In this document: piece after piece, positions 1-64,000 of the stretch
Numbering within the stretch: position 1 is the stretch's first letter
Layout: every line of letters begins with the position of its first letter
Assembly: GCA_016787725.1 (NCBI GenBank)
Contig: JAEUTZ010000016.1
Span: 1 to 64,000 of the forward strand
Source: Cyclobacteriaceae bacterium
Lineage (GTDB): Bacteria; Bacteroidota; Bacteroidia; Cytophagales; Cyclobacteriaceae
Direction: 5' to 3'
DNA length: 64,000 nucleotides
Translations under genes and position numbers: made by a program
Notes under the pieces: model-generated
What the model saw: the letters and a program-made list of their open reading frames with translations, nothing else
Told to the model about the DNA's origin: nothing
Database searches by the model: none

Positions 1-2622
1 ACTACCACCTATATGAAAGTACAGCTGAAGACGGGTGCCCCGGAGGGGACGCTTCAGTACCCTTACCTGGCGCTGTGGGCCACCAACGGGACAACCGAGC
101 TTACCTCGGTGAACCGGAATGGTCAGTACACGGATCTGGAAATAGACTATTATGGGTTGACACCGGGTGTTGTTTATTACATCTCGGTAGATAACCTGAC
201 GGGCACGGGCTACCGGGGCACGTTCAAGTTGTGTCTGAGTGATGTGGTAGATTACAATTTTTATGAGGGGGCAATTGAATTGACAGACCTTAATAACTGG
301 TGTTCGGCCGATGCAGCCTATACTACGGTGGATGCGACTGCGGATAAAAACAAAGGCGCTGCGTGGGACAGTGGTCCGAATTACAACCGGTGGTTTAAAT
401 TTACTGCACTAACAGCATCTGTTACAATTCAATTAAGAACTGGTGCGCCTGAAGGCAATTTACAATACCCCTATTTAGCATTGTGGGCGGCCAATGGCAC
501 AACAGGGTTAGCCTCCGTAAACAGAGCCGGTCAGTATAATGATCTAACCATTAATTATGCTTCCCTGGTCATTGGTTCTGTATACTATATTTCTGTCGAT
601 AACTTGACAGGGACAGGCTATCGAGGCACTTTTAAATTATGCATTAACAACGTAGATCCGACCTCCTATTATTCAAGAGGCAGTGGGGATTGGAATGATC
701 CAAACACTTGGTCAAATATCACATATGGCGGTACTGCGGCCACGACTACCCCGGGTGCAGGGAATGTCGTGTATATCCGTGATAATGCGATTACCGTCAC
801 CTCTCCCGCGCTGGCAGCCGAAGTTAATTTGACAACCAGCGCTTCAAACACGTCTCTCACCATTGACAATGCTCCGTTAACTGTCAATGGCCGGTTTATC
901 CAAACAAATTCAACCAACAATTCAATACTCACTACAGTTCAGAATAATGGTGTCCTTAGTGTGGCAAACAATTTATTGGTTACCAGGAGCGGAGGAAACA
1001 GTGATACTCAAATCAATATACCTTCTGGATCGGTAACAGTAGGACAAGATATGATTTGGACTAGTTCAAGTGGTACGGTGGCCAACAATACGATGACCTT
1101 AAGTAATTCATCTTCATTAGCAATTGGCCGTGATCTCACATTGAGCTATTCTGGTGGCATGAAAATAGGATTTACTTTCAACAATAATTCCACATTATCG
1201 ATTGGCCGAGATATGACTTTTACATCGTCTGCGGCATCACGAACTGAGGCGATCTTCAATAATACTTCGGCCATGAGCATAAAGAGAAACATTGTGCGTG
1301 GGGGAACGCCTTACGGAGTGCTTTCCTTTAACAACACGTCAACATTAAACTTCAATGGCACAGCCAACCAACAAGTCATTCCAGCTTCAGCAGGCTCAGG
1401 GGGTGATGCCATTTCTTATAATCAAGTGGTGTTCAATAATACCAGTGGTTTTGCAATTGACTTTACCTTGGGTGGAATTGTCTCAATTCCAGGGAGCATC
1501 ACCTTATCACAAGGCGTATTGCAGACAACCAGTGTTAATTACCTGGCTCTGTTGAATGGTGCAACAAGCTCTTTGGGAAGTACAAATAGTTTTGTCAGCG
1601 GCCCCATGACCATGGATTTAGCGTCAAATGTGCCTGGAACTACCCTTATTTTTCCGCTTGGAAAAAGCGGATCTTACCGCCCAGTCGTCTTGTCAATTTC
1701 ACATTCTGACAATGCCGCAGTAACTTATACAGCAGAGCATTTCGCTTCTTCAGCCGGAGCGTTGGGGTACACCTTACCTGGTACCATTGAGCGTGTGTCT
1801 GGCGTTCGGTATTGGACGATCAATCGCTCGGCAGTAGCTAACTTAATGGGTGCAACGGTAACTCTTTACTATGGCATTGGAACGAGTGATGGGGTAACCG
1901 ATCCAGCCAATTTGAGAGTGGTGAAAACCAATGGAGCCGGCACAGTGTGGTTTGATGTAGGAGGCACAGGGTCGTCTGCAGGTACAGGCACCATTACATC
2001 AGACCCATTTACAACCTTTAGTGTAATCACGTTAGGAAACGCTACGGGTGGAACAAACCCACTTCCCATCCAACTTATTTCATTCGAAGCAAAGCCTGTT
2101 GCAAATCAGGTACAATTAAAATGGATGACGGCATCTGAATTGAACAATGATTATTTCTCAGTTGAGCGATCACGAGATGGAAAAGAGTTTGCGGAGCTAT
2201 ATCGTATGGCAGGAAAAGGAACTATCCAAACGGAATCCTCTTACCAGTTTATTGATTCCGAACCTTTTGCTGGTAAATCATATTATCGGTTGAAGCAAAC
2301 AGATTTTGACAAGAATTTTTCCTACTCAAAAATTGTGATGGTGGAACTTCAACCTGGCCAAAACCCACGGGTTAATGTTTATCCAAATCCGGTTACGACT
2401 CAGAATATCTTAATACGATTGGAGGGGTACAATCCGAATGAAGAAGTGAAACTAAAGCTAATAGACACCATGGGCAGGGAAATGGCTACCCAAACAGAGG
2501 TTACAAATGACTCTGGAAATAAGGAAATTGAAGTAGACAGATCCGGGTTGTCTTCAGGTATGTACATTATTGCGGTATATCGTGGCTGGTCAAATGTTGT
2601 TTCAAGGGTATTGATTAAATAG
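1..2622 (+). CDS. Secreted repeat protein with type IX sorting domain (5' truncated by window edge)
   Basis: The reading frame is open from the first base, so the true start lies upstream and at least 873 residues are encoded here. It begins with two near-identical beta-rich modules (nt 19-243 and 427-651), each with the motifs TGAPEG, QYPYLALWA and YYISVDNLTGTGYRGTFKLC. A long Ser/Thr/Asn-rich beta-helix-like stretch opening with a GDWNDPNTWS motif follows. The C-terminal 80 or so residues have the type A sorting signature (VYPNPV, then SSGMYIIAVY and a basic end). This predicts export by the type IX system and surface attachment or release. No catalytic motif was recognised. The ligand is unknown. 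No gene overlaps the stop. Confidence 0.85.
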   Translation, partial: TTTYMKVQLKTGAPEGTLQYPYLALWATNGTTELTSVNRNGQYTDLEIDYYGLTPGVVYYISVDNLTGTGYRGTFKLCLSDVVDYNFYEGAIELTDLNNWCSADAAYTTVDATADKNKGAAWDSGPNYNRWFKFTALTASVTIQLRTGAPEGNLQYPYLALWAANGTTGLASVNRAGQYNDLTINYASLVIGSVYYISVDNLTGTGYRGTFKLCINNVDPTSYYSRGSGDWNDPNTWSNITYGGTAATTTPGAGNVVYIRDNAITVTSPALAAEVNLTTSASNTSLTIDNAPLTVNGRFIQTNSTNNSILTTVQNNGVLSVANNLLVTRSGGNSDTQINIPSGSVTVGQDMIWTSSSGTVANNTMTLSNSSSLAIGRDLTLSYSGGMKIGFTFNNNSTLSIGRDMTFTSSAASRTEAIFNNTSAMSIKRNIVRGGTPYGVLSFNNTSTLNFNGTANQQVIPASAGSGGDAISYNQVVFNNTSGFAIDFTLGGIVSIPGSITLSQGVLQTTSVNYLALLNGATSSLGSTNSFVSGPMTMDLASNVPGTTLIFPLGKSGSYRPVVLSISHSDNAAVTYTAEHFASSAGALGYTLPGTIERVSGVRYWTINRSAVANLMGATVTLYYGIGTSDGVTDPANLRVVKTNGAGTVWFDVGGTGSSAGTGTITSDPFTTFSVITLGNATGGTNPLPIQLISFEAKPVANQVQLKWMTASELNNDYFSVERSRDGKEFAELYRMAGKGTIQTESSYQFIDSEPFAGKSYYRLKQTDFDKNFSYSKIVMVELQPGQNPRVNVYPNPVTTQNILIRLEGYNPNEEVKLKLIDTMGREMATQTEVTNDSGNKEIEVDRSGLSSGMYIIAVYRGWSNVVSRVLIK
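19..651 (+). repeat. Two protein-level tandem modules, offset 408 nt, with different codon choice
   Basis: Unit 1 is nt 19-243 and unit 2 is nt 427-651. Their translations are almost the same, but the DNA differs at very many third positions. Unit 1 is G/C-ending and unit 2 is A/T-ending: the same GAPEG stretch is written ggtgccccggagggg in one and ggtgcgcctgaaggc in the other. The connecting segment carries an NWCSADAAYTT motif. Confidence 0.8.
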
Positions 2623-2660
2623 GCATTGCACTCCGTATTTTTGAAAAAAACTGTGGCTTG

Positions 2661-2690
2661 TTGGATATTTGAGACGGCCTATTAAATTTG
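2661..2690 (+). promoter_or_regulatory. Bacteroidota-type promoter for tRNA-Gly
   Basis: A TTG at 2661-2663 is followed after 19 bp by TAAATTTG at 2683-2690. This is a full match to the TTG/TAnnTTTG consensus used by the primary sigma factor of Bacteroidota. The tRNA starts 17 nt downstream. Confidence 0.75.
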
Positions 2691-2706
2691 CAGTCCCATT
2701 TGATAG

Positions 2707-2780
<74 letters not shown>

Positions 2781-2782
2781 AA

Positions 2783-2814
2783 AACCCCTCTCAAGACGAG
2801 AGGGGTTATTTTTT
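2783..2814 (+). terminator. Intrinsic terminator between the two tRNA genes
   Basis: A perfect 10-bp stem (AACCCCTCTC / GAGAGGGGTT) with loop AAGAC is followed by ATTTTTT. It lies 4 nt after tRNA-Gly and ends 7 nt before tRNA-Leu, so it should end or limit readthrough from the tRNA-Gly promoter. Confidence 0.85.
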
Positions 2815-2821
2815 AAAGTCT

Positions 2822-2907
2822 GCCCGGGTGGTGGAATTGGTAGACACGCAGGACTTAAAATCCTGTGGCTAGTAATAGCTGTACGGGTTCAACTCCCGTC
2901 CCGGGTA
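2822..2907 (+). tRNA. tRNA-Leu (anticodon UAA)
   Basis: An 86-nt class II tRNA with a long variable arm. The acceptor GCCCGGG pairs with CCCGGGT. The anticodon stem CAGGA/TCCTG closes the loop CTTAAAA, giving anticodon UAA. The T arm is ACGGG-TTCAACT-CCCGT. The discriminator base is A and no CCA is encoded. It lies immediately downstream of a strong terminator, so its own promoter or readthrough must supply the transcript; none is obvious in the 14 nt upstream besides the terminator's own T-run. Confidence 0.95.
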
Positions 2908-3237
2908 CTCTTTAGTTTTTCTTCTTTTTATTGGCATCCGTATCCACGGAATTGTTCTTAAATCGAAGCCATACCAAGGGAAACTACTTTTTAAGTCAAT
3001 GCGATCACGGGTGTAATCCAAATATTATCGGGTCAGGTGCTCGCAAAATCTTTGTTCTGACTTCATTGAAGTAATATATGTGATAATTGAAGTAATATAT
3101 GTGATAAGAAGCGTCACCCTAAATCCAGGGAATAAGAGACTTCAGCTTTTACTTAATGCGGTCGATTTCACCATCCCTCAATAAATGACTTTTTTAGGAT
3201 AAAAATGTTGAACTTGCTCATTCATAATAAGGATTCC
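2908..3237. other. Intergenic region with a 21-bp direct repeat
   Basis: No gene is supported here. At 3065-3106 a 21-bp unit (attgaagtaatatatgtgata) occurs twice, head to tail and perfectly. The rest shows no convincing promoter, RNA structure or coding signal. Confidence 0.6.
3065..3106. repeat. 21-bp perfect tandem duplication
   Basis: Copies at 3065-3085 and 3086-3106 are identical. The AT-rich unit length is two helical turns. The repeat may be simple slippage or a repeated protein site. Confidence 0.85.
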
Positions 3238-3543
3238 ATGAAGAAGGTAATTTTCATCACTACCCTATTGATTTTTGGATTTGCCCTGCATGGACTGGGC
3301 CAAACCGTTTACTCCTCCGCAAAAGGAGAAAAGTACCACACAGCCGATTGCCGGCTTTCCGGAGATGCAGGACCATTAACGATGGCCGAAGCTAAAAAAG
3401 CCGGAAAAGGGGCCTGTGAAATCTGCAAACCCAATGATTTGGGGAAAGCTAAGCTGAATCAGTGCACCGGTAAAACCGCAGACGGTACCCGGTGCAAAAG
3501 AAAGACGGCCAATAAAAACAAGAAGTGTTTTCAGCATCAATAA
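3238..3543 (+). CDS. Small exported Cys-rich protein
   Basis: About 101 residues from the ATG at 3238, which is preceded by AAGGA and begins directly with a signal peptide (KKVIFITTLLIFGFAL ... GLGQ). An upstream in-frame ATG at 3205 would add 11 residues before the signal and is less likely. The mature part has two Cys modules. The first is KYHTADCRL followed by ACEIC, resembling zinc-binding Ada-like modules. The second is QCTGKTADGTRCKRKT...CFQH, a C-x(n)-RCKR-x(n)-C-x2-H pattern seen in small Bacteroidota proteins. Metal binding in the periplasm is an inference. It is 4 nt upstream of the phosphorylase gene, so the two may be co-transcribed. No specific function is assigned. Confidence 0.75.
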   Translation: MKKVIFITTLLIFGFALHGLGQTVYSSAKGEKYHTADCRLSGDAGPLTMAEAKKAGKGACEICKPNDLGKAKLNQCTGKTADGTRCKRKTANKNKKCFQHQ

Positions 3544-3547
3544 TCCT

Positions 3548-4381
3548 TTGCTTGTGTGGAAGGAATATGAGCAAGCGATATCGGAAGCTGCAAAGTTTTT
3601 TAAGGATCGGAAAGTAAAGCCTGACGTGGCCGTGGTGCTGGGCACTGGATTAGGCAGTGCCTTTATTGATAAAATTCAAATTGAGCAAACGATTCCTTAC
3701 AATCAGGTTCCCTACTTTCCGGTAAGTACCGTGGTGAGTCATAAAGGGCAGTGGGTGTATGGTACGTTGCATAAAAAGAAGGTGTTGGTGATGCAAGGCC
3801 GCATTCACTACTATGAGGGCTATTCCATGCAACAAGTATCCTTAGGAATACGAGTCATGAAGCGACTTGGAGTACAATACCTTTTGCTGTCGAACGCAGC
3901 GGGAAATCTGAATGCTAAATGGAAGCACGGGGAGTTGATGTTGTTAAATGATCATATCAATTTGCAACCTGATAATCCACTACGGGGCGCTAACCTGCCA
4001 TCGGACGGGCCCCGGTTTCCTGAATTAAGTCAACCGTACTCTGGCTATCTCAACAAGTTATTACGATCCATTGCCGCTAAGAAAAAACTAACGCTCCATC
4101 AGGGTGTATATGCAGCGGTGATGGGACCCAACCTGGAAACACGGGCTGAATACAAGTACTTGCATACAATCGGGGCCGATGCCGTGGGGATGTCAACCGT
4201 ACCGGAAGTATTGATTGCTAACCATACCGGGCTGCCGTGTTGTGCCATTTCTGTGCTTACCAATGATGCGAATTTTGACAGGCCCCAAAAAGTTGAAATA
4301 AAGGAAATAATTGAGGTTGCAGGGAGAGCTGAAAAAAATCTTACTGAGCTTTATTCCGATTTGATTAAACGAATTAAATAG
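3548..4381 (+). CDS. punA: Purine-nucleoside phosphorylase
   Basis: Cytosolic enzyme of purine salvage: phosphorolysis of (deoxy)inosine and guanosine to free base and (deoxy)ribose 1-phosphate. The 277-residue length fits the trimeric class. Visible family motifs are VVLGTGLGS near the N-terminus (phosphate loop), QGRIHYYEGYS, LSNAAGNLN, MGPNLETRAEY, GADAVGMSTVPE and the base-binding TNDAN. There is no ATG near the family N-terminus. Initiation must use TTG at 3548 or GTG at 3554, 4-10 nt after the preceding stop, so the exact start is open. The downstream aldo/keto reductase starts 1 nt after this stop, suggesting one transcript. Confidence 0.93.
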   Translation: MLVWKEYEQAISEAAKFFKDRKVKPDVAVVLGTGLGSAFIDKIQIEQTIPYNQVPYFPVSTVVSHKGQWVYGTLHKKKVLVMQGRIHYYEGYSMQQVSLGIRVMKRLGVQYLLLSNAAGNLNAKWKHGELMLLNDHINLQPDNPLRGANLPSDGPRFPELSQPYSGYLNKLLRSIAAKKKLTLHQGVYAAVMGPNLETRAEYKYLHTIGADAVGMSTVPEVLIANHTGLPCCAISVLTNDANFDRPQKVEIKEIIEVAGRAEKNLTELYSDLIKRIK

Positions 4382-4382
4382 C

Positions 4383-5255
4383 ATGGAACAACGATTAATT
4401 CATCCGCAAGGTCCTGCCTTTTCAAGAATCATTACAGGTGCCTGGCGTTGGCACACGGTTTCCCCCGATACAATTGATCGTCTGATCCAAACCTCACTGG
4501 ACGAAGGCATCACGACATTCGATCATGCTGATCTTTATGGCGATCATAGCAATGAAGAACTATTTGGTGTTGCCTTGAAGAAGAATCCTGCCTTGCGCGA
4601 CAAAATGCAGTTAGTAACCAAGTGTGGTATCAAATTCCGATCAGCGAAGCGACCGGGCACGTGGGTGAAGCACTATGATACTTCAAAAGAGCACATTATT
4701 TGGTCAGTGGAGAATTCATTGAGGATGTTGCACACCGATCACCTGGATTTGTTGCTCATTCACCGCCCCGATCCGCTGCTGGATCCACACGAAGTGGCAT
4801 CTGCATTTAGTCAATTAAAGGCACAGGGAAAGGTGTTGCATTTTGGGGTTTCAAATTTTACACGGCCCCAGTTTTATATGTTGCAGAAGTTTGTACCCTT
4901 TCCTTTGGTTACCAATCAAATTGAAATTTCCCTGACCCACGTGGATGCTCTTTTTAACGGAGATCTTGATTTACTGATGGAACAACAGGCATCAGCCATG
5001 GCATGGTCGCCTTTGGGTGGTGGGAGACTCGTAGCAAATGAGCGCGAGATGTTCAGCAAAGCCTCCAAATACAACGCCTCCTATAGTCAGTTAGCGTTGG
5101 CCTGGTTGTTACGACATCCGGCTCCAATTTTCCCAGTTATTGGCACCACCAAACCTGAGCGAATCACAGAAGCTGCTAAATCAATAGCCTTTACGCTCGA
5201 TCGGCAGGATTGGTTTGAAATGTTGCAATGGGCCCGTGGGTTTGAAGTCCCTTAG
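4383..5255 (+). CDS. Aldo/keto reductase (YdhF type)
   Basis: A 290-residue NADPH-dependent oxidoreductase of the AKR superfamily, predicted cytosolic. The catalytic tetrad is visible as D47 and Y52 (in FDHADLYG), K80 (VTKCG) and H127 (LLIHRPDPL). FGVSNF, QIEIS and the C-terminal cofactor-binding VIGTTKPERI are also present. Closest in feel to E. coli YdhF. The physiological substrate cannot be told from sequence. The ATG follows the phosphorylase stop by 1 nt, so the pair is translationally close. Nothing odd was noted. Confidence 0.9.
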   Translation: MEQRLIHPQGPAFSRIITGAWRWHTVSPDTIDRLIQTSLDEGITTFDHADLYGDHSNEELFGVALKKNPALRDKMQLVTKCGIKFRSAKRPGTWVKHYDTSKEHIIWSVENSLRMLHTDHLDLLLIHRPDPLLDPHEVASAFSQLKAQGKVLHFGVSNFTRPQFYMLQKFVPFPLVTNQIEISLTHVDALFNGDLDLLMEQQASAMAWSPLGGGRLVANEREMFSKASKYNASYSQLALAWLLRHPAPIFPVIGTTKPERITEAAKSIAFTLDRQDWFEMLQWARGFEVP

Positions 5256-5295
5256 GCTATTTAGTTTAGTCTATCAATATTAATCCACCAATTTT

Positions 5296-5329
5296 TTGTT
5301 GTGAGGCAACCATTCCTGCCTCATTTTTG
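5296..5329 (+). promoter_or_regulatory. Candidate uvrA promoter overlapping a short hairpin
   Basis: A TTG at 5299-5301, a 20-bp spacer and CATTTTTG at 5322-5329 (one mismatch to TAnnTTTG) lie 24 nt upstream of the uvrA ATG. The spacer contains GAGGCA (5303-5308) and TGCCTC (5317-5322), a 6-bp hairpin followed by ATTTTTG. It could instead act as a weak terminator for the upstream reductase. No LexA-like box was recognised. Confidence 0.45.
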
Positions 5330-5352
5330 TACTCCTCTTCGAAGCCGAACAA

Positions 5353-8199
5353 ATGTCTAAATCCACAGCACAAAAAATCACAGACCTATCTGGGCATGAA
5401 CACATCGAGATCATCGGTGCCCGTGAACATAACCTTAAAAACATTACGTTACGGTTTCCGCGCAATCAGCTGGTAGTAATTACCGGCATTAGTGGCAGCG
5501 GTAAGTCCTCCTTGGCTTTTGACACCATTTATGCAGAAGGCCAACGCAGGTACATGGAAAGTTTTTCTGCCTATGCCCGGAGTTTTATTGGAAATCTGGA
5601 GCGGCCAGATGTTGACAAAATCAATGGACTGAGCCCCGTTATCTCCATTGAGCAAAAGACTACTTCTCGTAACCCACGCTCCACAGTGGGTACCGTAACA
5701 GAGATTTATGACTTTATGCGCTTATTGTTTGCTCGTGCAGGCGAAGCATTCTCATATCTGTCGGGCAATAAAATGGTGCGCCAGTCGGAAGATCAGATTC
5801 TGGATGCCGTGATCGCCAATTTTGCCGGAAAGAAATTGACCCTCCTGGCCCCCGTAGTAAAAGGACGCAAGGGCCATTACCGCGAATTATTTGTGCAAAT
5901 CCGAAAGCAGGGTTATTCCAAAGTGCGTGTGGATGGCGAGGTGCTGGAAATAACCGCCAAAATGCAGGTGGATCGCTTCAAGATTCACGATATAGAGGTA
6001 GTTATAGATCGCATCGTACCACAGGAGAAAGACCGGCATCGCCTGGGTCAATCCATTGCCGCAGCCATGAAGGAGGGTAAGGGGGTGATTATGGTGATGG
6101 AAGAAAATGGCCGGGTTCATCACTTCTCCAAATATTTAATGGACCCGAAAACAGGACTATCGTATGACGAACCCGCTCCCAACAATTTTTCATTCAATTC
6201 TCCCTACGGTGCCTGCCCTACCTGCACAGGTCTTGGGGTTATTGAAGAAATTACGGAAGACTCAATCATTCCTGACAAAAAGCTCAGCATCAGCCGGGGG
6301 GCCATTTTACCATTGGGTGAATACCGCGACATCTGGATTTTCAAGAAGGTAGAGGGCATTCTAAAGCGGTACAAACTTACACTTTCAACACCCGTAAAAG
6401 ATATTCCAAAAGAAGTGCTGAAGGTGTTGCTTTATGGCGATGATGTGCCGGTGGCGGTTGCCTCGGTAAAATATCCGGGTACGGAGTGGAATACGAAGTT
6501 TGAAGGCATCATCAACTTTTTACAAAAGCAGAAAGACGAGGGCTCGGAAGCCATGCGTAAATGGGTAGAAGATTTTACAATCATAAAAGTTTGCCCGGAG
6601 TGTAATGGGGCACGATTAAAAAAGGAGTCGCTTCACTTTAAGCTTGACAATAAAAATATTGCGGAGCTGGCCGAGCTAAACATCAATGCGCTGCAAGCAT
6701 GGTTTGAGGGTCTCGAAAACCGGTTGAATGAAAAGCAGCGAGTTATTGCCACGGAAGTTTTGAAAGAAATTCGAAAGCGAATAGGATTCTTATTGGATGT
6801 GGGGTTGGATTATCTGCATCTGAATCGGCCGCTCAGAACACTCAGCGGAGGCGAAGCGCAACGCATCCGCCTTGCCACGCAAATCGGTACCCAGTTGGTT
6901 GGGGTGTTGTATATTTTGGATGAGCCCAGCATTGGTTTACATGCTCGCGATAATGCTAAACTGATAAAAGCATTAAAGGATTTGCGCGACCTTGGAAATT
7001 CGGTCATTGTGGTTGAACACGATAAGGAGATGATGCTTGAGTCGGATTACATTATCGATATTGGCCCCGGGGCAGGGCGGCATGGAGGCACGGTGGTTGC
7101 CGAAGGTATTCCCCAGGAGTTTTTGAAGAACAACAGCACTACAGCAAGGTATTTGAATGGAATTCTGCGCATCAATCATTTGAAAGAACGAAGAAAGGGA
7201 AGCGGTGAAAAGATTCAGCTGTTAGGGGCAACCGGCAATAATCTTAAGAATGTTGATCTGGAAATTCCGTTAGGCACCCTTACCTGCATAACAGGCGTTT
7301 CAGGGAGCGGGAAATCCACGTTGATTCACGATACCTTGTTCCCGATCCTGAATCAGCATTTCTTTAATTCGCGAACAGAACCGCTGAGTTACAAAAAAAT
7401 GGAAGGACTTAAGCTCGTTGACAAAGTCATCGAAGTAGATCAGTCGCCCATTGGTCGTACACCCCGTTCCAATCCGGCTACGTATACCGGGGTGTTTACC
7501 GATATCCGCGATTTATTTTCGCAAATGCCAGAATCAAAAATCAGAGGGTATAAAACGGGTCGCTTTTCATTCAATGTAAAAGGGGGTAGGTGTGAGACGT
7601 GTGAAGGTGCCGGGTTACGCTTGATCGAAATGGAATTTCTGCCGGATGTTTATGTACCCTGTGAAACCTGCAAAGGTAAGCGCTACAATCGCGAAACGCT
7701 GGAAGTGCGGTTCAAGGGCAAATCGATTTCGGATGTGCTTGATATGACCGTGGAAGAAGCCGTTACTTTTTTTGAAAATCAGCCACGAATTCTGCGCAAG
7801 ATTCAAACCCTCAGTGAAGTGGGTCTGGGATACATTTCTCTTGGTCAGCACGCTACCACCTTGTCGGGTGGCGAGGCCCAACGGGTAAAGCTGGCTACTG
7901 AATTATCCAAGCGGGATACGGGGAAGACGTTATACATTCTGGATGAGCCGACCACGGGCCTTCATTTTCAAGACATCAGCCATCTACTGGATGTGCTGCA
8001 AAAGCTGGTGGATAAAGGCAATACCGTGTTGGTGATTGAACACAATATGGATGTTATTAAATCGGCTGATTATATCGTGGATCTTGGTCCGGAAGGTGGT
8101 GGTGGTGGCGGTCGGATTATCGCCAAAGGCACCCCGGAACAAGTCTCAAAAAACCCAGCCAGTTATACCGGAAAATTCCTGAAACCAGAATTGAATTAG
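5353..8199 (+). CDS. uvrA: Excinuclease ABC subunit A (UvrA)
   Basis: DNA damage recognition ATPase of nucleotide excision repair, acting as a dimer with UvrB. At 948 residues it is full length. The first ATPase half shows Walker A GISGSGKSSLAFDT, the zinc-finger cysteines CPTCTGLG and CPECNGARL, the signature LSGGEAQRIRLA and Walker B LYILDEPSIGLH. The second half shows GVSGSGKSTL, CETCEGAGLR with CETCKGKRYN, LSGGEAQRVKLA and ILDEPTTGLH. All key residues are present. The gene appears monocistronic, with its own promoter candidate and a gap before the downstream histidine kinase. Confidence 0.98.
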   Translation: MSKSTAQKITDLSGHEHIEIIGAREHNLKNITLRFPRNQLVVITGISGSGKSSLAFDTIYAEGQRRYMESFSAYARSFIGNLERPDVDKINGLSPVISIEQKTTSRNPRSTVGTVTEIYDFMRLLFARAGEAFSYLSGNKMVRQSEDQILDAVIANFAGKKLTLLAPVVKGRKGHYRELFVQIRKQGYSKVRVDGEVLEITAKMQVDRFKIHDIEVVIDRIVPQEKDRHRLGQSIAAAMKEGKGVIMVMEENGRVHHFSKYLMDPKTGLSYDEPAPNNFSFNSPYGACPTCTGLGVIEEITEDSIIPDKKLSISRGAILPLGEYRDIWIFKKVEGILKRYKLTLSTPVKDIPKEVLKVLLYGDDVPVAVASVKYPGTEWNTKFEGIINFLQKQKDEGSEAMRKWVEDFTIIKVCPECNGARLKKESLHFKLDNKNIAELAELNINALQAWFEGLENRLNEKQRVIATEVLKEIRKRIGFLLDVGLDYLHLNRPLRTLSGGEAQRIRLATQIGTQLVGVLYILDEPSIGLHARDNAKLIKALKDLRDLGNSVIVVEHDKEMMLESDYIIDIGPGAGRHGGTVVAEGIPQEFLKNNSTTARYLNGILRINHLKERRKGSGEKIQLLGATGNNLKNVDLEIPLGTLTCITGVSGSGKSTLIHDTLFPILNQHFFNSRTEPLSYKKMEGLKLVDKVIEVDQSPIGRTPRSNPATYTGVFTDIRDLFSQMPESKIRGYKTGRFSFNVKGGRCETCEGAGLRLIEMEFLPDVYVPCETCKGKRYNRETLEVRFKGKSISDVLDMTVEEAVTFFENQPRILRKIQTLSEVGLGYISLGQHATTLSGGEAQRVKLATELSKRDTGKTLYILDEPTTGLHFQDISHLLDVLQKLVDKGNTVLVIEHNMDVIKSADYIVDLGPEGGGGGGRIIAKGTPEQVSKNPASYTGKFLKPELN

Positions 8200-8264
8200 T
8201 ACGAGTCGTTTCGTTTCTTCTTTCCCGCTTATGTAAGAAAAATCCTTACTGGATTTTGATTTAC

Positions 8265-8272
8265 TAATTTTG
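8265..8272 (+). promoter_or_regulatory. -7 element of the lytS-lytTR operon
   Basis: TAATTTTG matches TAnnTTTG and ends 9 nt before the ATG at 8282. The leader would be very short, which also argues against using the TTG at 8270 as start. No clear -33 TTG is visible. Confidence 0.5.
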
Positions 8273-8281
8273 AGGTTCAGA

Positions 8282-9322
8282 ATGGTAAACAAGACGCGAT
8301 TATATTGGTCGTTGCAGGTGGGCGGCTGGGTACTCTATGCTGTCGTTCAGATTGTTGCTGCGCTGGCTTCGGTGAATGGGGCGATTAGTAACGAGCGGAT
8401 TATTTTCCTTTCCTACGAAGCTTTCTTTTGTTTTCTGATTACCCATGGCTTTCGCACCTACATGAACAACCAGCGCTGGCTTGCGTTGGGAATGCCCCGG
8501 TTGATTCCACGGGTAATGTTGAGCGTGTTTCTATTGGGGATTATCATGTACTTCCTCAGAATCCCCGTTTCTGTACCGCTGGGTCTCTTCAGCGCTGCGG
8601 TGGTATTTGATCCGATGAACATTCTGGGGCTGTCATTTTTCTATGCGATTCTCTTTTTTCTCTGGTCGGTATTTTATTTTATCTACAATTACTTTGAGCG
8701 CTATAACAAGTCGTTGAAACTGGAAGCTTCTGTGAAAGAGATTGAACTCAACAACCTGAAATCACAGTTGAATCCGCATTTTATATTCAACGCACTGAAT
8801 AGCATCCGGGCACTGGTGGATGAAAACCCACAAAAGTCAAAACAGGCAATTAATCAACTAGCCAATATTCTGAGAAACTCGTTGGTAACGGAAAAGAAAG
8901 GCCTCACGAAGTTTGGCGATGAGTTAAAAGTGGTTCATGATTACCTTGGCCTGGAGAGCATCCGGTTTGAAGAGCGATTGAAAACGGAGTTTGATATTGA
9001 TCCGGCCTCCAAAAATTTCCTGGTGCCACCCTTGATGATCCAAACGCTGGTGGAGAACGGAGTGAAGCATGGCATTTCAAAATTAACAGAAGGCGGGTTG
9101 ATTCAATTACAAACCCGGGTTATCAACGGCAAACTCAACATCCGAATCCGCAACAGCGGGCATTATGTAAACGGTCATAAAAAACGCAGTGGTCTTGGCC
9201 TGGTAAACACCTCCCAACGGTTAAAGCTGTTGTACGGCAACGAGGCCCGCTTCGCAATAACCAATGAAAGCGATAATTTTGTACTTACTGAAATAACTAT
9301 TCCACACTTACATACCACATGA
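8282..9322 (+). CDS. Membrane sensor histidine kinase, LytS/YehU type
   Basis: About 346 residues. The N-terminal third has four hydrophobic segments and no periplasmic sensor domain, followed by a short coiled linker. The His_kinase family phosphoacceptor block SQLNPHFIFNALNS contains H166. A degenerate HATPase with N-box QTLVENGVKHG and G-box SGLGLVNTSQRLKLLYG follows. It phosphorylates the LytTR regulator encoded next; the genes overlap by 4 nt (ATGA). ATG 8282 is preferred over the in-frame TTG at 8270, which lies within the -7 element. The stimulus is unknown. The four-helix sensor region suggests a membrane or ligand-in-membrane signal. Confidence 0.9.
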   Translation: MVNKTRLYWSLQVGGWVLYAVVQIVAALASVNGAISNERIIFLSYEAFFCFLITHGFRTYMNNQRWLALGMPRLIPRVMLSVFLLGIIMYFLRIPVSVPLGLFSAAVVFDPMNILGLSFFYAILFFLWSVFYFIYNYFERYNKSLKLEASVKEIELNNLKSQLNPHFIFNALNSIRALVDENPQKSKQAINQLANILRNSLVTEKKGLTKFGDELKVVHDYLGLESIRFEERLKTEFDIDPASKNFLVPPLMIQTLVENGVKHGISKLTEGGLIQLQTRVINGKLNIRIRNSGHYVNGHKKRSGLGLVNTSQRLKLLYGNEARFAITNESDNFVLTEITIPHLHTT

Positions 9323-10035
9323 GAGCATTAATCATTGATGACGAGCGCCTGGCGCGAAAAGAATTAGTCAAATTATTGGAAGAGCATCCTTCTATTGAAG
9401 TTGTGGGCGAGGCTATGAATGCCGATGAAGCCGAACAAATGATTAATGAACTTAATCCGGATTTGTTATTCCTGGATATTCAAATGCCGGGCCGTACAGG
9501 GTTCCAGTTATTGGAGTCATTGGAGTCGGTGCCCCTGGTCGTATTTACCACGGCCTATGATGAGTTTGCTTTAAAGGCGTTTGAAGTAAACGCGTTGGAC
9601 TACCTGTTGAAACCGATTCAGGCGGAACGACTGAGCGAAGCAGTCCATAAAATTATGGAGAAGGAGCGTGCAAAGGCTGGTCGTGGTGCCGGCAAGAAGT
9701 TGGGCCTGGAAGATCAGGTTTTTGTAAAGGATGGCGAGCGATGCTGGTTTGTAAGTCTGGCCAACATCCGGTACTTCGAATCTGACGGAAACTATATCAA
9801 AGTTTACTTTGAGAGCAACCGTCCCATGATTCATAAGTCGTTGAACGCGCTGGACGACCGGCTGGATGAACGGGCCTTCTTCCGGGCCAGTCGCAAACAC
9901 ATCATCAATTTAAGTTGGGTAGAAGGCATTGAACCCTGGTTCAATGGCGGATTAATGGTGAAATTGCGCGGTGGCGATAAGGTAGAGGTGAGTCGCAGAC
10001 AGGCTGCCAAGTTCAAGGATATGATGAGTTTGTAA
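9319..10035 (+). CDS. LytTR-family response regulator
   Basis: 238 residues. The receiver domain (about 1-120) has acidic pocket D7/D8, phospho-acceptor D53 in LLFLDIQMPG, the TT pair in VFTTAYDEF and K98 in YLLKPI. The LytTR DNA-binding domain (about 130-238) shows FVKDGERCWFV, IRYFESDGNYIKV and FFRASRKHIINL. Cognate partner of the overlapping LytS-type kinase. Targets cannot be predicted from the window. The stop is 1 nt from the convergent gene on the other strand, and no terminator is visible. Confidence 0.95.
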   Translation: MRALIIDDERLARKELVKLLEEHPSIEVVGEAMNADEAEQMINELNPDLLFLDIQMPGRTGFQLLESLESVPLVVFTTAYDEFALKAFEVNALDYLLKPIQAERLSEAVHKIMEKERAKAGRGAGKKLGLEDQVFVKDGERCWFVSLANIRYFESDGNYIKVYFESNRPMIHKSLNALDDRLDERAFFRASRKHIINLSWVEGIEPWFNGGLMVKLRGGDKVEVSRRQAAKFKDMMSL

Positions 10036-10036
10036 C

Positions 10037-10402
10037 TTACTTAAGCACCAGGTCAATTAATTCCCGCTCCACATTCCAGTCGCGGGCTAATTTAAGCATG
10101 GCTGTGGCTTCCATTTCGGTAACATACCCTTTTACATTATTGGACTGCCACACCATATTAATGAGTTCCACACGCTGGGGCTTTGGGTAATCTCCGATAA
10201 TGTGATTTAAGAATTCGCGTGCACGGTCAAAAGCGGTAATATAATCCTTTGCCACAAAATCGAGTGCCCAGGCCAGTTCCTCCTTAGCACTCAGCTCGGT
10301 GGATACCGTGTCCATATCTCTTTTCTCAGCTTCATCCAGCCCGTGATAGTGATAAATCACAGCTTTCAGCAAGAGGAATACCCGTTTTTCTTCTGACGTC
10401 AT
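10037..10402 (-). CDS. Small all-helical protein of unknown function
   Basis: 121 residues, highly charged and predicted almost entirely alpha-helical, without signal peptide or membrane segment. It includes the stretches EEKRVFLLLKAVIYHYHGLD and ELAWALDFVAKDY. I do not recognise a family with certainty; the helical organisation is reminiscent of TerB-like folds but no metal-binding motif is evident. It starts 40 nt after the hemW stop on the same strand, so it probably shares the hemW transcript. It is convergent with the LytTR gene with a 1-nt gap. Confidence 0.6.
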   Translation of the reverse strand: MTSEEKRVFLLLKAVIYHYHGLDEAEKRDMDTVSTELSAKEELAWALDFVAKDYITAFDRAREFLNHIIGDYPKPQRVELINMVWQSNNVKGYVTEMEATAMLKLARDWNVERELIDLVLK

Positions 10403-10442
10403 TGAATTGCTAAAGTTGGGATGGTTTCCTCAAAATCAAAAA

Positions 10443-11579
10443 TCATTTTTCCAGGATCACAAACAGATCCGAGCTGATCTGATCGGCTAACAATTTACCG
10501 GATCGGGTCAAGACTAACGAATTATCTTTTAACTCCATGTGCTTGCTTTCAACTAACATTTCAATGTACGCCCTGTTTTGGTCTATTAAATCATACTTCA
10601 AAGTAGTTTTCAGATGTTGCAGGTTGCACCCCGGTCGGGTTCGCAACGAAGTAAAAATATATTCATTGATCTTGTTCGCTGGGGTTAATACTTCCCGATC
10701 AAACGGAAGCCGGTTTTCACGTAAGGCCGAAGCGTAATGATAATTATTGCTGACATTGCACTGGCGGCTCACCGAATCAAAGGAATGTGCGCTGGGCCCT
10801 ACGCCCAGGTAAGGTTTCTGTTGCCAGTAACTTGTGTTGTGCTTCGATTCAAAACCGGGCCGGCAATAGTTGGAGATTTCATAGTGATCGTACCCGTGCA
10901 ACCCCAGGGTGTCCATCACCAATAAAAATTGTTGAGCGGAGACATCTTCCGCCATGGCCGTTAACTTTCCCTGGCTGGCCCATCGGCCAAAAACGGTTTT
11001 CTCTTCTACGGTAAGTGAATAGGCGGAAATATGTTCCGGATTTAAGGCAAGGGCAGTGGCCAGGTTTTTATTCAAAAGCGCATCATCTTGTCCTGGAATG
11101 GAATAGATAAGATCTATGCTGATATTGTCAAAGCCGGCTTTCCGTGCCTGATGGATGCATTGAATGGCTTCAGAAGTCCGATGGGCCCGGTTCAAAAATT
11201 TTAAAATGTTGTCATCAAAGGACTGAATACCAATGCTGAGACGGTTAATCCCCACCGTTTTCAGCAGGGCTAATTTTTCCGGACTCAAATCATCGGGATT
11301 GGCTTCCAGGGTAACCTCTGGGTGCATGACAATCGAAAAATTCTTGTGAATGGCATCAACGAGTAAGTCCAGCTCGAAAGCTGTCAACATCGAAGGGGTG
11401 CCACCCCCCCAGTAGATGGTATCCAACGGGTTCGCGTTAAGGTACTGTCTTTGCAATGCAATTTCACGGGCAATTAATTCAATCAATTCCCTGCGTTGAC
11501 TTTGATTGGTAGAAAAATGAAAGTCACAATAATAGCAAGCTTGTTTGCAAAAAGGGATGTGAATGTAAAGCCCAGCCAT
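10443..11579 (-). CDS. hemW: HemW-type radical SAM protein (heme chaperone, HemN-like)
   Basis: 378 residues from the ATG at 11579. Radical SAM cluster cysteines are C11, C15 and C18 in PFCKQACYYCDF. WGGGTPSML, the DLIYSIPGQ segment and the HemW-specific HNTSYW with YLGVGPSAHSF follow. HemW proteins bind heme and are thought to insert it into respiratory enzymes; they are often mislabelled coproporphyrinogen oxidase. The frame is open for 61 codons upstream, but that extension would overlap the divergent gene, and a TATCTTTG -7 box lies just upstream of 11579, so the shorter form is correct. A small helical protein gene follows. Confidence 0.93.
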   Translation of the reverse strand: MAGLYIHIPFCKQACYYCDFHFSTNQSQRRELIELIAREIALQRQYLNANPLDTIYWGGGTPSMLTAFELDLLVDAIHKNFSIVMHPEVTLEANPDDLSPEKLALLKTVGINRLSIGIQSFDDNILKFLNRAHRTSEAIQCIHQARKAGFDNISIDLIYSIPGQDDALLNKNLATALALNPEHISAYSLTVEEKTVFGRWASQGKLTAMAEDVSAQQFLLVMDTLGLHGYDHYEISNYCRPGFESKHNTSYWQQKPYLGVGPSAHSFDSVSRQCNVSNNYHYASALRENRLPFDREVLTPANKINEYIFTSLRTRPGCNLQHLKTTLKYDLIDQNRAYIEMLVESKHMELKDNSLVLTRSGKLLADQISSDLFVILEK

Positions 11580-11585
11580 GAAGTC

Positions 11586-11619
11586 CAAAGATAGGAGTCT
11601 GCTTCCGGGAAATTTCCAA
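11586..11619 (-). promoter_or_regulatory. hemW promoter
   Basis: On the minus strand TATCTTTG (plus coordinates 11586-11593) is a full -7 match, with TTG at 11617-11619 and a 23-bp spacer. It ends 6 nt before the hemW ATG and fixes that start. Confidence 0.65.
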
Positions 11620-11635
11620 TCCCAAAAGAATCTGA

Positions 11636-11643
11636 TACTTTTG
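11636..11643 (+). promoter_or_regulatory. -7 element of the DUF4271/hemD unit
   Basis: TACTTTTG is a full match to TAnnTTTG and lies 15 nt before the ATG at 11659. A clear -33 TTG is not seen at the ideal distance. Confidence 0.55.
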
Positions 11644-11658
11644 CCTTGTTGATTTTTA

Positions 11659-12729
11659 ATGAAGTATTTTACCTTTCTCCTGCTTTTCACTTCACTAACG
11701 GCTTGGCCCCAGACGGTTTCTGAATACAATGCAAGACAAGATTGGCAAGTGTATACAGACAATGGTTGGGCAACGTATCAAAATCAACAGTCGAAGGCGA
11801 TCCATTTTACGATTGGAAACAAATTTTTGGCCAGCACGCTGGTGATCATTGACAAGGCGCCATTTTCCGTTTTCGTGAACGGCAAACTTTTAGCCAACGG
11901 TAAGGACACACTAAGAATGAAGGTAGACTCCTTGCACACCTATGCCGGTGACAGGCTCATCAGTATTTATCAGGATCAGCCAATCTACGCGTTAAAGACC
12001 ATACTATTAACTCCGCAGATGCAACCGGACGAGTTTGAGAATCCGGCCCGGGTACGGAATTTTTTCTCCGACTTTGTGATCATCGCTTCGTTTTTATTGG
12101 TTGGATTGATCGTCATGCTGTACCGGATAAACCCCCGCCTGACGTTTGACTATTTAAATATCATCAAATTGTTCTCAATTCAGGAGCGCGATGAATCGAT
12201 TGTGGCGGGCCGGATCGGCTCCAGCGTAAACCTGTTATTTTTTGGATTCATTAGTTTTCTCCTGGCATTGTTGTTTCTGATTGTCTTCAGAATGGCTCCG
12301 GATCGAATCTGGTTGGCAGGAGAATTTACTTTTGATTCAACGGAGGGAGTGTTTCTAGACTGGTTTTTTATTTCGGTCATCATTTTTGCCATGTTGATGA
12401 CCAAGTTGCTTCTGATCGTTAACTTCTCGCTGTTGTTTCGCTTGCGCGATACTGTTCGCTTTCAGTTTTTCAACTTTATTCGTTTGTTATTCATTGTTTC
12501 AATTACCCTGTGCATGTTGGCCGTTGTTTATTTTATCATTCAAACTCAGCAACCGGGCCCTTTCTACTTTTTGCTTATCCTGGCAACGGTGTTTATTGGA
12601 ATCGGAACCCTGTTCTTATATCTGAAATTATTGGCCCGAACGGCACTCCCGGTTTTTCATTTATTTTCCTACCTTTGCGCAACCGAAATCATTCCGCTAT
12701 TGATTTTAGGTAAATGGATATTGTTGTAA
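11659..12729 (+). CDS. DUF4271 multi-pass membrane protein
   Basis: 356 residues. A signal peptide (KYFTFLLLFTSLTAWPQ) is followed by a periplasmic beta-rich segment of roughly 110 residues. Then come about seven hydrophobic helices, starting with FVIIASFLLVGLIVML, and a basic loop (RINPRLTFDYLNIIK). DUF4271 proteins of Bacteroidota typically sit directly upstream of the uroporphyrinogen-III synthase-like gene, as here (23-nt gap). The biochemical role is unknown. An envelope function linked with the type IX locus downstream is only a context inference. Confidence 0.85.
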   Translation: MKYFTFLLLFTSLTAWPQTVSEYNARQDWQVYTDNGWATYQNQQSKAIHFTIGNKFLASTLVIIDKAPFSVFVNGKLLANGKDTLRMKVDSLHTYAGDRLISIYQDQPIYALKTILLTPQMQPDEFENPARVRNFFSDFVIIASFLLVGLIVMLYRINPRLTFDYLNIIKLFSIQERDESIVAGRIGSSVNLLFFGFISFLLALLFLIVFRMAPDRIWLAGEFTFDSTEGVFLDWFFISVIIFAMLMTKLLLIVNFSLLFRLRDTVRFQFFNFIRLLFIVSITLCMLAVVYFIIQTQQPGPFYFLLILATVFIGIGTLFLYLKLLARTALPVFHLFSYLCATEIIPLLILGKWILL

Positions 12730-12751
12730 GGCGAACCCGATACGTGTTGAT

Positions 12752-13528
12752 ATGACAGAAACGGTTACTGACAGAATGCGAAAAGTGAAAAGCATTCTGG
12801 TTACGCAGGATGCCCCCACCGATGTAAATTCCCCCTACCTTAAGCTTGCCGAAAAATACAATCTGAAAATCGACTTTCGTCCATTCATCCAGGTTGAAGC
12901 GGTACCCATTAAGGACTTCAGAAAGCAGAAGGTTGATCTCCTTCAACATACGGCTGTCATCTTCACAAGCCGACATGCCGTGGATCATTTTTTTCATATT
13001 TGCCGCGAATTGAAAATCGAAATGCCAGCGGACATGAAATACTTCTGCATTTCTGATCAGACATCAAATTATCTCCAGAAGTATATTGTAATCCGGAAGC
13101 GCAAAATTTTTTCCGGTCTGAAGGACACCAAGGATTTATTGGAGATTATCAAGAAGCACAAAAACGAGAAGTTTTTATTCCCCTGCTCCGACATCCGTAA
13201 GAGCGATATCCCCGACTTCCTCGGAGACAATGGGTTTACGTTCACCGAAGCCATCATGTATCAAACCGTGGCGGCCAACCTGAGTGACCTGAAGAATGTT
13301 TACTACGACATCCTGGCTTTCTTTAGTCCATCTGGGATTAACTCCCTGTTCATAAACTTTCCTGAATTCAAGCAAAACAATACCCGGATCGCGGCCTTCG
13401 GGCCCACCACGGCCAAGGCCGTACGGGAGGCGAATCTGATCCTGGACATTGAGGCCCCCCAACCCAATGCCCCCTCCATGACAGGCGCATTGGAGCTGTA
13501 TATAAAAGCAGCGAACGGAATCAAATAA
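12752..13528 (+). CDS. hemD: Uroporphyrinogen-III synthase (HemD family)
   Basis: 258 residues. The enzyme cyclises hydroxymethylbilane with ring-D inversion to uroporphyrinogen III in tetrapyrrole synthesis. Family features seen are AVIFTSRHAVDHFF in domain 1, SDIRKSDIPDFL, MYQTVAANLSD, LAFFSPSGINSLF (the conserved SPSG block) and IAAFGPTTAKAVREA. Overall identity in this family is always low, so the call rests on these blocks plus synteny after DUF4271. An internal ATG at 12776 is an alternative start. The next gene, porP, has its own promoter region 20-90 nt downstream. Confidence 0.88.
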   Translation: MTETVTDRMRKVKSILVTQDAPTDVNSPYLKLAEKYNLKIDFRPFIQVEAVPIKDFRKQKVDLLQHTAVIFTSRHAVDHFFHICRELKIEMPADMKYFCISDQTSNYLQKYIVIRKRKIFSGLKDTKDLLEIIKKHKNEKFLFPCSDIRKSDIPDFLGDNGFTFTEAIMYQTVAANLSDLKNVYYDILAFFSPSGINSLFINFPEFKQNNTRIAAFGPTTAKAVREANLILDIEAPQPNAPSMTGALELYIKAANGIK

Positions 13529-13549
13529 CTTCTTAAGGGTTACGTTTTT

Positions 13550-13630
13550 AACAGGACTTTGATTTTATTACACTTTAATTACATTCTCGTTGAAAGTGTA
13601 CCGAGAATTGATTTATCTTTAAGTCCTGTT
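13550..13630 (+). promoter_or_regulatory. porP promoter embedded in nested inverted repeats
   Basis: TTG at 13590-13592, a 21-bp spacer and TATCTTTA at 13614-13621 form a promoter. Three perfect inverted repeats are superimposed on it: AACAGGACTT (13550-13559) with AAGTCCTGTT (13621-13630), TACACTTT (13569-13576) with AAAGTGTA (13593-13600), and TTCTCG (13584-13589) with CGAGAA (13602-13607). The arms overlap the -33 and the start region, as operators would. Which protein binds, if any, is unknown. Confidence 0.55.
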
Positions 13631-13641
13631 GAACTAGCAAC

Positions 13642-14592
13642 GTGAAGAAATTTTATTTTTTTATTCTCCTGACCAGTGCCCTGGCACAACATTGTTTTGG
13701 TCAGCAAGACCCGCAGTTTACACATTACATGTTTAATAACTTGTATTTTAATCCGGGGTTTGCGGGCGCAGAGGGGATTACAAAATTTACGGCCATCCAC
13801 CGGAGTCAGTGGCTGGGGTATCAACCCACCTTTGGAGGTGGAGGTGCGCCAACGACCCAGATCTTTAGTGTCACAACACCGATCAATAAAATCAGGAGCG
13901 GATTTGGAGCGTATGTCCTGAATGATCGGCTTGGCCCACAAAACAATTTAGAGGCACAGGCCACCTATGCCTATCATTTACAAATGAAGGGCAGTAAAAT
14001 CAGTTTTGGTATGCGGGCAGGAATTTATTCGCAGACCATTAACTTCGATCAGTACCGACCGATCGATCCGAACGATCCGTTATTACAGGCCTCGGGTAAG
14101 GAATCACAAGTCCGCCCCGACCTGGCCGCGGGAGTCTTTTTGCAACGCGAAAAATTTTATGCCGGAGTGAGCTTTGATCACCTGCTTAAATCTGAATTTG
14201 ACTTTGGCCTAAGTCAACGCAACGAACTGCAAACCCATTTGTATGCAACGGGCGGATATTATTATCAGGTAAATTTTGACGTCCGATTGCAGTTTTCCAC
14301 GCTGATTAAGTCTGATTTTACCAAGACAACCTTCGATCTGGGTGCGATCGCTTACTTGAAAGATACTATGTGGGGCGGTTTGGCGTTTAGGCAATCAGAA
14401 GCCGCCATACTTTTGCTAGGGTATAGTATTTTAAAGGACAAGTCGTTAAAGATTGGCTATGGTTTGGACTATGTAATTAAGGACCAGAGCGCCAAGCAAC
14501 CGACTTCACATGAATTCTTATTAACCTACGAATTGCCGATAAACCCGGCAATTGGAAAAAAGGTGGTTCGAACCCCTCGGTACAGACATTAA
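13642..14592 (+). CDS. porP: Type IX secretion outer-membrane protein, PorP/SprF family
   Basis: 316 residues with GTG start at 13642 leading straight into a signal peptide (KKFYFFILLTSALAQHCFGQ). The mature N-terminus has the family hallmark QDPQFTHYMFN and NPGFAGAEG, followed by an outer-membrane beta-barrel pattern of alternating strands to the end (SHEFLLTYELP). PorP/SprF proteins associate with the GldK/GldN ring or help particular cargo such as SprB reach the surface. It is placed 135 nt upstream of gldK in the same direction, as is usual in gliding Bacteroidota. Confidence 0.93.
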   Translation: MKKFYFFILLTSALAQHCFGQQDPQFTHYMFNNLYFNPGFAGAEGITKFTAIHRSQWLGYQPTFGGGGAPTTQIFSVTTPINKIRSGFGAYVLNDRLGPQNNLEAQATYAYHLQMKGSKISFGMRAGIYSQTINFDQYRPIDPNDPLLQASGKESQVRPDLAAGVFLQREKFYAGVSFDHLLKSEFDFGLSQRNELQTHLYATGGYYYQVNFDVRLQFSTLIKSDFTKTTFDLGAIAYLKDTMWGGLAFRQSEAAILLLGYSILKDKSLKIGYGLDYVIKDQSAKQPTSHEFLLTYELPINPAIGKKVVRTPRYRH

Positions 14593-14727
14593 TCGATGGG
14601 TATTTTTTGGAATTTTTAAGAATTTAGTTGAATTTGGTATTCTTGATTAAGACAAAAGACACAAAAAGCAATAACTTTAGGGTCTATTTAGTTAGTTTAA
14701 TCAGACTAAAAGGCGAGCTCTAATACT

Positions 14728-15855
14728 ATGAGTATGATGAAAAATGTTTCTCCGAAGATTCTGTACTATGCTTTAATTATAGGGGCCGGATCGCTGGTGG
14801 GTGGCTGCGGTTTATTGGGCATTGGCGGCAAAGGCGGTGGCGATGCACAAGGCGAGGTAGTTGGACAGTCAACCCTGGAGCGTAGGGAGGGTTGGTCCAT
14901 GGTCATTCCATACGGCATGGTGCCGATTCCTGCCGGAACTTTTCACATGGGTCAAGCCGATGAGGACCCTGCCTCTACCCAAATCAACTTCAACAAGCAA
15001 ATCACGATTGGTCCTTTGTTCATGGACGAAACAGAGATCACCAATGATGAATATCTCCAGTTCACTACTTTCTTTCTGGATCCGAATGGGGCCGAGGGGT
15101 TAACCAATTTCGATCAAATCGGACAGCAGGAGTTTATGGAAAAGTACTATCCGGATACGACAGTCTGGATGAAAGACTTTTCACACCACATGGGTGATCC
15201 GCTGGTGGACTATTATTGGCAGCACCCAGGGTATCAGGATTATCCCGTAGTTGGGGTTAGCTGGGAAGCGGCTATGTTTTTTGGAAAATGGAGAACGGCC
15301 TTCTTAAATGAGTGGCGGCAGGTAAATGGCGGTCAACCCCCCATGCCTGCTTTCCGGCTCCCATCCGAAGCCGAGTGGGAATATGCAGCCCGCGGTGGAC
15401 GTGATATGGCAAAGTATCCATGGGGTAACCCGTACATTCGAAATTCAAAAGGATGTATGCTGGCCAACTTCAAACCCGGCCGTGGTAATTTTTATGATGA
15501 CGGTTTTGCTTATACTGCCCCGGTGGGTATTTATTTCCCGAATGATTATGGTTTAGTGGATATGGCTGGAAATGTTTCGGAGTGGTGTTTGGATGACTTC
15601 AACCCTGCCTCGGTACCTACGGTGTGGGATCTGAACCCCCAATTCATTGATAAGAATGCGTACGACCGCGAAGGGAATTCGAAAGAACGCTACAATGCAC
15701 GCAAAGTGGTGCGAGGTGGTTCCTGGAAGGATGTTGCTTACTACCTGGAAACCGGTACAAGAACCTATGAGTATAAAGATTCAACACGGGCATACATTGG
15801 CTTTCGGTGTGCGATGACCAACCTGGGCCGCTCGTCTGGTGCTGAATTTCAATAA
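14728..15855 (+). CDS. gldK: Gliding motility/type IX secretion lipoprotein GldK
   Basis: 375 residues (PorK homologue). A lipobox LVGGC puts the acylated cysteine at residue 27. A formylglycine-generating-enzyme-like (FGE-sulfatase) domain follows: MVPIPAGTFHMG, GVSWEAAMFFGKWR, RLPSEAEWEYAARGG, NDYGLVDMAGNVSEWCLDDF and VVRGGSWKD with GFRCA. In the machine it acts structurally, forming the periplasmic ring on the outer membrane with GldN. The start could also be the ATG two codons in. A TAACTTTA -7-like box at 14672-14679 may give it its own promoter. Confidence 0.97.
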   Translation: MSMMKNVSPKILYYALIIGAGSLVGGCGLLGIGGKGGGDAQGEVVGQSTLERREGWSMVIPYGMVPIPAGTFHMGQADEDPASTQINFNKQITIGPLFMDETEITNDEYLQFTTFFLDPNGAEGLTNFDQIGQQEFMEKYYPDTTVWMKDFSHHMGDPLVDYYWQHPGYQDYPVVGVSWEAAMFFGKWRTAFLNEWRQVNGGQPPMPAFRLPSEAEWEYAARGGRDMAKYPWGNPYIRNSKGCMLANFKPGRGNFYDDGFAYTAPVGIYFPNDYGLVDMAGNVSEWCLDDFNPASVPTVWDLNPQFIDKNAYDREGNSKERYNARKVVRGGSWKDVAYYLETGTRTYEYKDSTRAYIGFRCAMTNLGRSSGAEFQ

Positions 15856-15913
15856 TTAAAAACTCTGGCTATATTTAACAAAATCTCGGACTAAACTTAA
15901 ATCTTAAAGAACC

Positions 15914-16741
15914 ATGGCAAAGAAAAAAGGCGGATTTGTCGCACTATTCTTCACAACCATTATGCCCAAAGTTTATGGTATTGGTGCAGCGGTTGTAATT
16001 ATTGGAGCACTTTTCAAAATCTTACACTTAGAAGGAGCGAATGCGATGTTGATGATCGGATTAAGTGTGGAAGCAGGAATCTTCTTCCTGAGTGCATTCG
16101 AACCCCCGCATCCAGAACCAGATTGGTCAAAAGTATATCCGGAATTGGCTGAAGACTATGAAGGACCGGTAAATCCTAGTGCAACTCGCATCAGCAACCG
16201 CCCTGCCGGTGGCGAATCGCCTTTATTGAAAATTGATGAAATGCTCAAGACTGCCAAGGTCGACCAGAATTTGTTAGATAACCTGGGCAAAGGTCTTACC
16301 AACCTGGCTACATCAGCCTCTCAAATGAATAACCTTTCCAATGCAGCCGTGGCTACGAACGAATATGCCAAAAATGTTCAGTCTGCTTCCACTGCCTTAA
16401 TGGAAATGAATAAGTCGTACGGAACTGCCATGAAGGCCGTTACGGCCATGGCCGATGCCTCGAAGGACACCAGCGAATACCATGCGCAGGTGCAAAAAGT
16501 AACCAAGAATCTGGCCGCGTTGAATACCATTTATGAAATGGAATTAAAGGATGCCGATTCGCATGTGAAGAACATGAATAAGTTCTATGAGAGTTTAACC
16601 GGGGCAATGCAAGGATTGTCCAAGGTTGGCGAAAATACCTCCAAGTTTACGACTGAGTTAGGGAGCCTGACCGGCAACATCACGGCATTGAATAAAGTGT
16701 ATGGTGGCATGCTTACGGCTATGAAAGGCAGTAACAGCTGA
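15914..16741 (+). CDS. gldL: Type IX secretion inner-membrane motor protein GldL
   Basis: 275 residues (PorL homologue). Two N-terminal transmembrane helices (IMPKVYGIGAAVVIIGALF and a second one ending in FLSAFEPPHP) precede a long cytoplasmic alpha-helical, coiled-coil-like tail rich in Asn/Lys/Ala. The second helix carries a glutamate (VEAGIFFLS) in the position thought to conduct protons. With GldM it forms the 5:2 rotary motor driven by the proton gradient. The gene follows gldK by 58 nt and precedes gldM by 45 nt, consistent with one operon. Confidence 0.96.
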   Translation: MAKKKGGFVALFFTTIMPKVYGIGAAVVIIGALFKILHLEGANAMLMIGLSVEAGIFFLSAFEPPHPEPDWSKVYPELAEDYEGPVNPSATRISNRPAGGESPLLKIDEMLKTAKVDQNLLDNLGKGLTNLATSASQMNNLSNAAVATNEYAKNVQSASTALMEMNKSYGTAMKAVTAMADASKDTSEYHAQVQKVTKNLAALNTIYEMELKDADSHVKNMNKFYESLTGAMQGLSKVGENTSKFTTELGSLTGNITALNKVYGGMLTAMKGSNS

Positions 16742-16786
16742 TTGATTGAAACGGAGTTTAATTTATTAACCAAAAATTAATTAACC

Positions 16787-18361
16787 ATGGCAGGTGGTAA
16801 GGAAACACCCAGGCAGAAGATGATTGGTATGATGTACCTGGTGCTTACTGCGCTCCTTGCGCTGAACGTAAGTAACGCGGTGCTCGAAAAATTTGCCATC
16901 ATCGATGAAACGCTGGTGAAGCTGATCACGGAGACCAATGCTTCAAACGAGATCAAACTGAACAGTATTCTGGCATCAAATACCGATGCGCAGGCGGAGG
17001 CCGCAAAAGCAAAGGCAAAGGAGATTCGGGAACTGACCAAGTCTACCCTCACCTATTTGGATGAGTTGAAAAAGAAGATGTCCACCGAAGCGGATGGAGC
17101 TGCTATTGAAGGCGAGGAATTGGTATTGAATACCAACCGTTCAGAAGAACTGATGCTGGATCATCAGAAGCCAGAAGAAGGGATTGAGTATGAGAAGCGT
17201 TTGACAGATTATGTAAATAATCTTAACAAGATTATGGGGCTTAAAACTCCATTTGAGAAGTTAACAAAAAAGGCAGAGGATTACGAACAGTTCAAAAACA
17301 ATACGAACCAATTGGATAAAACGTTCCTGCAGTTCTCCTTTGAGCTAACCCCTACGATGGGCGCCATTGCTACGGTAAGCCAGATGCAAACCGAGATTTT
17401 GGAGTATGAGCGCACTGCATTAGATACTTTATTTGCACGGGCGGATGCCAAAACCATAAAGTTTAATAAGGTTGTTCCGATGGTTCGGGCAGAATCCAAT
17501 ACGCTGGTTGCCGGAACTGAATATACCGCTGACCTATTTATTGCTGCAGCCAGCGATGAAGAGCCAGAGATGTTTTTTGAAGGTGGTCCCGTTAAAGTAG
17601 ATGTGGATCCCGTAACCGGAATCAAGATGGGTAAGATCAAGTTTCGCACCTCCGGAGGCACGTATGATAAAAATGGTCTTGCCGAGAAATCATTTAAGGT
17701 TAAGATCAATGTGAAAGGAAATCCTTACGAAGAAGTAGTTAGATATAAGGTAGCCCGTCCGGTGGCAAAATTTGAGTCCGAAAGCGCCAGTACGCTTTAT
17801 CTGGATTGCGGAAATGAAATGACAGTAAGTGTACAGGGGTTGCCTGATGCGTCTGGAATTTCGTTGAGCGCGCCTGCCGATCAAGGAAAAGTAGTTCAGC
17901 AGGGTGCCGGTAAGTTTGTGCTTATTCCAACTCGCCCGCAAATGGATGTTCGTGTTTCTGTGGCCGGAGCCCAGATTGAAGTGAAGTCGTTTAAGGCGAA
18001 GGGTGTCCCTATGCCTTCTGCCAAGTTGATGGTTGGAAACGGTGAGTACGATGTAAAACGGGGCATTCCTCAGGGAACGAACATTGTACGCTTTGTACCG
18101 GATATTTCGGATGAGACATTCAAGCGTAACAATGCAAAGGATGCCTCCTATCGGGTTGTAAGTATGACACTTCAAATTACAGGCAAAACACCCATTACGT
18201 TGAACTCAGGAACAATTGAGTTGAGCAAATATGGGCTTAAGGTCAACGATAGTTTCTCGATTTACAATGTTCAGGTAGTTCGTTCAACCTGGGATCCTAA
18301 TGACGGTGATAACAAACCTGTTCCTGCTAACTTGTCAGGGACATACTATGTTGGAAAGTAA
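16787..18361 (+). CDS. gldM: Type IX secretion motor protein GldM
   Basis: 524 residues (PorM homologue). The short cytoplasmic N-terminus PRQKMIGMMYLVL starts a single transmembrane helix (VLTALLALNVSNAVLEKF). A helical periplasmic domain to about residue 220 and three beta-rich periplasmic domains follow (VRAESNTLVAGTEYTADLF, then KVKINVKGNPYEEVVRYKVA, then PSAKLMVGNGEY). It spans the periplasm and passes torque from GldL to the GldK/GldN ring. The stop lies 10 nt before the gldN ATG. Confidence 0.97.
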   Translation: MAGGKETPRQKMIGMMYLVLTALLALNVSNAVLEKFAIIDETLVKLITETNASNEIKLNSILASNTDAQAEAAKAKAKEIRELTKSTLTYLDELKKKMSTEADGAAIEGEELVLNTNRSEELMLDHQKPEEGIEYEKRLTDYVNNLNKIMGLKTPFEKLTKKAEDYEQFKNNTNQLDKTFLQFSFELTPTMGAIATVSQMQTEILEYERTALDTLFARADAKTIKFNKVVPMVRAESNTLVAGTEYTADLFIAAASDEEPEMFFEGGPVKVDVDPVTGIKMGKIKFRTSGGTYDKNGLAEKSFKVKINVKGNPYEEVVRYKVARPVAKFESESASTLYLDCGNEMTVSVQGLPDASGISLSAPADQGKVVQQGAGKFVLIPTRPQMDVRVSVAGAQIEVKSFKAKGVPMPSAKLMVGNGEYDVKRGIPQGTNIVRFVPDISDETFKRNNAKDASYRVVSMTLQITGKTPITLNSGTIELSKYGLKVNDSFSIYNVQVVRSTWDPNDGDNKPVPANLSGTYYVGK

Positions 18362-18371
18362 AAAATTAAAA

Positions 18372-19268
18372 ATGAAGTCTGGATTTCTTTTCTTATTGTC
18401 GTTTGGCTTGGTGAGTAGTGCGCTGGGGCAGCAGGATACGGTTTATAATCCCAACTCAACAGAACGAATTCCCTATTATGAGCAGCTCTACCGTTTCCGG
18501 GTTGAGCGAATGGTGGATTTGGGGGAAAAGCAAAATGCTGGCTTCAAGTCTTCGGTGTCTGATATCGGTGATTTCATTATCAAAAGTATTCAGGCTGAGA
18601 CCCTGGTTGCTTATGATGATTCGTTGAAGAACAGACGAGCAGCTGCCGAAATTTTAATTAGTAACCAGGCTGTAATTGCTGCGGTCTGGGATCAGAACAA
18701 GGAATACTTTTCGGATGAAGAGGTAAGTTATCGGGGAAAAAACTATACATCAAGCCGCCCTTCTAACAAAGGAAATTTGCCGACCGATACGCAATGGTGG
18801 AACTTGTCAGTAAATCAAACTGAGTATTATACCAAGAATAATATAGTTGGGCTTCAAATTATTGAAGATGTGATTTTCGACAAGAGAAGATCGAGGTTGT
18901 ACTATGATATTCAAGCTATTGGTCTGTTAGCTTCCAGAAACGGAGAAACCGCCTTTAGTCCGATTGCCTTTATTTACTATAAGGATTTCCTTAACCTGGT
19001 AGAGAAAACTGCGCATAGTAAGGATTGGAAGGAGCGCGATCGCGTCATGTGGAGAAACCGGTATAATCCGGCTGAGAACAGAACATTTACTGATGCGTTT
19101 AAATTACGATTATTCCACGGTGTGATTGAGAAAGTTGAGAACCCTGACAACCTTACCATACAGCGGATCTATGAGAACAACGGACGCACCTGGGGTGAAG
19201 CTGTATTTGCCCGTTGGGAGGAAGAAATGCGGATGATGGAAAAGGAGCATAATCTCTGGGAGTATTAA
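18372..19268 (+). CDS. gldN: Type IX secretion/gliding ring protein GldN
   Basis: 298 residues from the ATG at 18372, where a clean signal peptide begins (KSGFLFLLSFGLVSSALGQ). In-frame starts further upstream, at 18300 and 18348, overlap gldM and would bury the signal, so they are rejected. Family features are IPYYEQLYRFRVERMVDLGEKQN, FIIKSIQAETLVAYD, a central VGLQIIEDVIFDKRRSR and WRNRYNPAENRTF. GldN (PorN) forms the periplasmic ring with GldK. It is the last gene of the operon and is followed by an intrinsic terminator. Confidence 0.96.
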   Translation: MKSGFLFLLSFGLVSSALGQQDTVYNPNSTERIPYYEQLYRFRVERMVDLGEKQNAGFKSSVSDIGDFIIKSIQAETLVAYDDSLKNRRAAAEILISNQAVIAAVWDQNKEYFSDEEVSYRGKNYTSSRPSNKGNLPTDTQWWNLSVNQTEYYTKNNIVGLQIIEDVIFDKRRSRLYYDIQAIGLLASRNGETAFSPIAFIYYKDFLNLVEKTAHSKDWKERDRVMWRNRYNPAENRTFTDAFKLRLFHGVIEKVENPDNLTIQRIYENNGRTWGEAVFARWEEEMRMMEKEHNLWEY

Positions 19269-19287
19269 TAAGGATTTGAATAAGTTT

Positions 19288-19311
19288 AAAGCCCCGAACA
19301 GGGGCTTTTTC
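19288..19311 (+). terminator. Intrinsic terminator of the gld operon
   Basis: AAAGCCCC and GGGGCTTT pair perfectly over 8 bp around the loop GAACA, followed by a T tract. It is 20 nt after the gldN stop and just before the next gene. Confidence 0.88.
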
Positions 19312-19318
19312 ATTTTGC

Positions 19319-19789
19319 ATGGTACAAATACGCATTGGTGTTAAGTCGGATTTGCCGCGGGTTCTTGAGCTTATAAAAGAGCTGGCCGAATATGAAAAGG
19401 CTCCGCAGGAGGTTACCAATACCCTGGCGTTAATGGAAGTGGATGGTTTTGGGGCCCATCCAATCTATGGATTCTATGTAGCGGAAGAGGAGGGTACCAT
19501 ACTGGGAATATCCTTGTACTACTACCGGTATTCAACCTGGAAGGGAAAGCGGCTTTACCTGGAGGACATCGTAGTTACCCAGTCGCACCGCGGCCGGGGT
19601 ATTGGCAAAATGCTTTTTGATCAAACGATGAAGAAAGCCTTGGAGGAGAATTGTACCGGAATGATGTGGCAAGTGTTGGACTGGAACACCCCCGCAATTG
19701 AATTCTATAAAAGATATGGTGCCCGGTTGGATTCCGAATGGGTCAATTGCCATTTGGAAGCAGCTGATATCCGGAAAATCCTCGGTTAA
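19319..19789 (+). CDS. GNAT acetyltransferase, spermidine/diamine acetyltransferase-like
   Basis: 156 residues of the GNAT fold. The N-terminal LIKELAEYEKAPQEV, central YLEDIVVTQSHRGRGIGKML (acetyl-CoA pyrophosphate loop RGRGIG) and WQVLDWNTPAIEFYKRYGA match the eukaryotic-like SSAT (SAT1) subgroup. Likely an N-acetylation of a small amine such as a polyamine, thialysine or similar; the exact substrate is not determinable. It starts 8 nt after the gld terminator, with TCATTTTG as possible -7 element, so its leader would be minimal. Its 3' end overlaps the convergent gene by 4 nt. Confidence 0.88.
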   Translation: MVQIRIGVKSDLPRVLELIKELAEYEKAPQEVTNTLALMEVDGFGAHPIYGFYVAEEEGTILGISLYYYRYSTWKGKRLYLEDIVVTQSHRGRGIGKMLFDQTMKKALEENCTGMMWQVLDWNTPAIEFYKRYGARLDSEWVNCHLEAADIRKILG

Positions 19790-20088
19790 ACTTCGTCCAG
19801 CAGGGTATTAAACGCTACGTGCTGATCTTTAAAGCGAAGCCGGTGTGCTTCCGTAATTTTGGGCGCAAATTCATTCAGGTAATTCAACACATTCTCAATG
19901 TTGGTAGCGAAGCATTGAATACTGTAGGATACCGATGTCTCATCATCGTGGGTTAATACTTTGTACATCTTGTAGTCTACAAATAATCCAGTCTCCATCA
20001 TGGCGGGAATGTAAGTTTCCTTTATCCACACGATCCATTCTTGTTCAATCTGCTTATCCACTCCGAAGGTCACATTGTATAGAAGCAT
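19786..20088 (-). CDS. DUF4286 family protein
   Basis: 100 residues, no signal peptide. It has the ferredoxin-like small-domain pattern of DUF4286: N-terminal LLYNVTFGVDKQIEQEWIVW, SYSIQCFATNIENVLNYL, and C-terminal HVAFNTLLDEV. Function unknown. It lies 3 nt downstream of the dehydrogenase gene on the same strand and is very likely co-transcribed with it. Its stop overlaps the acetyltransferase stop on the opposite strand. Confidence 0.85.
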   Translation of the reverse strand: MLLYNVTFGVDKQIEQEWIVWIKETYIPAMMETGLFVDYKMYKVLTHDDETSVSYSIQCFATNIENVLNYLNEFAPKITEAHRLRFKDQHVAFNTLLDEV

Positions 20089-20091
20089 ACA

Positions 20092-21309
20092 TTAATCGGT
20101 TATGGAAACGTAATCCTGAAGATAGCTGAATTCTTCTGTTAACTGGCCATGCTCGGTAATAGTTCCACGTCTGATGATCCCCTCGGAGTCATTCACCAAA
20201 AGGGGCTTAAGAATCCGGTCAATCAAATCCCGGCCAAATTCTTCCGAAGCACTTCTTGGCAATTCGCAGGGCAAATTATCTACCGCCATCGAGGTCACAT
20301 AGCTTTCGCCACTGAGGGGCGGCAGAATGGAATTCGTTACCGGATCATAATCATAAAGGGGTTCGGGAATGGTGCTGGCCTGTTGGGTGCTGGGCACCGA
20401 TCCATTAATATCACAAGTAATGTCGGCAATCACCCTAATTTTAAATTCCGGAGAAAGCATGTCTTCGCGGGTAAACAGCACGGGTGCTCTTGGATTCCAG
20501 AATGCGCCTGCCAGGAGTAACTGGGCAACCTTGGTAAATTTTACGAACAAAGACCGGTAGCGTTCCGGATGCTGATGAAATTCCTCGCGATTAAAGTGCC
20601 CGCTTTCAATACGTTCGTGATAATCGGCACTGCTAAGTTGTGCATAGACAGGCTCATCAAACGATTTTGTTAAAAAATCACCTGGGCTCACCTTCCGGAT
20701 GCCAGCTGTATCCAGAGTTTCCATCGCTCCTTTCGCAACCCTACCAGCACCCGTTAATATGATTTTGATTGGAGGCAATTGAACTTTTCTAAGCTCTAAC
20801 TTCAAATCATTGATATCAAAGCAATCAAAAGCCCTTCTAACGGAGAACAAGTTGTACCGTTTACCATACGTCCATAACCCATTATAGGCACCCACAATTC
20901 CGGCAAATCGGCCAAAGGCGATCAGACGGTTTCCCTGATAATCTTTTAAGGCCTCGTAATCGATCAGACGAATATTCTTTTTTAAAATGGCCTGCAGCAG
21001 TTTTCGGTTATGCGGCTGCTTTTTAATGGTATGCGAAAAGAATAAGTAGGTTTTGTTCTCCATCAACGATTCAATGGGCACCTCTTTAATGCCCATCAAT
21101 ACATCGCAATCATTGAGGTTCGATGCAACCTCGATGTTCAGATTTCGGTATTCATCATCATTAAAGCACCGCACCGGACTTTCCTGACAAACTATTTTAA
21201 CGGTTGGAAACCGCTGTTCTATTTCTTCAGTTTGAGCGGGGGTAAAGGGTACGCGTTTATCCGGAGGAATTTTACCTTCTTTTATTAAGCCGATCTTTGT
21301 AATTGACAT
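20092..21309 (-). CDS. NAD(P)-dependent dehydrogenase of the alanine dehydrogenase/saccharopine dehydrogenase (LYS1-like) family
   Basis: 405 residues, cytosolic. The N-terminal AlaDH/PNT domain begins IGLIKEGKIPPDKRVPFTP, the substrate-side signature of the family. A Rossmann segment IKIILTGAGRVAKGAMETL starts near residue 185. FGRFAGIVGAYNGLWTYG and INGSVPSTQQASTIPEPLYD agree with the lysine-forming saccharopine dehydrogenase or alanine dehydrogenase branch. Which amino acid it oxidises cannot be decided by eye. DUF4286 follows at 3 nt. Confidence 0.8.
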   Translation of the reverse strand: MSITKIGLIKEGKIPPDKRVPFTPAQTEEIEQRFPTVKIVCQESPVRCFNDDEYRNLNIEVASNLNDCDVLMGIKEVPIESLMENKTYLFFSHTIKKQPHNRKLLQAILKKNIRLIDYEALKDYQGNRLIAFGRFAGIVGAYNGLWTYGKRYNLFSVRRAFDCFDINDLKLELRKVQLPPIKIILTGAGRVAKGAMETLDTAGIRKVSPGDFLTKSFDEPVYAQLSSADYHERIESGHFNREEFHQHPERYRSLFVKFTKVAQLLLAGAFWNPRAPVLFTREDMLSPEFKIRVIADITCDINGSVPSTQQASTIPEPLYDYDPVTNSILPPLSGESYVTSMAVDNLPCELPRSASEEFGRDLIDRILKPLLVNDSEGIIRRGTITEHGQLTEEFSYLQDYVSITD

Positions 21310-21373
21310 GCCGATGCTATTTTAAGCCTTCTAAGGTACTTAGCTTTTCTCGTTTTATTACCTTGTGTGGGGT

Positions 21374-21952
21374 ATGGAAAATTATACAATATTAGTATGC
21401 GGATGGGGTGTTTATTTTTTTATACATAGCTGGCTTGCTTCCAATTCCGTAAAAACGTTTATCGGTCGAAATAGCAGGATCTATCCTTACTATCGGTTAT
21501 TTTATTCAGTTGTCTCCACGATTGGACTATTTTTTTTGCTTGCTTTTAACAGTTCCTTTCAGCAAGAGTATTTATTTCAATCCATTGGATGGGTGTGGTA
21601 TGCAAGTTTGATGTTGGCTACTGGCGGAGTTATTATTCTCAGCCGCGCTTTCCGGTATTATAATGCGAGTAGTTTTTTGGGGTTTAAGGAAGAGGATCAA
21701 CGGTTTGTCCGTAATGGTATTCTCAATCGGGTTCGGCATCCCATCTACAGCGGCACCATCCTGATTGTGATCGGTTTTTTCTTATATAATCCAACCATGC
21801 CCACCCTGGTATCAGTGGTTTGCATCCTTACTTATCTGCCAGTTGGGATCGCCTTGGAGGAAAAGAAACTAATTCAGCAGTTTGGCGAGGCCTATCGTCT
21901 ATACAAAAAAGAGGTGCCGGCTTTGATCCCTCGAATCTGTAAGCAAGGATAA
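21374..21952 (+). CDS. Integral membrane methyltransferase-like protein (ICMT/PEMT fold)
   Basis: About 192 residues from the ATG at 21374; an in-frame GTG at 21365 is possible. It has four to five hydrophobic helices. The C-terminal block RHPIYSGTILIVIGFFLY followed by EEKKLIQQFGEAYRLYKKEV is the SAM-binding signature of isoprenylcysteine carboxyl methyltransferase-like and phospholipid methyltransferase-like proteins. In bacteria the acceptors are diverse (lipids, thiols such as methanethiol), so no substrate is assigned. It is divergent from the dehydrogenase operon and convergent with the AIM24-family gene, with no gap. Confidence 0.82.
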   Translation: MENYTILVCGWGVYFFIHSWLASNSVKTFIGRNSRIYPYYRLFYSVVSTIGLFFLLAFNSSFQQEYLFQSIGWVWYASLMLATGGVIILSRAFRYYNASSFLGFKEEDQRFVRNGILNRVRHPIYSGTILIVIGFFLYNPTMPTLVSVVCILTYLPVGIALEEKKLIQQFGEAYRLYKKEVPALIPRICKQG

Positions 21953-22723
21953 TTATTCAAGGAAGTTACCCAGAATGGAGCTGGCTTCTTTTCTTGAATT
22001 TCTACCATACGGGGCAAGTGCCTGCACTAACTTTCTAATGGGCATGGATTGTAACCAAACCTTACCACTGCCTCGTAAGGTGGCAAGAAAAATACCCTCA
22101 CCACCAAAGATCATCGATTTCAAACTGCCGGTACTTTCCACATCAAAATCGATGTGTGACTCAAAGGCAACAACGCATCCGGTATCCACCCGCAAGGTTT
22201 CGTTGTTCAGCGTGCGCTCAATAACTGTTCCACCGGCATGCACAAAGGCCTTGCCATCTCCTTGAAGCTTTTGGAGAATGAACCCTTCGCCCCCAACCAA
22301 ACCTGCCCCAATCTTACGATTGAACACGATGGATAATTTTGTACCGTAGGCTGCACACAAAAAACCGTCCTTCTGAACTACCAATTCATTGTTCCGGCTG
22401 GTCGCTAGATCAACGGGAATGATGGTGCCGGGGTAAGGAGCCGAAAATCCAACCTTTGCTTTTCGATTACCGCGGTTTGTGAAATGGGTCATAAACAACG
22501 ACTCCCCCGTCAATATTCTGCTCCCGGCTGAAAGCAATTTATCAAACAAGCCCTGGCTGGGATTGGAGCCATCGCCCATTTTCGTCTCGAACACGATCCC
22601 ATCTTCCATAAACAGCATGGCCCCTGCTTCGGCAATCACTGTTTCCATCGGGTCCAACTCCACTTCCACAATCTGAATGCTTTCACCTTTAATCTGATAG
22701 TCGATTACGTGCGAGGTTGCCAT
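21953..22723 (-). CDS. TIGR00266/AIM24 family protein
   Basis: 256 residues, Gly-rich and all-beta, no signal peptide. Family blocks are [21 protein letters not shown] near the N-terminus, [25 protein letters not shown] in the middle and [22 protein letters not shown] near the C-terminus. The fold is a pseudo-symmetric beta barrel. A biochemical function is not established for bacteria; the mitochondrial relative AIM24 affects inner-membrane organisation. It is the last gene of the gltX-led operon, 3 nt after the peptidase. Confidence 0.9.
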
Positions 22724-22726
22724 ATG

Positions 22727-24352
22727 CTATTGGGTTTTGTTAATAACCTTAAAAACGGGATACTCTACCGGCAGGTTTTCAGTTTTGCGTTTTTCTATGT
22801 AGTCATCGAAAAAATTCCAGGTAAGCAATCCGTCATCGGATTGGGGCTCCAGTAAATAGAAAATCAGGTTACCCAGCGGTTGTGCCAGGGTTACTTTGAA
22901 ATCGCCTTTCTTGAATTTTCTGGTAGCAGGAGTAAATTTACCGTCTACCTGGGCCAAGGCATGGCCCTGAAAAGCCTGCTTTGCCTTTTCGACCTTTTCA
23001 ATCTGGAATACTTCTCCTTGTGCCGTTATTGATTTTGTCAATGTTTCTATCATGATGCCATGCATTTTAAGATTCTCGGCTAGCGCAACAAATTGCGAGG
23101 GAATGATGTAACTGGTGGGAACTACACTTTCAGCGGTGGGCTCAAAGCGAGCATGATAGGTTACATTTTCAAGGGTCGTTATTTTTCCGGTGCGAACAAA
23201 TTCCACCGTTCCATCTTCCTTTTTCTTTTGAATGTACTCATACGAGCGGAAATCCTTTAGAGCTCCGAGTGGTACCATCTTGAACCGGACTCCCTTCTTC
23301 AGCCCTGCTGCATTCTGCAGGCTCGTTAGGGTTTCTACTTCTGCCCGTTTGTTGGTTTCAATTATCTCTGTAGCATGGGCATTGGTGTACTCAAGAATTT
23401 CGGAAACAAACCGATAGGTGGAATGAATACGTTGATAAAACCGCTCATGGGCAAACGCCTCACTCAAAATGGACATCCGGTTGCGCAATCCAAACTGATT
23501 AACCAGGTAGCGGGGGTGATGATTATAAGTATAGAAATTTTTGGGTGGCCACCCCTCGCGCAGAGAATAATCCCCAAACGGTCCGAAGGTGAGATCGTAT
23601 TTTGCTTTTACAGAATTTGTGATTTCGGGCAGCATTTTATTGTTAACAAATTCGTAGGGAGCGGCATGACCGCTACTCAAATAGCCAGGTGCCCAGGTAA
23701 GCGAGTATGCATGCCAGGTTCCATTGGTAGTATGTAAATCCACAAATACCTGGGGATCCCAAGGGAGAATAACTTCGGAAAACAAAGCCCGGGTTTCCAA
23801 CGCTTCCATCTTCATGCCATCGCGGTTAAGGTCCAGCCCCTGGCTATTTTCGCGCAGTCCAACTTCCAGAGGACTGTCTTCCTGTGAAGGCCGCTTTCCT
23901 TTTTCCATTTTATCATTGCTATCCGTGTTATAAATGGGGGCGAAAAGAAGGATTTGATTTTCAAGTAAATGAGCGTTGTCCCCTAATAGGATTTCACGCA
24001 TCAGCATCATCAACACTTCTTTGCCTTCCACCTCCCCGGCATGAATATTTCCCTGGATGTAGATCACAGGTTTACCGGTGGCGTGGGCTTCGGCAGCTGT
24101 TTTTATTTTGTCTTTTGAAAGGATCGCCACAGGAATGTCTTTCCCTTCCAGACTCTTTCCCATGGAAAAAACATGCACTGATTCAGAACGGGCTTGTATG
24201 GCGGTTAAAAAGGCAACTACCTCTGCATGGGTAGACGTTTTGACAAAATTCGATTTTTCCGGAGTGATAAGAAGATCTTCAGGCCAGCTTGTTTGTGCGA
24301 AAGGAGAGGAAGCAGATGCCAAAATTAGCAGGCAACTAAAAAGTGCGCGCAT
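22727..24352 (-). CDS. Secreted M14 family zinc carboxypeptidase
   Basis: About 541 residues from the ATG at 24352; a GTG one codon earlier is also in frame. Signal peptide RALFSCLLILASASSPFAQ. Zinc ligands H104 and E107 are in GNIHAGEVEGKEVL, and the third histidine is in FVDLHTTNGTWH. NSQGLDLNRDGMK carries the substrate-binding Asn-Arg. The candidate catalytic Glu region is around SEAFAHERFYQR. A C-terminal beta domain of about 150 residues follows. Predicted periplasmic or extracellular peptide or murein-peptide hydrolase. It follows the 74-residue gene directly. Confidence 0.88.
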   Translation of the reverse strand: MRALFSCLLILASASSPFAQTSWPEDLLITPEKSNFVKTSTHAEVVAFLTAIQARSESVHVFSMGKSLEGKDIPVAILSKDKIKTAAEAHATGKPVIYIQGNIHAGEVEGKEVLMMLMREILLGDNAHLLENQILLFAPIYNTDSNDKMEKGKRPSQEDSPLEVGLRENSQGLDLNRDGMKMEALETRALFSEVILPWDPQVFVDLHTTNGTWHAYSLTWAPGYLSSGHAAPYEFVNNKMLPEITNSVKAKYDLTFGPFGDYSLREGWPPKNFYTYNHHPRYLVNQFGLRNRMSILSEAFAHERFYQRIHSTYRFVSEILEYTNAHATEIIETNKRAEVETLTSLQNAAGLKKGVRFKMVPLGALKDFRSYEYIQKKKEDGTVEFVRTGKITTLENVTYHARFEPTAESVVPTSYIIPSQFVALAENLKMHGIMIETLTKSITAQGEVFQIEKVEKAKQAFQGHALAQVDGKFTPATRKFKKGDFKVTLAQPLGNLIFYLLEPQSDDGLLTWNFFDDYIEKRKTENLPVEYPVFKVINKTQ

Positions 24353-24355
24353 CAC

Positions 24356-24580
24356 TCAATCCTTTTTTTTCTTTTTCTCCTTTTTCAAATCTTCGTAGTC
24401 ATCGCGTTCTGCCAGTTTCTTGTCATCCACATTCTCATTCAAAAAATCATTCAGCTTTTCGATGGCCATATTTGATTTTAATTCACCAAACTGATCAATG
24501 GAAACTTCAAAGCCGGACAGGTCTTTATGAACCCGCGGCTTGCCTTGTTTCTTGCTGGGTTTGTCCGATTTCTTAGCCAT
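24356..24580 (-). CDS. Small charged protein of unknown function
   Basis: 74 residues, 1 nt after gltX and immediately before the peptidase gene, so clearly within an operon. Both ends are lysine-rich (AKKSDKPSKKQGKPRVHKD and the terminal KKEKKKKKD). The middle LSGFEVSIDQFGELKSN and MAIEKLNDFLNEN looks structured and mildly acidic. It may bind nucleic acid or ribosomes, but no family was recognised. It is not a frame shadow, since both flanking genes abut it. Confidence 0.7.
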   Translation of the reverse strand: MAKKSDKPSKKQGKPRVHKDLSGFEVSIDQFGELKSNMAIEKLNDFLNENVDDKKLAERDDYEDLKKEKKKKKD

Positions 24581-24581
24581 G

Positions 24582-26108
24582 TTAAACCTTTTTAATAGTT
24601 TTTAATGCGTATTCAATTCTCGACACGACTTCAGTACAACCCAGAATTTCCATTGAGCGCATCAGGTCTGGTCCCGAGGCACCCCCAGTAACCGACACCC
24701 TTAGCGCCTGCAAAATTTTTCCAGTACCAATTCCAAGGTTGGAGGCTACATTTTCCAGAGTTGATTTAGCAAGTTCTGCAGTAAGATCTTTTATTCCAGA
24801 CAGCGCCCGGGCATAAGCCGTTAGAACTTTTACTGCCTCATCATTCCATTTTTTGGTAATGACTTGATCATCGTAAGAAGTTGGTGCTTCAAAGAAAAAC
24901 TTACCCTGTTGCCAGAAGTCCTGGGTAAAGGTGACTCGCTCTTTCAACACACCACATATTTTCGCTGCTTTTTCTTTCGAGCAGGAGATTTCCTTTGGCA
25001 GGGCATTCAACAGATAAGCAGCCAAATCTTCGTTCGGTTTCGCCTTTAAATATTGCTGGTTGAACCACTGTGCTTTGTGGATATCGAAGCGAGCCCCGGC
25101 CTTGCCGATGCGCTCTATGGTAAACGCCTGAATCAATTCTTTCATGGAGAATAACTCTTGCTCCGTACCGGGGTTCCAGCCTAAGAAGGCTAGAAAGTTC
25201 AGCAAAGCATCCGGTAAATATCCAGACTCGCGGAATCCTTTTGCCAATTCGCCAGACTTCGGGTCCTTCCAATTCAAGGGAAATATCGGGAAGCCCATTT
25301 GATCAGCATCGCGCTTGCTTAGTTTGCCATTGCCATCGGGTTTTAACAAGAGGGGCAAATGGGCAAATTGTGGCATCTGGGTTTCCCACCCCAGAAAACG
25401 ATATAACAGAACATGCAAGGGGGCTGATGGCAGCCACTCTTCCCCACGGATCACATGCGTGATTTTCATGAGGTAATCATCCACAACATTGGCCAAGTGG
25501 TAGGTAGGCATTCCGTCCGATTTCATTAATACCTTATCATCAATTTGCGAAGAGTGCACCTTTACTTCTCCGCGGATCAGATCCTGTAATTGAATTTCTT
25601 CCGCATCCGGTACCTTTAGCCGGATAACATAGGGAATTCCTTTTTCAAGCTTTTGTTTTACTTCCGCTTCCGGCAAGGTGAGCGAGTTGTTCATCATCAT
25701 GCGGGTAGTAGCACTGTATTGTTGACTGACCGAGCCTGTAGCTTTGAGACGCGTACGCATAGCTTCCAGTTCTTCTTCGGTATCGAATGCATAATAAGCA
25801 TTGCCTTCCGCAATCAGCTTTTGCGCGTATTGTTTGTAAAGAGCTTTGCGTTCGGATTGCCGATAAGGAGCATGGGGTCCGCCTTCTTTCAGCCCTTCAT
25901 CAATCTTTATCCCTACCCAGGCCAACGATTGGAGAATGTATTCCTCTGCACCGGGTACAAAACGGGTTTGGTCGGTGTCTTCAATCCGCAGGATCATCGT
26001 CCCGTTGGTCTTCCGGGCCAATAAATAATTATACAAAGCTGTTCGCACCCCGCCAATGTGCAAGGCACCGGTGGGGCTGGGCGCAAAACGAACTCGAACT
26101 GGACGCAT
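24582..26108 (-). CDS. gltX: Glutamyl-tRNA synthetase
   Basis: 508 residues, class I synthetase charging tRNA-Glu. The HIGH motif is in FAPSPTGALHIGGVRTALYN, the KMSKS-type loop is GKLSKRDADQMG, and LRIEDTDQTRF and VIRGEEWLPSAPLH complete the catalytic core. The C-terminal anticodon-binding domain ends LRVSVTGGASGPDLMRSMEIL. It leads a four-gene operon with the 74-residue protein, M14 peptidase and AIM24 protein. A TACCTTTG -7 element lies 20 nt upstream. Confidence 0.97.
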   Translation of the reverse strand: MRPVRVRFAPSPTGALHIGGVRTALYNYLLARKTNGTMILRIEDTDQTRFVPGAEEYILQSLAWVGIKIDEGLKEGGPHAPYRQSERKALYKQYAQKLIAEGNAYYAFDTEEELEAMRTRLKATGSVSQQYSATTRMMMNNSLTLPEAEVKQKLEKGIPYVIRLKVPDAEEIQLQDLIRGEVKVHSSQIDDKVLMKSDGMPTYHLANVVDDYLMKITHVIRGEEWLPSAPLHVLLYRFLGWETQMPQFAHLPLLLKPDGNGKLSKRDADQMGFPIFPLNWKDPKSGELAKGFRESGYLPDALLNFLAFLGWNPGTEQELFSMKELIQAFTIERIGKAGARFDIHKAQWFNQQYLKAKPNEDLAAYLLNALPKEISCSKEKAAKICGVLKERVTFTQDFWQQGKFFFEAPTSYDDQVITKKWNDEAVKVLTAYARALSGIKDLTAELAKSTLENVASNLGIGTGKILQALRVSVTGGASGPDLMRSMEILGCTEVVSRIEYALKTIKKV

Positions 26109-26127
26109 GAATACAGAATAAGAATTT

Positions 26128-26135
26128 CAAAGGTA
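26128..26135 (-). promoter_or_regulatory. -7 element of the gltX operon
   Basis: TACCTTTG on the minus strand is a full consensus match 19 nt before the gltX ATG. A TTG lies 16 bp further upstream, slightly shorter than the usual spacer. Confidence 0.55.
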
Positions 26136-26197
26136 AGAATAATTAAACCACCAACAGATGCTCTGTTTAGCGTGACAACCCAAGTAAATTTGAAACT

Positions 26198-26578
26198 TTA
26201 CTTCACTGCGATGCAAGAAATCTCAACATTGACATCTTTAGGAAGGCGGCTTACTTCCACCGTTTCGCGGGCCGGTGGTTGCGTAGCGAATTTTTTTCCG
26301 TAGGCTTCATTTACTACCGGAAATTGACCCATGTCTTTTAAAAAGATTGTACACTTAACCACATTGGTAAAGTCCATTCCGGCCACGGTCAAGATTTCAC
26401 CAATATTTTTCAACACCTGATTGGTCTCCTCGGTGATATTGTCTGTTAGAATTTTGCCCGAGGCCTTGTCAATCGCAATCTGCCCCGAAACAAATAGCAT
26501 GGATCCAACTTTAATAGCCTGGCTGTAAGGGCCAATGGGTTCCGGTGCATTGGCTGAATAAATTACTGCTTTTGACAT
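26198..26578 (-). CDS. ridA: RidA family reactive imine/enamine deaminase
   Basis: 126 residues, the normal family size. It hydrolyses 2-aminoacrylate and related imines produced by PLP enzymes, protecting them from damage. Seen are PIGPYSQAIKVGSMLFVSGQ, VVKCTIFLKDM and PPARETVEVSRLPKDVNVEI, the last containing the conserved arginine that binds the carboxylate. It is transcribed divergently from the neighbouring dehydrogenase-like gene, whose promoter begins inside its first codons. Confidence 0.95.
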   Translation of the reverse strand: MSKAVIYSANAPEPIGPYSQAIKVGSMLFVSGQIAIDKASGKILTDNITEETNQVLKNIGEILTVAGMDFTNVVKCTIFLKDMGQFPVVNEAYGKKFATQPPARETVEVSRLPKDVNVEISCIAVK

Positions 26579-26601
26579 AGAACGAGGTTATGTTACTTTT
26601 G
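26571..26601 (+). promoter_or_regulatory. Promoter of the 3-hydroxyacyl-CoA dehydrogenase-like gene
   Basis: TTTG at 26571-26574, a 19-bp spacer and TACTTTTG at 26594-26601 form a full consensus promoter. The -33 part overlaps the ridA start codon region on the other strand. Confidence 0.65.
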
Positions 26602-26646
26602 ATCAAATATCGGTAATCTGGTAACGCAAGACAATTGTACAGGCGC

Positions 26647-27294
26647 ATGAATATCCTGGTAGTCGGAAATGAACGGAACGGACAGGAATGCCGTGAAAAA
26701 TTTGGGACGGAGCATACCTGGTGGCGGGTGTCCAATTACCAGGAGGCGCAGGATTACCTGGAGACGACTGAGGTGATATTTGATTTTATTCCAGGCCCCA
26801 CCCTTGACGTAAAGATCTTTACCCATCAAATCGTATTTCTAAATACCACCTTCATTACCCTTTCAACATTATTGAAGAATAGTTCAGCATCAAGGGCAAG
26901 TTTTTTTGGTTTCTGTGGATTACCAACTTTTCTAAATCGTGAACGGCTGGAAGTAAGTGTTGCCAATGAAGGCGATGTTGCTGGACTGAAGGAAATTTGT
27001 GGGAGACTCAATACAATGTATTCCCTCGTGGCCGACACGGTTGGGATGGTTACCCCAAGGATTGTATGCATGATTATCAATGAAGCTTATTATACGGTAG
27101 CGGAGGGGACAGCCACGCGATCGGATATTGATCTGGCCATGAAGCTCGGCACCAATTACCCTTACGGACCGTTTGAATGGGCGGAACGGATTGGACTTAA
27201 TGAAGTCTACGAAGTTTTATTGGCTGTACACACAACCACCCGCGATGAGCGTTATTTGATTTGCCCACTATTGAAAAAAGAAGCGGGCTTTTAA
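26647..27294 (+). CDS. Reduced 3-hydroxyacyl-CoA dehydrogenase C-terminal domain protein
   Basis: About 215 residues from the ATG at 26647; a TTG at 26635 is in frame. The C-terminal half is a clear 3HCDH C-terminal domain: DTVGMVTPRIVCMIINEAYY, TRSDIDLAMKLGTNYPYGPFEW. The N-terminal Rossmann half is only about 110 residues and lacks the GxGxxG dinucleotide loop (it reads ILVVGNERNG), whereas standard enzymes have about 180 residues there. Dehydrogenase activity is therefore doubtful. It may be a binding or structural relative in phenylacetate or fatty acid metabolism. Transcribed alone. Confidence 0.75.
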   Translation: MNILVVGNERNGQECREKFGTEHTWWRVSNYQEAQDYLETTEVIFDFIPGPTLDVKIFTHQIVFLNTTFITLSTLLKNSSASRASFFGFCGLPTFLNRERLEVSVANEGDVAGLKEICGRLNTMYSLVADTVGMVTPRIVCMIINEAYYTVAEGTATRSDIDLAMKLGTNYPYGPFEWAERIGLNEVYEVLLAVHTTTRDERYLICPLLKKEAGF

Positions 27295-27297
27295 GAT

Positions 27298-27913
27298 TCA
27301 TTTCTTCTCGAACCTGAAATCACACTTGCTGGCCCCTAAAGCAAGGGTCCCCGTTCGCTTCAGCGTAAGTCCTGCCAGAGACGATGTGATGTGATCGATT
27401 TCACAGACTAACGGGTCAATATTTGGATCCGATGTCGTTGAAACAGGTTGCAAATACCACATTCCTGTATATCGATTCCATAGCCAAATCCCAGGGTCTC
27501 ATTTTTGTCCGTGAGAATTTGAACCACAAACCCATTGGGATGGGCTTGGTTTTTTGCCCCTTTTCGCTAACTGCTGGATGAGGACGATACCTACCCGGGT
27601 TTCAATAAGTTTGGGACGGAAGTTTTTTAATAACCTGTGTAAATAATATTTTGGTCGCACATAGTCATTGACGAGTTCAAATAGCACGGTCCGAATATTT
27701 TCGAATGATTCGCCTGCTTGGTGGAGTACCTCTATGGTGGCCAGGAAATAGGCAGCAATCTCCAATCTGCATCCACCGGGTTTTTAGAAGTTCTCGCAAC
27801 CCGCACTCCGGTTGTAAACGTTTCAATACGGCCTTAACTTCAAGCATGAGCCACTTAGTCTGTTGCGGAAAATGGCGTTGAATGACCCGGTGAAAGTGTT
27901 TTTTAAAACCCAC
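27298..27913 (-). pseudogene. Frameshifted L-2-amino-thiazoline-4-carboxylic acid (ATC) hydrolase family gene
   Basis: Reading the minus strand in shifting frames restores a continuous family-like protein. The first piece (GTG at 27913 to about 27765) has FKKHFHRVIQRHFPQQTKWL. The second has LEIAAYFLATIEVLHQAGE and LIETRVGIVLIQQLAKRG. The third has HPNGFVVQILTDKNETLGFG and IQECGICNLFQ. The last has PLVCEIDHITSSLAG and KRTGTLALGASKCDFRFEKK before a stop at 27298-27300. At least three single-base-scale shifts are needed, one near an A6/G4 run. The intact product would be about 205 residues. It starts 3 nt after the alkB-like stop, so it was the third gene of that operon. Confidence 0.75.
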
Positions 27914-27916
27914 ACC

Positions 27917-28534
27917 TCATGATACAATTTCTTTTTGCACTATGGTTCGAAACGTTAGATTCACCCGGGGGCTCCTAACTTTTTTTGTGGGTGGCAACCG
28001 GTGCAGCCAATTGATTTGTGTGGCACCTTTCATCACCAGCAAACTACCATGCTCCAACACCAATGAAACGGTTTCTTTCGTTTGTTTGTGTTTAAAAGAA
28101 AACTTCCGTTCAGCCCCAAAGCTTAACGAAGCGATTGCCGAATGTGGACCTAGCATCTTTTCATCATCACTGTGCCAGGCCATGCCTTCCTCACCGGTGT
28201 GGTACAGATTGAGCAAGCATGAATTGTAGGTGGCGCCACTTAATCGTTCAGACAACGCTTTTAGCTTCAGCAATTCGGGTGTCCAGGGCAACGCTTGTTT
28301 TGTTATGTTAGAATAGGTGTATGAATAATCCTGATCACCGTACCAGGCTACTTTGCGCTTGGTGATGATATGCCGGCCGAAAATCACCGCCTCATCATTT
28401 TTCCAGCTGATGGTCGTGAGGAGTTGCTCAAGATAATGGTGGGCCTGGGCAGTACTCATAATTCTACCGTGATACTCCACATCCCCATCAAAGGGAAGAA
28501 TGTTCAGAATTGTTTCCGAGTTAAATAAATCCAT
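27917..28534 (-). CDS. AlkB-like 2-oxoglutarate/Fe(II)-dependent dioxygenase
   Basis: 205 residues from the ATG at 28534; an earlier ATG at 28558 is possible but overlaps more of the upstream gene. Oxidative demethylation of alkylated nucleic-acid bases is the family reaction. Iron ligands are H121 and D123 in MAWHSDDEKM and H178 in WLHRLPP. The 2-oxoglutarate arginines are in SPRVNLTFRTI. Upstream, KVAWYGDQDYSYTYS matches the ALKBH2/3-like nucleotide-recognition lid. It overlaps the Ada-like gene by about 31 nt, and the decayed ATC-hydrolase gene follows. Confidence 0.9.
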   Translation of the reverse strand: MDLFNSETILNILPFDGDVEYHGRIMSTAQAHHYLEQLLTTISWKNDEAVIFGRHIITKRKVAWYGDQDYSYTYSNITKQALPWTPELLKLKALSERLSGATYNSCLLNLYHTGEEGMAWHSDDEKMLGPHSAIASLSFGAERKFSFKHKQTKETVSLVLEHGSLLVMKGATQINWLHRLPPTKKVRSPRVNLTFRTIVQKEIVS

Positions 28535-28740
28535 GCGTGATATTTCTTTTTTAAACATTGTCCACAGGGCCGATAGCCCTGTTTGATCGCTTCTTTTTCT
28601 GAGACAAAAAAGACCCGGTTTTGTCTTTTCATTCGCTTACCCGAAGTACAGGATAGCAATCCATAGATTTTTAACCGTTTGTTTCCTGCAAATGAAATTT
28701 CTTTTTGCTTTAAGGCTTTATATAGTAGTCTCGTGTGCAT
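28504..28740 (-). CDS. Short Ada-like metal-binding domain protein
   Basis: About 78 residues from the ATG at 28740; an ATG at 28758 is also in frame. It resembles the N-terminal methylphosphotriester domain of Ada: LLSCTSGKRMKRQNRVFF then EAIKQGYRPCGQC. Cysteines C31, C59 and C62 match three of the four zinc ligands, while the position of the fourth (Ada C42) appears to be lysine. No AraC or methyltransferase domain follows. Coupling to the overlapping AlkB-like gene supports a role in alkylation damage or its sensing, but activity is unproven. Confidence 0.75.
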   Translation of the reverse strand: MHTRLLYKALKQKEISFAGNKRLKIYGLLSCTSGKRMKRQNRVFFVSEKEAIKQGYRPCGQCLKKKYHAWIYLTRKQF

Positions 28741-28851
28741 TGAAGAGTGAAAGAGCATTACCTGACAAAGGTAGTATCCGGTGAACAATTATAAACCCGA
28801 TTCTTGCTGAGTTGATAAATTTGAGTTTTTCAAGACAACACTTTCTGCTTC

Positions 28852-28896
28852 TGTAACTTTAGTCACTAACTTAGCAGGTGTTAACCGATACCTTTG
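28852..28896 (+). promoter_or_regulatory. Crp/Fnr-type operator 1 and promoter of the TauE-like gene
   Basis: Palindrome TGTAACTTTAGTCACT at 28852-28867 and a full -7 element TACCTTTG at 28889-28896. The distance from palindrome centre to -7 box is 29.5 bp, which puts the operator near -41 as for class II activation. Confidence 0.75.
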
Positions 28897-28907
28897 CGCC
28901 TTTATTG

Positions 28908-29711
28908 ATGACAACAATGGAAATAGTTGGTTATGCAGCCTCCATCATTATGGGCCTTTCCCTGGGATTGATTGGCGGAGGAGGTTCTATACTTACCGTC
29001 CCGATCCTGGTTTATTTGTTTGATGTTGACCCGGTACTCTCAACTGCCTATTCATTATTTGTAGTGGGCCTTACCAGTGTGGTGGGCTCTTACAGTCATT
29101 TTAAGAAAGGCAATGTTCATTTACAAACTGCTGTAATCTTCGGTGTGCCTTCCATTCTTGCGGTGTATGCCGTACGAAAATTTGTCGTACCCGTTATACC
29201 AGATCCTGTTTTCACAATCAGTAATCTGGTCGTAACCAAACCCCTTTTTATCCTGGTCCTCTTCGCCTTGCTGATGGTGGTCGCCAGCATTTCGATGATT
29301 CGCAAAATCACCTTGAAAGAGGAACGGTCAGGACATATTCATTACAATTACCCGGTCATTTTTCTGGAAGGAATCCTGGTGGGCGGAATCACCGGTCTAG
29401 TCGGAGCTGGCGGTGGCTTTCTGATTATTCCAGCACTGGTCTTATTGGCTGGATTGCCGATGAAGCAAGCCGTGGGTACTTCCTTGTTGATCATTGCCCT
29501 AAAATCGCTCATTGGTTTTACCGGAGATTTAGGTTCCGGACTCGAAATCGACTATCAGTTCATGTTGTTCTTTTCTGTTTTTGCTATGGTAGGAATTGTG
29601 GCCGGCAGCTATTTGACCCGGTTCATTCCGAACGAAAAGTTAAAACCGGCATTTGGTTGGTTTGTGCTGATCATGGGCATTTACATCCTCGTCAAGGAGC
29701 TCTTCCTATAA
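28908..29711 (+). CDS. TauE/SafE family sulfite/sulfur anion exporter
   Basis: About 267 residues from the ATG at 28908; an ATG at 28917 is also in frame, and the GTG at 28878 lies upstream of the -7 box and is rejected. Eight hydrophobic helices are seen with the two internally repeated family motifs: LSLGLIGGGGSILTVPILVY and GITGLVGAGGGFLIIPALVL, each followed by a helix with TAYSLF or VGTSLL. Members export sulfite, sulfoacetate or other organosulfur anions. Its operator-linked promoter and neighbours suggest disposal of sulfite formed by the persulfide dioxygenase. Transcribed as a single gene. Confidence 0.88.
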   Translation: MTTMEIVGYAASIIMGLSLGLIGGGGSILTVPILVYLFDVDPVLSTAYSLFVVGLTSVVGSYSHFKKGNVHLQTAVIFGVPSILAVYAVRKFVVPVIPDPVFTISNLVVTKPLFILVLFALLMVVASISMIRKITLKEERSGHIHYNYPVIFLEGILVGGITGLVGAGGGFLIIPALVLLAGLPMKQAVGTSLLIIALKSLIGFTGDLGSGLEIDYQFMLFFSVFAMVGIVAGSYLTRFIPNEKLKPAFGWFVLIMGIYILVKELFL

Positions 29712-29899
29712 AACCGGAAGCACTTGATTAGTCATTTTTTCTCCGGAATGCGAAAAGTCCAACGTGTTAATGCCTGCCTGAGCGGGAGTGGATTTTAGTG
29801 CGTGTTAAGGCCATTTTAAGCCTTTAATCCCATTTATTATAATTTTCGGAAGGACCGCCCTCAATACAAAACCTTTAATAAGCCATAAAACTAACCCTC
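29712..29899. other. Intergenic region upstream of the YeeE operon
   Basis: Nothing coding is seen. A weak CCGGA...TCCGG pairing after the TauE gene is not a convincing terminator. The regulatory elements of the next operon begin at 29900. Confidence 0.5.
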
Positions 29900-29945
29900 T
29901 GTAACTTTTGTTACTGACATTAGTCATGTTTGTCCTGTATTTTTG
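29900..29945 (+). promoter_or_regulatory. Crp/Fnr-type operator 2 and promoter of the YeeE-TsdA-porin operon
   Basis: Palindrome TGTAACTTTTGTTACT at 29900-29915, with perfectly symmetrical GTAAC/GTTAC half-sites, and -7 element TATTTTTG at 29938-29945. Centre to -7 distance is 30.5 bp. It precedes the first YeeE gene by 29 nt. Confidence 0.8.
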
Positions 29946-29974
29946 TTCCTAGATTAAGATAACCCTTACCTGTT

Positions 29975-30538
29975 ATGATAGAATTGATGCGTCAGCCCTG
30001 GCCCTGGTATGTGGCGGGAGCCGTTATTGGACTTACTGTTCCAGCTTTGTTGTTGTTAGGCAACAAGCACCTTGGCATTTCCTCTTCCTTGCGACATGTA
30101 TGCGCTGCCTGTATTCCGGGAAACATTTCATTTTTCAAGTATGACTGGAAAAAGGAAATCTGGAATCTGTTTTTTGTTGGCGGAGTATTGATAGGTGGCA
30201 TTATCGCTGCCCAGGCATTAAGCAACCCCGATCAAATTGTAATCTCTGAAAAGACCGTTACAGACCTGCAGGCATTGAATGTGACCGTAGATGGCGAGTT
30301 GATGCCGGCATCCATTTTCAGTTTTGAAAACCTGCTAACAATACAAGGCTTTTTGTTTTTTGTAGTCGGTGGATTCCTGGTGGGTTTTGGCACCCGCTAT
30401 GCCGGAGGGTGTACCAGTGGGCATACCATCATGGGCCTTTCTAACCTGCAATGGCCCTCACTGGTGGCAACGTGTTGCTTCATGGTTGGTGGTATGGTGA
30501 TGATTCATTTTATTTTCCCCTGGTTGATGAGTTTATAA
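29975..30538 (+). CDS. YeeE/YedE family sulfur transporter, first half
   Basis: 187 residues with about four to five hydrophobic helices. The hallmark [17 protein letters not shown] carries the conserved Cys that in E. coli/Spirochaeta YeeE relays thiosulfate through the pore. Other cysteines appear in [11 protein letters not shown]. The family takes up thiosulfate or related sulfur units. Here the transporter is encoded as two separate halves, the second starting 18 nt downstream. Both are probably required together, which is a family-level inference. Confidence 0.88.
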
Positions 30539-30556
30539 AACTATAAAGAGATAGCG

Positions 30557-31066
30557 ATGCAAAAGGCAAAGGATGAGTTTGTAGATGTTTCAGCAGTACC
30601 CCACCCGATTGAGTGTGAAGCACCCAACGATCAGGTAACCAAAGAGACCCTGATTGGATCGAACATTAAGTACCTGATTACAGGCATTGTGTTTGGAATT
30701 GTATTTGTAAAAGCGGAGATCATTTCCTGGTACCGCATTCAAGAGATGTTCCGTTTCCATTCCTTCCATATGTATGGTGTTATTGGCACTGCAGTGATTG
30801 TGGGTGCAATTTCCGTATGGGCCATCAAGCGTTTCGGCATTAAAACCATGCAGGGCGAAACGGTAGTTTTTCATGACAAGCAATTTCATTGGGGAAATGT
30901 AATTGGTGGGGTAATGTTTGGGTTAGGCTGGGGAATAACCGGTGCCTGTCCAGGCCCGCTTTTCGCGCAGATTGGCAGTGGATTTCTTGTTGTAATTGTA
31001 ACCCTGTTGAGCGCTGTTGCAGGGACATGGGTGTATGGGTTGCTTCAAAAGAAGTTGCCACATTAA
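30557..31066 (+). CDS. YeeE/YedE family sulfur transporter, second half (DUF6691 type)
   Basis: 169 residues. A polar N-terminus of about 35 residues precedes four hydrophobic helices. GWGITGACPGPLFAQIGSG is the second-half signature with the pore cysteine. Partner of the preceding YeeE half. Expression from operator 2 is likely, as the genes are 18 nt apart. After it, 122 nt separate it from the cytochrome gene; that gap holds CCGATA/TATCGG and ACCGAT/ATCGGT pairings around 31110-31135 but no operator of the cluster type. Confidence 0.87.
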   Translation: MQKAKDEFVDVSAVPHPIECEAPNDQVTKETLIGSNIKYLITGIVFGIVFVKAEIISWYRIQEMFRFHSFHMYGVIGTAVIVGAISVWAIKRFGIKTMQGETVVFHDKQFHWGNVIGGVMFGLGWGITGACPGPLFAQIGSGFLVVIVTLLSAVAGTWVYGLLQKKLPH

Positions 31067-31188
31067 AAAGTCAGCTCAAAAAATCTTTTAACTCAGAATG
31101 AGAAACCGATCCCCGATAGAAAATCTTATCGGTAAACGAATCGGGTATTTTTAAAGAGTGCTGTAATTCACATGCTGCATTGCACCAA

Positions 31189-32229
31189 ATGGAAAGTTAT
31201 TCTCCACACGATCGTCCTTTTGTTAAAATGATCAGCCTGGTGTTGGTGCTGGTGGTTTTTCTGTTGATTGCCATGGGAGTGCTAACCTCCATCGTAGTAA
31301 TCGGACCCAAGAAAGTGGCAGCGTGGTTGGCCACTCCAGATACAGTTAAGCCCACGGTTGAAACCGGGTCCAATTTTTGGCAGGCCCCGGATTGGAAGCT
31401 GGTTCCCGAGGATGAACAGGGAAAGCTTATCCGCTACGGACGAGATTTGATTGTGCAAACGTCATCCTATCTGGGTCCCAACGGTTCGGTGAAAGCGATG
31501 AGCAATGGCATGAATTGTCAGAATTGCCATCTGGATGCCGGCACCAAACTTTTTGGAAATAATTACAGTGCGGTGGCGGCAACCTATCCAAAATTCCGGC
31601 CCCGGTCCGGTACAGAGGAAACCATTGAAAAGCGTGTGAACGATTGTTTTGAGCGCAGTTTGAATGGCCTAGCTCTGGCAGAAAACAGCAAAGAGATGAA
31701 AGCAATTGTGGCCTACATTAACTGGGTAGGCAAGGATGTTCCGAAAGGAAAGTCTCCTGAAGGATCAGGGTTGGTTGAGCTCCCTTTCCTGGACCGGCCA
31801 GCCAATGTTGAGAATGGAAAGGTGGTTTACGAAAAGCAATGCGTTGTGTGCCACGGCAAAGAGGGGAACGGGATTGCATTGGCCGATGGTACCGGTTGGC
31901 AATTTCCTCCGTTGTGGGGCGAACATAGTTATAACCAGGGTGCTGGCCTTTACCGTCTCTCTCGTTTTGCCGGATACGTAAAAGCAAACATGCCTTTGGG
32001 GGCAACCTTTGACAATCCGCAATTAACCGATGAAGAAGCGTGGGATGTGGCGGCTTATGTTAATGCACTCCCTCGCCCTGAAAAAGATTTGAGCCAGGAC
32101 TGGCCGGATATTTCAAAGAAACCAATTGATCATCCCTTTGGTCCCTTTGCGGATGAGTTTGATGAGACCCAACATAAATTTGGTCCTTTCAAACCGATAC
32201 AGGAGAAACGAAAAGCCGGGGCGAAGTAA
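31189..32229 (+). CDS. tsdA: TsdA-like diheme c-type cytochrome (thiosulfate dehydrogenase family)
   Basis: About 346 residues from the ATG at 31189; an in-frame TTG at 31180 is less likely. An N-terminal membrane anchor (residues 10-35, VKMISLVLVLVVFLLIAMGV) is followed by two heme sites, C110-x2-C113-H114 in GMNCQNCHLDAGT and C218-x2-C221-H222 in KQCVVCHGKEGNG. KRVNDCFERSLNG contains C153, at the place of the unusual axial cysteine of TsdA. PPLWGEHSYNQGAG is also family typical. The reaction would be oxidation of two thiosulfates to tetrathionate, or the reverse. Membrane tethering suggests electron transfer to the respiratory chain. Confidence 0.87.
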   Translation: MESYSPHDRPFVKMISLVLVLVVFLLIAMGVLTSIVVIGPKKVAAWLATPDTVKPTVETGSNFWQAPDWKLVPEDEQGKLIRYGRDLIVQTSSYLGPNGSVKAMSNGMNCQNCHLDAGTKLFGNNYSAVAATYPKFRPRSGTEETIEKRVNDCFERSLNGLALAENSKEMKAIVAYINWVGKDVPKGKSPEGSGLVELPFLDRPANVENGKVVYEKQCVVCHGKEGNGIALADGTGWQFPPLWGEHSYNQGAGLYRLSRFAGYVKANMPLGATFDNPQLTDEEAWDVAAYVNALPRPEKDLSQDWPDISKKPIDHPFGPFADEFDETQHKFGPFKPIQEKRKAGAK

Positions 32230-32233
32230 ATCC

Positions 32234-33664
32234 ATGAAGTTTTTAAAGATGATTGTAACCAGTTTGCTGGCGTTGGGCGGATTGCGGTCGGGGCAAGCAC
32301 AGCATCATGATCCGAACTGGTCGGCCGAACGAATTCTGATAGATAAGCAATGCCTGGAGAAGGACAGCCTCACCAACCTGCTTCACAACATGGGCACATT
32401 TGAAGGCCATATCCGGAATTTCTTCATGACGACAACCAATCATGCCGGGTTTCCGGATTATTATGCGTTGGGGATCGGGGGCGGGCTAGGGTACTATTCA
32501 CCGGTGGTAAAAGGATTTCAGTTAGGCATGTCGGGCTTTATCATTTATAATGTAGCATCATCACCATTGGCACCGGCACCGCCTTTTGCCAACCGGTACG
32601 AGGTAGGATTGTTTGACCTAACCAATCCGGATAATCATGAAGATCTGGACCGGCTGGAAGATCTTTATTTGCGGTACTACTATAACTCGAAAAATAAATC
32701 CTACTTCCAGGTAGGCAAGTTTCATTTAAAGACACCCCTGATTAACCTGCAAGACGGACGGATGCGCCCCAATTTACAAGAGGGTGTTTGGGGCGAATGG
32801 AATGAATGGAATAAGGTTAAATTAAAAGCTGGTTGGATTTGGCGCTCTTCGCCTCGCTCCACCATCCGCTGGTATCATATAGGCGAATCGCTGGTTTATC
32901 CAAACGGGCGGGCCGTTAATGGAAACAAAGCAACGTATTCAAACCACACACAGAGCGAGGGAATTGCCATCGCAAACCTGGGGCTTAAGCCAACTAAACA
33001 GTTCGACTACCAGCTTTGGAATTATTATGTTGCAAGCCTGTTCAACATGGCCCTAAACAAAATTGAATTTCGACAGCAATCCGGAAGCCGATTGTGGATG
33101 GCCGGGGTTCAATACTTCTGGCAACAATCTCTAAATAATGATACACTGGCGATTGAAAAGCAATACATCACCGTGCAGGAGCAATCCCATACGGTGAGCG
33201 CCAGGATTAGCGTATCCAACAGCCGGCAGGATGAATGGTCACTCAACTACACCCGGATAACCCAGCATGGCCGGTTTTTATTTCCACGGGAGTGGGGCAT
33301 TGAACCCTTTTATACCTTTCTACAACGTGAACGCAATGAAGGAGCTGGCAATGTGCATGCATCCTCCGTACAACATACGCGACATCTCGATAAGGGCAAG
33401 CATTGGGAAGTAATGGCGGCTGGCGGCATGTATTGGATGCCCTCTGTTATTGATGCCAGACTGAATAAATATGCCATGCCATCTTACTTTCAATTGAATG
33501 CCCGATCACGCTATCGCTTTCAGGGATTTCTGACAGGATTAAATCTGGAAGTATTATATTCCTATAAGGGAAATCTAGTGAAGGGCCTGGAAACTCAACC
33601 AGGATATTACCACAACAAGGTTGATATGCACCACCTTTCTGTGGTATTGGATTATTATTTTTAA
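32234..33664 (+). CDS. OprD-like outer-membrane porin
   Basis: 476 residues from the ATG at 32234, 4 nt after the cytochrome stop; the frame is open further upstream inside that gene but only this start gives a signal peptide (KFLKMIVTSLLALGGLRSGQAQ). OprD/AlgE-type features are GHIRNFFMTTTN, YYALGIGGGLGYYSP, EDLYLRYYYNSKNKSYFQVG and DGRMRPNLQEGVWGEW, with alternating strands and a terminal aromatic (VVLDYYF). It probably admits small anions for the TsdA/YeeE system, as judged by operon position. Confidence 0.85.
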   Translation: MKFLKMIVTSLLALGGLRSGQAQHHDPNWSAERILIDKQCLEKDSLTNLLHNMGTFEGHIRNFFMTTTNHAGFPDYYALGIGGGLGYYSPVVKGFQLGMSGFIIYNVASSPLAPAPPFANRYEVGLFDLTNPDNHEDLDRLEDLYLRYYYNSKNKSYFQVGKFHLKTPLINLQDGRMRPNLQEGVWGEWNEWNKVKLKAGWIWRSSPRSTIRWYHIGESLVYPNGRAVNGNKATYSNHTQSEGIAIANLGLKPTKQFDYQLWNYYVASLFNMALNKIEFRQQSGSRLWMAGVQYFWQQSLNNDTLAIEKQYITVQEQSHTVSARISVSNSRQDEWSLNYTRITQHGRFLFPREWGIEPFYTFLQRERNEGAGNVHASSVQHTRHLDKGKHWEVMAAGGMYWMPSVIDARLNKYAMPSYFQLNARSRYRFQGFLTGLNLEVLYSYKGNLVKGLETQPGYYHNKVDMHHLSVVLDYYF

Positions 33665-33709
33665 TCAAAGGAAGCTAAGTATTTCGATGCCGAACGATGA
33701 GCAAGATCA

Positions 33710-33755
33710 TGTAACATTTGTTACTAACTTATTGGTTAGATTATTTGCACCTTTG
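33710..33755 (+). promoter_or_regulatory. Crp/Fnr-type operator 3 and promoter of the rhodanese gene
   Basis: Palindrome TGTAACATTTGTTACT at 33710-33725 and -7 element CACCTTTG at 33748-33755 (one mismatch). Centre to -7 distance is 30.5 bp. The rhodanese ATG is 19 nt downstream. Confidence 0.75.
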
Positions 33756-33773
33756 CAGTAAACAGGTAAGCGT

Positions 33774-34157
33774 ATGATTTGTAATCTGCCAGGGTTATTC
33801 ATCATTTGGATGATAACAACTTTGTCCCTTCAGGCTCAATCCATTACTAAACTTGATCCTGAAAAATTTGAAAAGAAGTTGGTTGAAGTAAAAAATCCAG
33901 TACTTATTGATGTACGAACCCCGGAAGAATATAGAGGGGGTCATTTAGAAGAAGCTACCCTCATGGATTATTATGCAAGTGATTTTAAATCCAAAGCATC
34001 TAAATTGGATCGAGCCAAACCTGTGTTTGTTTATTGTGCTTCTGGGGTGCGCAGCAACAGTGCAGCGGAAATATTTAAAGGGCTTGGATTTCAGGTTTAT
34101 GATTTAGCCGGAGGAATTCGTTCCTGGTCCCGGGCTGGAAAGGCAATCGCGAAGTAA
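33774..34157 (+). CDS. Periplasmic single-domain rhodanese
   Basis: 127 residues. Signal peptide of about 20 residues ending SLQAQ, then one rhodanese domain: VLIDVRTPEEYRGGHLEEA and the active-site loop VYCASGVRSNSA with C88, closing with YDLAGGIRSW. Transfers or binds sulfane sulfur through a cysteine persulfide, presumably in the periplasm. It has its own operator-linked promoter, so it belongs to the same predicted regulon as the thiosulfate genes. Confidence 0.92.
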   Translation: MICNLPGLFIIWMITTLSLQAQSITKLDPEKFEKKLVEVKNPVLIDVRTPEEYRGGHLEEATLMDYYASDFKSKASKLDRAKPVFVYCASGVRSNSAAEIFKGLGFQVYDLAGGIRSWSRAGKAIAK

Positions 34158-34215
34158 CCGATGGCGGTAGACGCATAATTTATTCTAGTGGAAAAAAAGT
34201 CCTGTCGATAAGATA

Positions 34216-34231
34216 TTACTCATAGGAGTAA
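34216..34231. promoter_or_regulatory. Palindrome upstream of the dipeptidase gene
   Basis: TTACTCATAGGAGTAA has perfect 6-bp arms (TTACTC/GAGTAA). A TACCTTCG -7-like box follows at 34243-34250, only 3 nt before the ATG. The palindrome differs in sequence and position from the Crp/Fnr-type sites and could be a different operator. Confidence 0.45.
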
Positions 34232-34253
34232 GCAGTTTTCACTACCTTCGACT

Positions 34254-35414
34254 ATGAGGAAATTTCTTCTTCTTTGTTTTTCTGTCCTTGGTACAGGAGC
34301 TCTTGCCTTCTTTACTTTTGCGCCTCGTTACATTGATCAATCCAAAAATTTAACAGGAACGTATCCGGAAGCATTCCTTCGCCAAACCTGGTACGATTCC
34401 ATCCCGTTTATTGCGGATTTACATTGTGATTTGTTACTGTGGGATCGGGATTTTTTTAAGCACCACAGCTATGGACATGTTGATTTACCACGCATGCAGC
34501 AAGGAAGCATGGCCTTTCAGGCATTTACTGTTGTAAGCAAGGTACCCGCAGGAATTAATATTGAGCGTAACCCGTCAACCAGTGATCAGATTGGTCTGTT
34601 AAGTTTCGCTCAATTACGCTCCCCCGCTACGTGGTTTAGCTCCAAGGCTCGCGCGTTGGACCAGTGTAGTCAACTACATGAATATGCTGATCGGTCGGAA
34701 GGCATGTTTCGGGTAATTACCAGCCAGCAAGAATTACAAACATTTATTAAAGATCGAAAATCCAATCAAAAACTGACCGCTGGAATGTTAGGACTTGAGG
34801 GCGCACATTGTCTCGAAAATGATCTAAGCAACCTGCAGGTGTTTTACAATGCGGGTGTTCGCTACATCGGGTTAACACATTTCTTTGACAATGAATGGGC
34901 CGGGTCAGCGCACGGTGAGAAAAAGGAAGGGCTTACCGGTTTAGGCAAACAGCTCATTCGAAAAATGGATAGTTCAAATATGATCATCGACCTGGCGCAT
35001 GCCTCTATGAAAACCATCGATGATGTATTAGCATTAACTAAGCGTCCGATTATTGTTTCGCACACGGGCGTAAAGGGTGTATGTAATAATCAACGCAATC
35101 TTTCTGATCAGCATTTGATTGCAATCGGTAAGCGAAACGGCCTGGTAGGCATTGGCCTGTGGGAAACGGCAGTTTGTGGAACGGATGTGAGTGCTACAGC
35201 TCGAAGTATCCGGTATGCAGCTGATTTGATTGGTGTGGACAAGGTAGCCCTGGGCTCGGACTTTGATGGAGCGATTGGCACGCACGTGGATGCTGCCGGA
35301 TTGCCTCTGGTGGCAATGGCTTTAGAGCAGGAAGGGTTTGATCGCGCTGAGATCGAGTTGATCATGGGTGGTAACATTCGCGACTTCCTCTTAAGAAATT
35401 TACCCGCAAACTAG
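34254..35414 (+). CDS. Membrane/periplasmic dipeptidase (peptidase M19, renal dipeptidase family)
   Basis: 386 residues with an N-terminal signal or anchor (RKFLLLCFSVLGTGALAFF). The binuclear zinc site is seen as ADLHCDLLLW (HxD), GMLGLEGAHC (bridging Glu), IDLAHAS and IVSHTG (His ligands) and LGSDFDGAIG (Asp). M19 enzymes cleave dipeptides including L,D forms and Cys-Gly. In this cluster a role on glutathione- or cysteine-derived dipeptides is a speculation. The next operator starts within a few bases of its stop. Confidence 0.92.
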   Translation: MRKFLLLCFSVLGTGALAFFTFAPRYIDQSKNLTGTYPEAFLRQTWYDSIPFIADLHCDLLLWDRDFFKHHSYGHVDLPRMQQGSMAFQAFTVVSKVPAGINIERNPSTSDQIGLLSFAQLRSPATWFSSKARALDQCSQLHEYADRSEGMFRVITSQQELQTFIKDRKSNQKLTAGMLGLEGAHCLENDLSNLQVFYNAGVRYIGLTHFFDNEWAGSAHGEKKEGLTGLGKQLIRKMDSSNMIIDLAHASMKTIDDVLALTKRPIIVSHTGVKGVCNNQRNLSDQHLIAIGKRNGLVGIGLWETAVCGTDVSATARSIRYAADLIGVDKVALGSDFDGAIGTHVDAAGLPLVAMALEQEGFDRAEIELIMGGNIRDFLLRNLPAN

Positions 35415-35416
35415 AT

Positions 35417-35462
35417 CTGTGACAAAGATCACAGAAATCGATTTCGATACCGGTTATCTTTC
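35417..35462 (+). promoter_or_regulatory. Crp/Fnr-type operator 4 and promoter of the SoxB-like gene
   Basis: CTGTGACAAAGATCACAG at 35417-35434 has perfect 6-bp outer arms, close to the classical CRP consensus. TATCTTTC at 35455-35462 is the -7 box (one mismatch), 29.5 bp from the palindrome centre. It shows that translation begins at 35479, not at the in-frame codon at 35419. Confidence 0.75.
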
Positions 35463-35478
35463 CAAATTAATCGAAACT

Positions 35479-37227
35479 ATGGAAAACAAACATCAAGCAG
35501 AATGTGGTTGTGATCATTGCGGATCCTCCGGTTCCCGAAGGGATTTTTTGAAGTCTGCGGCTTTGTTGACCGGTGGATTATCGCTGATGGGCACTACCGT
35601 GGCAGGGGCAGTTTCATCGCCAGCAGACCCGGTAAAGGCGATCGGCAAAAGTCAAGCTATAGCTGCTGGTAAAGCAACCCGGTTTACCATCCTTTATACA
35701 GCTGATATTCATGCACAGATTTTGACGCATGATGAGTTTTTTCTTGAAAATGGAAAGCCGGTATATAAGAAGCGAGGCGGGTTGGCAGTTCTTAAAACCA
35801 TGATTCATACCCTTAAAGCCGAAAATCCTGAGAACACTATCATCTTGGATGCTGGCGATTGTTTTCAGGGCGGTGGTGTAGCAGCTTTATCTCAAGGAAG
35901 AGCCATTGTACCCTTGATGAATAACATTGGATATGACTTGATTCTTCCAGGTAATTGGGAAGTGGTGTATGGCAAGGAGATGATGCAACGGGATCTGGGG
36001 GCTTACCAGGCTGCCAAGATTTGCGCCAACATGTTTCATGACACAAAAGATGAATTTAAAGGCGAATTGATTTTTCAACCGTATTGGACAAAAGTAATTG
36101 GTGGCGTTAAGATTGGATTTATCGGGTACAACGATCCGCTCACACCCAAACGTCAGTCACCCGCTTATAGCTATGGAATTACTTTTACAAAGCCTGAATT
36201 GAATGTGGCTAAGTACATTCGTTTACTCCGCGATTATGAGAAGTGCAGCATGGTATTTTTAGTGACGCACATGGGGTTGGCACAACAAGTGGATCTTGCT
36301 AATAAGCCGTACGTGGAAGGTGCTGACTATATTTTAGGTGCCGATACGCACGAACGGGTTCGTAAACCCATAGAAGGCAAGTATTCAAAGGTAACAGAGC
36401 CTGGAGCCTTTGGCTCCTTTGTTTCCCGGTTGGATTTTGTTGTAGAAGACGGGATTGTAAAAGACCAACACTATGCCTTGCTGGATGTAGATCCGGACCG
36501 GTATAAACCCGATACGGAAATGGAGAGCCTGGTAAAAGAAGCACGCGAACCTTACCGGGTTGAATTGGATACGGTAATTGGGCGCACAAAAAATACCCTC
36601 GTACGGTATTATGTAATCGAAAATCCGATGGACAACATGATTACCGATGCACTCATGTGGAAATTAAAACCAGATGTAGCCCTTTCCAATGGATTTCGTT
36701 TCTGTCCACCCCTGGTTCCCGATCCGAAAAAAGGCTATGCTGAAATTACCAATGACTACCTGTGGAGCATGTTGCCAGTTGATTCCAATGCCCGGCAAGC
36801 GGAGGTTACCGGTAAGCAAATCTGGAATTGGATGGAGAAGGAGTTGCACAATGTTTTTGCTAGCGATCCCGCGAAACGTTTTGGTGGCTGGGTGATTCGC
36901 TTTAAGGGCATGGAAGTAAAATTCACGGTACACAAAGAATTGGGAGAACGCGTCAACAACATAAGGATTCAAGGGAAACCGATTGATCTTGAAAAGTCTT
37001 ATACGGTTGTTGCCTGTGAGCGCGAAGGCGATCCGGAAGAAGTGCTTTGCCGGATTGAAGGGGTAAGCGGGGCTCACAACGTGAATAGTACGCTGCACGA
37101 AATAATGCGGGAGTACCTGGCAAAATTTTCCCCGGTGGCACCCAAGGTGGAAGGTAGAATTACGGCTACCGATGTGCCAAATAATTTATTGTCTCAATTG
37201 GAAGGTTACGATTACGAGTTTATCTGA
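35479..37227 (+). CDS. Tat-exported SoxB-like 5'-nucleotidase family metallophosphoesterase
   Basis: 582 residues. A short Cys/His-rich leader (ECGCDHCGSSG) precedes a twin-arginine signal SRRDFLKSAALLTGG. The metallophosphoesterase domain has LYTADIHAQ (DxH), ILDAGDCFQGG (GD), LPGNWEVVYG, VFLVTHMGL and YILGADTHERV. The 5'-nucleotidase C-terminal domain begins near DNMITDALMWKLKPDVAL. The GNWE..YG motif carries the tryptophan typical of SoxB (GHWEFTYG) rather than the GNHE of nucleotidases, and Tat export also fits SoxB, which hydrolyses protein-bound S-thiosulfonate. No soxYZ or soxXA lies in the window. A nucleotidase role cannot be excluded. The operator in front and the neighbours favour sulfur metabolism. 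Confidence 0.78.
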   Translation: MENKHQAECGCDHCGSSGSRRDFLKSAALLTGGLSLMGTTVAGAVSSPADPVKAIGKSQAIAAGKATRFTILYTADIHAQILTHDEFFLENGKPVYKKRGGLAVLKTMIHTLKAENPENTIILDAGDCFQGGGVAALSQGRAIVPLMNNIGYDLILPGNWEVVYGKEMMQRDLGAYQAAKICANMFHDTKDEFKGELIFQPYWTKVIGGVKIGFIGYNDPLTPKRQSPAYSYGITFTKPELNVAKYIRLLRDYEKCSMVFLVTHMGLAQQVDLANKPYVEGADYILGADTHERVRKPIEGKYSKVTEPGAFGSFVSRLDFVVEDGIVKDQHYALLDVDPDRYKPDTEMESLVKEAREPYRVELDTVIGRTKNTLVRYYVIENPMDNMITDALMWKLKPDVALSNGFRFCPPLVPDPKKGYAEITNDYLWSMLPVDSNARQAEVTGKQIWNWMEKELHNVFASDPAKRFGGWVIRFKGMEVKFTVHKELGERVNNIRIQGKPIDLEKSYTVVACEREGDPEEVLCRIEGVSGAHNVNSTLHEIMREYLAKFSPVAPKVEGRITATDVPNNLLSQLEGYDYEFI

Positions 37228-37841
37228 TGAATAAGACCTTTTGGAATGAGCGCTATCAGGCCAACGAAACCACCTATGGCATTGAACCCAATGATTTTTT
37301 CAAGAGTCAGCTTGACCAGTTGACTCCGGGGAAACTACTGCTACCGGCAGAAGGGGAGGGACGCAATGCTCTGTATGCCGCCCGACAAGGTTGGCAGGTA
37401 ACGGCCTATGATTTCAGTGAAGTTGCCCGAATTAAAACGTTACAACAGGCACTTCATTTAAATTTGCTGAATATAGAATATCATGTTCAGGATTTAAGTC
37501 AAATTGAATTGCCTGAAAATACCTTTGATGCGATCGGTATTATTTTCGTGCACTTACCCGAATCCATAAGGAAGCATTTGCATGGAACGTGCGTCCAAAG
37601 TCTCAGGCCTGGAGGTAGGATCATACTGGAAGTATTTTCAAAAAGTCAGCTCCAATACAATTCCGGAGGCCCGAAAGATTACGATTTACTTTCTTCCCTT
37701 GAGATTCTTCAACAGGATTTTGCTCCGCTTACGATGAACCTAATGGAGGAACGCCTGATCGAATTAAGCGAGGGCTTCTTTCACTCAGGACCCGCGCACG
37801 TTGTGAGGATGGTGGCTACGAAGGATTCGCAACCGAAGTAA
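37227..37841 (+). CDS. Class I SAM-dependent methyltransferase (TehB/thiol methyltransferase-like)
   Basis: 204 residues, cytosolic. The N-terminal FWNERYQANETTYGIEPNDF is typical of thiopurine/TehB-like small-molecule methyltransferases. The SAM loop is LLLPAEGEGRNALYAARQGW, followed by VTAYDFS (acidic ribose contact) and a catalytic-side FDAIGIIFVHLP. Its ATG overlaps the SoxB-like stop (TGATG), so translation is coupled and the two are co-regulated. An inorganic or organic thiol as acceptor is a context inference. Its 3' end overlaps the convergent thioredoxin gene by 26 nt. Confidence 0.85.
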   Translation: MNKTFWNERYQANETTYGIEPNDFFKSQLDQLTPGKLLLPAEGEGRNALYAARQGWQVTAYDFSEVARIKTLQQALHLNLLNIEYHVQDLSQIELPENTFDAIGIIFVHLPESIRKHLHGTCVQSLRPGGRIILEVFSKSQLQYNSGGPKDYDLLSSLEILQQDFAPLTMNLMEERLIELSEGFFHSGPAHVVRMVATKDSQPK

Positions 37842-38205
37842 ATTTCTTTTCAACTACCAGGTGTTCATCAATCACTTTCTTGAAGACGTTTTTTGGGAAT
37901 GCACCCGGCTGGATCATCGGTTTTCCCTCCACCGGAATGAACAAAAAAGTAGGAATGCTACGGACATCAAATACACCCGCCAACTCCTGCTCACGTTCTG
38001 TATCCACTTTATAAATGATCAATTTGCCATCGTATTCTTTGGCGAGCTCTTCCAGAACCGGTGCTACCATTTTACACGGACCACACCAGTCAGCATAAAA
38101 GTCAATGAGGGCTGGTAGAGTTCCTTTATAGTTCCAATTTTCTTCAGCTGTATAGTCAAATACCTTTTGCTTGAATTCTTCGGTAGTCAGTTTGATGGTT
38201 GTCAT
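37816..38205 (-). CDS. Thioredoxin
   Basis: 129 residues, no signal peptide, single domain. The active site is DWCGPCKMVAPVLEE, with the cis-proline in RSIPTFLFIP. The N-terminus has a short extra helix (TTEEFKQKVFDYTAEEN). A reductant for persulfides or oxidised rhodanese cysteines is likely given the cluster. Expression is predicted from the minus-strand promoter adjoining operator 5. It is convergent with the methyltransferase gene and overlaps it. Confidence 0.95.
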   Translation of the reverse strand: MTTIKLTTEEFKQKVFDYTAEENWNYKGTLPALIDFYADWCGPCKMVAPVLEELAKEYDGKLIIYKVDTEREQELAGVFDVRSIPTFLFIPVEGKPMIQPGAFPKNVFKKVIDEHLVVEKKFTSVANPS

Positions 38206-38224
38206 GATCGATTATTTAAGGACA

Positions 38225-38269
38225 CAAATTTCGGGCTTTTCAATCCGCTTTTCTGTAACATCTGTCACC
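38225..38269 (-). promoter_or_regulatory. Crp/Fnr-type operator 5 and thioredoxin promoter
   Basis: Palindrome TGTAACATCTGTCACC (plus strand, 38254-38269). On the minus strand GAAATTTG (38225-38232, one mismatch) is the -7 box, 29.5 bp from the palindrome centre and 19 nt before the thioredoxin ATG. Confidence 0.68.
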
Positions 38270-38334
38270 GGCAGAAAGGTTCCGAATCTTTAATTTTGTG
38301 ATAAATCCCGTTAATTTTGATAAATTTTGAATTG

Positions 38335-38380
38335 TGTAACCAAAATCACGGAAGTAAGGGTGCCCGGGGTTGTACCTTTG
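38335..38380 (+). promoter_or_regulatory. Crp/Fnr-type operator 6 and promoter of the persulfide dioxygenase gene
   Basis: TGTAACCAAAATCACG at 38335-38350 and a full -7 match TACCTTTG at 38373-38380, 30.5 bp from the palindrome centre. The leader to the ATG at 38450 is about 65 nt. Two TAATTTTG boxes at 38291 and 38312 lie upstream and could be minor promoters. Confidence 0.72.
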
Positions 38381-38449
38381 CATAGCAAAATTATTACGGT
38401 GCCTGAATGGACCCGTTTTAACAACCATTAACGACTAAAACTTTACACT

Positions 38450-39853
38450 ATGTTTTTTCAACACATTTACGACAAAACTCTGGCGCAGGCCAGCTACCTC
38501 ATCGGATGTCAGAAAACCGGGGAGTCCATTGTCATAGATGCCAAGCGCGATGTTGATACGTATCTTGAGATCGCCAAGCAGAATAATTTGCAAATCACGC
38601 ACATTACCGAAACGCACATTCATGCCGACTTCTTAACAGGGTCGCGTGAGTTGGCAAAATTAACAGGAGCCCAACTGTATCTCTCTGACGAAGGAGGCGA
38701 AGGCTGGCTCTATGAGTTTCCGCACATCGGGTTAAAGGATGGCAGTGTGATAAAGGTGGGTAACCTTACCTTGAAGGTGTTGCATACTCCGGGCCATACC
38801 CCTGAAAGCATCAGTTTCCTGCTGACGGATCATCCCGCCAGTAACGAGCCCGTCATGTTATTTACCGGTGACTTTGTTTTTGTGGGTGACGTAGGCCGAC
38901 CCGATTTGTTGGAGAAAGCAGCTGGCATACAGGGTACGAAGGAGGCAGGGGCCAAAGAGATGTATAAGTCCATTGCAAAGTTCAACGCGCTTCCCGACTA
39001 CATCCAGGTGTGGCCGGGTCATGGAGCGGGTTCGGCTTGCGGTAAAGCGTTGGGGGCGGTACCAAGTACCACGGTGGGTTATGAAAAGGTACGCAACTGG
39101 GCATTTCAATACCCGAACAACGAGAATGGCTTTGTTAAATACCTGCTGGAAGATCAACCTGAACCGCCCAAGTATTTTGCCATGATGAAGAAGCTCAATA
39201 AAGTGGATCGACCCCTGTTGACGGCAGTACCCAAGCTAAAGAAACTCGCTGCCCAGGAATTTAGATCGGCATTTGATAAAGGAGTGAAACTAATTGATAC
39301 ACGAAATAAAGTTGACTTCGCAACCGGTTTTATACCGGGCAGCATCAACATCCAAGGCAATAATTCCTTCGCTACGTGGGCTGGTTGGCTTCTAAATTAT
39401 GAAGAACCGTTTATGCTGCTGGTAGCTGAAAATCAAGTGGAAGACGTGACGCGTAAATTAATGCGGATTGGATTGGACAATGTGTTAGGATATATCGAGA
39501 ATGTAAACCCCTGGCTGGAATCAGGGAAGACACTGGCAAAAAGCGAAGTAATTTCGTTAGAAGAGTTCAAGCAACTTTACACGAATAACAACATCCAATT
39601 AGTTGACGTGCGGGGAGAGGCTGAGTATAAGTCGGGCCACATTAAGGGCGCTGAAAATATTTTTGTTGGCACCCTGGGCAACAACCTGAATAAATTTAAA
39701 AAAGATAAACAGATTGTTATTCACTGCCAAAGTGGTGATCGGACAGCCATCGCATATTCATTACTGGTGAAGAGTGGAATCAAGGTGAAAAATTATTCTG
39801 CCGGTATGAGTGAGTGGGTGAATGCCGGGAACCCGATAGTCACTGAAGTTTAG
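38450..39853 (+). CDS. Persulfide dioxygenase-rhodanese fusion (ETHE1/CstB-like)
   Basis: 467 residues, cytosolic. The metallo-beta-lactamase-fold domain (about 1-250) has mononuclear iron ligands H56, H58 and D60 in ETHIHADFL, LHTPGHTPESISFLL, FTGDFVFVGDVGRPDLL and VWPGHGAGSACGK. The first rhodanese-like domain (about 265-360) lacks the catalytic cysteine. The second (about 370-467) has HCQSGDRT with C426. It oxidises glutathione or low-molecular-weight persulfide to sulfite and can pass sulfur to give thiosulfate, linking sulfide detoxification to the TauE exporter and the thiosulfate genes. Own operator-linked promoter. Confidence 0.93.
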   Translation: MFFQHIYDKTLAQASYLIGCQKTGESIVIDAKRDVDTYLEIAKQNNLQITHITETHIHADFLTGSRELAKLTGAQLYLSDEGGEGWLYEFPHIGLKDGSVIKVGNLTLKVLHTPGHTPESISFLLTDHPASNEPVMLFTGDFVFVGDVGRPDLLEKAAGIQGTKEAGAKEMYKSIAKFNALPDYIQVWPGHGAGSACGKALGAVPSTTVGYEKVRNWAFQYPNNENGFVKYLLEDQPEPPKYFAMMKKLNKVDRPLLTAVPKLKKLAAQEFRSAFDKGVKLIDTRNKVDFATGFIPGSINIQGNNSFATWAGWLLNYEEPFMLLVAENQVEDVTRKLMRIGLDNVLGYIENVNPWLESGKTLAKSEVISLEEFKQLYTNNNIQLVDVRGEAEYKSGHIKGAENIFVGTLGNNLNKFKKDKQIVIHCQSGDRTAIAYSLLVKSGIKVKNYSAGMSEWVNAGNPIVTEV

Positions 39854-40524
39854 TCATGGCACCTTTAGCTCCTGATTCTTACAATTTAATTTAGCCAGAA
39901 TATTTCTCCGTTGAATATCCACGGTATGGAAGAAAAACAATTCGGGTGCGATTTCTTTTGCTGATTTTCCCTTAACACTTAGTTGAACAATTTCAATTTC
40001 ACGTGAGGTTAAATGAGCCTTTTGCAAGTAAGTATCGATAAAGTTTAACGAACGATTATAACGGATTAGCTTCGGAATAGAAAACTGATCCGAAATTTTT
40101 AGCTGTGGTGCTTCCTTCAATAAATTCGGCATGGGATGAGTTTTTAAGAAGATCTCCATTCGACTTGAGTTTTCTCGCTTTTTCGATCATGACGGGCTCT
40201 TCATGCATGGTAAATTTTAATACCTTGATTGAAGAATTCTCTTCCTGATTTCTTCAAGGATTGAAAAGCCACCATCACTGCGGAGATTCAAATTCAGTAA
40301 AATGAGTGGTGGTTGGTGAATTTTGATCAATTCTTGCAACCCGATACGGGAATGAGTACTGCCGCAAAAGCTAAATTCTGCATTTCCCGAAAGAATGAGG
40401 CCCCTTTGATAACTTCCTCGAGATCTTCGCAGATTATCAGTTTAGTGACCAAGCCAACGTGCTTCAGCAATGAAAATACTGAGAAATTGGTATTGGAAAA
40501 ATCAACTTTAAGAAAATTCATCAT
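39854..40524 (-). pseudogene. Decayed NarL/LuxR-family response regulator
   Basis: Shifting frames on the minus strand recovers a full receiver plus HTH protein. Starting near 40524: MMNFLKVDFSNTNFSVFSLL and LIICEDLEEVI, then in another frame LQELIKIHQPPLILLNLNL with GGFSILEEIRKR, then KFTMHEEPVMIEKARKLK. The final frame (40159 to 39854) has a clear LuxR HTH, LTSREIEIVQLSVKGKSAKE followed by NILAKLNCKN. At least three frameshifts break it. The phospho-acceptor position reads Asn (LILLNLN), so the receiver was probably already inactive. The last 101 codons could still be translated as an HTH-only protein. Confidence 0.78.
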
Positions 40525-40624
40525 AATTAGTTATCTTCCTTAAAGTGATTCCGCTTTGTAGTTTACTTAGTTGTTGGTATAGGGGGTATCCGGTTATAGG
40601 CGGATTTTTGGGTACATAACAAAT

Positions 40625-40639
40625 CCGGGTAACACCCGG
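40625..40639 (+). promoter_or_regulatory. Hairpin just upstream of the giant gene's start
   Basis: CCGGGT-AAC-ACCCGG is a perfect 6-bp GC-rich hairpin with a 3-nt loop, ending 13 nt before the ATG at 40653. In the mRNA it would sit at or next to the ribosome-binding region. No T tract follows. A clear -7 element for this gene was not found in the 110 nt upstream. Confidence 0.5.
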
Positions 40640-40652
40640 CACCTATACGTCT

Positions 40653-43600
40653 ATGAAAAGGCTTAGTCTCTTGCTGCTAGCATCAGTGGCATCTTTATCC
40701 CTTTGTGCGCAGTCAATATTTGGCACAACCTCGGCAGGCGGTAATTTTAACAAGGGTACAGTTTACTCGATGAATCTGGATGGTTCCGGGTTCACGGTTT
40801 TACATCATTTTAATCAGTCGGACGGAAATCAGCCGCAAGGGAGATTAACCCGTTTACCAAATGGCAGATTGATGGGCGTAACCTACCAGGGTGGGGATGA
40901 AAATGTGCCGGGAACTCCTTTTGCAATAAACAACGGTGGTGTTGTTTTTTCAATTAATTCAGACGGCTCTGATTTTCAAAAACTGTATTCATTTAACAAA
41001 GCAAGTTCCGGATTTTACGAACACGGTGAAAAACCGGCTTTTGGATTATTGCTGGCCAGCGATGGCAAACTTTATGGTGCCACAACATCTGGCGGTTCGC
41101 TTGGAGGCGGAGTGCTTTACCGGATAAACCAGGATGGATCAAACTTTCAGGTGTTGCTTAATTTCGGAGGGCCTGCGTCAGTAAAAGGAATTCCAGCAGA
41201 GATTCCCGGAAACAGAATTATTTTTTCAGTGGCAGGGGGAAATCAGATTTATAAGTATTCGTTAAATGATCCCAACCTGAATCGTATCCCTACTGTTGCC
41301 GATATCTTGACACCGTTGTCGGGCAATACGCCTGGCAATACCCCTATTATTAAATCAGACGGAAATCTTTACGGTACAACCCTGACGGGCGGAACCAACA
41401 ATCGCGGTTTCCTGTACCGGGTTGATTTAAGCTCACCCACAAACTATACAACCTTAGCAAGTTTTCCTGACCATTTTGTTCAATATGGCCAACTCATGGA
41501 AGGTCAGGACGGCCTCTTGTATGGAACTTTTTCAAGAAATTCTGGAACGGGCGGTGTGTTTAGGTTCGATCCGGGTCAGAATAATTTTTCAATCATTACC
41601 GAAACCGGAACGGTTGGGCCATCAGCCGTTTTAAGTCAGCTCACGAACGGAGCTCTTATAACGTATAATAATTCCTCGGCATTTAATCCCAATACGGGGT
41701 ACAACAACGACTATATCTTTCGTGTAGAGAATGATGGCAGTAACTTAACCGTGCTTCGCAATTTTGGTGTTTCGTCAGCTTATGGTTTTGGATCGGTAAG
41801 TAATAATAGTTTATTTATATATAGCCCTGTCCAACAATCTCAATCCATCACATTCAGTTTGCCGGCCAGCCTCACGGTTGGATCGTTGCCGTACCTGATA
41901 AACGGGACATCATCTTCTGGCATGGATTTACTTTATGTCAGCAGTAATCCATCAGCCGTAAAAGTAGTTAACGGTAACTCACTGCTGCCGATAGCCGCGG
42001 GCTCGGCCACTATTACGGCATACCAATTGGGAAATTATGAATACCTGGCGGCAGATCCCGTGGTGCAGAATATCACTATAATTGAACCCCCACCCCTGCT
42101 GGCTGATTCATTGGCGCTTGTTCAGTTGTATACCGATACCAATGGACCTGGGTGGACGAATAATTCAAACTGGTTAACAGGACCCGTAGATACATGGTAT
42201 GGAATTACGGTAAGCGGGGGCAGAATCACCGGCATCAATTTGGATGACAATAATTTGGCCGGTTCATTACCGGCCGGACTTGGTGATCTCACAGCATTAA
42301 CAACCCTCCTGCTGGGAAGTGACCCCATTAGCGGAGTCGTTCCCGATCAACTGGGGAACCTGACTCAGCTTTCAATCCTTCAAATTAATTTTACCAGTGT
42401 AGCGGGTTCAATCCCGCCATCGTTGGGTAACTTAACTCAGCTAACAACGCTCAGGCTGAACAACAACAGCCTTACGGGCTTGGTTCCTCCCTCTCTGAGT
42501 ACGCTTGTAAACTTAGTTACATTGGATTTGAGTGAGAACTTTCTGGCAGGGGGATTTTATTCGCCTGGCTTATCGGGTACAGTTCCTTCAATTTTTTCAG
42601 GAATGACGCAATTGCAAACATTAAACCTTGCATTCAATTCATTTTCGGGGGACTTTCCGGATATCTCAGGCCTCGCCAATCTTCAACAGGTATTGCTTAA
42701 CAATAATCAGCTAACAGGCCTTCCACCGTTATCTGGATTAAGCTCCTTGATGACATTTGATGTAACCCATAACCTCCTTTCATTTGATGATATAGAAACC
42801 AATACAGGATTAATGGGTTTCGTTTTCTCACCGCAAGGTGAAATTCCGGTAATCAATCCAAACCTATCAGTTGACTACGGACAGCCTTTTTCTATATCTA
42901 TTTCAACAAGCGGCTCTGCAAATCAATATCAATGGTATCGGAATGGAGCCATTATACCGGGGGCGGTGACCAATACCTATACTTCCTCATCGGCAGTAAT
43001 AAGTGACACCGGTTCGTACTTCCTGCAGGTAACAAGTCCGGTTATTTCTAACCTCACAATAGTATCTCAACTCATCAATGTAACAGTTAATATTCCTACA
43101 ACGAATGCGTCTGATTCACTCGCCCTGGTCAGTCTTTACAACTCCACCAACGGTAGCACCTGGTTAACGAAAAACAATTGGCTTACTGGCAACGTAAGTA
43201 CCTGGCACGGGATTATTGTGGAAAACGGGCGTGTTACCGAAATCAAGTTAAACAACAATCAGTTAACCGGCACTCTGCCCGACTTATCTGCCCTCACAGC
43301 CCTCACAAATTTTTCCATCGCCAATAATCAGGTAGCCGGGGGTATTCCAGTCACGCTCGGCAACCTGATTGCGCTTCAAACTTTAAATCTGGCCAATAAC
43401 CGGTTTACAGGCACGATACCCAACCTCAGCAACCTTACTAATCTTCAACACTTTTCATTGGCTACTAATACCTTCCTGGCACTCCAGGCATTTCCCGCAT
43501 GGGTGGTTACCCTTTCACAACTCCAAACCTTAAATCTTCAAAACAGCCGGTTGCAGGGTGCTTTCGTGGCCGGCTTCAGCAACCTGAGTAATCTACGTGA

Positions 43601-46600
43601 ACTTAATCTCTCTCTGAATGCCGGTATAAACGCTTCCGGAATCTCCGTGGAGGAACTGGGTGCATTAACGAACCTGGAAAAATTGTACCTCAATGGCACC
43701 AACTTCAGTGTCACCTTTCCCAACAGCATAGCTGCGCTACCGAATCTGCAGGTACTCGACATCAATGGTTGCAATTTTACAGCACTTCCTCCTGCCGGTT
43801 CATGGGCATCGGTTGCATTAACAGCAAACATCAGCAACAACCTCTTCGACTTCGGAGACCTTGAACCGTTGACAGGTGCACCGGTAATCTTCATCAATAC
43901 CGGTCAGAAAAATTTCAATCTCAACCCTTCTGGCTTTTCAACTAAATTGTTGGTGGGCGATCCGTTTAACATTACGCCAGCAGTAGGGGGCACACAAAAT
44001 AACTACCAATGGTTCTTAAATGGATCACCGGTTGGCGGGGCTACTGCAATAGCCTTTGATCTGGGCACAGTGGAGCTGAGTGAAGCCGGAACCTACCGGC
44101 TGGAAGTGACCAATAACCTGGTTACCGGCATTACCCTGGTCAGTTCAAACTTTTTGCTGAGTGTGGTGGAACCAGTGGAGAGCCGGTTTGCCATGGTTGC
44201 CGGGTCAGTTGTAATTAATGACGTGCAAACCAGTTCGCATGGTGGCTATTGGGCCGATATCGATAATGATGGCGATGAGGATTTGTTTGTGGGAAATAAC
44301 TTTTCGGATGTACCCAATTTCCTCTATGAAAACCTGGGCAATGGTACGTTTCAAAAAATAATGACGGGTGATATCGTGACCATTCCGGATGGCTCGCGCT
44401 ATGTTTCCTGGGGAGATTATGACAATGATGGATATCCGGATTTAATTGTTGGTGAGTATGCCAACCTTTCCGGCTCACCTTCCAATGATAACATCAGTAG
44501 CCTGTATCGCAACAATGGCGATAAAACTTTTGCCCGAATGGCAATCCCCTTCAAGTCAGATGGCGGGTTGTGGGCGGATGATGACAAGGATGGAGATTTG
44601 GATTTATTTCTGAACGGAAGCAATTCAACCCCGGTATCCAATAAGAAGTATCAAAACAATGGCGATGGTACGTTTACCTTGGTGGATGCCTGGATTCCGG
44701 TAACGGGAACCTGGTATGCCGGCTGGATGGACATTGACAACGATGGGGATCCGGATTACAACATTACTCCCTTCCCAATGCCTATTAATCAGATCAAGAT
44801 CTTCCGTAACACGAATGGTACATTTACCGAAGAAAATATGCCTGTCCCCACCGGCACCTTCAGCCACCGGGGCTCATCGTGGGCCGATATCGATGGCGAT
44901 GGCGACCTGGATTTATTTGCCATGAATCAAACTGCCGGCTCTACCGGTGTTGCTCATGGCCAATTTTATATTAACAATGGTTCAGGCAATTTTACAATGG
45001 AACCTGCTTCCAACCGCTTAGGTGTTCCTGGCTGGGGTGGCCGCGGCAGTGCCTTTGGTGATGCCGATAACGATGGCGACATCGATCTGTTTTTGATTCA
45101 CCGGCCCTCGCTGGCTTCCGCGGACATTATCCCGCAATTGTTTTTAAACGATGGCAACGGACAGTTTACTGCCGTACCCGTTACCGAGCAGTCCTTCGGG
45201 TTCTCAGATGCCTTTACGGGTTTATCGCTGGCGGATTATGACAACGATGGTGCGCTGGATCTATTCATCGGCAGTTTTGATACCTTCAGGCCGAACTATC
45301 TGTATCGCAACCAACAGGCAACCAACGGCAACAATTGGATTAAACTTAAGCTGGTCGGGGTTCAATCCAACAAAACTGCGCTCGGTGCCCGGGTGGATAT
45401 TTACGCGGAGGGCAATCGTTTTAACCGGCAGATCATGCCCAGCTCCGGCTTGCAAAGCCAGAACAGTTACGTTGTTCATTCGGGTTTAGGAACAGCTACT
45501 CAAGCCGATTCCGTAGTGATTCACTGGCCTTCAGGCAATGTGCAACGGTTGTTAAATCTATTGCCGAATCAATTACACATAATTGATGAGTCTGTACCTC
45601 TGCCAACAACATTATTAGCTGGTTCAATATTAGCTAATGTTTATGACGAACATCGGATGAAATTGTGGTTGGGTGATTCTTTAGCTTCTGGGACTTTGCT
45701 CTTCCGTAAATCCCGCGATGGTGCTACTGAATTTCACAATAAAGTTGATAATCAGGGTAAGACAATTACGATTGTTAAAAATAACCTGAATAAAACTTTT
45801 GGCGGCTTTTCTACTATCCCTTGGACTTCTAATAATAGTTACTACAGTGCACCTGGATCTTTTCTTTTTAGTTTTTCAAATCAATCCAAACACGAACTGG
45901 GTGGACTTGGTGAATGGACATCGCAGTACGCGGTATATCATAATATCAATTATGGGCCAACATTTGGTGGTGGTCATGATCTTTTTATTAACGGATACTT
46001 AAGTGAGGGATACACTAACCTCGGACATACATACAACTGTAGCGAAGGAACTTATTCAACGCCAGCTTGTACAAATTCATATGCCGGATCATTTTACTGG
46101 ACAATTGAAGAAGTAGAGGTGTTTCGGGTTTGGCATAGCCAACAAATTCAACTTGACACCATTTCAACATTGGTAGCCGGTCAACTAACTACGTTACCAG
46201 AGTTTACAACGGCTGGTTTGCCAATTCATTATGTCAGCAGTAACACTTCCATAATTGAAATATCAGGCTCAACAATAATTGTTAAAGGGATTGGATCAGC
46301 CACAATAACTGCCAGCCAGCCAGGAAATGAAAATTACTCGGCAGCAAATCCTATCAGTTGGATTGTTACAACAATCAAAGGTGATCAAACCATTAGCTTT
46401 CAACCCATAGCCCCAAAAGAAGTGGGCGATTTGCCTTTCTATTTAGAAGCCACTTCCTCATCGGGTAGGCCCGTAACATATCAAAGCGATAATCTTGCGG
46501 TTGCCCTCGTTACTGGCGACCAGGTGCGCGTGGTTGGTTCCGGAACTGCTACCATAACTTCTACACAACCGGGCGATGAATTTTTCAATGCTGCTGTCCC

Positions 46601-49600
46601 GGTAACACAAACCATCACAGTAACTTCCGGCACCACCCGCATCTTCGGCCTCACCTCGCAGGGCGGCATGACGGGCACTGGCACGGCTTACTCCATCAAA
46701 CCGGATGGGACCGACCATACCGTACTCTACAACTTCGCTCAACTAGGTCAGTATGCTGATGCAGCATACGAACTTGGAACGGACGGCTATGTATACGGCA
46801 GCACACAATACAGCGCCAATGGTGTGCAGAATGGGACACTCTTTAAATTCAAACCCGATTTCTCGGAATATTATCACTTGAAAGAATTTGGCGGACTCGA
46901 TGGAAGCATCGTACAGTCCATTGCCCTTAGCAATGATGGTTACCTCTATGGCAATACTATGCAGGGCGGCCAGTATGGATTGGGCACCCTTTTCAGAATC
47001 AGAAAGGATGGCACGTCCTTTCAGGTGCTCCACCATTACACCTTTACTGGAAATGGAAAAATCATTCTCGGCAGTGATGGAAAAATTTACGGTCATTCTT
47101 ACCACGGTGGTGTTGGTGACGATGGTGTAGTTTATCGCCTTGAACCGGATGGCTCCTTAACCCTGTTACATGATTTTCAACCTTCCGAAGGACGACCATC
47201 CGGACAACTCACAGAATTTAGGCCAGGTGTTTTTGCAGGTGTTGGGTATACCGGAGGTGCTTTTGGGTATGGCTCGGTGTTCCGGCTGAATGCCAACGGT
47301 ACCGGTTTCGAGGTATTGAAATCATTTAGTTATGGCGATGGTCATAGTCCGCAGGGGCGGTTATTATATGTTAACGGGTATTTATATGGAGGTACTACCG
47401 GTGGAGGCTCCACGGCCAACACCGGGGTCTTGTTCCGCTTGAATCCCGAGACAAAAGGTTATCAGGTGCTACATGAGCTGGCAGTTGATAATTCGGAGGG
47501 CAGTTATTTCAATGGCGGTCTCGCGATTGGCCCGGACGGCTTTTTATATGGCGGAACATTTTATGGCGGAGATTTGTCCATACCGGCTGGGGGTGGTGGA
47601 ACTATCTTTAGGATGGATACTACGGGAGTTTTCCAGATTCTGCGCACCCTGCAAGCAAACGATGGTTATCGTATTAACCGAGAGCCGCTGCGGTTACCTG
47701 ATGGCAAATTGTTATTCTCCACCTATTATAATGATACACCGGGAGAAGGCGGTGGTTCCATTATCACATTAAACCCGGACGGAACGGATTTCAAAAAACT
47801 GGTGAATTTCGGATCAACCCCTTTTGGTAAAAATCCGGAAGGAACATTGGCTGGGTTGCCCGCTGGTAAGCTGGCGGGTGTGGCCCGCTATGGCGGATCA
47901 GAAAACAAGGGCACCGTATTTACACTTGATCACGATGGCTTCACATTAAAGTTGTTGCATGATTTTAATTCCGCATCCTCTTCGGTTGATGCGCAACAAC
48001 CTTCAAAAGGTTTATTGTTGGGCTCTGATGGAGTGCTCTATGGAGCTACTTCGCCCAGTTCATCGTACCCGGGTTATGTGTACCGCGTAGCTCTTGATAG
48101 CACGGGATACTCTGAACTGGCAACACTCGACCCGCTATCCATTGCAGGCTATGGCGATACTCCTTCGCAATTGATTGAATTAGCAACCGGTGAATTGGTA
48201 GGCACAAGCTTTTATGGCGGCCCCAATCTTGGGGGATACATTTATAAGGTGAATAAAGGCGGTTCTGGCTATAGCCAAGTTTATCAATTTACGAACAGCA
48301 CCATAGGTCTTTACCCCGCTGCCATCATGCAGGCCAGCGATGGACGGTTGTATGCTTCGTGTTATCAGGGTGGTGACCTATCCGCCTATATTGGTGGCTT
48401 CGGTTCCGTTGTCTCGATGTTGCCTGATGGCACCGATGTACAACGCCTCTTTACTTTTAGCGATACGAATGGAAAATTACCCTATGGCGAATTGTTAGAA
48501 GGGCAAGATGGCAGGCTATACGGCACCGCCAGTTTTCATGGCGGTAATTCCCCTTCCGGTATTGTCTTTAGTTTGAATAAGAATGGTTCAGATTATACCA
48601 TGCTCAGTCAGTTTAACGGTAGCAACGGCAACACACCAGTTCATGGCCTTGCACAGACGAGCAACGGCCAACTGTACGGCACCACCTTCAGCGGTGGAAC
48701 AGGAACCGGAGGTACGCTATTTAGCCTGAACCCGGACGGAAGTGATTTTGTTACCCTGCGCAACTTTGACCCGGCAACGGGGGCAAATCCTTACTTCGGC
48801 AAACTGTTGTTTTACAACCCGAATGGACGCCAACCACAAAGCATTGCTATTGACAGTGTAATGACTGTAACTTATGGGACCGGAACCGTCACCTTAAATG
48901 CCACCGCCTCCTCCGGTTTGCCGGTGCTGTATTACAGCAGTGACCCGACCATTGCATCGGTAAACGGCAACGCGCTAACGATTTTAAAAATAGGTACGGT
49001 AACCATCACGGCTGTGCAGCCGGGAAATTATGACTACCTGGCAGCAACACCTGCAGCGCTTTCACTCACCATTAATAAGGCTGACCAGGTGATTACATTT
49101 AATCCCATTCCTTCCAAAACGTTGGAGGATGCCGACTTTGAGTTGCAGGCCTTTTCTTCCGCACACCTCTGGCTAACCTACACTAGCAGCGATACAACTG
49201 TGGTGAAGCTTGAGGGCAAGACGGTAAAATTAGTAGGTGCGGGTACGGCCACAATCACCGCTTCACAGGCAGGGAATCAATTTTATAATGCACCCGCTTC
49301 AATATCGCAGGATCTTTTGGTGGAGGAACCGATCGGAGGCCAGGAGCGATTGATGATTACCATGTACCAGGGCTCAGCAAATGGTTGGGGTTCCGTAGTG
49401 AAACTGAACCCCGATGGCTCGAATGTGAACGTAATGCCCTTTGGCGGAGATGCGGAGGGTACTTACCCGACAGCAACGCTCGTGTATTACGATGGCGCCT
49501 TCTTTGGTACCACACAACAGGGTGGGCGAAACAATCTTGGCACCATTTACCGGGTAAATGCCGATGGGTCTGAGTTTTATACGCTGTATCATTTTGATGG

Positions 49601-52600
49601 AGTAAACACGGGTCAAAACCCCTGGGCAAAACTGATGGCAGCCAGTGATGGATATTTATACGGAACCACCGTTAATGGTGGAGTGCACGGGGCAGGGACT
49701 GTATTTCGTATTTACCCGGATGGCACAAATTTTTTAAAGCTCTTTGATTTTAGTGGTAGCAATGGAACATATCCCTATGGTGAGTTATTGGAAGGGCAGG
49801 ATGGGTTATTGTACGGCACAACCTATTCTGGTAACAATAGTTATGGAACTATTTTCCAACTGGCAAAAGATGGCTCCGGATTTGCAACCCTGCACAACTT
49901 CAATTTAAACCAGGGTGCGTATCCGTATGCCGGCCTGGTGCAGGATGCCAGTGGCAGGTTATACGGCACAACTTATTTTGGAAATGGCGGAGGAAACTAT
50001 TCAACCGTCTATTCTATTAATCCTGACGGCACCGGCTATACGGTTCTTGCGAACCTCAATGGCTCCAATGGGAATTATGCCTTCTCTAAGTTAATCATAG
50101 GCCAGGATGGTTTGTTGTATGGAACAACACATTCAGGCGGAACTTATAATACCGGTACCATTTTCCGGATTGGGCGTGACGGTTCAAATTTTGCCATGCT
50201 TTATTCGTTTGGCAGCAACACTACAGACAGTCGCCATCCGGGTTATGGTCAACTCTTTCAGGCGGCTGATGGAAAATTATATGGTACCACATTGCATGGT
50301 GGTTCAGAAGGCGTTGGCACCCTCTATAGTTTTGATCCCATCACCTTTCATTTTACACAGATTCTAAGCTTTACAAGCCAAAATGGATTTTACCCATATC
50401 AAGGAGTTATCACTGGCCCGGATGGCTACCTATATGGTTCTGCAAATTCGGGCGGCACCGGCAACGCGGGAGTTGTTTACAAAGTGGCGTTGAATGGGAG
50501 CGGGTATCAGAAGTTAAAGGAATTCCGAAACAATATTGATAATGGGAGCTATCCGTTAAGTGGCCTGGAACAGGCGAATGGTGAATATTTTGGTACAACC
50601 ATTAATGGTGGTATCAATGACCGCGGAGTGATCTATAAATTAAACAGATACGGCAAGGGATTAACCAAGGTATTTGATTTTGGAACATCAAACCTTTGGT
50701 ATTCTTACTCTTCACTAACCAGCGCCAGTGATGGCAGATTGTATGGCACTACGAATAGTTCGCTCAATGGCCGGGGTGGTGTGTTCAGGTTCGATCCGGT
50801 CGGCAGCAATTTCCTTGAACTCTATTCATTTCCGACCAGCGGTGGCGGACATCCTTATTTCAATAAGCTGATGGAAGGCAATGATGGAAAATTGTATGGC
50901 GGATTGAGTCACTGGCCCGGTTATCAGGGAGCTTTGTATTCCCTACAGAAAGACGGCAGTAATTTTTCGTTTATTCATGGATTCAACAGTTCCAATGGCG
51001 CTATTCCACGAGGTGATCTTGTTAGAGGTCCGGATGGAGCACTTTATGGTTTGACGGTAGTTGGAGGTGCTTATAACAATGGCTCAATCTACAAAATCAA
51101 TACAGATGCGTCATTATCAACTATATACAATTTTGATGGCCTCAACGGGGCTCAACCGAATAACGGCTTGATTCTTGGCCTGGATGGCCGATTATATGGT
51201 ACAGCCTATGCCGGTGGTTCTTTAGGGTATGGCGTTATCTTCCGCATCAACACCGATGGTTCGGACTATACGAAAATTTACGAATTCACCGGGGCGAATG
51301 GCGCGTATCCGTTTAACGGCCTGGCACAAGGAGCGGACAGTACCTTGTACGGAGCTACCTGGCAAGGGGGTATGTATGGCAACGGAGTTGCTTATAAAAT
51401 CAAACCGGATGGCACTGGCTACGAACGGTTATTGAATCTATCAAATCAGATTGGCTACTATCCCTATAGCCCCATTCTAGTAACCAGAACACCTGGGCGT
51501 GAGCAAACCATTACCTTCCCTGCGCTGGCGGCTGCCTCCTATGGCGATGCACCAACAACATTAACTGCAACGGCTTCCTCCGGTTTGCCGGTAACCTATG
51601 TTAGCAGTGATACCACAGTAGTTAACATCACCGGCAACCTGGCGGTAATTAAAGGAGCAGGCAACGTTTTAATCACCGCAAAGCAGCCGGGTAACGGGGT
51701 GTATGATGCAGCACCCGATGTGGTGCAACCGTTGACTATAAACAAGGCGACCCTTATTGCCACCGCATCAGATACCACAAAAATCTACGGCCAGCCTAAT
51801 CCTGTTTTCAAAATCAGGTATACGGGTTTTGTTAATTCGGATACAGCGGCTGTTCTGGATATTGCGCCTGTGGCAAACACAATTGCATCGGATTCAACTG
51901 ATGCAGGCATGTATGCCATTACCTTGAATGATGGCGAAGACAACAATTATTCCTTCACCTATGTAAATGGAACGCTTACCATCACCCCTGCAGACCAGGT
52001 GATTACTTTTTCTGCGCTGGGTGCGGTGGAACCAACCGATCCGCCCTTCCTTTTGGAGGCCACTGCCAGTTCAGGTTTACCGGTTGGGTTTACCACCAGC
52101 GATTCAACCATTCTGAAAATTAATGGCACATCAGCAACTATAATAGGTGCAGGTGAAGTAACGATCACGGCCACGCAGCCAGGGAATGCCAACTACAATC
52201 CCGCGCCTGAGGTGAGTCAGACTATAACCATTGAACCAGCATTGGATCCCGAGCCACAGAATAACTCAACCACTTTGGTTTTCAATCCGGTTTATTCAAC
52301 ACAAATGACGTTGAGCTTTAACCCGGGCGATGGTGAAAATCATCTCGTGATTATCAAGCCGCTTACAGCAGTTGATTTTATTCCGGATGATGGAATAGCT
52401 TATTCAGCACAGCAAAACCTTGTCAATGGTCAACGCATAGTTTCAGTGAGCAGAGATTCGGTTATCCAGATAACGGGTCTTCAACCGGGCACACTCTACC
52501 ATGTCGCCATTTTTGAATATAATGGCACGGGCAGCCGGACGAATTATAAAGTACCCGGTGCAGACGGGAACCGCTCCACATTGGCATTGCCAAATGTGTA

Positions 52601-54257
52601 TGTAACGTCACCGGTAAATAATGCCACCGGATTGAATGTAACGTTAAATGTGACCTCGCGTGCACTAACCGGGGCCATTACCTATACCATTCAATTGAGT
52701 CCGGTTCCCGATTTCAGTTCGGATGTTCTGGAGCGTTCGGGTGGCAGAACGCAAAATTTTACCGGATTGATGTATACCACGACCTACTTTGCACGCGTGC
52801 GAACCAACTTATCGCCTGACTTCGGATTGGTTACACAATTCACGACCGGGGCAGCCGAGCAATTTGCCTTCGTTACCAACCCTGCAAACAATGCTACCGG
52901 AGTGTTGCTAAACAATCTTACGCTCAATGTTACTTCTAGTAATGTAATCGGGGCATTGCAATACACGATTGAATTGAACCTGAGTCCGGGCTTTGACAGC
53001 ACTTCCATTGTCAGTACCGGTACTCGCACACGAAATTTTTCAGGGTTGGCGCCAGCAACTACCTATTATACCCGGGTTCGTACGGATCTGTCGCCCAACT
53101 GGGGCCAGACCCGGCAATTTACTACTGCTGCCGCTGCTCAAATGAGCTTTGTAGTAACTCCGGGAAATAATGCCACGAATGTTTCTTACAACCCCAATAT
53201 AACTGTCAATAATGTCGGGGCTGCTTCCTATACCATTCAATTGAGTCCGGATGAATTTTTTACTACGGATGTTGTAGAACAAACAAGCAATTCGAGAACA
53301 ATGAGCTTTGTTGGCTTGAGCTATAATACGCTCTACCACTCGCGGGTATCCACCAATCTGGATGCAAGCTGGGGGCCAACGCGCAGGTTTACAACGAACA
53401 GCCCGCTTACCTATTCCTATACCACAAACCCGGCCAATGGAGCAACTAATGTAAATATGGTTACCAATGTTACCGCAAACAACGTACCTGGGGCAACACA
53501 GTATACTATTGAATTAAGTACCACTCCCGACTTCAGTTCGGTGATCAGCCGGACGGGCCCGGGCAGAACCTATTCATTTACCTTATTGGCGGACAGAGAC
53601 TATTACACCCGAGTCCAGACAAACTTACTTCCTAACCAATATGGGCAGGTTCGCACCTTCCGCACCGGCAATCCGGTATCTTTGGCATTTGTATCAAGTC
53701 CGGCTAACGGCAGCAGCGGTGTTCCCACCACTGTGAATGTTACAGCAAATAATCTCAACTTATCCGGGGCAACATTATATACCATTGAACTAAATCCGGA
53801 TAGCCTATTTAACGTGGCAAGCGCGATAACCAAATCCGGTAACCGTACCCAGAACTTTGCTGGCCTTCAGCTGGGCACTACCTATTATACCCGGGTACAA
53901 ACGAATCTGGCCCCGGGCCAATGGGGTCAGCGCAGATCATTTACTACAGTAAGCCCAGCAGCTCGGGTGAGTGCTGATTGGATGGTAGAAGAAGATTTGG
54001 TTGAAATTTCAGAAGGCCCGGTTGTTACCATCTACCCGAATCCATTCCGTAGCCGGGTGATAATTGATGTGACTACTGTTATGGATCAATCCATGGAGAT
54101 ATCTGTATTCGATCTTTCGGGAAAACGACTGATCCACCAGGAATGCCGTACCAATGTTATCCATGAGCTTGACGGTAGTGAATATGCGCCTGGGGTTTAC
54201 CTGGTCAGAATCCTACTTGAGACTGGAGTAATTGTCAGAAAGATTGTGAAGGAATAA
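40653..54257 (+). CDS. Giant multidomain surface/secreted protein with TLDc domain and type IX sorting signal
   Basis: 4534 residues. Approximate order: signal peptide 1-20; GloVer-type repeats 21-395; Ig-like 396-480; leucine-rich repeats 480-720; Ig-like 731-815; second LRR block 819-1083; Ig-like 1090-1173; FG-GAP/VCBS repeats with ADIDNDGDEDLF-type calcium loops 1176-1560; UnbV/ASPIC domain 1560-1650; TLDc domain 1663-1830; Ig-like pair to 1990; GloVer block 1993-2723; Ig-like pair; GloVer block 2896-3613; Ig/MBG domains 3616-3863; FN3-like repeats to about 4437; type IX sorting domain from 4456 (VTIYPNPF ... APGVYLVRIL). It has no enzyme motif I recognise. Predicted function is adhesion or binding at the cell surface. 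The frame is intact throughout. The convergent glmS stop abuts it. Confidence 0.92.
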   Translation: MKRLSLLLLASVASLSLCAQSIFGTTSAGGNFNKGTVYSMNLDGSGFTVLHHFNQSDGNQPQGRLTRLPNGRLMGVTYQGGDENVPGTPFAINNGGVVFSINSDGSDFQKLYSFNKASSGFYEHGEKPAFGLLLASDGKLYGATTSGGSLGGGVLYRINQDGSNFQVLLNFGGPASVKGIPAEIPGNRIIFSVAGGNQIYKYSLNDPNLNRIPTVADILTPLSGNTPGNTPIIKSDGNLYGTTLTGGTNNRGFLYRVDLSSPTNYTTLASFPDHFVQYGQLMEGQDGLLYGTFSRNSGTGGVFRFDPGQNNFSIITETGTVGPSAVLSQLTNGALITYNNSSAFNPNTGYNNDYIFRVENDGSNLTVLRNFGVSSAYGFGSVSNNSLFIYSPVQQSQSITFSLPASLTVGSLPYLINGTSSSGMDLLYVSSNPSAVKVVNGNSLLPIAAGSATITAYQLGNYEYLAADPVVQNITIIEPPPLLADSLALVQLYTDTNGPGWTNNSNWLTGPVDTWYGITVSGGRITGINLDDNNLAGSLPAGLGDLTALTTLLLGSDPISGVVPDQLGNLTQLSILQINFTSVAGSIPPSLGNLTQLTTLRLNNNSLTGLVPPSLSTLVNLVTLDLSENFLAGGFYSPGLSGTVPSIFSGMTQLQTLNLAFNSFSGDFPDISGLANLQQVLLNNNQLTGLPPLSGLSSLMTFDVTHNLLSFDDIETNTGLMGFVFSPQGEIPVINPNLSVDYGQPFSISISTSGSANQYQWYRNGAIIPGAVTNTYTSSSAVISDTGSYFLQVTSPVISNLTIVSQLINVTVNIPTTNASDSLALVSLYNSTNGSTWLTKNNWLTGNVSTWHGIIVENGRVTEIKLNNNQLTGTLPDLSALTALTNFSIANNQVAGGIPVTLGNLIALQTLNLANNRFTGTIPNLSNLTNLQHFSLATNTFLALQAFPAWVVTLSQLQTLNLQNSRLQGAFVAGFSNLSNLRELNLSLNAGINASGISVEELGALTNLEKLYLNGTNFSVTFPNSIAALPNLQVLDINGCNFTALPPAGSWASVALTANISNNLFDFGDLEPLTGAPVIFINTGQKNFNLNPSGFSTKLLVGDPFNITPAVGGTQNNYQWFLNGSPVGGATAIAFDLGTVELSEAGTYRLEVTNNLVTGITLVSSNFLLSVVEPVESRFAMVAGSVVINDVQTSSHGGYWADIDNDGDEDLFVGNNFSDVPNFLYENLGNGTFQKIMTGDIVTIPDGSRYVSWGDYDNDGYPDLIVGEYANLSGSPSNDNISSLYRNNGDKTFARMAIPFKSDGGLWADDDKDGDLDLFLNGSNSTPVSNKKYQNNGDGTFTLVDAWIPVTGTWYAGWMDIDNDGDPDYNITPFPMPINQIKIFRNTNGTFTEENMPVPTGTFSHRGSSWADIDGDGDLDLFAMNQTAGSTGVAHGQFYINNGSGNFTMEPASNRLGVPGWGGRGSAFGDADNDGDIDLFLIHRPSLASADIIPQLFLNDGNGQFTAVPVTEQSFGFSDAFTGLSLADYDNDGALDLFIGSFDTFRPNYLYRNQQATNGNNWIKLKLVGVQSNKTALGARVDIYAEGNRFNRQIMPSSGLQSQNSYVVHSGLGTATQADSVVIHWPSGNVQRLLNLLPNQLHIIDESVPLPTTLLAGSILANVYDEHRMKLWLGDSLASGTLLFRKSRDGATEFHNKVDNQGKTITIVKNNLNKTFGGFSTIPWTSNNSYYSAPGSFLFSFSNQSKHELGGLGEWTSQYAVYHNINYGPTFGGGHDLFINGYLSEGYTNLGHTYNCSEGTYSTPACTNSYAGSFYWTIEEVEVFRVWHSQQIQLDTISTLVAGQLTTLPEFTTAGLPIHYVSSNTSIIEISGSTIIVKGIGSATITASQPGNENYSAANPISWIVTTIKGDQTISFQPIAPKEVGDLPFYLEATSSSGRPVTYQSDNLAVALVTGDQVRVVGSGTATITSTQPGDEFFNAAVPVTQTITVTSGTTRIFGLTSQGGMTGTGTAYSIKPDGTDHTVLYNFAQLGQYADAAYELGTDGYVYGSTQYSANGVQNGTLFKFKPDFSEYYHLKEFGGLDGSIVQSIALSNDGYLYGNTMQGGQYGLGTLFRIRKDGTSFQVLHHYTFTGNGKIILGSDGKIYGHSYHGGVGDDGVVYRLEPDGSLTLLHDFQPSEGRPSGQLTEFRPGVFAGVGYTGGAFGYGSVFRLNANGTGFEVLKSFSYGDGHSPQGRLLYVNGYLYGGTTGGGSTANTGVLFRLNPETKGYQVLHELAVDNSEGSYFNGGLAIGPDGFLYGGTFYGGDLSIPAGGGGTIFRMDTTGVFQILRTLQANDGYRINREPLRLPDGKLLFSTYYNDTPGEGGGSIITLNPDGTDFKKLVNFGSTPFGKNPEGTLAGLPAGKLAGVARYGGSENKGTVFTLDHDGFTLKLLHDFNSASSSVDAQQPSKGLLLGSDGVLYGATSPSSSYPGYVYRVALDSTGYSELATLDPLSIAGYGDTPSQLIELATGELVGTSFYGGPNLGGYIYKVNKGGSGYSQVYQFTNSTIGLYPAAIMQASDGRLYASCYQGGDLSAYIGGFGSVVSMLPDGTDVQRLFTFSDTNGKLPYGELLEGQDGRLYGTASFHGGNSPSGIVFSLNKNGSDYTMLSQFNGSNGNTPVHGLAQTSNGQLYGTTFSGGTGTGGTLFSLNPDGSDFVTLRNFDPATGANPYFGKLLFYNPNGRQPQSIAIDSVMTVTYGTGTVTLNATASSGLPVLYYSSDPTIASVNGNALTILKIGTVTITAVQPGNYDYLAATPAALSLTINKADQVITFNPIPSKTLEDADFELQAFSSAHLWLTYTSSDTTVVKLEGKTVKLVGAGTATITASQAGNQFYNAPASISQDLLVEEPIGGQERLMITMYQGSANGWGSVVKLNPDGSNVNVMPFGGDAEGTYPTATLVYYDGAFFGTTQQGGRNNLGTIYRVNADGSEFYTLYHFDGVNTGQNPWAKLMAASDGYLYGTTVNGGVHGAGTVFRIYPDGTNFLKLFDFSGSNGTYPYGELLEGQDGLLYGTTYSGNNSYGTIFQLAKDGSGFATLHNFNLNQGAYPYAGLVQDASGRLYGTTYFGNGGGNYSTVYSINPDGTGYTVLANLNGSNGNYAFSKLIIGQDGLLYGTTHSGGTYNTGTIFRIGRDGSNFAMLYSFGSNTTDSRHPGYGQLFQAADGKLYGTTLHGGSEGVGTLYSFDPITFHFTQILSFTSQNGFYPYQGVITGPDGYLYGSANSGGTGNAGVVYKVALNGSGYQKLKEFRNNIDNGSYPLSGLEQANGEYFGTTINGGINDRGVIYKLNRYGKGLTKVFDFGTSNLWYSYSSLTSASDGRLYGTTNSSLNGRGGVFRFDPVGSNFLELYSFPTSGGGHPYFNKLMEGNDGKLYGGLSHWPGYQGALYSLQKDGSNFSFIHGFNSSNGAIPRGDLVRGPDGALYGLTVVGGAYNNGSIYKINTDASLSTIYNFDGLNGAQPNNGLILGLDGRLYGTAYAGGSLGYGVIFRINTDGSDYTKIYEFTGANGAYPFNGLAQGADSTLYGATWQGGMYGNGVAYKIKPDGTGYERLLNLSNQIGYYPYSPILVTRTPGREQTITFPALAAASYGDAPTTLTATASSGLPVTYVSSDTTVVNITGNLAVIKGAGNVLITAKQPGNGVYDAAPDVVQPLTINKATLIATASDTTKIYGQPNPVFKIRYTGFVNSDTAAVLDIAPVANTIASDSTDAGMYAITLNDGEDNNYSFTYVNGTLTITPADQVITFSALGAVEPTDPPFLLEATASSGLPVGFTTSDSTILKINGTSATIIGAGEVTITATQPGNANYNPAPEVSQTITIEPALDPEPQNNSTTLVFNPVYSTQMTLSFNPGDGENHLVIIKPLTAVDFIPDDGIAYSAQQNLVNGQRIVSVSRDSVIQITGLQPGTLYHVAIFEYNGTGSRTNYKVPGADGNRSTLALPNVYVTSPVNNATGLNVTLNVTSRALTGAITYTIQLSPVPDFSSDVLERSGGRTQNFTGLMYTTTYFARVRTNLSPDFGLVTQFTTGAAEQFAFVTNPANNATGVLLNNLTLNVTSSNVIGALQYTIELNLSPGFDSTSIVSTGTRTRNFSGLAPATTYYTRVRTDLSPNWGQTRQFTTAAAAQMSFVVTPGNNATNVSYNPNITVNNVGAASYTIQLSPDEFFTTDVVEQTSNSRTMSFVGLSYNTLYHSRVSTNLDASWGPTRRFTTNSPLTYSYTTNPANGATNVNMVTNVTANNVPGATQYTIELSTTPDFSSVISRTGPGRTYSFTLLADRDYYTRVQTNLLPNQYGQVRTFRTGNPVSLAFVSSPANGSSGVPTTVNVTANNLNLSGATLYTIELNPDSLFNVASAITKSGNRTQNFAGLQLGTTYYTRVQTNLAPGQWGQRRSFTTVSPAARVSADWMVEEDLVEISEGPVVTIYPNPFRSRVIIDVTTVMDQSMEISVFDLSGKRLIHQECRTNVIHELDGSEYAPGVYLVRILLETGVIVRKIVKE
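40713..41830 (+). repeat. GloVer-type repeat block 1 (protein level)
   Basis: Repeats of about 50 residues built around DGKLYGATTSGG-like, GVLYRINQDGSNFQVL-like and LLNFGG-like blocks, at residues 21-395 of the giant protein. The family (TIGR03803 type) is thought to form a beta-propeller or solenoid. Confidence 0.75.
45640..46140 (+). other. TLDc domain segment within the giant gene
   Basis: Residues about 1663-1830 follow the TLDc pattern in order: LLFRKSRDGATEFHNKVDNQ, TITIVKNNLNKTFGGFSTIP, APGSFLFSFSN, YAVYHNINYGPTFGGGHDLF, YTNLGHTYNC and FYWTIEEVEVFRV. The preceding ILANVYDEHRMKLWLGDSL fits its N-terminal helix. The DNA here is visibly richer in A+T than the UnbV segment before it. In eukaryotes TLDc domains act in oxidative-stress resistance and V-ATPase regulation; what a secreted bacterial copy does is not known to me. 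Confidence 0.88.
46630..48820 (+). repeat. GloVer-type repeat block 2 (protein level)
   Basis: About 730 residues of tandem units such as SNDGYLYGNTMQGGQYGLGT and LFRIRKDGTSFQVLHHY, at residues 1993-2723. The units diverge at DNA level, so this is an old expansion. Confidence 0.75.
49340..51490 (+). repeat. GloVer-type repeat block 3 (protein level)
   Basis: About 718 residues of units like GQDGLLYGTTYSGNNSYGTI and FQLAKDGSGFATLHNF, at residues 2896-3613. It is more regular than block 2, suggesting later amplification. Confidence 0.75.
52590..53960 (+). repeat. FN3-like repeats before the sorting domain
   Basis: About five units of roughly 90 residues (residues 3980-4437) share the pattern P-x-NNATGV near the start, YTIQLSP or YTIELN in the middle, and TTYYTRVRTNLSP with QFTT at the end. 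They probably form a stalk. Confidence 0.75.
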
Positions 54258-56093
54258 CTACTCCACTGTAACCGACTTCGCCAGATTCCGGGGCTGATCG
54301 ACATTGCAACCACGCATCACGGCTATGTGATAGGAGAGCAGTTGCAATGGCACCACGGAGATTAAGGGCATCAGCGGCTCAGCGACCGGGGGTACTTCAA
54401 TTACAAATTCCGACATTTTCGGGATCAGCGTGTCACCTTCTGTAACAATGGAGATTACTCTTCCTTTGCGGGCTTTTACTTCCTGGATGTTCGAAACAAC
54501 TTTTTCGTAGGAACTATCTTTTGTGGCAATAAAGGCTACCGGCATTTCCGCATCAATCAACGCAATCGGGCCGTGTTTCATTTCCGCAGCCGGATACCCT
54601 TCGGCATGGATATAAGAAATCTCCTTCAATTTGAGCGCACCTTCCAATGCTACCGGAAAATTATATCCCCGGCCCAGATACAGGAAATTACGCGAGTCTT
54701 TAAACTCTTCAGCAATTTTTTTGATTTGCTCATTAAGCTTTAAAACCTTTTCCACTTTAGCAGGCAAGGTTTCCATTTCCACCAACAACGCATTGAATTT
54801 TTGTTCGGTAATAGTCCCTTTCTTTTGAGCCACAATCAGGGCAATCATATTCAGCACAGTCAATTGTGCGGTAAAAGCTTTTGTACTGGCCACACCAATT
54901 TCAGGACCTGCGTGGGTATAAGCCCCCGCATGGGTGGCGCGGGGAATGGATGATCCTACGACATTGCAAACACCAAAAATGATAGCCCCCTTTGATTTCG
55001 CTTGTTCAATAGCGGCCAGGGTATCCGCAGTTTCTCCAGATTGTGAGATGGCAATCACAACATCTCCTTCGCGTACAATGGGATTGCGATAGCGAAACTC
55101 TGAAGCATACTCCACTTCCACTGGAATGCGACAAAACTCTTCAAAGAAATACTCGGCCACCAGGCCTGCGTGCCACGATGTACCACACGCTACGATGATA
55201 ATACGATCGGCCTGCACTAGTTTGTTTAAATATTCGCGTAAGCCACCAAGTATTAACCGACCGCTAGAGGAATCCAGGCGTCCGCGCATACAATCTTTAA
55301 TAGACCGGGGCTGCTCAAAAATTTCCTTTAACATGAAGTGCTCAAATCCACCTTTCTCGATGGCCTCTAACTCAAGGTCAACGGTTTGCACGTAGGGTGT
55401 AAGGGGCAAATTCGAAGTGTCTTTGATGGTTAATTTGCCATGGTTGATGATGGCAATCTCCTGATCATTCAGGTACACGACTTCATTTGTATACTCAATA
55501 ATGGGAGTGGCATCAGATGCCATAAAGAATTCACCCCGACCCACACCGATCACCAACGGACTTCCTTTGCGGGCGGCTATCAAAAGATGGGGGTCGTGCA
55601 TCGACATGACTACAATCGCGTAGGCTCCCACTACTTTGGTAAGTGCCAAACGCACGGCTTCATCCAATGAACATTTTTCATTTTCCTGAATATCTTCAAT
55701 AAAATGGATGAAGACTTCGGTGTCTGTTTCACTCAGAAAGCGATGTCCCTTTCTTAATAACTCTTGCTTGAGGGCCGAATAGTTTTCAATAATGCCATTG
55801 TGAATGATGGCTAAATTTTTGGTGGCTGAATAATGTGGGTGCGCATTTTCATCGTTGGGCTCACCATGCGTTGCCCAGCGGGTATGCCCCATGCCGATCT
55901 GGCTATTCAGGTTCATTCCCTTTATGTAAGCTTCTAATTCTGATACCTTTCCCTTCTTCTTGTAAACGTTTAATCCTCCGTTCAACAGGGCAATACCCGT
56001 GCTGTCATAGCCCCGGTACTCCAGTCGCTTCAGACCTTTGATAATTACTTCATGAGCCTGACGATGGCCTACGTATGCAACGATTCCGCACAT
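54258..56093 (-). CDS. glmS: Glutamine--fructose-6-phosphate aminotransferase (isomerising)
   Basis: 611 residues, full length. Makes glucosamine-6-phosphate for peptidoglycan and lipopolysaccharide. The N-terminal amidotransferase domain begins MCGIVAYVGHRQ with the nucleophile C2, and includes MGHTRWATHG and HNGIIENY. Two SIS domains follow, with IIVACGTSWHAG, ISQSGETADTL and GVASTKAFTAQL. The C-terminus NLAKSVTVE matches the family tail that closes the active site. Third gene after the glycogen synthase-like and DUF4270 genes. No glmS ribozyme or leader structure is seen in the 3-nt junction upstream. Confidence 0.98.
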   Translation of the reverse strand: MCGIVAYVGHRQAHEVIIKGLKRLEYRGYDSTGIALLNGGLNVYKKKGKVSELEAYIKGMNLNSQIGMGHTRWATHGEPNDENAHPHYSATKNLAIIHNGIIENYSALKQELLRKGHRFLSETDTEVFIHFIEDIQENEKCSLDEAVRLALTKVVGAYAIVVMSMHDPHLLIAARKGSPLVIGVGRGEFFMASDATPIIEYTNEVVYLNDQEIAIINHGKLTIKDTSNLPLTPYVQTVDLELEAIEKGGFEHFMLKEIFEQPRSIKDCMRGRLDSSSGRLILGGLREYLNKLVQADRIIIVACGTSWHAGLVAEYFFEEFCRIPVEVEYASEFRYRNPIVREGDVVIAISQSGETADTLAAIEQAKSKGAIIFGVCNVVGSSIPRATHAGAYTHAGPEIGVASTKAFTAQLTVLNMIALIVAQKKGTITEQKFNALLVEMETLPAKVEKVLKLNEQIKKIAEEFKDSRNFLYLGRGYNFPVALEGALKLKEISYIHAEGYPAAEMKHGPIALIDAEMPVAFIATKDSSYEKVVSNIQEVKARKGRVISIVTEGDTLIPKMSEFVIEVPPVAEPLMPLISVVPLQLLSYHIAVMRGCNVDQPRNLAKSVTVE

Positions 56094-56096
56094 AGA

Positions 56097-57554
56097 TTAT
56101 TTATTTTCGTTTGACGTGGGTCGCGTATAGTAAATTTTCAGCTTAATGTTATCTTTTGAAAAACGCGTACGATTCACCGCTTTTCCCGGGCCTGGATTGG
56201 AGGAGATCAGGGCCCAGTAGGGATACTTCTTTTCTTTTAGGGCAATGAGTTTCTGAAAGAAGAGGGTTGGATAGGACCGGTAAGCTTTATTGGTGTTGGA
56301 ATACTCCAGTTGCAAAAGGTCGCCTTGATCCGTAGCTGCAAATAAAGATCGGGTCAGATCGGGGTTGGCAATGATTCCGAACACGGCCATGCCACCAAAA
56401 GAAATATAATCCAGGGTATCCTGTTGATTCTTAAGAACCTTGTATCGGTTGTTGTTGGTTAGCATCGCCAATGCCAGGCTTTTATTCAGGGGGTATTGCT
56501 CTTCCACATCCTGATTTTCGATATTCAGTTCTACCGAATTCAATAACAACTGGGGAATTGTATCGATGTATTCGTAGTATTTTGAAAAATCCAATTTGGT
56601 GACCAACGAGCCTCCCGCCTGAATGTATCGGTTGCTCGCAGGACTAAAGTCGGAATAAAATTGATTCAGCGACTCTAATTCCGTACCGGAACGATTGGTG
56701 GAAATGTTTGTAAAATTTATCCCTTGTGAAAGCGAATACAAAGATGTGTATTTTGTTTCACCGCTGTGGTAATACAGTGTGAGCACGGTATTCACATTGT
56801 CGCTGCTGATCCCCACAATCTTATCGGCCTGCTGCGGGATGATCGCAAATCCTTTAAAAATGCTCTTAAAGAGATTGAAGTTCGTGTAATTCTCATCTTC
56901 CGGATTGATCGCATCCAGTAATTTCTGGCCGTATGCAGGATCGAGTTTGATTCTGACCTTCATCACAGAGTCGGCATCCGTATCCTCCAATTCCTGCTTG
57001 AAGTAGGTGGCATTGATTATGGTGCGGCCGCTCCCGAGCGGAGTCGGATCGTATGCTACTTGTGATTTGGAGTAGAAGATAAGCTCGTTGTTGATCTCTT
57101 CCGTCAGCTCATGTACGGTGAAATCTAACAGCGTTTCTCCCGGGGCACCATACAAGTAGAAATCGTATCGCAATTGGAGTACCAGTGAATCAAAAATTGC
57201 ATTGTCGGGCACAATGGTGGATACAACCACCGGCCGGATTTGTGCATAGGTCTCAGCACGAACAGTTCCCAACAGCGGATCCGTATAAGCCCCCAGTTGC
57301 AGCCGGTTGGTTTGGCCTGAGAGATTTTGTGTGGACAAAGAGTCCATCCACAGGACACTGCTGGTTATGGGAATTTCCGCATAATGAACCTGAAACCGCT
57401 TCTGATTACTTTTAAATCCTAAGTAGTTGAGGTCTTCTTCGCAAGAAAATAAAAACGCAACAAGTGAGAACAGGCTGGTGGTTTTAACCCACCAGGTCCG
57501 TGTAAAGGTTATAGAACGATTCTGTGTAGTTATCGTCTTTTTCGATGGTCTCAA
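56097..57554 (-). CDS. DUF4270 lipoprotein
   Basis: 485 residues from the ATG at 57554. A lipobox LVAFLFSC places the acyl cysteine at about residue 38, followed by EEDLNYLGF. The rest is beta-rich and typical of DUF4270: VHYAEIPITSSVLWMDSL, RLQLGAYTDPLLGTVRAE and a C-terminal KLKIYYTRPT. It is likely outer-membrane anchored; function unknown. The start lies inside the upstream gene (71-nt overlap) and gives an unusually long, basic n-region; a shorter non-ATG start nearer the lipobox is possible. It lies between the glycogen synthase-like gene and glmS, an arrangement often seen in Bacteroidota. Confidence 0.85.
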   Translation of the reverse strand: MRPSKKTITTQNRSITFTRTWWVKTTSLFSLVAFLFSCEEDLNYLGFKSNQKRFQVHYAEIPITSSVLWMDSLSTQNLSGQTNRLQLGAYTDPLLGTVRAETYAQIRPVVVSTIVPDNAIFDSLVLQLRYDFYLYGAPGETLLDFTVHELTEEINNELIFYSKSQVAYDPTPLGSGRTIINATYFKQELEDTDADSVMKVRIKLDPAYGQKLLDAINPEDENYTNFNLFKSIFKGFAIIPQQADKIVGISSDNVNTVLTLYYHSGETKYTSLYSLSQGINFTNISTNRSGTELESLNQFYSDFSPASNRYIQAGGSLVTKLDFSKYYEYIDTIPQLLLNSVELNIENQDVEEQYPLNKSLALAMLTNNNRYKVLKNQQDTLDYISFGGMAVFGIIANPDLTRSLFAATDQGDLLQLEYSNTNKAYRSYPTLFFQKLIALKEKKYPYWALISSNPGPGKAVNRTRFSKDNIKLKIYYTRPTSNENK

Positions 57555-58287
57555 TTTTCGTCTCTTTTAGCTTCTTAACTAAACCTTCCAGCTTTTTATT
57601 GTCCCCAGCGGTTGAAACAACATCTGAGAATTGGGCCCCCAATTTAATAAAGCCTTCGTAATCTCCGGTCTTCAAGTGTCCCAACATGTTGTCTTCAATA
57701 TCCATCATGCGCACTTTGCCCATCAGGTCGCCCTTAAATTTGTGTGTGAAGCTATTGTTGTAGATGGTAAAGACGGTCTTCGTGTTCTTGAACAACGGAT
57801 CGTTCTTATAGGTAGTCTTCAGGTATAAAGGAATGAAGCTGGTGATCCAGTCATTGCAATGAACGATATCCGGAGCCCAGCCTAACTTGCGCACGGTTTC
57901 AATAACACCTTTACAGAAGAAGATGGCCCGCTCATCGTTGTCTTCATAAAAGCGGTTTTCTTTGTCGTGGAAAACGGATTTACGGTGGAAGTAATCCTCA
58001 TTATCAATAAAATATACCTGCAGTTTGGCGTTGGGAATGGAGGCCACCTTAATAATCAGAGGCTTCTCTTCATCGCCTACGGCAATGTTGATTCCAGAAA
58101 GCCTCACTACTTCGTGTAACCGATTCTTTCTCTCATTTATCAAACCAAACCTCGGCACCAGAATACGAATCTCCATCCCGCGCTCTTGCATGGCCTGCGG
58201 AAGTTTTCTGACAAAGTCAGCGACTTCCGTGGTTTGCAAAAAGGGATTGATCTCGCTGGCTACATAAAGAATCCGGATCTTAGACAT
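57484..58287 (-). CDS. Glycogen/starch synthase-like protein, GT5 N-terminal domain only
   Basis: 267 residues. The N-terminal half of glycogen synthase is recognisable: ILYVASEINPFLQTTEVADF, MEIRILVPRFGLINERKN, APDIVHCNDWITSFIPLYL and KTVFTIYNNSFTHKFKGD. The usual C-terminal GT1 half (donor-binding, about 200 residues) is absent, and the classical KTGGL glucose-binding loop near the N-terminus reads QTTEV. This short form is common in Bacteroidota, so it is not a fresh truncation. Transferase activity is uncertain. It is divergent from panC with a consensus promoter of its own. Confidence 0.85.
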   Translation of the reverse strand: MSKIRILYVASEINPFLQTTEVADFVRKLPQAMQERGMEIRILVPRFGLINERKNRLHEVVRLSGINIAVGDEEKPLIIKVASIPNAKLQVYFIDNEDYFHRKSVFHDKENRFYEDNDERAIFFCKGVIETVRKLGWAPDIVHCNDWITSFIPLYLKTTYKNDPLFKNTKTVFTIYNNSFTHKFKGDLMGKVRMMDIEDNMLGHLKTGDYEGFIKLGAQFSDVVSTAGDNKKLEGLVKKLKETKIETIEKDDNYTESFYNLYTDLVG

Positions 58288-58324
58288 AGTGTGATTATTT
58301 AATTCAGATTGGAAAATCGAACCA

Positions 58325-58355
58325 CAAAAGTACGAAATTATAACCCCGGGTTCAA
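58325..58355 (-). promoter_or_regulatory. Promoter of the glycogen synthase-DUF4270-glmS operon
   Basis: On the minus strand TTG (58353-58355), a 20-bp spacer and TACTTTTG (58325-58332) make a full consensus promoter, 37 nt before the ATG at 58287. Confidence 0.68.
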
Positions 58356-58376
58356 CTAATCTTCGGAGATAAGGCC

Positions 58377-58384
58377 TATATTTG
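58377..58384 (+). promoter_or_regulatory. -7 element of the panC operon
   Basis: TATATTTG is a full consensus match ending 22 nt before the panC ATG. A -33 TTG is not clear; TTC is found at about the right place. Confidence 0.6.
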
Positions 58385-58406
58385 CGACCCTTTAAAAAGG
58401 CCTGAA

Positions 58407-59246
58407 ATGCATATTTTCCAGGAAATTAGGCCGCTAAAGGCTTTTTTAGAGCAAATCAGAAAGGGGTCAGGAACCATTGGTTTTGTACCCACGATGGGCG
58501 CCCTGCACCCGGGGCATATTTCCCTCATTCAGGCTTCCCAGAAAGATAACCACAAGACAATTTGCAGCATTTATGTAAATCCTGCCCAGTTCAATAATGC
58601 TGCGGATTTAGCAAAATACCCCCGCACTCTTGAGCGCGATCTCGAGCTCCTGCGCCAACAGGGTTGTGATGCAGTTTTTTGCCCTTCCAATGCTGAAATG
58701 TACGCGACCGACAGCATTCTGAAGTTTGATTTTGGGTACCTGAATACGGAGATGGAAGGTCGGTATCGGCCCGGCCACTTTAGCGGTGTAGCGCTGGTGG
58801 TCAGCAAGCTATTCAACATCGTGCAACCCGATGTAGCATATTTCGGTCAGAAGGACTTTCAGCAATTTAAAATTATTGAACGACTCGTGAGTGAGTTGAA
58901 ATTTGAGATCGCTTTGAAATGCATGCCCATTGTGCGCGAAAGCGATGGATTGGCAATGTCCTCCCGCAACGCGCGTTTAAGTAAGGAAAACCGGACGAAG
59001 GCTGCTCAACTTTACCAGGCACTTTTGTTCGCAAAGGAAGGACTCAGCAAAAACAAATCGATGGCTGACATCCGATCTCAAGTGGAATCCCAATTCAATT
59101 CTGTGGGCGGCATTCAACTGGAATACCTGGAGTTGGTAGATTCCACAAACTTATTGCCCCTCGAAAACGTTGGAGATAAATCCATTCTACTGATTGCCGC
59201 CTATGTGGGCGAAGTGCGGTTGATCGATAATTTATTGTTGACATGA
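58407..59246 (+). CDS. panC: Pantoate--beta-alanine ligase
   Basis: 279 residues, full length. Condenses pantoate and beta-alanine with ATP to pantothenate for coenzyme A. The HIGH-type nucleotide site is [69 protein letters not shown] and [16 protein letters not shown] complete the active site. It overlaps panD by 4 nt (ATGA), so the two steps of the pathway are translationally coupled. Confidence 0.97.
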
Positions 59247-59590
59247 GGATCGAAGTTTTAAAATCAAAAATCCACCGGGTGAAAATCACTCAGGCTGAAT
59301 TGCATTATGTAGGCAGCATCACCATCGATGAAGCCTTGATGGATGCCGCCAATCTGCTAGAAGGCGAAAAAGTACACGTAGTGAACGTTAATAATGGCGA
59401 GCGTCTTGAAACGTATGTAATTAAAGGGGAACGCAATTCAGGAACCGTTTGCCTGAACGGTCCGGCCGCCCGCAAAGCGCAGGTAGGCGATGTAGTGATT
59501 GTAATCTCCTATGCTTCCATGGAAGTGGAAGAGGCCCGGAAATATAAACCTACCCTCGTTTTTCCTGACCCGGAGAATCGACTAAGTTGA
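59243..59590 (+). CDS. panD: Aspartate 1-decarboxylase
   Basis: 115 residues, pyruvoyl enzyme making beta-alanine for panC. The self-cleavage site is G24-S25 in [10 protein letters not shown], with the family start [16 protein letters not shown] and the core [20 protein letters not shown]. Length is normal. It overlaps panC and is followed after 18 nt by the membrane protein gene, so all are likely one operon. Confidence 0.96.
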
Positions 59591-59608
59591 AGCAAATTTG
59601 AACCGCGC

Positions 59609-60613
59609 GTGCCAACCAAACTAAAATCACTCGTACAGTACCTCGTCATGATTGTGATCATGGTCGCCTTGCTTTGGCTTTCGCTGCGCGGGATTACGGT
59701 TTCCGAAGGCGAGGATAAATCCACGTTTATCTGGAATACCTGGGAACGCTCGAACAAATTTTATTTATTTCTAATGGTAGCTGCCGTTATGACGAGCCAT
59801 GTAATCCGTGCAGAACGATGGAGAATGCTTTTGGAACCTACCGGCAATCAGGTATCCTTGGGCAGCAGTTTTCTCTCGCTGATGATCGGCTACCTGGTGA
59901 ATATGGCCGTGCCCAGAGGCGGAGAAGTTTCACGCTGCTACAACCTGTATAAGTTGGAAAAAACACCCATTGAAGTTTCGTTCGGCACCGTGGTGGTGGA
60001 TCGGATAGTGGATGTTATTACACTGATGTTTTTGATAGGATTGTCCTTTGTTATTGAATGGACCCGGTTGAAAGCTTTTATGGATACCCTTGAATTTTCG
60101 TCTGATGCCGGATCTTCAGCTGGGTGGTGGATTTTATTGGCGGTGGTGATCCTGGGTGGGTTGATCGTGGCTATTTATTTTCTCAGAAAAAATGAAAAAG
60201 TCCGAAAGATCATGCTGGGCTTTAAGGAAGGATTGATGGCTGTGTTTCGGTTAAAGAACAAAGGACTCTTTATCGTTTATTCCATTGCTATTTGGGCATT
60301 GTACTTTTTAATGAGTTACCTTGTCATGATTGCATTTCCAGAAACGCAACATTTGAGCATGAGTGCTGTCCTGACGTTGTTTGCGATTGGAGCCATCGCG
60401 ATGGCAGCACCCCTGCCCGGGGGGGCGGGCTCCTATCATACACTGGTTCCGCTGGGCCTTGTCATGCTTTATCAGGTACCAAAAGCCGATGCCATCGCCT
60501 TTGTCTTTGTCTTTCATGCCTGGCAAACGCTGATCACGTTAATAGGCGGTATAGTATCTCTCATTATCAGTTACCTGATTGTACGATGGAAAAAAGCTCC
60601 CATAAAATCGTAA
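59609..60613 (+). CDS. YbhN/lysylphosphatidylglycerol synthase transmembrane region-like protein
   Basis: 334 residues with about eight hydrophobic helices; GTG start at 59609. Family blocks are RAERWRMLLEPTGNQVSLGS, LMIGYLVNMAVPRGGEVSRC, VSFGTVVVDRIVDVITLMF and GAIAMAAPLPGGAGSYHTLV. Members are flippase-like or phospholipid/isoprenoid-handling membrane proteins. The domain also occurs in MprF but no aminoacyltransferase part is present here. A CAAATTTG box (59594-59601) just upstream might be a weak internal promoter. The 3' end overlaps the next gene by 28 nt. Confidence 0.85.
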   Translation: MPTKLKSLVQYLVMIVIMVALLWLSLRGITVSEGEDKSTFIWNTWERSNKFYLFLMVAAVMTSHVIRAERWRMLLEPTGNQVSLGSSFLSLMIGYLVNMAVPRGGEVSRCYNLYKLEKTPIEVSFGTVVVDRIVDVITLMFLIGLSFVIEWTRLKAFMDTLEFSSDAGSSAGWWILLAVVILGGLIVAIYFLRKNEKVRKIMLGFKEGLMAVFRLKNKGLFIVYSIAIWALYFLMSYLVMIAFPETQHLSMSAVLTLFAIGAIAMAAPLPGGAGSYHTLVPLGLVMLYQVPKADAIAFVFVFHAWQTLITLIGGIVSLIISYLIVRWKKAPIKS

Positions 60614-61068
60614 CCTTGCCGGATGCGAAAGCCCGGGTGGCTGCGTGGAAAAAGGCAGGATTGAAAGTGGTGTTTACCAATGGATGTTTTGACCTGATTC
60701 ACCTGGGGCATGTAGATTATCTGGAGAAAGCCCGCATGTTGGGAGACAAGCTTGTTGTTGGTTTGAATTCGGACGATTCCGTAAGCCGGTTTAAGGGCCC
60801 GGAAAGACCCTTACAGGATCAAACCTCGCGGGCCCGGGTATTGGCAGCCATGCAATTTGTTGATTGCGTGGTATATTTTAATGAAGACACCCCCCTGGAC
60901 TTGATTTCGGAATTGATTCCGGATATTTTAGTGAAGGGAAGTGACTATTTGACAGAAAATATTGTTGGCGCAAATGTTGTTCAAAAGGCTGGTGGCGCAG
61001 TAAAAACCATTGATTTTGTGCCAGGGTATTCAACAACACGGATCGTGGAAAAAATTAGAAAATCTTAA
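60586..61068 (+). CDS. rfaE2: Heptose 1-phosphate adenylyltransferase-like cytidylyltransferase (RfaE2 type)
   Basis: 160 residues from the ATG at 60586. The frame continues upstream inside the preceding gene, but that part (Cys/His-rich, without family match) is rejected. Nucleotidyltransferase motifs are VFTNGCFDLIHLGHVDYLEK (HxGH), LNSDDSVSRFKGPERP and DILVKGSDY with STTRIVEKIRKS. It corresponds to the second domain of HldE, activating D-glycero-beta-D-manno-heptose 1-phosphate for LPS core. The kinase half must be encoded elsewhere. Confidence 0.9.
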   Translation: MEKSSHKIVTLPDAKARVAAWKKAGLKVVFTNGCFDLIHLGHVDYLEKARMLGDKLVVGLNSDDSVSRFKGPERPLQDQTSRARVLAAMQFVDCVVYFNEDTPLDLISELIPDILVKGSDYLTENIVGANVVQKAGGAVKTIDFVPGYSTTRIVEKIRKS

Positions 61069-61080
61069 CTATTATAAATT

Positions 61081-61782
61081 ATGGGATTTGGAGCATTATT
61101 TATCACGGGATTCTTCATGCTGGTGGGATGGATCGTCAGCTCCCGGCTGAAAGGCAAATTCAAGAAGTATTCTGAAATTCGCCTTACTAAAGACTTAACT
61201 GGCGCTGAGATTGCGCGACTTATGCTGGCCGACAATGGGATTCAGGACGTGCAGGTAATTTCAGTAGAAGGCCAGTTGACCGATCACTATAATCCCGCTA
61301 ACAAGACGGTCAACCTTAGCCACGATGTATATCATGGACGAAATGCAGCCGCCACCGCAGTAGCGGCCCATGAATGTGGCCATGCCGTGCAACATGCTAA
61401 GGCTTACAGCTGGTTACAGTTTCGATCGGCCATGGTGCCAATTCAGAACATCAGTGCGAAGGTGATTAACTTCATTTTTATTGCCATGATGTTTGGTGCC
61501 TATGCGTTGGGCGGAATCTTTACCTATGATTTTGCTTTGATGATCATCATTGCCTGTTATGGTGTGTTTGCGTTATTCGCGCTTGTAACCTTACCCGTAG
61601 AATTTGATGCCAGCAAGCGGGCGTTAGCCTGGGTTGAAGCCCGTAGCATCGTAACCCGCCAGGAGCATGATATGGCAAAAGATGCTTTGAATTCAGCCGC
61701 CATGACCTATGTTGTGGCAGCCATTGGAGCCATTACGATGTTGCTCTACTATGTCATGATCTTTTTAGGACGAAGAGACTAA
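61081..61782 (+). CDS. Membrane zinc metallopeptidase (YugP family)
   Basis: 233 residues. An N-terminal helix (LFITGFFMLVGWIVS) is followed by a soluble stretch with the zincin motif VAAHECGHAVQHA (H97, E98, H101). Then come two or three hydrophobic helices around residues 125-170 and a last helix at the C-terminus. EFDASKRALAWVEARSIV carries a conserved acidic/basic patch that probably gives the third metal ligand. Substrate unknown. It is the last gene before a strong terminator. Confidence 0.9.
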   Translation: MGFGALFITGFFMLVGWIVSSRLKGKFKKYSEIRLTKDLTGAEIARLMLADNGIQDVQVISVEGQLTDHYNPANKTVNLSHDVYHGRNAAATAVAAHECGHAVQHAKAYSWLQFRSAMVPIQNISAKVINFIFIAMMFGAYALGGIFTYDFALMIIIACYGVFALFALVTLPVEFDASKRALAWVEARSIVTRQEHDMAKDALNSAAMTYVVAAIGAITMLLYYVMIFLGRRD

Positions 61783-61810
61783 ACACATTTTTGATTAAAT
61801 AGTAATTTCC

Positions 61811-61841
61811 AGGCCTGAGTTAACCTCAGGCCTCTTTTTTT
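61811..61841 (+). terminator. Intrinsic terminator of the panC-panD operon
   Basis: AGGCCTGAG and CTCAGGCCT pair perfectly over 9 bp with loop TTAAC and are followed by C and seven T. It is 29 nt after the protease stop. Confidence 0.9.
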
Positions 61842-61871
61842 GTTTTCAAATTGAAGCTATCTTGATGCCTT

Positions 61872-63011
61872 ATGAATTTTGAATTATCCGAAGAGCAAAC
61901 AGCCGTACAACTTGCCGCCCGTGATTTTGCCCAGAATGAATTATTGCCCGGAGTAATTGAACGTGATACTGAACAGAAGTTTCCGGTTGAGCAGGTCAGG
62001 AAGATGGGCGAATTGGGATTTATGGGAATGATGGTGGACCCTGTCTACAACGGGGGTGGCATGGATACAGTTTCGTATGCCTTGGCGATGGAGGAGATCT
62101 CCAAGGTGGATGCTTCTGCTGCTGTGTGCATGTCGGTAAACAATTCGTTGGTGTGCTGGGGCCTGGAAAAATTTGGAACAGCAGAACAAAAGGAAAAGTA
62201 TTTGAAGCGACTGGCTGCCGGAGAGGTTATCGGTGCTTTTTGTTTATCGGAACCCGAAGCCGGTTCGGATGCAACCAGCCAGCGGACAACGGCTGAAGAT
62301 AAAGGAGAGTACTACCTGTTAAACGGCACAAAAAACTGGATCACCAATGGGAAAAGTGCCAGTGTTTATCTGGTGATCGCCCAGACCGATGCCACCAAGC
62401 GTCACAAAGGAATCAATGCGTTGATCGTAGAACGAGGCATGGAAGGATTTATAGTGGGGAAGAAGGAAGATAAAATGGGGATCCGCGGATCGGATACACA
62501 TTCTCTCATGTTTACCGATGTAAAAGTGCCAAAGAAAAATCGTATTGGCGATGATGGTTTTGGTTTCAGTTTTGCGATGACAACCTTAAACGGTGGCCGT
62601 ATTGGTATTGCTTCTCAGGCATTAGGGATTGCTGCCGGAGCCTACGAGTTGGCGCTTAACTACTCAAAGGAAAGAAAGGCGTTTGGTAAACACCTGGCCG
62701 AGCATCAAGCCATTCAGTTTAAGTTGGCGGACATGGCTACCAAAATTGATGCAGCTCGCCTGTTGGTTTGGCAAGCCGCTTATTTAAAAGATCAAGGGAA
62801 GGATTTTGTGAAAGCTGCGGCCATGGCAAAACTTTACGCCTCGCAAATTGCACAGGAAGTAACCACCGAAGCTGTCCAGATTCATGGCGGCTATGGGTAT
62901 GTGAAAGAATTTCACGTAGAGCGGCTGATGCGCGATGCGAAAATCACCCAAATTTATGAGGGCACGACAGAGATTCAGAAGATGGTAATCTCCCGCGAAC
63001 TGCTACGTTAG
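61872..63011 (+). CDS. Acyl-CoA dehydrogenase
   Basis: 379 residues, FAD enzyme introducing the alpha-beta double bond in acyl-CoA (short-chain/butyryl type by similarity). Motifs are FCLSEPEAGSDATS and KNWITNGKSA for FAD and substrate, GRIGIASQALGIAAGAYELA, and QIHGGYGYVKEFHVERLMRD followed by IYEGTTEIQKMV. In the last block the Glu after Tyr is the expected catalytic base (about residue 363). It begins 30 nt after the terminator and seems monocistronic. Its stop lies 7 nt from the convergent secreted-protein gene. Confidence 0.96.
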   Translation: MNFELSEEQTAVQLAARDFAQNELLPGVIERDTEQKFPVEQVRKMGELGFMGMMVDPVYNGGGMDTVSYALAMEEISKVDASAAVCMSVNNSLVCWGLEKFGTAEQKEKYLKRLAAGEVIGAFCLSEPEAGSDATSQRTTAEDKGEYYLLNGTKNWITNGKSASVYLVIAQTDATKRHKGINALIVERGMEGFIVGKKEDKMGIRGSDTHSLMFTDVKVPKKNRIGDDGFGFSFAMTTLNGGRIGIASQALGIAAGAYELALNYSKERKAFGKHLAEHQAIQFKLADMATKIDAARLLVWQAAYLKDQGKDFVKAAAMAKLYASQIAQEVTTEAVQIHGGYGYVKEFHVERLMRDAKITQIYEGTTEIQKMVISRELLR

Positions 63012-63018
63012 GGTTGGT

Positions 63019-64000
63019 TTACTGATCTGCCTTCACGAATTTTTGAGTGATGGTGCCGCCATCGGCTAATACCAAACGGAGGAGATACATTCCCTGAGCC
63101 CATGCATCAACCGGATACTCGCGTTGGAGACCTTCTTCCAGCAGCTGAATGGATTCCTTCACAAGGATTCTTCCCTGGGTATTGATAATTTGAAGTTGGG
63201 CATTTCCTCCGGCTTCGCCTTGAATACTCACCTTCAACGATCCGTTGCGGATCGGATTCGGATAGGCAATGAGTGAAACTCCAGGAGTTGGCTCAATCCC
63301 GGTAACGGGTCCTTGAATGCTCAAATTATCAATGGCCCAACCCCATCCATTCTTCTCTCCATCGGCAGTAAGCCGGAAGCGAATAATCACGTTATCACCG
63401 GCTGCAAATTTTCCTGACCCGGTAAGGTTTACCAGGCGCGACCGGTATTGACTTGGATTGCCACTTCCTCCGGCATCAAAGGCATTTTTCCACGGCAAGG
63501 CTGCGAGGGCCGAGTAGGGATCCAAAAAAGTCTGCCATGTCACCCCATTATCTTTTGATCCTTCCACTACCACCAAATCTTTGACAGAGGCTCCGGTATA
63601 TTCAACAATCGCGATCTCGTCAAAAATCATATACGGATTGCTCGCGCTAATGGTGATGGGCTTGGTCAAGGTATAGGTGTAATTGGAAGTGTTGCTGGTA
63701 AGACCAAACCCATTCGGATACGGGTGCGTACTTTGAATGGCTGCATTGGTAAAGCCCGAAGGTTGTGTAATGGAGAAAAAGTTTCCAACAAAGTCGCCCG
63801 TGCCTGAGTTGAAGTCAGTGCTATATTGTGCCATCGGTGCACCGAAGTTCACGACCGGCACCTGGAAGAATGTTGCGGCAGGCAGGGTTGTTTCATTGCC
63901 GGATTTGTCCTTTGCACGAATCCTGTATTCAATCTTATCGGTGGTTACTAACCCACCGAAAGAAATCTCCAGGGTGTATTGTTCAGTGCCATCCATAACG
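63019..64000 (-). CDS. Secreted protein with type IX sorting domain (5' truncated by window edge)
   Basis: At least 326 residues; the frame is open to the last base, so the N-terminal part lies outside. The visible part has a beta-sandwich segment ending KIEYRIRAKDKSGNET, then a domain with IFDEIAIVEYTG, LVVVEGSKDNGVTWQTF and NGWGWAIDNLSI, the pattern of immune-inhibitor-A-like or MAM-like carbohydrate/ligand modules often found after M6 or other secreted peptidases. It ends with a type A sorting domain (IAYPNPIRNGSLKV ... AQGMYLLRLVLADG). Any catalytic domain would be upstream of the window. Confidence 0.85.
   Translation of the reverse strand, partial: VMDGTEQYTLEISFGGLVTTDKIEYRIRAKDKSGNETTLPAATFFQVPVVNFGAPMAQYSTDFNSGTGDFVGNFFSITQPSGFTNAAIQSTHPYPNGFGLTSNTSNYTYTLTKPITISASNPYMIFDEIAIVEYTGASVKDLVVVEGSKDNGVTWQTFLDPYSALAALPWKNAFDAGGSGNPSQYRSRLVNLTGSGKFAAGDNVIIRFRLTADGEKNGWGWAIDNLSIQGPVTGIEPTPGVSLIAYPNPIRNGSLKVSIQGEAGGNAQLQIINTQGRILVKESIQLLEEGLQREYPVDAWAQGMYLLRLVLADGGTITQKFVKADQ

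Follow-up and report, generated by a model that had tools for sequence, protein, structure and literature searches.

Six 16-mers in a 64,000-nucleotide stretch of a Cyclobacteriaceae genome (the window, that is, the whole stretch analysed) very probably act as operators of one small regulon, in which a Crp/Fnr protein encoded outside the window (L003) would read the sites and switch on sulfur and persulfide genes by class II activation. We suggest that an L003 dimer would bind centred at about -41.5 or -42.5, adjoining the -7 box of the Bacteroidota main sigma factor, and would activate from there in class II manner (activation being deduced from operator position). The predicted targets are a TauE exporter, YeeE transporters with a SoxA/TsdA-like cytochrome, a rhodanese, a SoxB-like enzyme, a thioredoxin and a metallo-beta-lactamase-fold plus rhodanese protein (MBL-rhodanese), with a further target behind L003's own gene, and the sulfur species would be sensed through residue Cys72. 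L003-type Crp proteins are little studied; regulator, operator, promoter geometry, targets and specificity residue together form one testable prediction, usable for annotating sulfur regulons across many Bacteroidota.

Operators, promoters and genes in the window

All six 16-mers listed by the initial annotation were found at the positions it gave (spacing is counted from operator start to the first base of the -7 box):

28852..28867, plus: operator 1, TGTAACTTTAGTCACT, upstream of a TauE/SafE-type (TSUP) exporter gene; spacing 37
29900..29915, plus: operator 2, TGTAACTTTTGTTACT, upstream of the YeeE/YedE pair; spacing 38
33710..33725, plus: operator 3, TGTAACATTTGTTACT, upstream of the rhodanese gene; spacing 38
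35418..35433, plus: operator 4, TGTGACAAAGATCACA, upstream of the soxB-like gene; spacing 37
38254..38269, minus: operator 5, TGTAACATCTGTCACC in plus-strand reading, for thioredoxin; spacing 37
38335..38350, plus: operator 6, TGTAACCAAAATCACG, upstream of the MBL-rhodanese gene; spacing 38

Counted from the operator centre, these spacings equal the 29.5 bp (operators starting at 28852, 35418 and 38254) and 30.5 bp (29900, 33710 and 38335) reported before. The TAnnTTTG-type boxes are likewise present at all six sites, but three of them carry one mismatch:

28889..28896, plus: -7 box TACCTTTG, promoter 1
29938..29945, plus: -7 box TATTTTTG, promoter 2
33748..33755, plus: -7 box CACCTTTG, promoter 3, one mismatch
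35455..35462, plus: -7 box TATCTTTC, promoter 4, one mismatch
38225..38232, minus: -7 box GAAATTTG, thioredoxin promoter, one mismatch
38373..38380, plus: -7 box TACCTTTG, promoter 6

A published start-site map of flavobacterial promoters places the -7 box at -12 to -5 (PMC9723704), and the operators therefore centre near -41.5. With start sites taken from this map of another organism, the operators show the position and the fixed spacing to the core promoter (37 or 38) expected of a class II promoter, in agreement with the site near -41 claimed earlier. Repression from the same operators would be in keeping with several sulfane-sulfur regulators (CstR, SqrR and BigR) that act as repressors according to the accessible portion of a review (PMC9774590), yet we regard it as quite improbable: the spacing varies by scarcely a base, a constancy that activation needs and repression does not, operator position equals the class II position, and the -7 boxes are often imperfect.

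As regards chance, the operator core without the box is only moderately enriched in the window, with 21 matches at up to one mismatch versus 8.7 in shuffles (sd 3.4, largest 17). Operator and box together at 37 or 38, again with up to one mismatch, occur 6 times, whereas 60 dinucleotide shuffles gave 0.03 on average and 1 at most. The figure is partly circular because the pattern was derived from these same sites; a seventh genomic site and the sites in other genomes (both below) fall outside that circularity. The site at 38254 enters the shuffle count as read on the plus strand, where an exact box (TAATTTTG) stands at 37; the minus-strand reading towards thioredoxin has two mismatches in total, so that the site taken alone leaves its direction ambiguous. 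The earlier assignment to thioredoxin is favoured by a comparison across five relatives, in which the minus-strand box before thioredoxin surpasses the plus-strand box in three, matches it in one and falls short of it in one. Operator 5 may also be used on the plus strand, with TAATTTTG at 38291.

The genes of these units are as follows:

28908..29711, plus: TauE/SafE exporter gene (PF01925)
29975..31066, plus: two half-size YeeE/YedE sulfur-transport genes (PF04143)
31180..32229, plus: c-type cytochrome with a SoxA/TsdA domain (PF21342) and a cbb3-type cytochrome domain
32231..33664, plus: OprD-like outer-membrane porin, weak match (E 7e-06, 25.8 bits, cut-off 25), probably in the cytochrome's unit
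33774..34157, plus: single-domain rhodanese (PF00581)
34254..35414, plus: membrane dipeptidase M19 (PF01244)
35479..37227, plus: SoxB-like thiosulfohydrolase or 5'-nucleotidase-family enzyme (TIGR04486 267 bits, below the 550-bit cut-off)
37227..37841, plus: SAM methyltransferase, TehB-like, in the soxB-like gene's unit, every match below cut-off
37816..38205, minus: thioredoxin (PF00085)
38450..39853, plus: MBL-rhodanese protein with two rhodanese stretches, persulfide dioxygenase-like

The statement that all units serve sulfur genes is slightly generous in view of the M19 dipeptidase and the methyltransferase.

A candidate regulator outside the window

The regulator had been expected to lie outside the window, and a Crp/Fnr gene with a site of its own had been proposed as the thing to look for. 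We consider the following gene, which has an operator at its end, to be the best candidate:

G000:C18:220673-221284, minus: L003, a 203-residue Crp/Fnr protein with a GESC motif, outside the window

L003 has the cNMP-type beta-roll and C-terminal Crp helix-turn-helix that define the Crp/Fnr superfamily. In the genome-wide scan that the initial annotation had proposed, operator plus box with up to one mismatch was found at 8 places in the 4.21-Mb genome, namely the six window sites (38254 again counted by its plus reading), one at the end of the L003 gene and one inside an ORF, which leaves seven credible strong sites, each of them at a sulfur unit. The seventh, missing from the earlier list of six, overlaps the L003 stop codon ahead of a five-gene sulfur operon (DUF6132-rhodanese-rhodanese-OsmC-thioredoxin).

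At up to two mismatches, 8 further places lie beyond the window and the L003 site. Of the seven inspected, six fall within ORFs and were put down to chance; the remaining one, C18:7875-7919 on the minus strand, lies 34 bp upstream of a gene for a 191-aa protein with a CLTCH motif, and we regard as spurious a 130-aa opposite-strand ORF flagged there by the script. The eighth place, C26:216219 on the minus strand, shares its palindrome with C26:216249. At three mismatches the pattern turns up less often than the backwards control (33+28 versus 57+54; 29+28 versus 47+50), so that no call can be made on weak sites. A palindrome search around the genome's six Crp genes was uninformative in that its symmetry rule misses even the L003 site.

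These six paralogues (L001 to L006) include two of the GESC type, L003 and L004, the latter on contig C26 and 41% identical to L003. It is conceivable that L004, or L003 and L004 jointly as a shared regulon, read the window sites, given that L004 shares the invariant cysteine and the same contact residues (Glu178 among them), that a palindrome (GGTGACCAGAGTCACC) lies 36 bp past its gene, ahead of a small ORF and a DUF2892-like protein, and that the relative G007 is without a close L003 orthologue, its best copy grouping with L004 and having an operator 85 bp behind. We nevertheless judge this unlikely, as the arms of the L004 palindrome read GGTGAC and its box is poor (GACATTCG), the strong seventh site is at L003 and not at L004, and G010 and G025 combine an MBL operator with an L003 orthologue, none of the three matches listed for each being L004-like.

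Recurrence in relatives and the specificity residue

In all 18 L003 orthologues of at least 66% identity, an operator overlaps the crp gene end with the box at exactly 37, and it precedes rhodanese-type genes; in those of the same genus its left half-site overlaps the stop codon, so that the letters of this half-site are constrained. Among 12 less similar Crp loci (L171-L182), an operator lies at or within 85 bp past the crp end in 5 and is absent in 7. Around relatives of the window's MBL-rhodanese gene (80 loci), 246 operator-plus-box sites occur in 76 loci, preceding TauE genes in 52/56 cases, MBL-type genes in 73/109 and other ORFs in 36/914. Sites directly before SoxB (2/39), window-type rhodanese (4/28) and cytochrome (6/39) genes are uncommon, and operators 3 and 4 are therefore less conserved than 1, 2 and 6. 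The box offset of exact operators in these loci peaks at 37 (80 of 146, other offsets averaging 1.7), and none of the 12 sites of a backwards-pattern control falls at offsets 36-39.

A Crp/Fnr gene is found within the retrieved flank of 18 of the 80 loci, and for 16 of these genes the nearest of the six paralogues is L003. In 58 relatives, close L003 and close MBL orthologues occur together in 12, MBL only in 5, L003 only in 6 and neither in 35 (Fisher p 7e-05, kinship ignored); that is, a close L003 orthologue is absent from 5/17 close-MBL genomes and a close MBL gene from 6/18 L003 genomes. Two of the 17 genomes, G007 and G008, have the MBL gene without the operator. At class level all 5 genomes with a close MBL gene, among 148, hold a GESC-type Crp, which tells little because 98 of the 148 hold one anyway. 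Overall, the regulator subfamily appears to recur together with the operators and sulfur genes in many Bacteroidota.

A more specific link comes from residue 178, which lies in the recognition helix. Operator position 4 is G in 73/94 half-sites for Glu178 regulators versus 7/70 for Val178 (matched in 0 of 20,000 permutations), residue 178 far outperforms every other column tested (F 105.8, next 14.5), and the association holds above and below 50% identity to L003; the tree leaves out L219, the second copy in G007. Residue 178 (Glu or Val) thus predicts position 4 (G or not G), and the GESC subfamily is therefore tied to these operators. The window itself counts against this, its half-sites being G-type in 5/12 versus 73/94 for Glu178 regulators. 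Glu181 of E. coli CRP is known from the contact map and from the specificity change on substitution by Val; a Glu at the same place pairs here with G at the matching base pair, and the Glu/Val covariation is a natural counterpart to those classical specificity experiments.

This dependence on residue 178 also bears on whether the sites are read by another Crp/Fnr protein (the FNR-like L001, or L002, L005 or L006) or by a global cAMP-CRP, with sulfur genes falling under general redox or carbon control. The half-sites resemble the TGTGA of the E. coli CRP site, and G009 and G018 carry the MBL gene with its operator and, by profile, no GESC-subfamily regulator (drafts 99% and 97% complete). However, the operator letter follows residue 178 of the GESC family, the first arginine of the recognition helix is missing in L001, L005 and L006 and the second in L002, and the strong genomic sites are confined to sulfur units, bar one inside an ORF. 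Given the unfit helices and the confined sites, we rejected global control by cAMP-CRP or FNR, and we hold any such alternative regulator to be highly unlikely.

Cys72 and the putative signal

Control by L003 leaves the question of what it senses. Cys72, in the GESC motif, is invariant in 76/76 subfamily members, sits in the loop corresponding to CRP's cAMP-holding loop, directly before helix 73-80 in the structure model, and is the single cysteine of L003 (P0001); the four paralogues outside the GESC subfamily have no equivalent. In cAMP-CRP, R82 and S83 contact the phosphate in the nucleotide pocket, and in FNR N-terminal cysteines carry a [4Fe-4S] cluster. L003 has neither the Arg-Ser contact nor the N-terminal cysteines: Ser85 is kept in 76/76 members, yet the pocket arginine does not figure among the six most frequent residues there (position 84: T 36, K 20, P 9, Q 3, L 2 and A 2 of 76), and L003 scores 57 bits against the CRP equivalog (cut-off 266).

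By analogy with the site of cAMP binding in CRP, Cys72 is a plausible candidate sensor of persulfide, polysulfide or a related sulfur species. The wider view, that in a Bacteroidota-wide subfamily of Crp/Fnr activators a single invariant pocket cysteine replaced cyclic-nucleotide binding, and that these activators sense persulfide or polysulfide directly and turn on genes for sulfur transport, Sox-like enzymes and persulfide dioxygenases from -41.5, with repeated Glu/Val re-tuning of operator position 4, we put forward tentatively, as close to an even matter. It is also distinctly possible, if rather less than an even matter, that the regulator is as proposed but responds to oxygen, redox state or a small ligand that is not a reactive sulfur species, Cys72 being structural: Cys72 is the lone conserved thiol, most members being without a second cysteine column (position 78 has one in 26/76), and haem binding is described for HcpR and PgRsp of P. 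gingivalis (PMC12040651). The target genes, by contrast, are nearly all sulfur enzymes, carriers and transporters, the cysteine is missing from the four paralogues beyond the subfamily, and the nucleotide-pocket arginine is uncommon in the sense given above.

Among known systems, E. coli CRP at class II promoters shares the fold, the helix-turn-helix with two Arg contacts, TGTGA-like half-sites and a centre at about -41.5. Unlike CRP, the L003 subfamily lacks a conserved Arg where CRP contacts the cyclic-nucleotide phosphate, begins that loop with an invariant Cys, and combines sulfur targets with a Bacteroidota -7 promoter. FNR combines the Crp/Fnr fold with class II geometry, as here, and differs in its N-terminal cysteine cluster, L003 also having Arg at the first contact place. 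CstR, SqrR/BigR and FisR likewise control sulfide or persulfide genes through cysteines (sensing being putative for L003), yet belong to the CsoR-like, ArsR and Fis families; in the literature consulted, the named sulfane-sulfur regulators (these, OxyR, MarR-type and others) are of other protein families and phyla, and the accessible portion of the review names no Crp/Fnr member (PMC9774590). In the open full-text literature, outside which most subscription papers fall, we found no Crp/Fnr regulator of Bacteroidota sulfur or persulfide genes. HcpR, PgRsp and CrpPg of P. gingivalis are Crp/Fnr proteins of Bacteroidota set apart from L003 by their descriptions in the available part of PMC12040651, which gives their roles as nitrosative stress, redox (haem) and ligand-independent global control. 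The best solved-structure sequence match for L003 is PDB 3dv8 (E 3.6e-19, residues 26-203), which is absent from the 50 re-ranked matches listed by Foldseek itself, an absence that excludes nothing. This Crp/Fnr family regulator, which we take to be from Eubacterium rectale, has a cysteine aligned to Cys72.

Strong operators in the window and the genome

All six 16-mer Crp/Fnr-type operators reported by the initial annotation lie at exactly the positions it gave, and the distance it had claimed to a TAnnTTTG-type -7 box holds for each: the box begins 37 bp from the operator start (29.5 bp from the centre) for the operators at 28852 (TauE), 35418 (SoxB-like) and 38254 (thioredoxin), and 38 bp (30.5 bp) for those at 29900 (YeeE pair), 33710 (rhodanese) and 38335 (the metallo-beta-lactamase-fold and rhodanese, or MBL, gene), with one mismatch to TAnnTTTG in three of the six boxes. 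Operator–box pairs with at most one mismatch in total number six in the window, while 60 dinucleotide shuffles averaged 0.03 and never exceeded 1; as the search pattern was derived from these same sites, the evidential tests are the genome, the relatives and the covariation rather than the shuffle figure. The operator at 38254 enters this count through its plus-strand reading, in which an exact TAATTTTG stands at spacing 37 (window 38254-38298); the minus-strand reading, for thioredoxin, has two mismatches, and this operator could serve both directions.

The genome-wide scan that the initial annotation had proposed (4.21 Mb, 27 contigs, the window being C24:1-64000; spacing 37 or 38, at most one mismatch) returned eight places, namely the six window sites and one each on C18 and C26. 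Given that three-mismatch matches to the pattern were rarer in the genome than those to a backwards control, only strong sites are informative; among the two-mismatch places examined, one plausible additional operator lies 34 bp upstream of a gene whose 191-residue product carries a CLTCH motif of the haem type.

Sites outside the window found by the genome scan
C18:220633-220677, minus strand, seventh strong site, missing from the initial list
C26:216249, inside an ORF, eighth place with at most one mismatch
C18:7875-7919 (L042), minus strand, possible further operator TGTAACCATCATCACA with box GATCTTTA, two-mismatch match

Separately, C27:375210-375254, directly after the FNR-like Crp gene L001 and ahead of a UspA-type (universal stress protein-like) gene (L001 1030-2751), contains TTTGATACACATCATT, which resembles an FNR site, and the box TACTTTTG at a spacing of 37; perhaps the identical geometry is employed by another Crp/Fnr protein.

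A candidate regulator with its own operator

The regulator had been placed outside the window, and a Pfam search indeed detected six Crp/Fnr genes in the genome and none in the window (a profile search added two weaker matches). One of the six, L003 (203 residues), has the site of its own that had been sought: the C18 operator overlaps its stop codon, the box TACTTTTG stands 37 bp from the operator start, and the genes downstream encode, in order, DUF6132, two rhodaneses, an OsmC protein and a thioredoxin. Orthologues of at least 66% identity occur in 18 of 58 related genomes (its own included), and in all 18 an operator with spacing 37 overlaps the crp end and rhodanese genes lie downstream. 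Among less similar Crp loci, 5 of 12 carry an operator at the crp end or within 85 bp after it, and the order Crp (63-64%), operator, rhodanese recurs at two Chryseobacterium loci, with OsmC next in one. In L003 (1516-2127) and orthologues L153-L170, one stretch is both crp stop codon and first operator arm; the left half-site of own-genus orthologues is thus partly constrained.

Close L003 and close MBL orthologues occur together in 12 of 58 relatives (MBL only in 5, L003 only in 6, neither in 35; Fisher p 7e-05, with kinship ignored). Counted against the assignment, close L003 is missing in 5 of 17 close-MBL genomes and that MBL gene in 6 of 18 L003 genomes, and in G009 and G018, where the MBL gene has its operator, a profile search found no Crp of the GESC type (that is, the subfamily with invariant Cys72 that includes L003). 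Class-level co-occurrence was uninformative. A second GESC paralogue, L004, could share the targets of L003: a GGTGAC palindrome, GGTGACCAGAGTCACC, lies 36 bp after its own gene (L004 1717-2097, contig C26), preceding a small ORF and a 70-residue membrane protein that we take to be DUF2892-like.

Operators at MBL loci of relatives

A protein search with the MBL gene product yielded 308 loci, the best 80 of which were analysed; judging in part from record titles, we take these 80 to represent Cytophagales, Chitinophagales, Saprospirales, Sphingobacteriales and Flavobacteriales. Allowing at most two mismatches in total, 76 of the best 80 contain 246 operator–box sites, which are not independent counts because the loci are mutually related; spacing is 37 in 207 and 38 in 39, and 21 sites were assigned to no gene.

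Sites before genes, by gene type (best 80 of 308 MBL loci)
TauE, 52/56
MBL-type genes, 73/109
First YeeE gene, 23/48
Porins, 13/31
Thioredoxins, 9/28
Cytochromes, 6/39
Window-type rhodaneses, 4/28
L003-type rhodaneses, 4/40
SoxB, 2/39
Methyltransferases, 1/16
Other ORFs, 36/914

In these best 80 of 308 loci, no site precedes the second YeeE gene (0/44), OsmC (0/8) or Crp (0/16). An operator directly upstream of SoxB or rhodanese is uncommon outside the window, which we count against the proposed regulon, and close MBL orthologues (at least 73%) have an upstream operator in 15 of 17 genomes (absent in G007 and G008). Of the 146 exact operators in the best 80 of 308 loci (counted on both strands, so that each full palindrome enters twice), 80 have a box of at most one mismatch beginning at offset 37 and 8 have one at 38, against a mean of 1.7 at the remaining offsets (highest 27 at +3, within the operator, and 18 at +50). 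When a single mismatch in the operator is permitted, the box stands at 37 for 179 of 560; the backwards-pattern control gave 12 sites, none with a box at 36-39, and 230 sites with one mismatch permitted, two with such a box.

Residue 178 and the operator half-site

The fetched flank contains a Crp/Fnr gene at 18 of the best 80 of 308 loci; in 16 of these 18, the gene product matches L003 better than any other of the six own paralogues. Among 76 distinct L003/GESC-type proteins, Glu and Val each account for 38 at residue 178, which follows the recognition helix's first arginine. Half-site position 4 is G in 73 of 94 half-sites of Glu178 regulators (31 loci) and in 7 of 70 of Val178 regulators (19 loci), a split reached by none of 20,000 permutations; no other column tested on the 50 rows predicts this letter as well as residue 178 (F 105.8; runner-up residue 183, 14.5). 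The mean G fraction is 0.80 (Glu, n=23) versus 0.07 (Val, n=7) above 50% identity to L003, and 0.83 (Glu, n=8) versus 0.10 (Val, n=12) below it, and in the tree both residues are intermixed in both halves, L269 (Glu, G) falling within a Val group. This residue corresponds to Glu181 of E. coli CRP, which recognises the equivalent base pair. Five of the 12 window half-sites are G-type, below a typical Glu regulator and above the Val group.

The texts covered give CstR, SqrR/BigR, FisR and further proteins as regulators of sulfur genes; in PMC9774590, both 'crp' mentions are reference titles on Shewanella. The open full text searched, including parts of PMC12040651, PMC9774590 and PMC9723704 (most subscription papers fall outside this scope), names no Crp/Fnr sulfur regulator for Bacteroidota. 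Within this limited literature, the geometry of the proposed Crp/Fnr activator is ordinary and the combination of a cysteine-marked subfamily with a sulfur regulon appears new.

Immediately behind the MBL gene, a 101-residue ORF of LuxR-type helix-turn-helix appearance (window 39854-40159, minus strand) may be a fragment; beyond it, 40653-54257 (plus strand) encodes a repeat protein of 4,534 residues, in which some stretches look leucine-rich and the C-terminal end is sorting-like.
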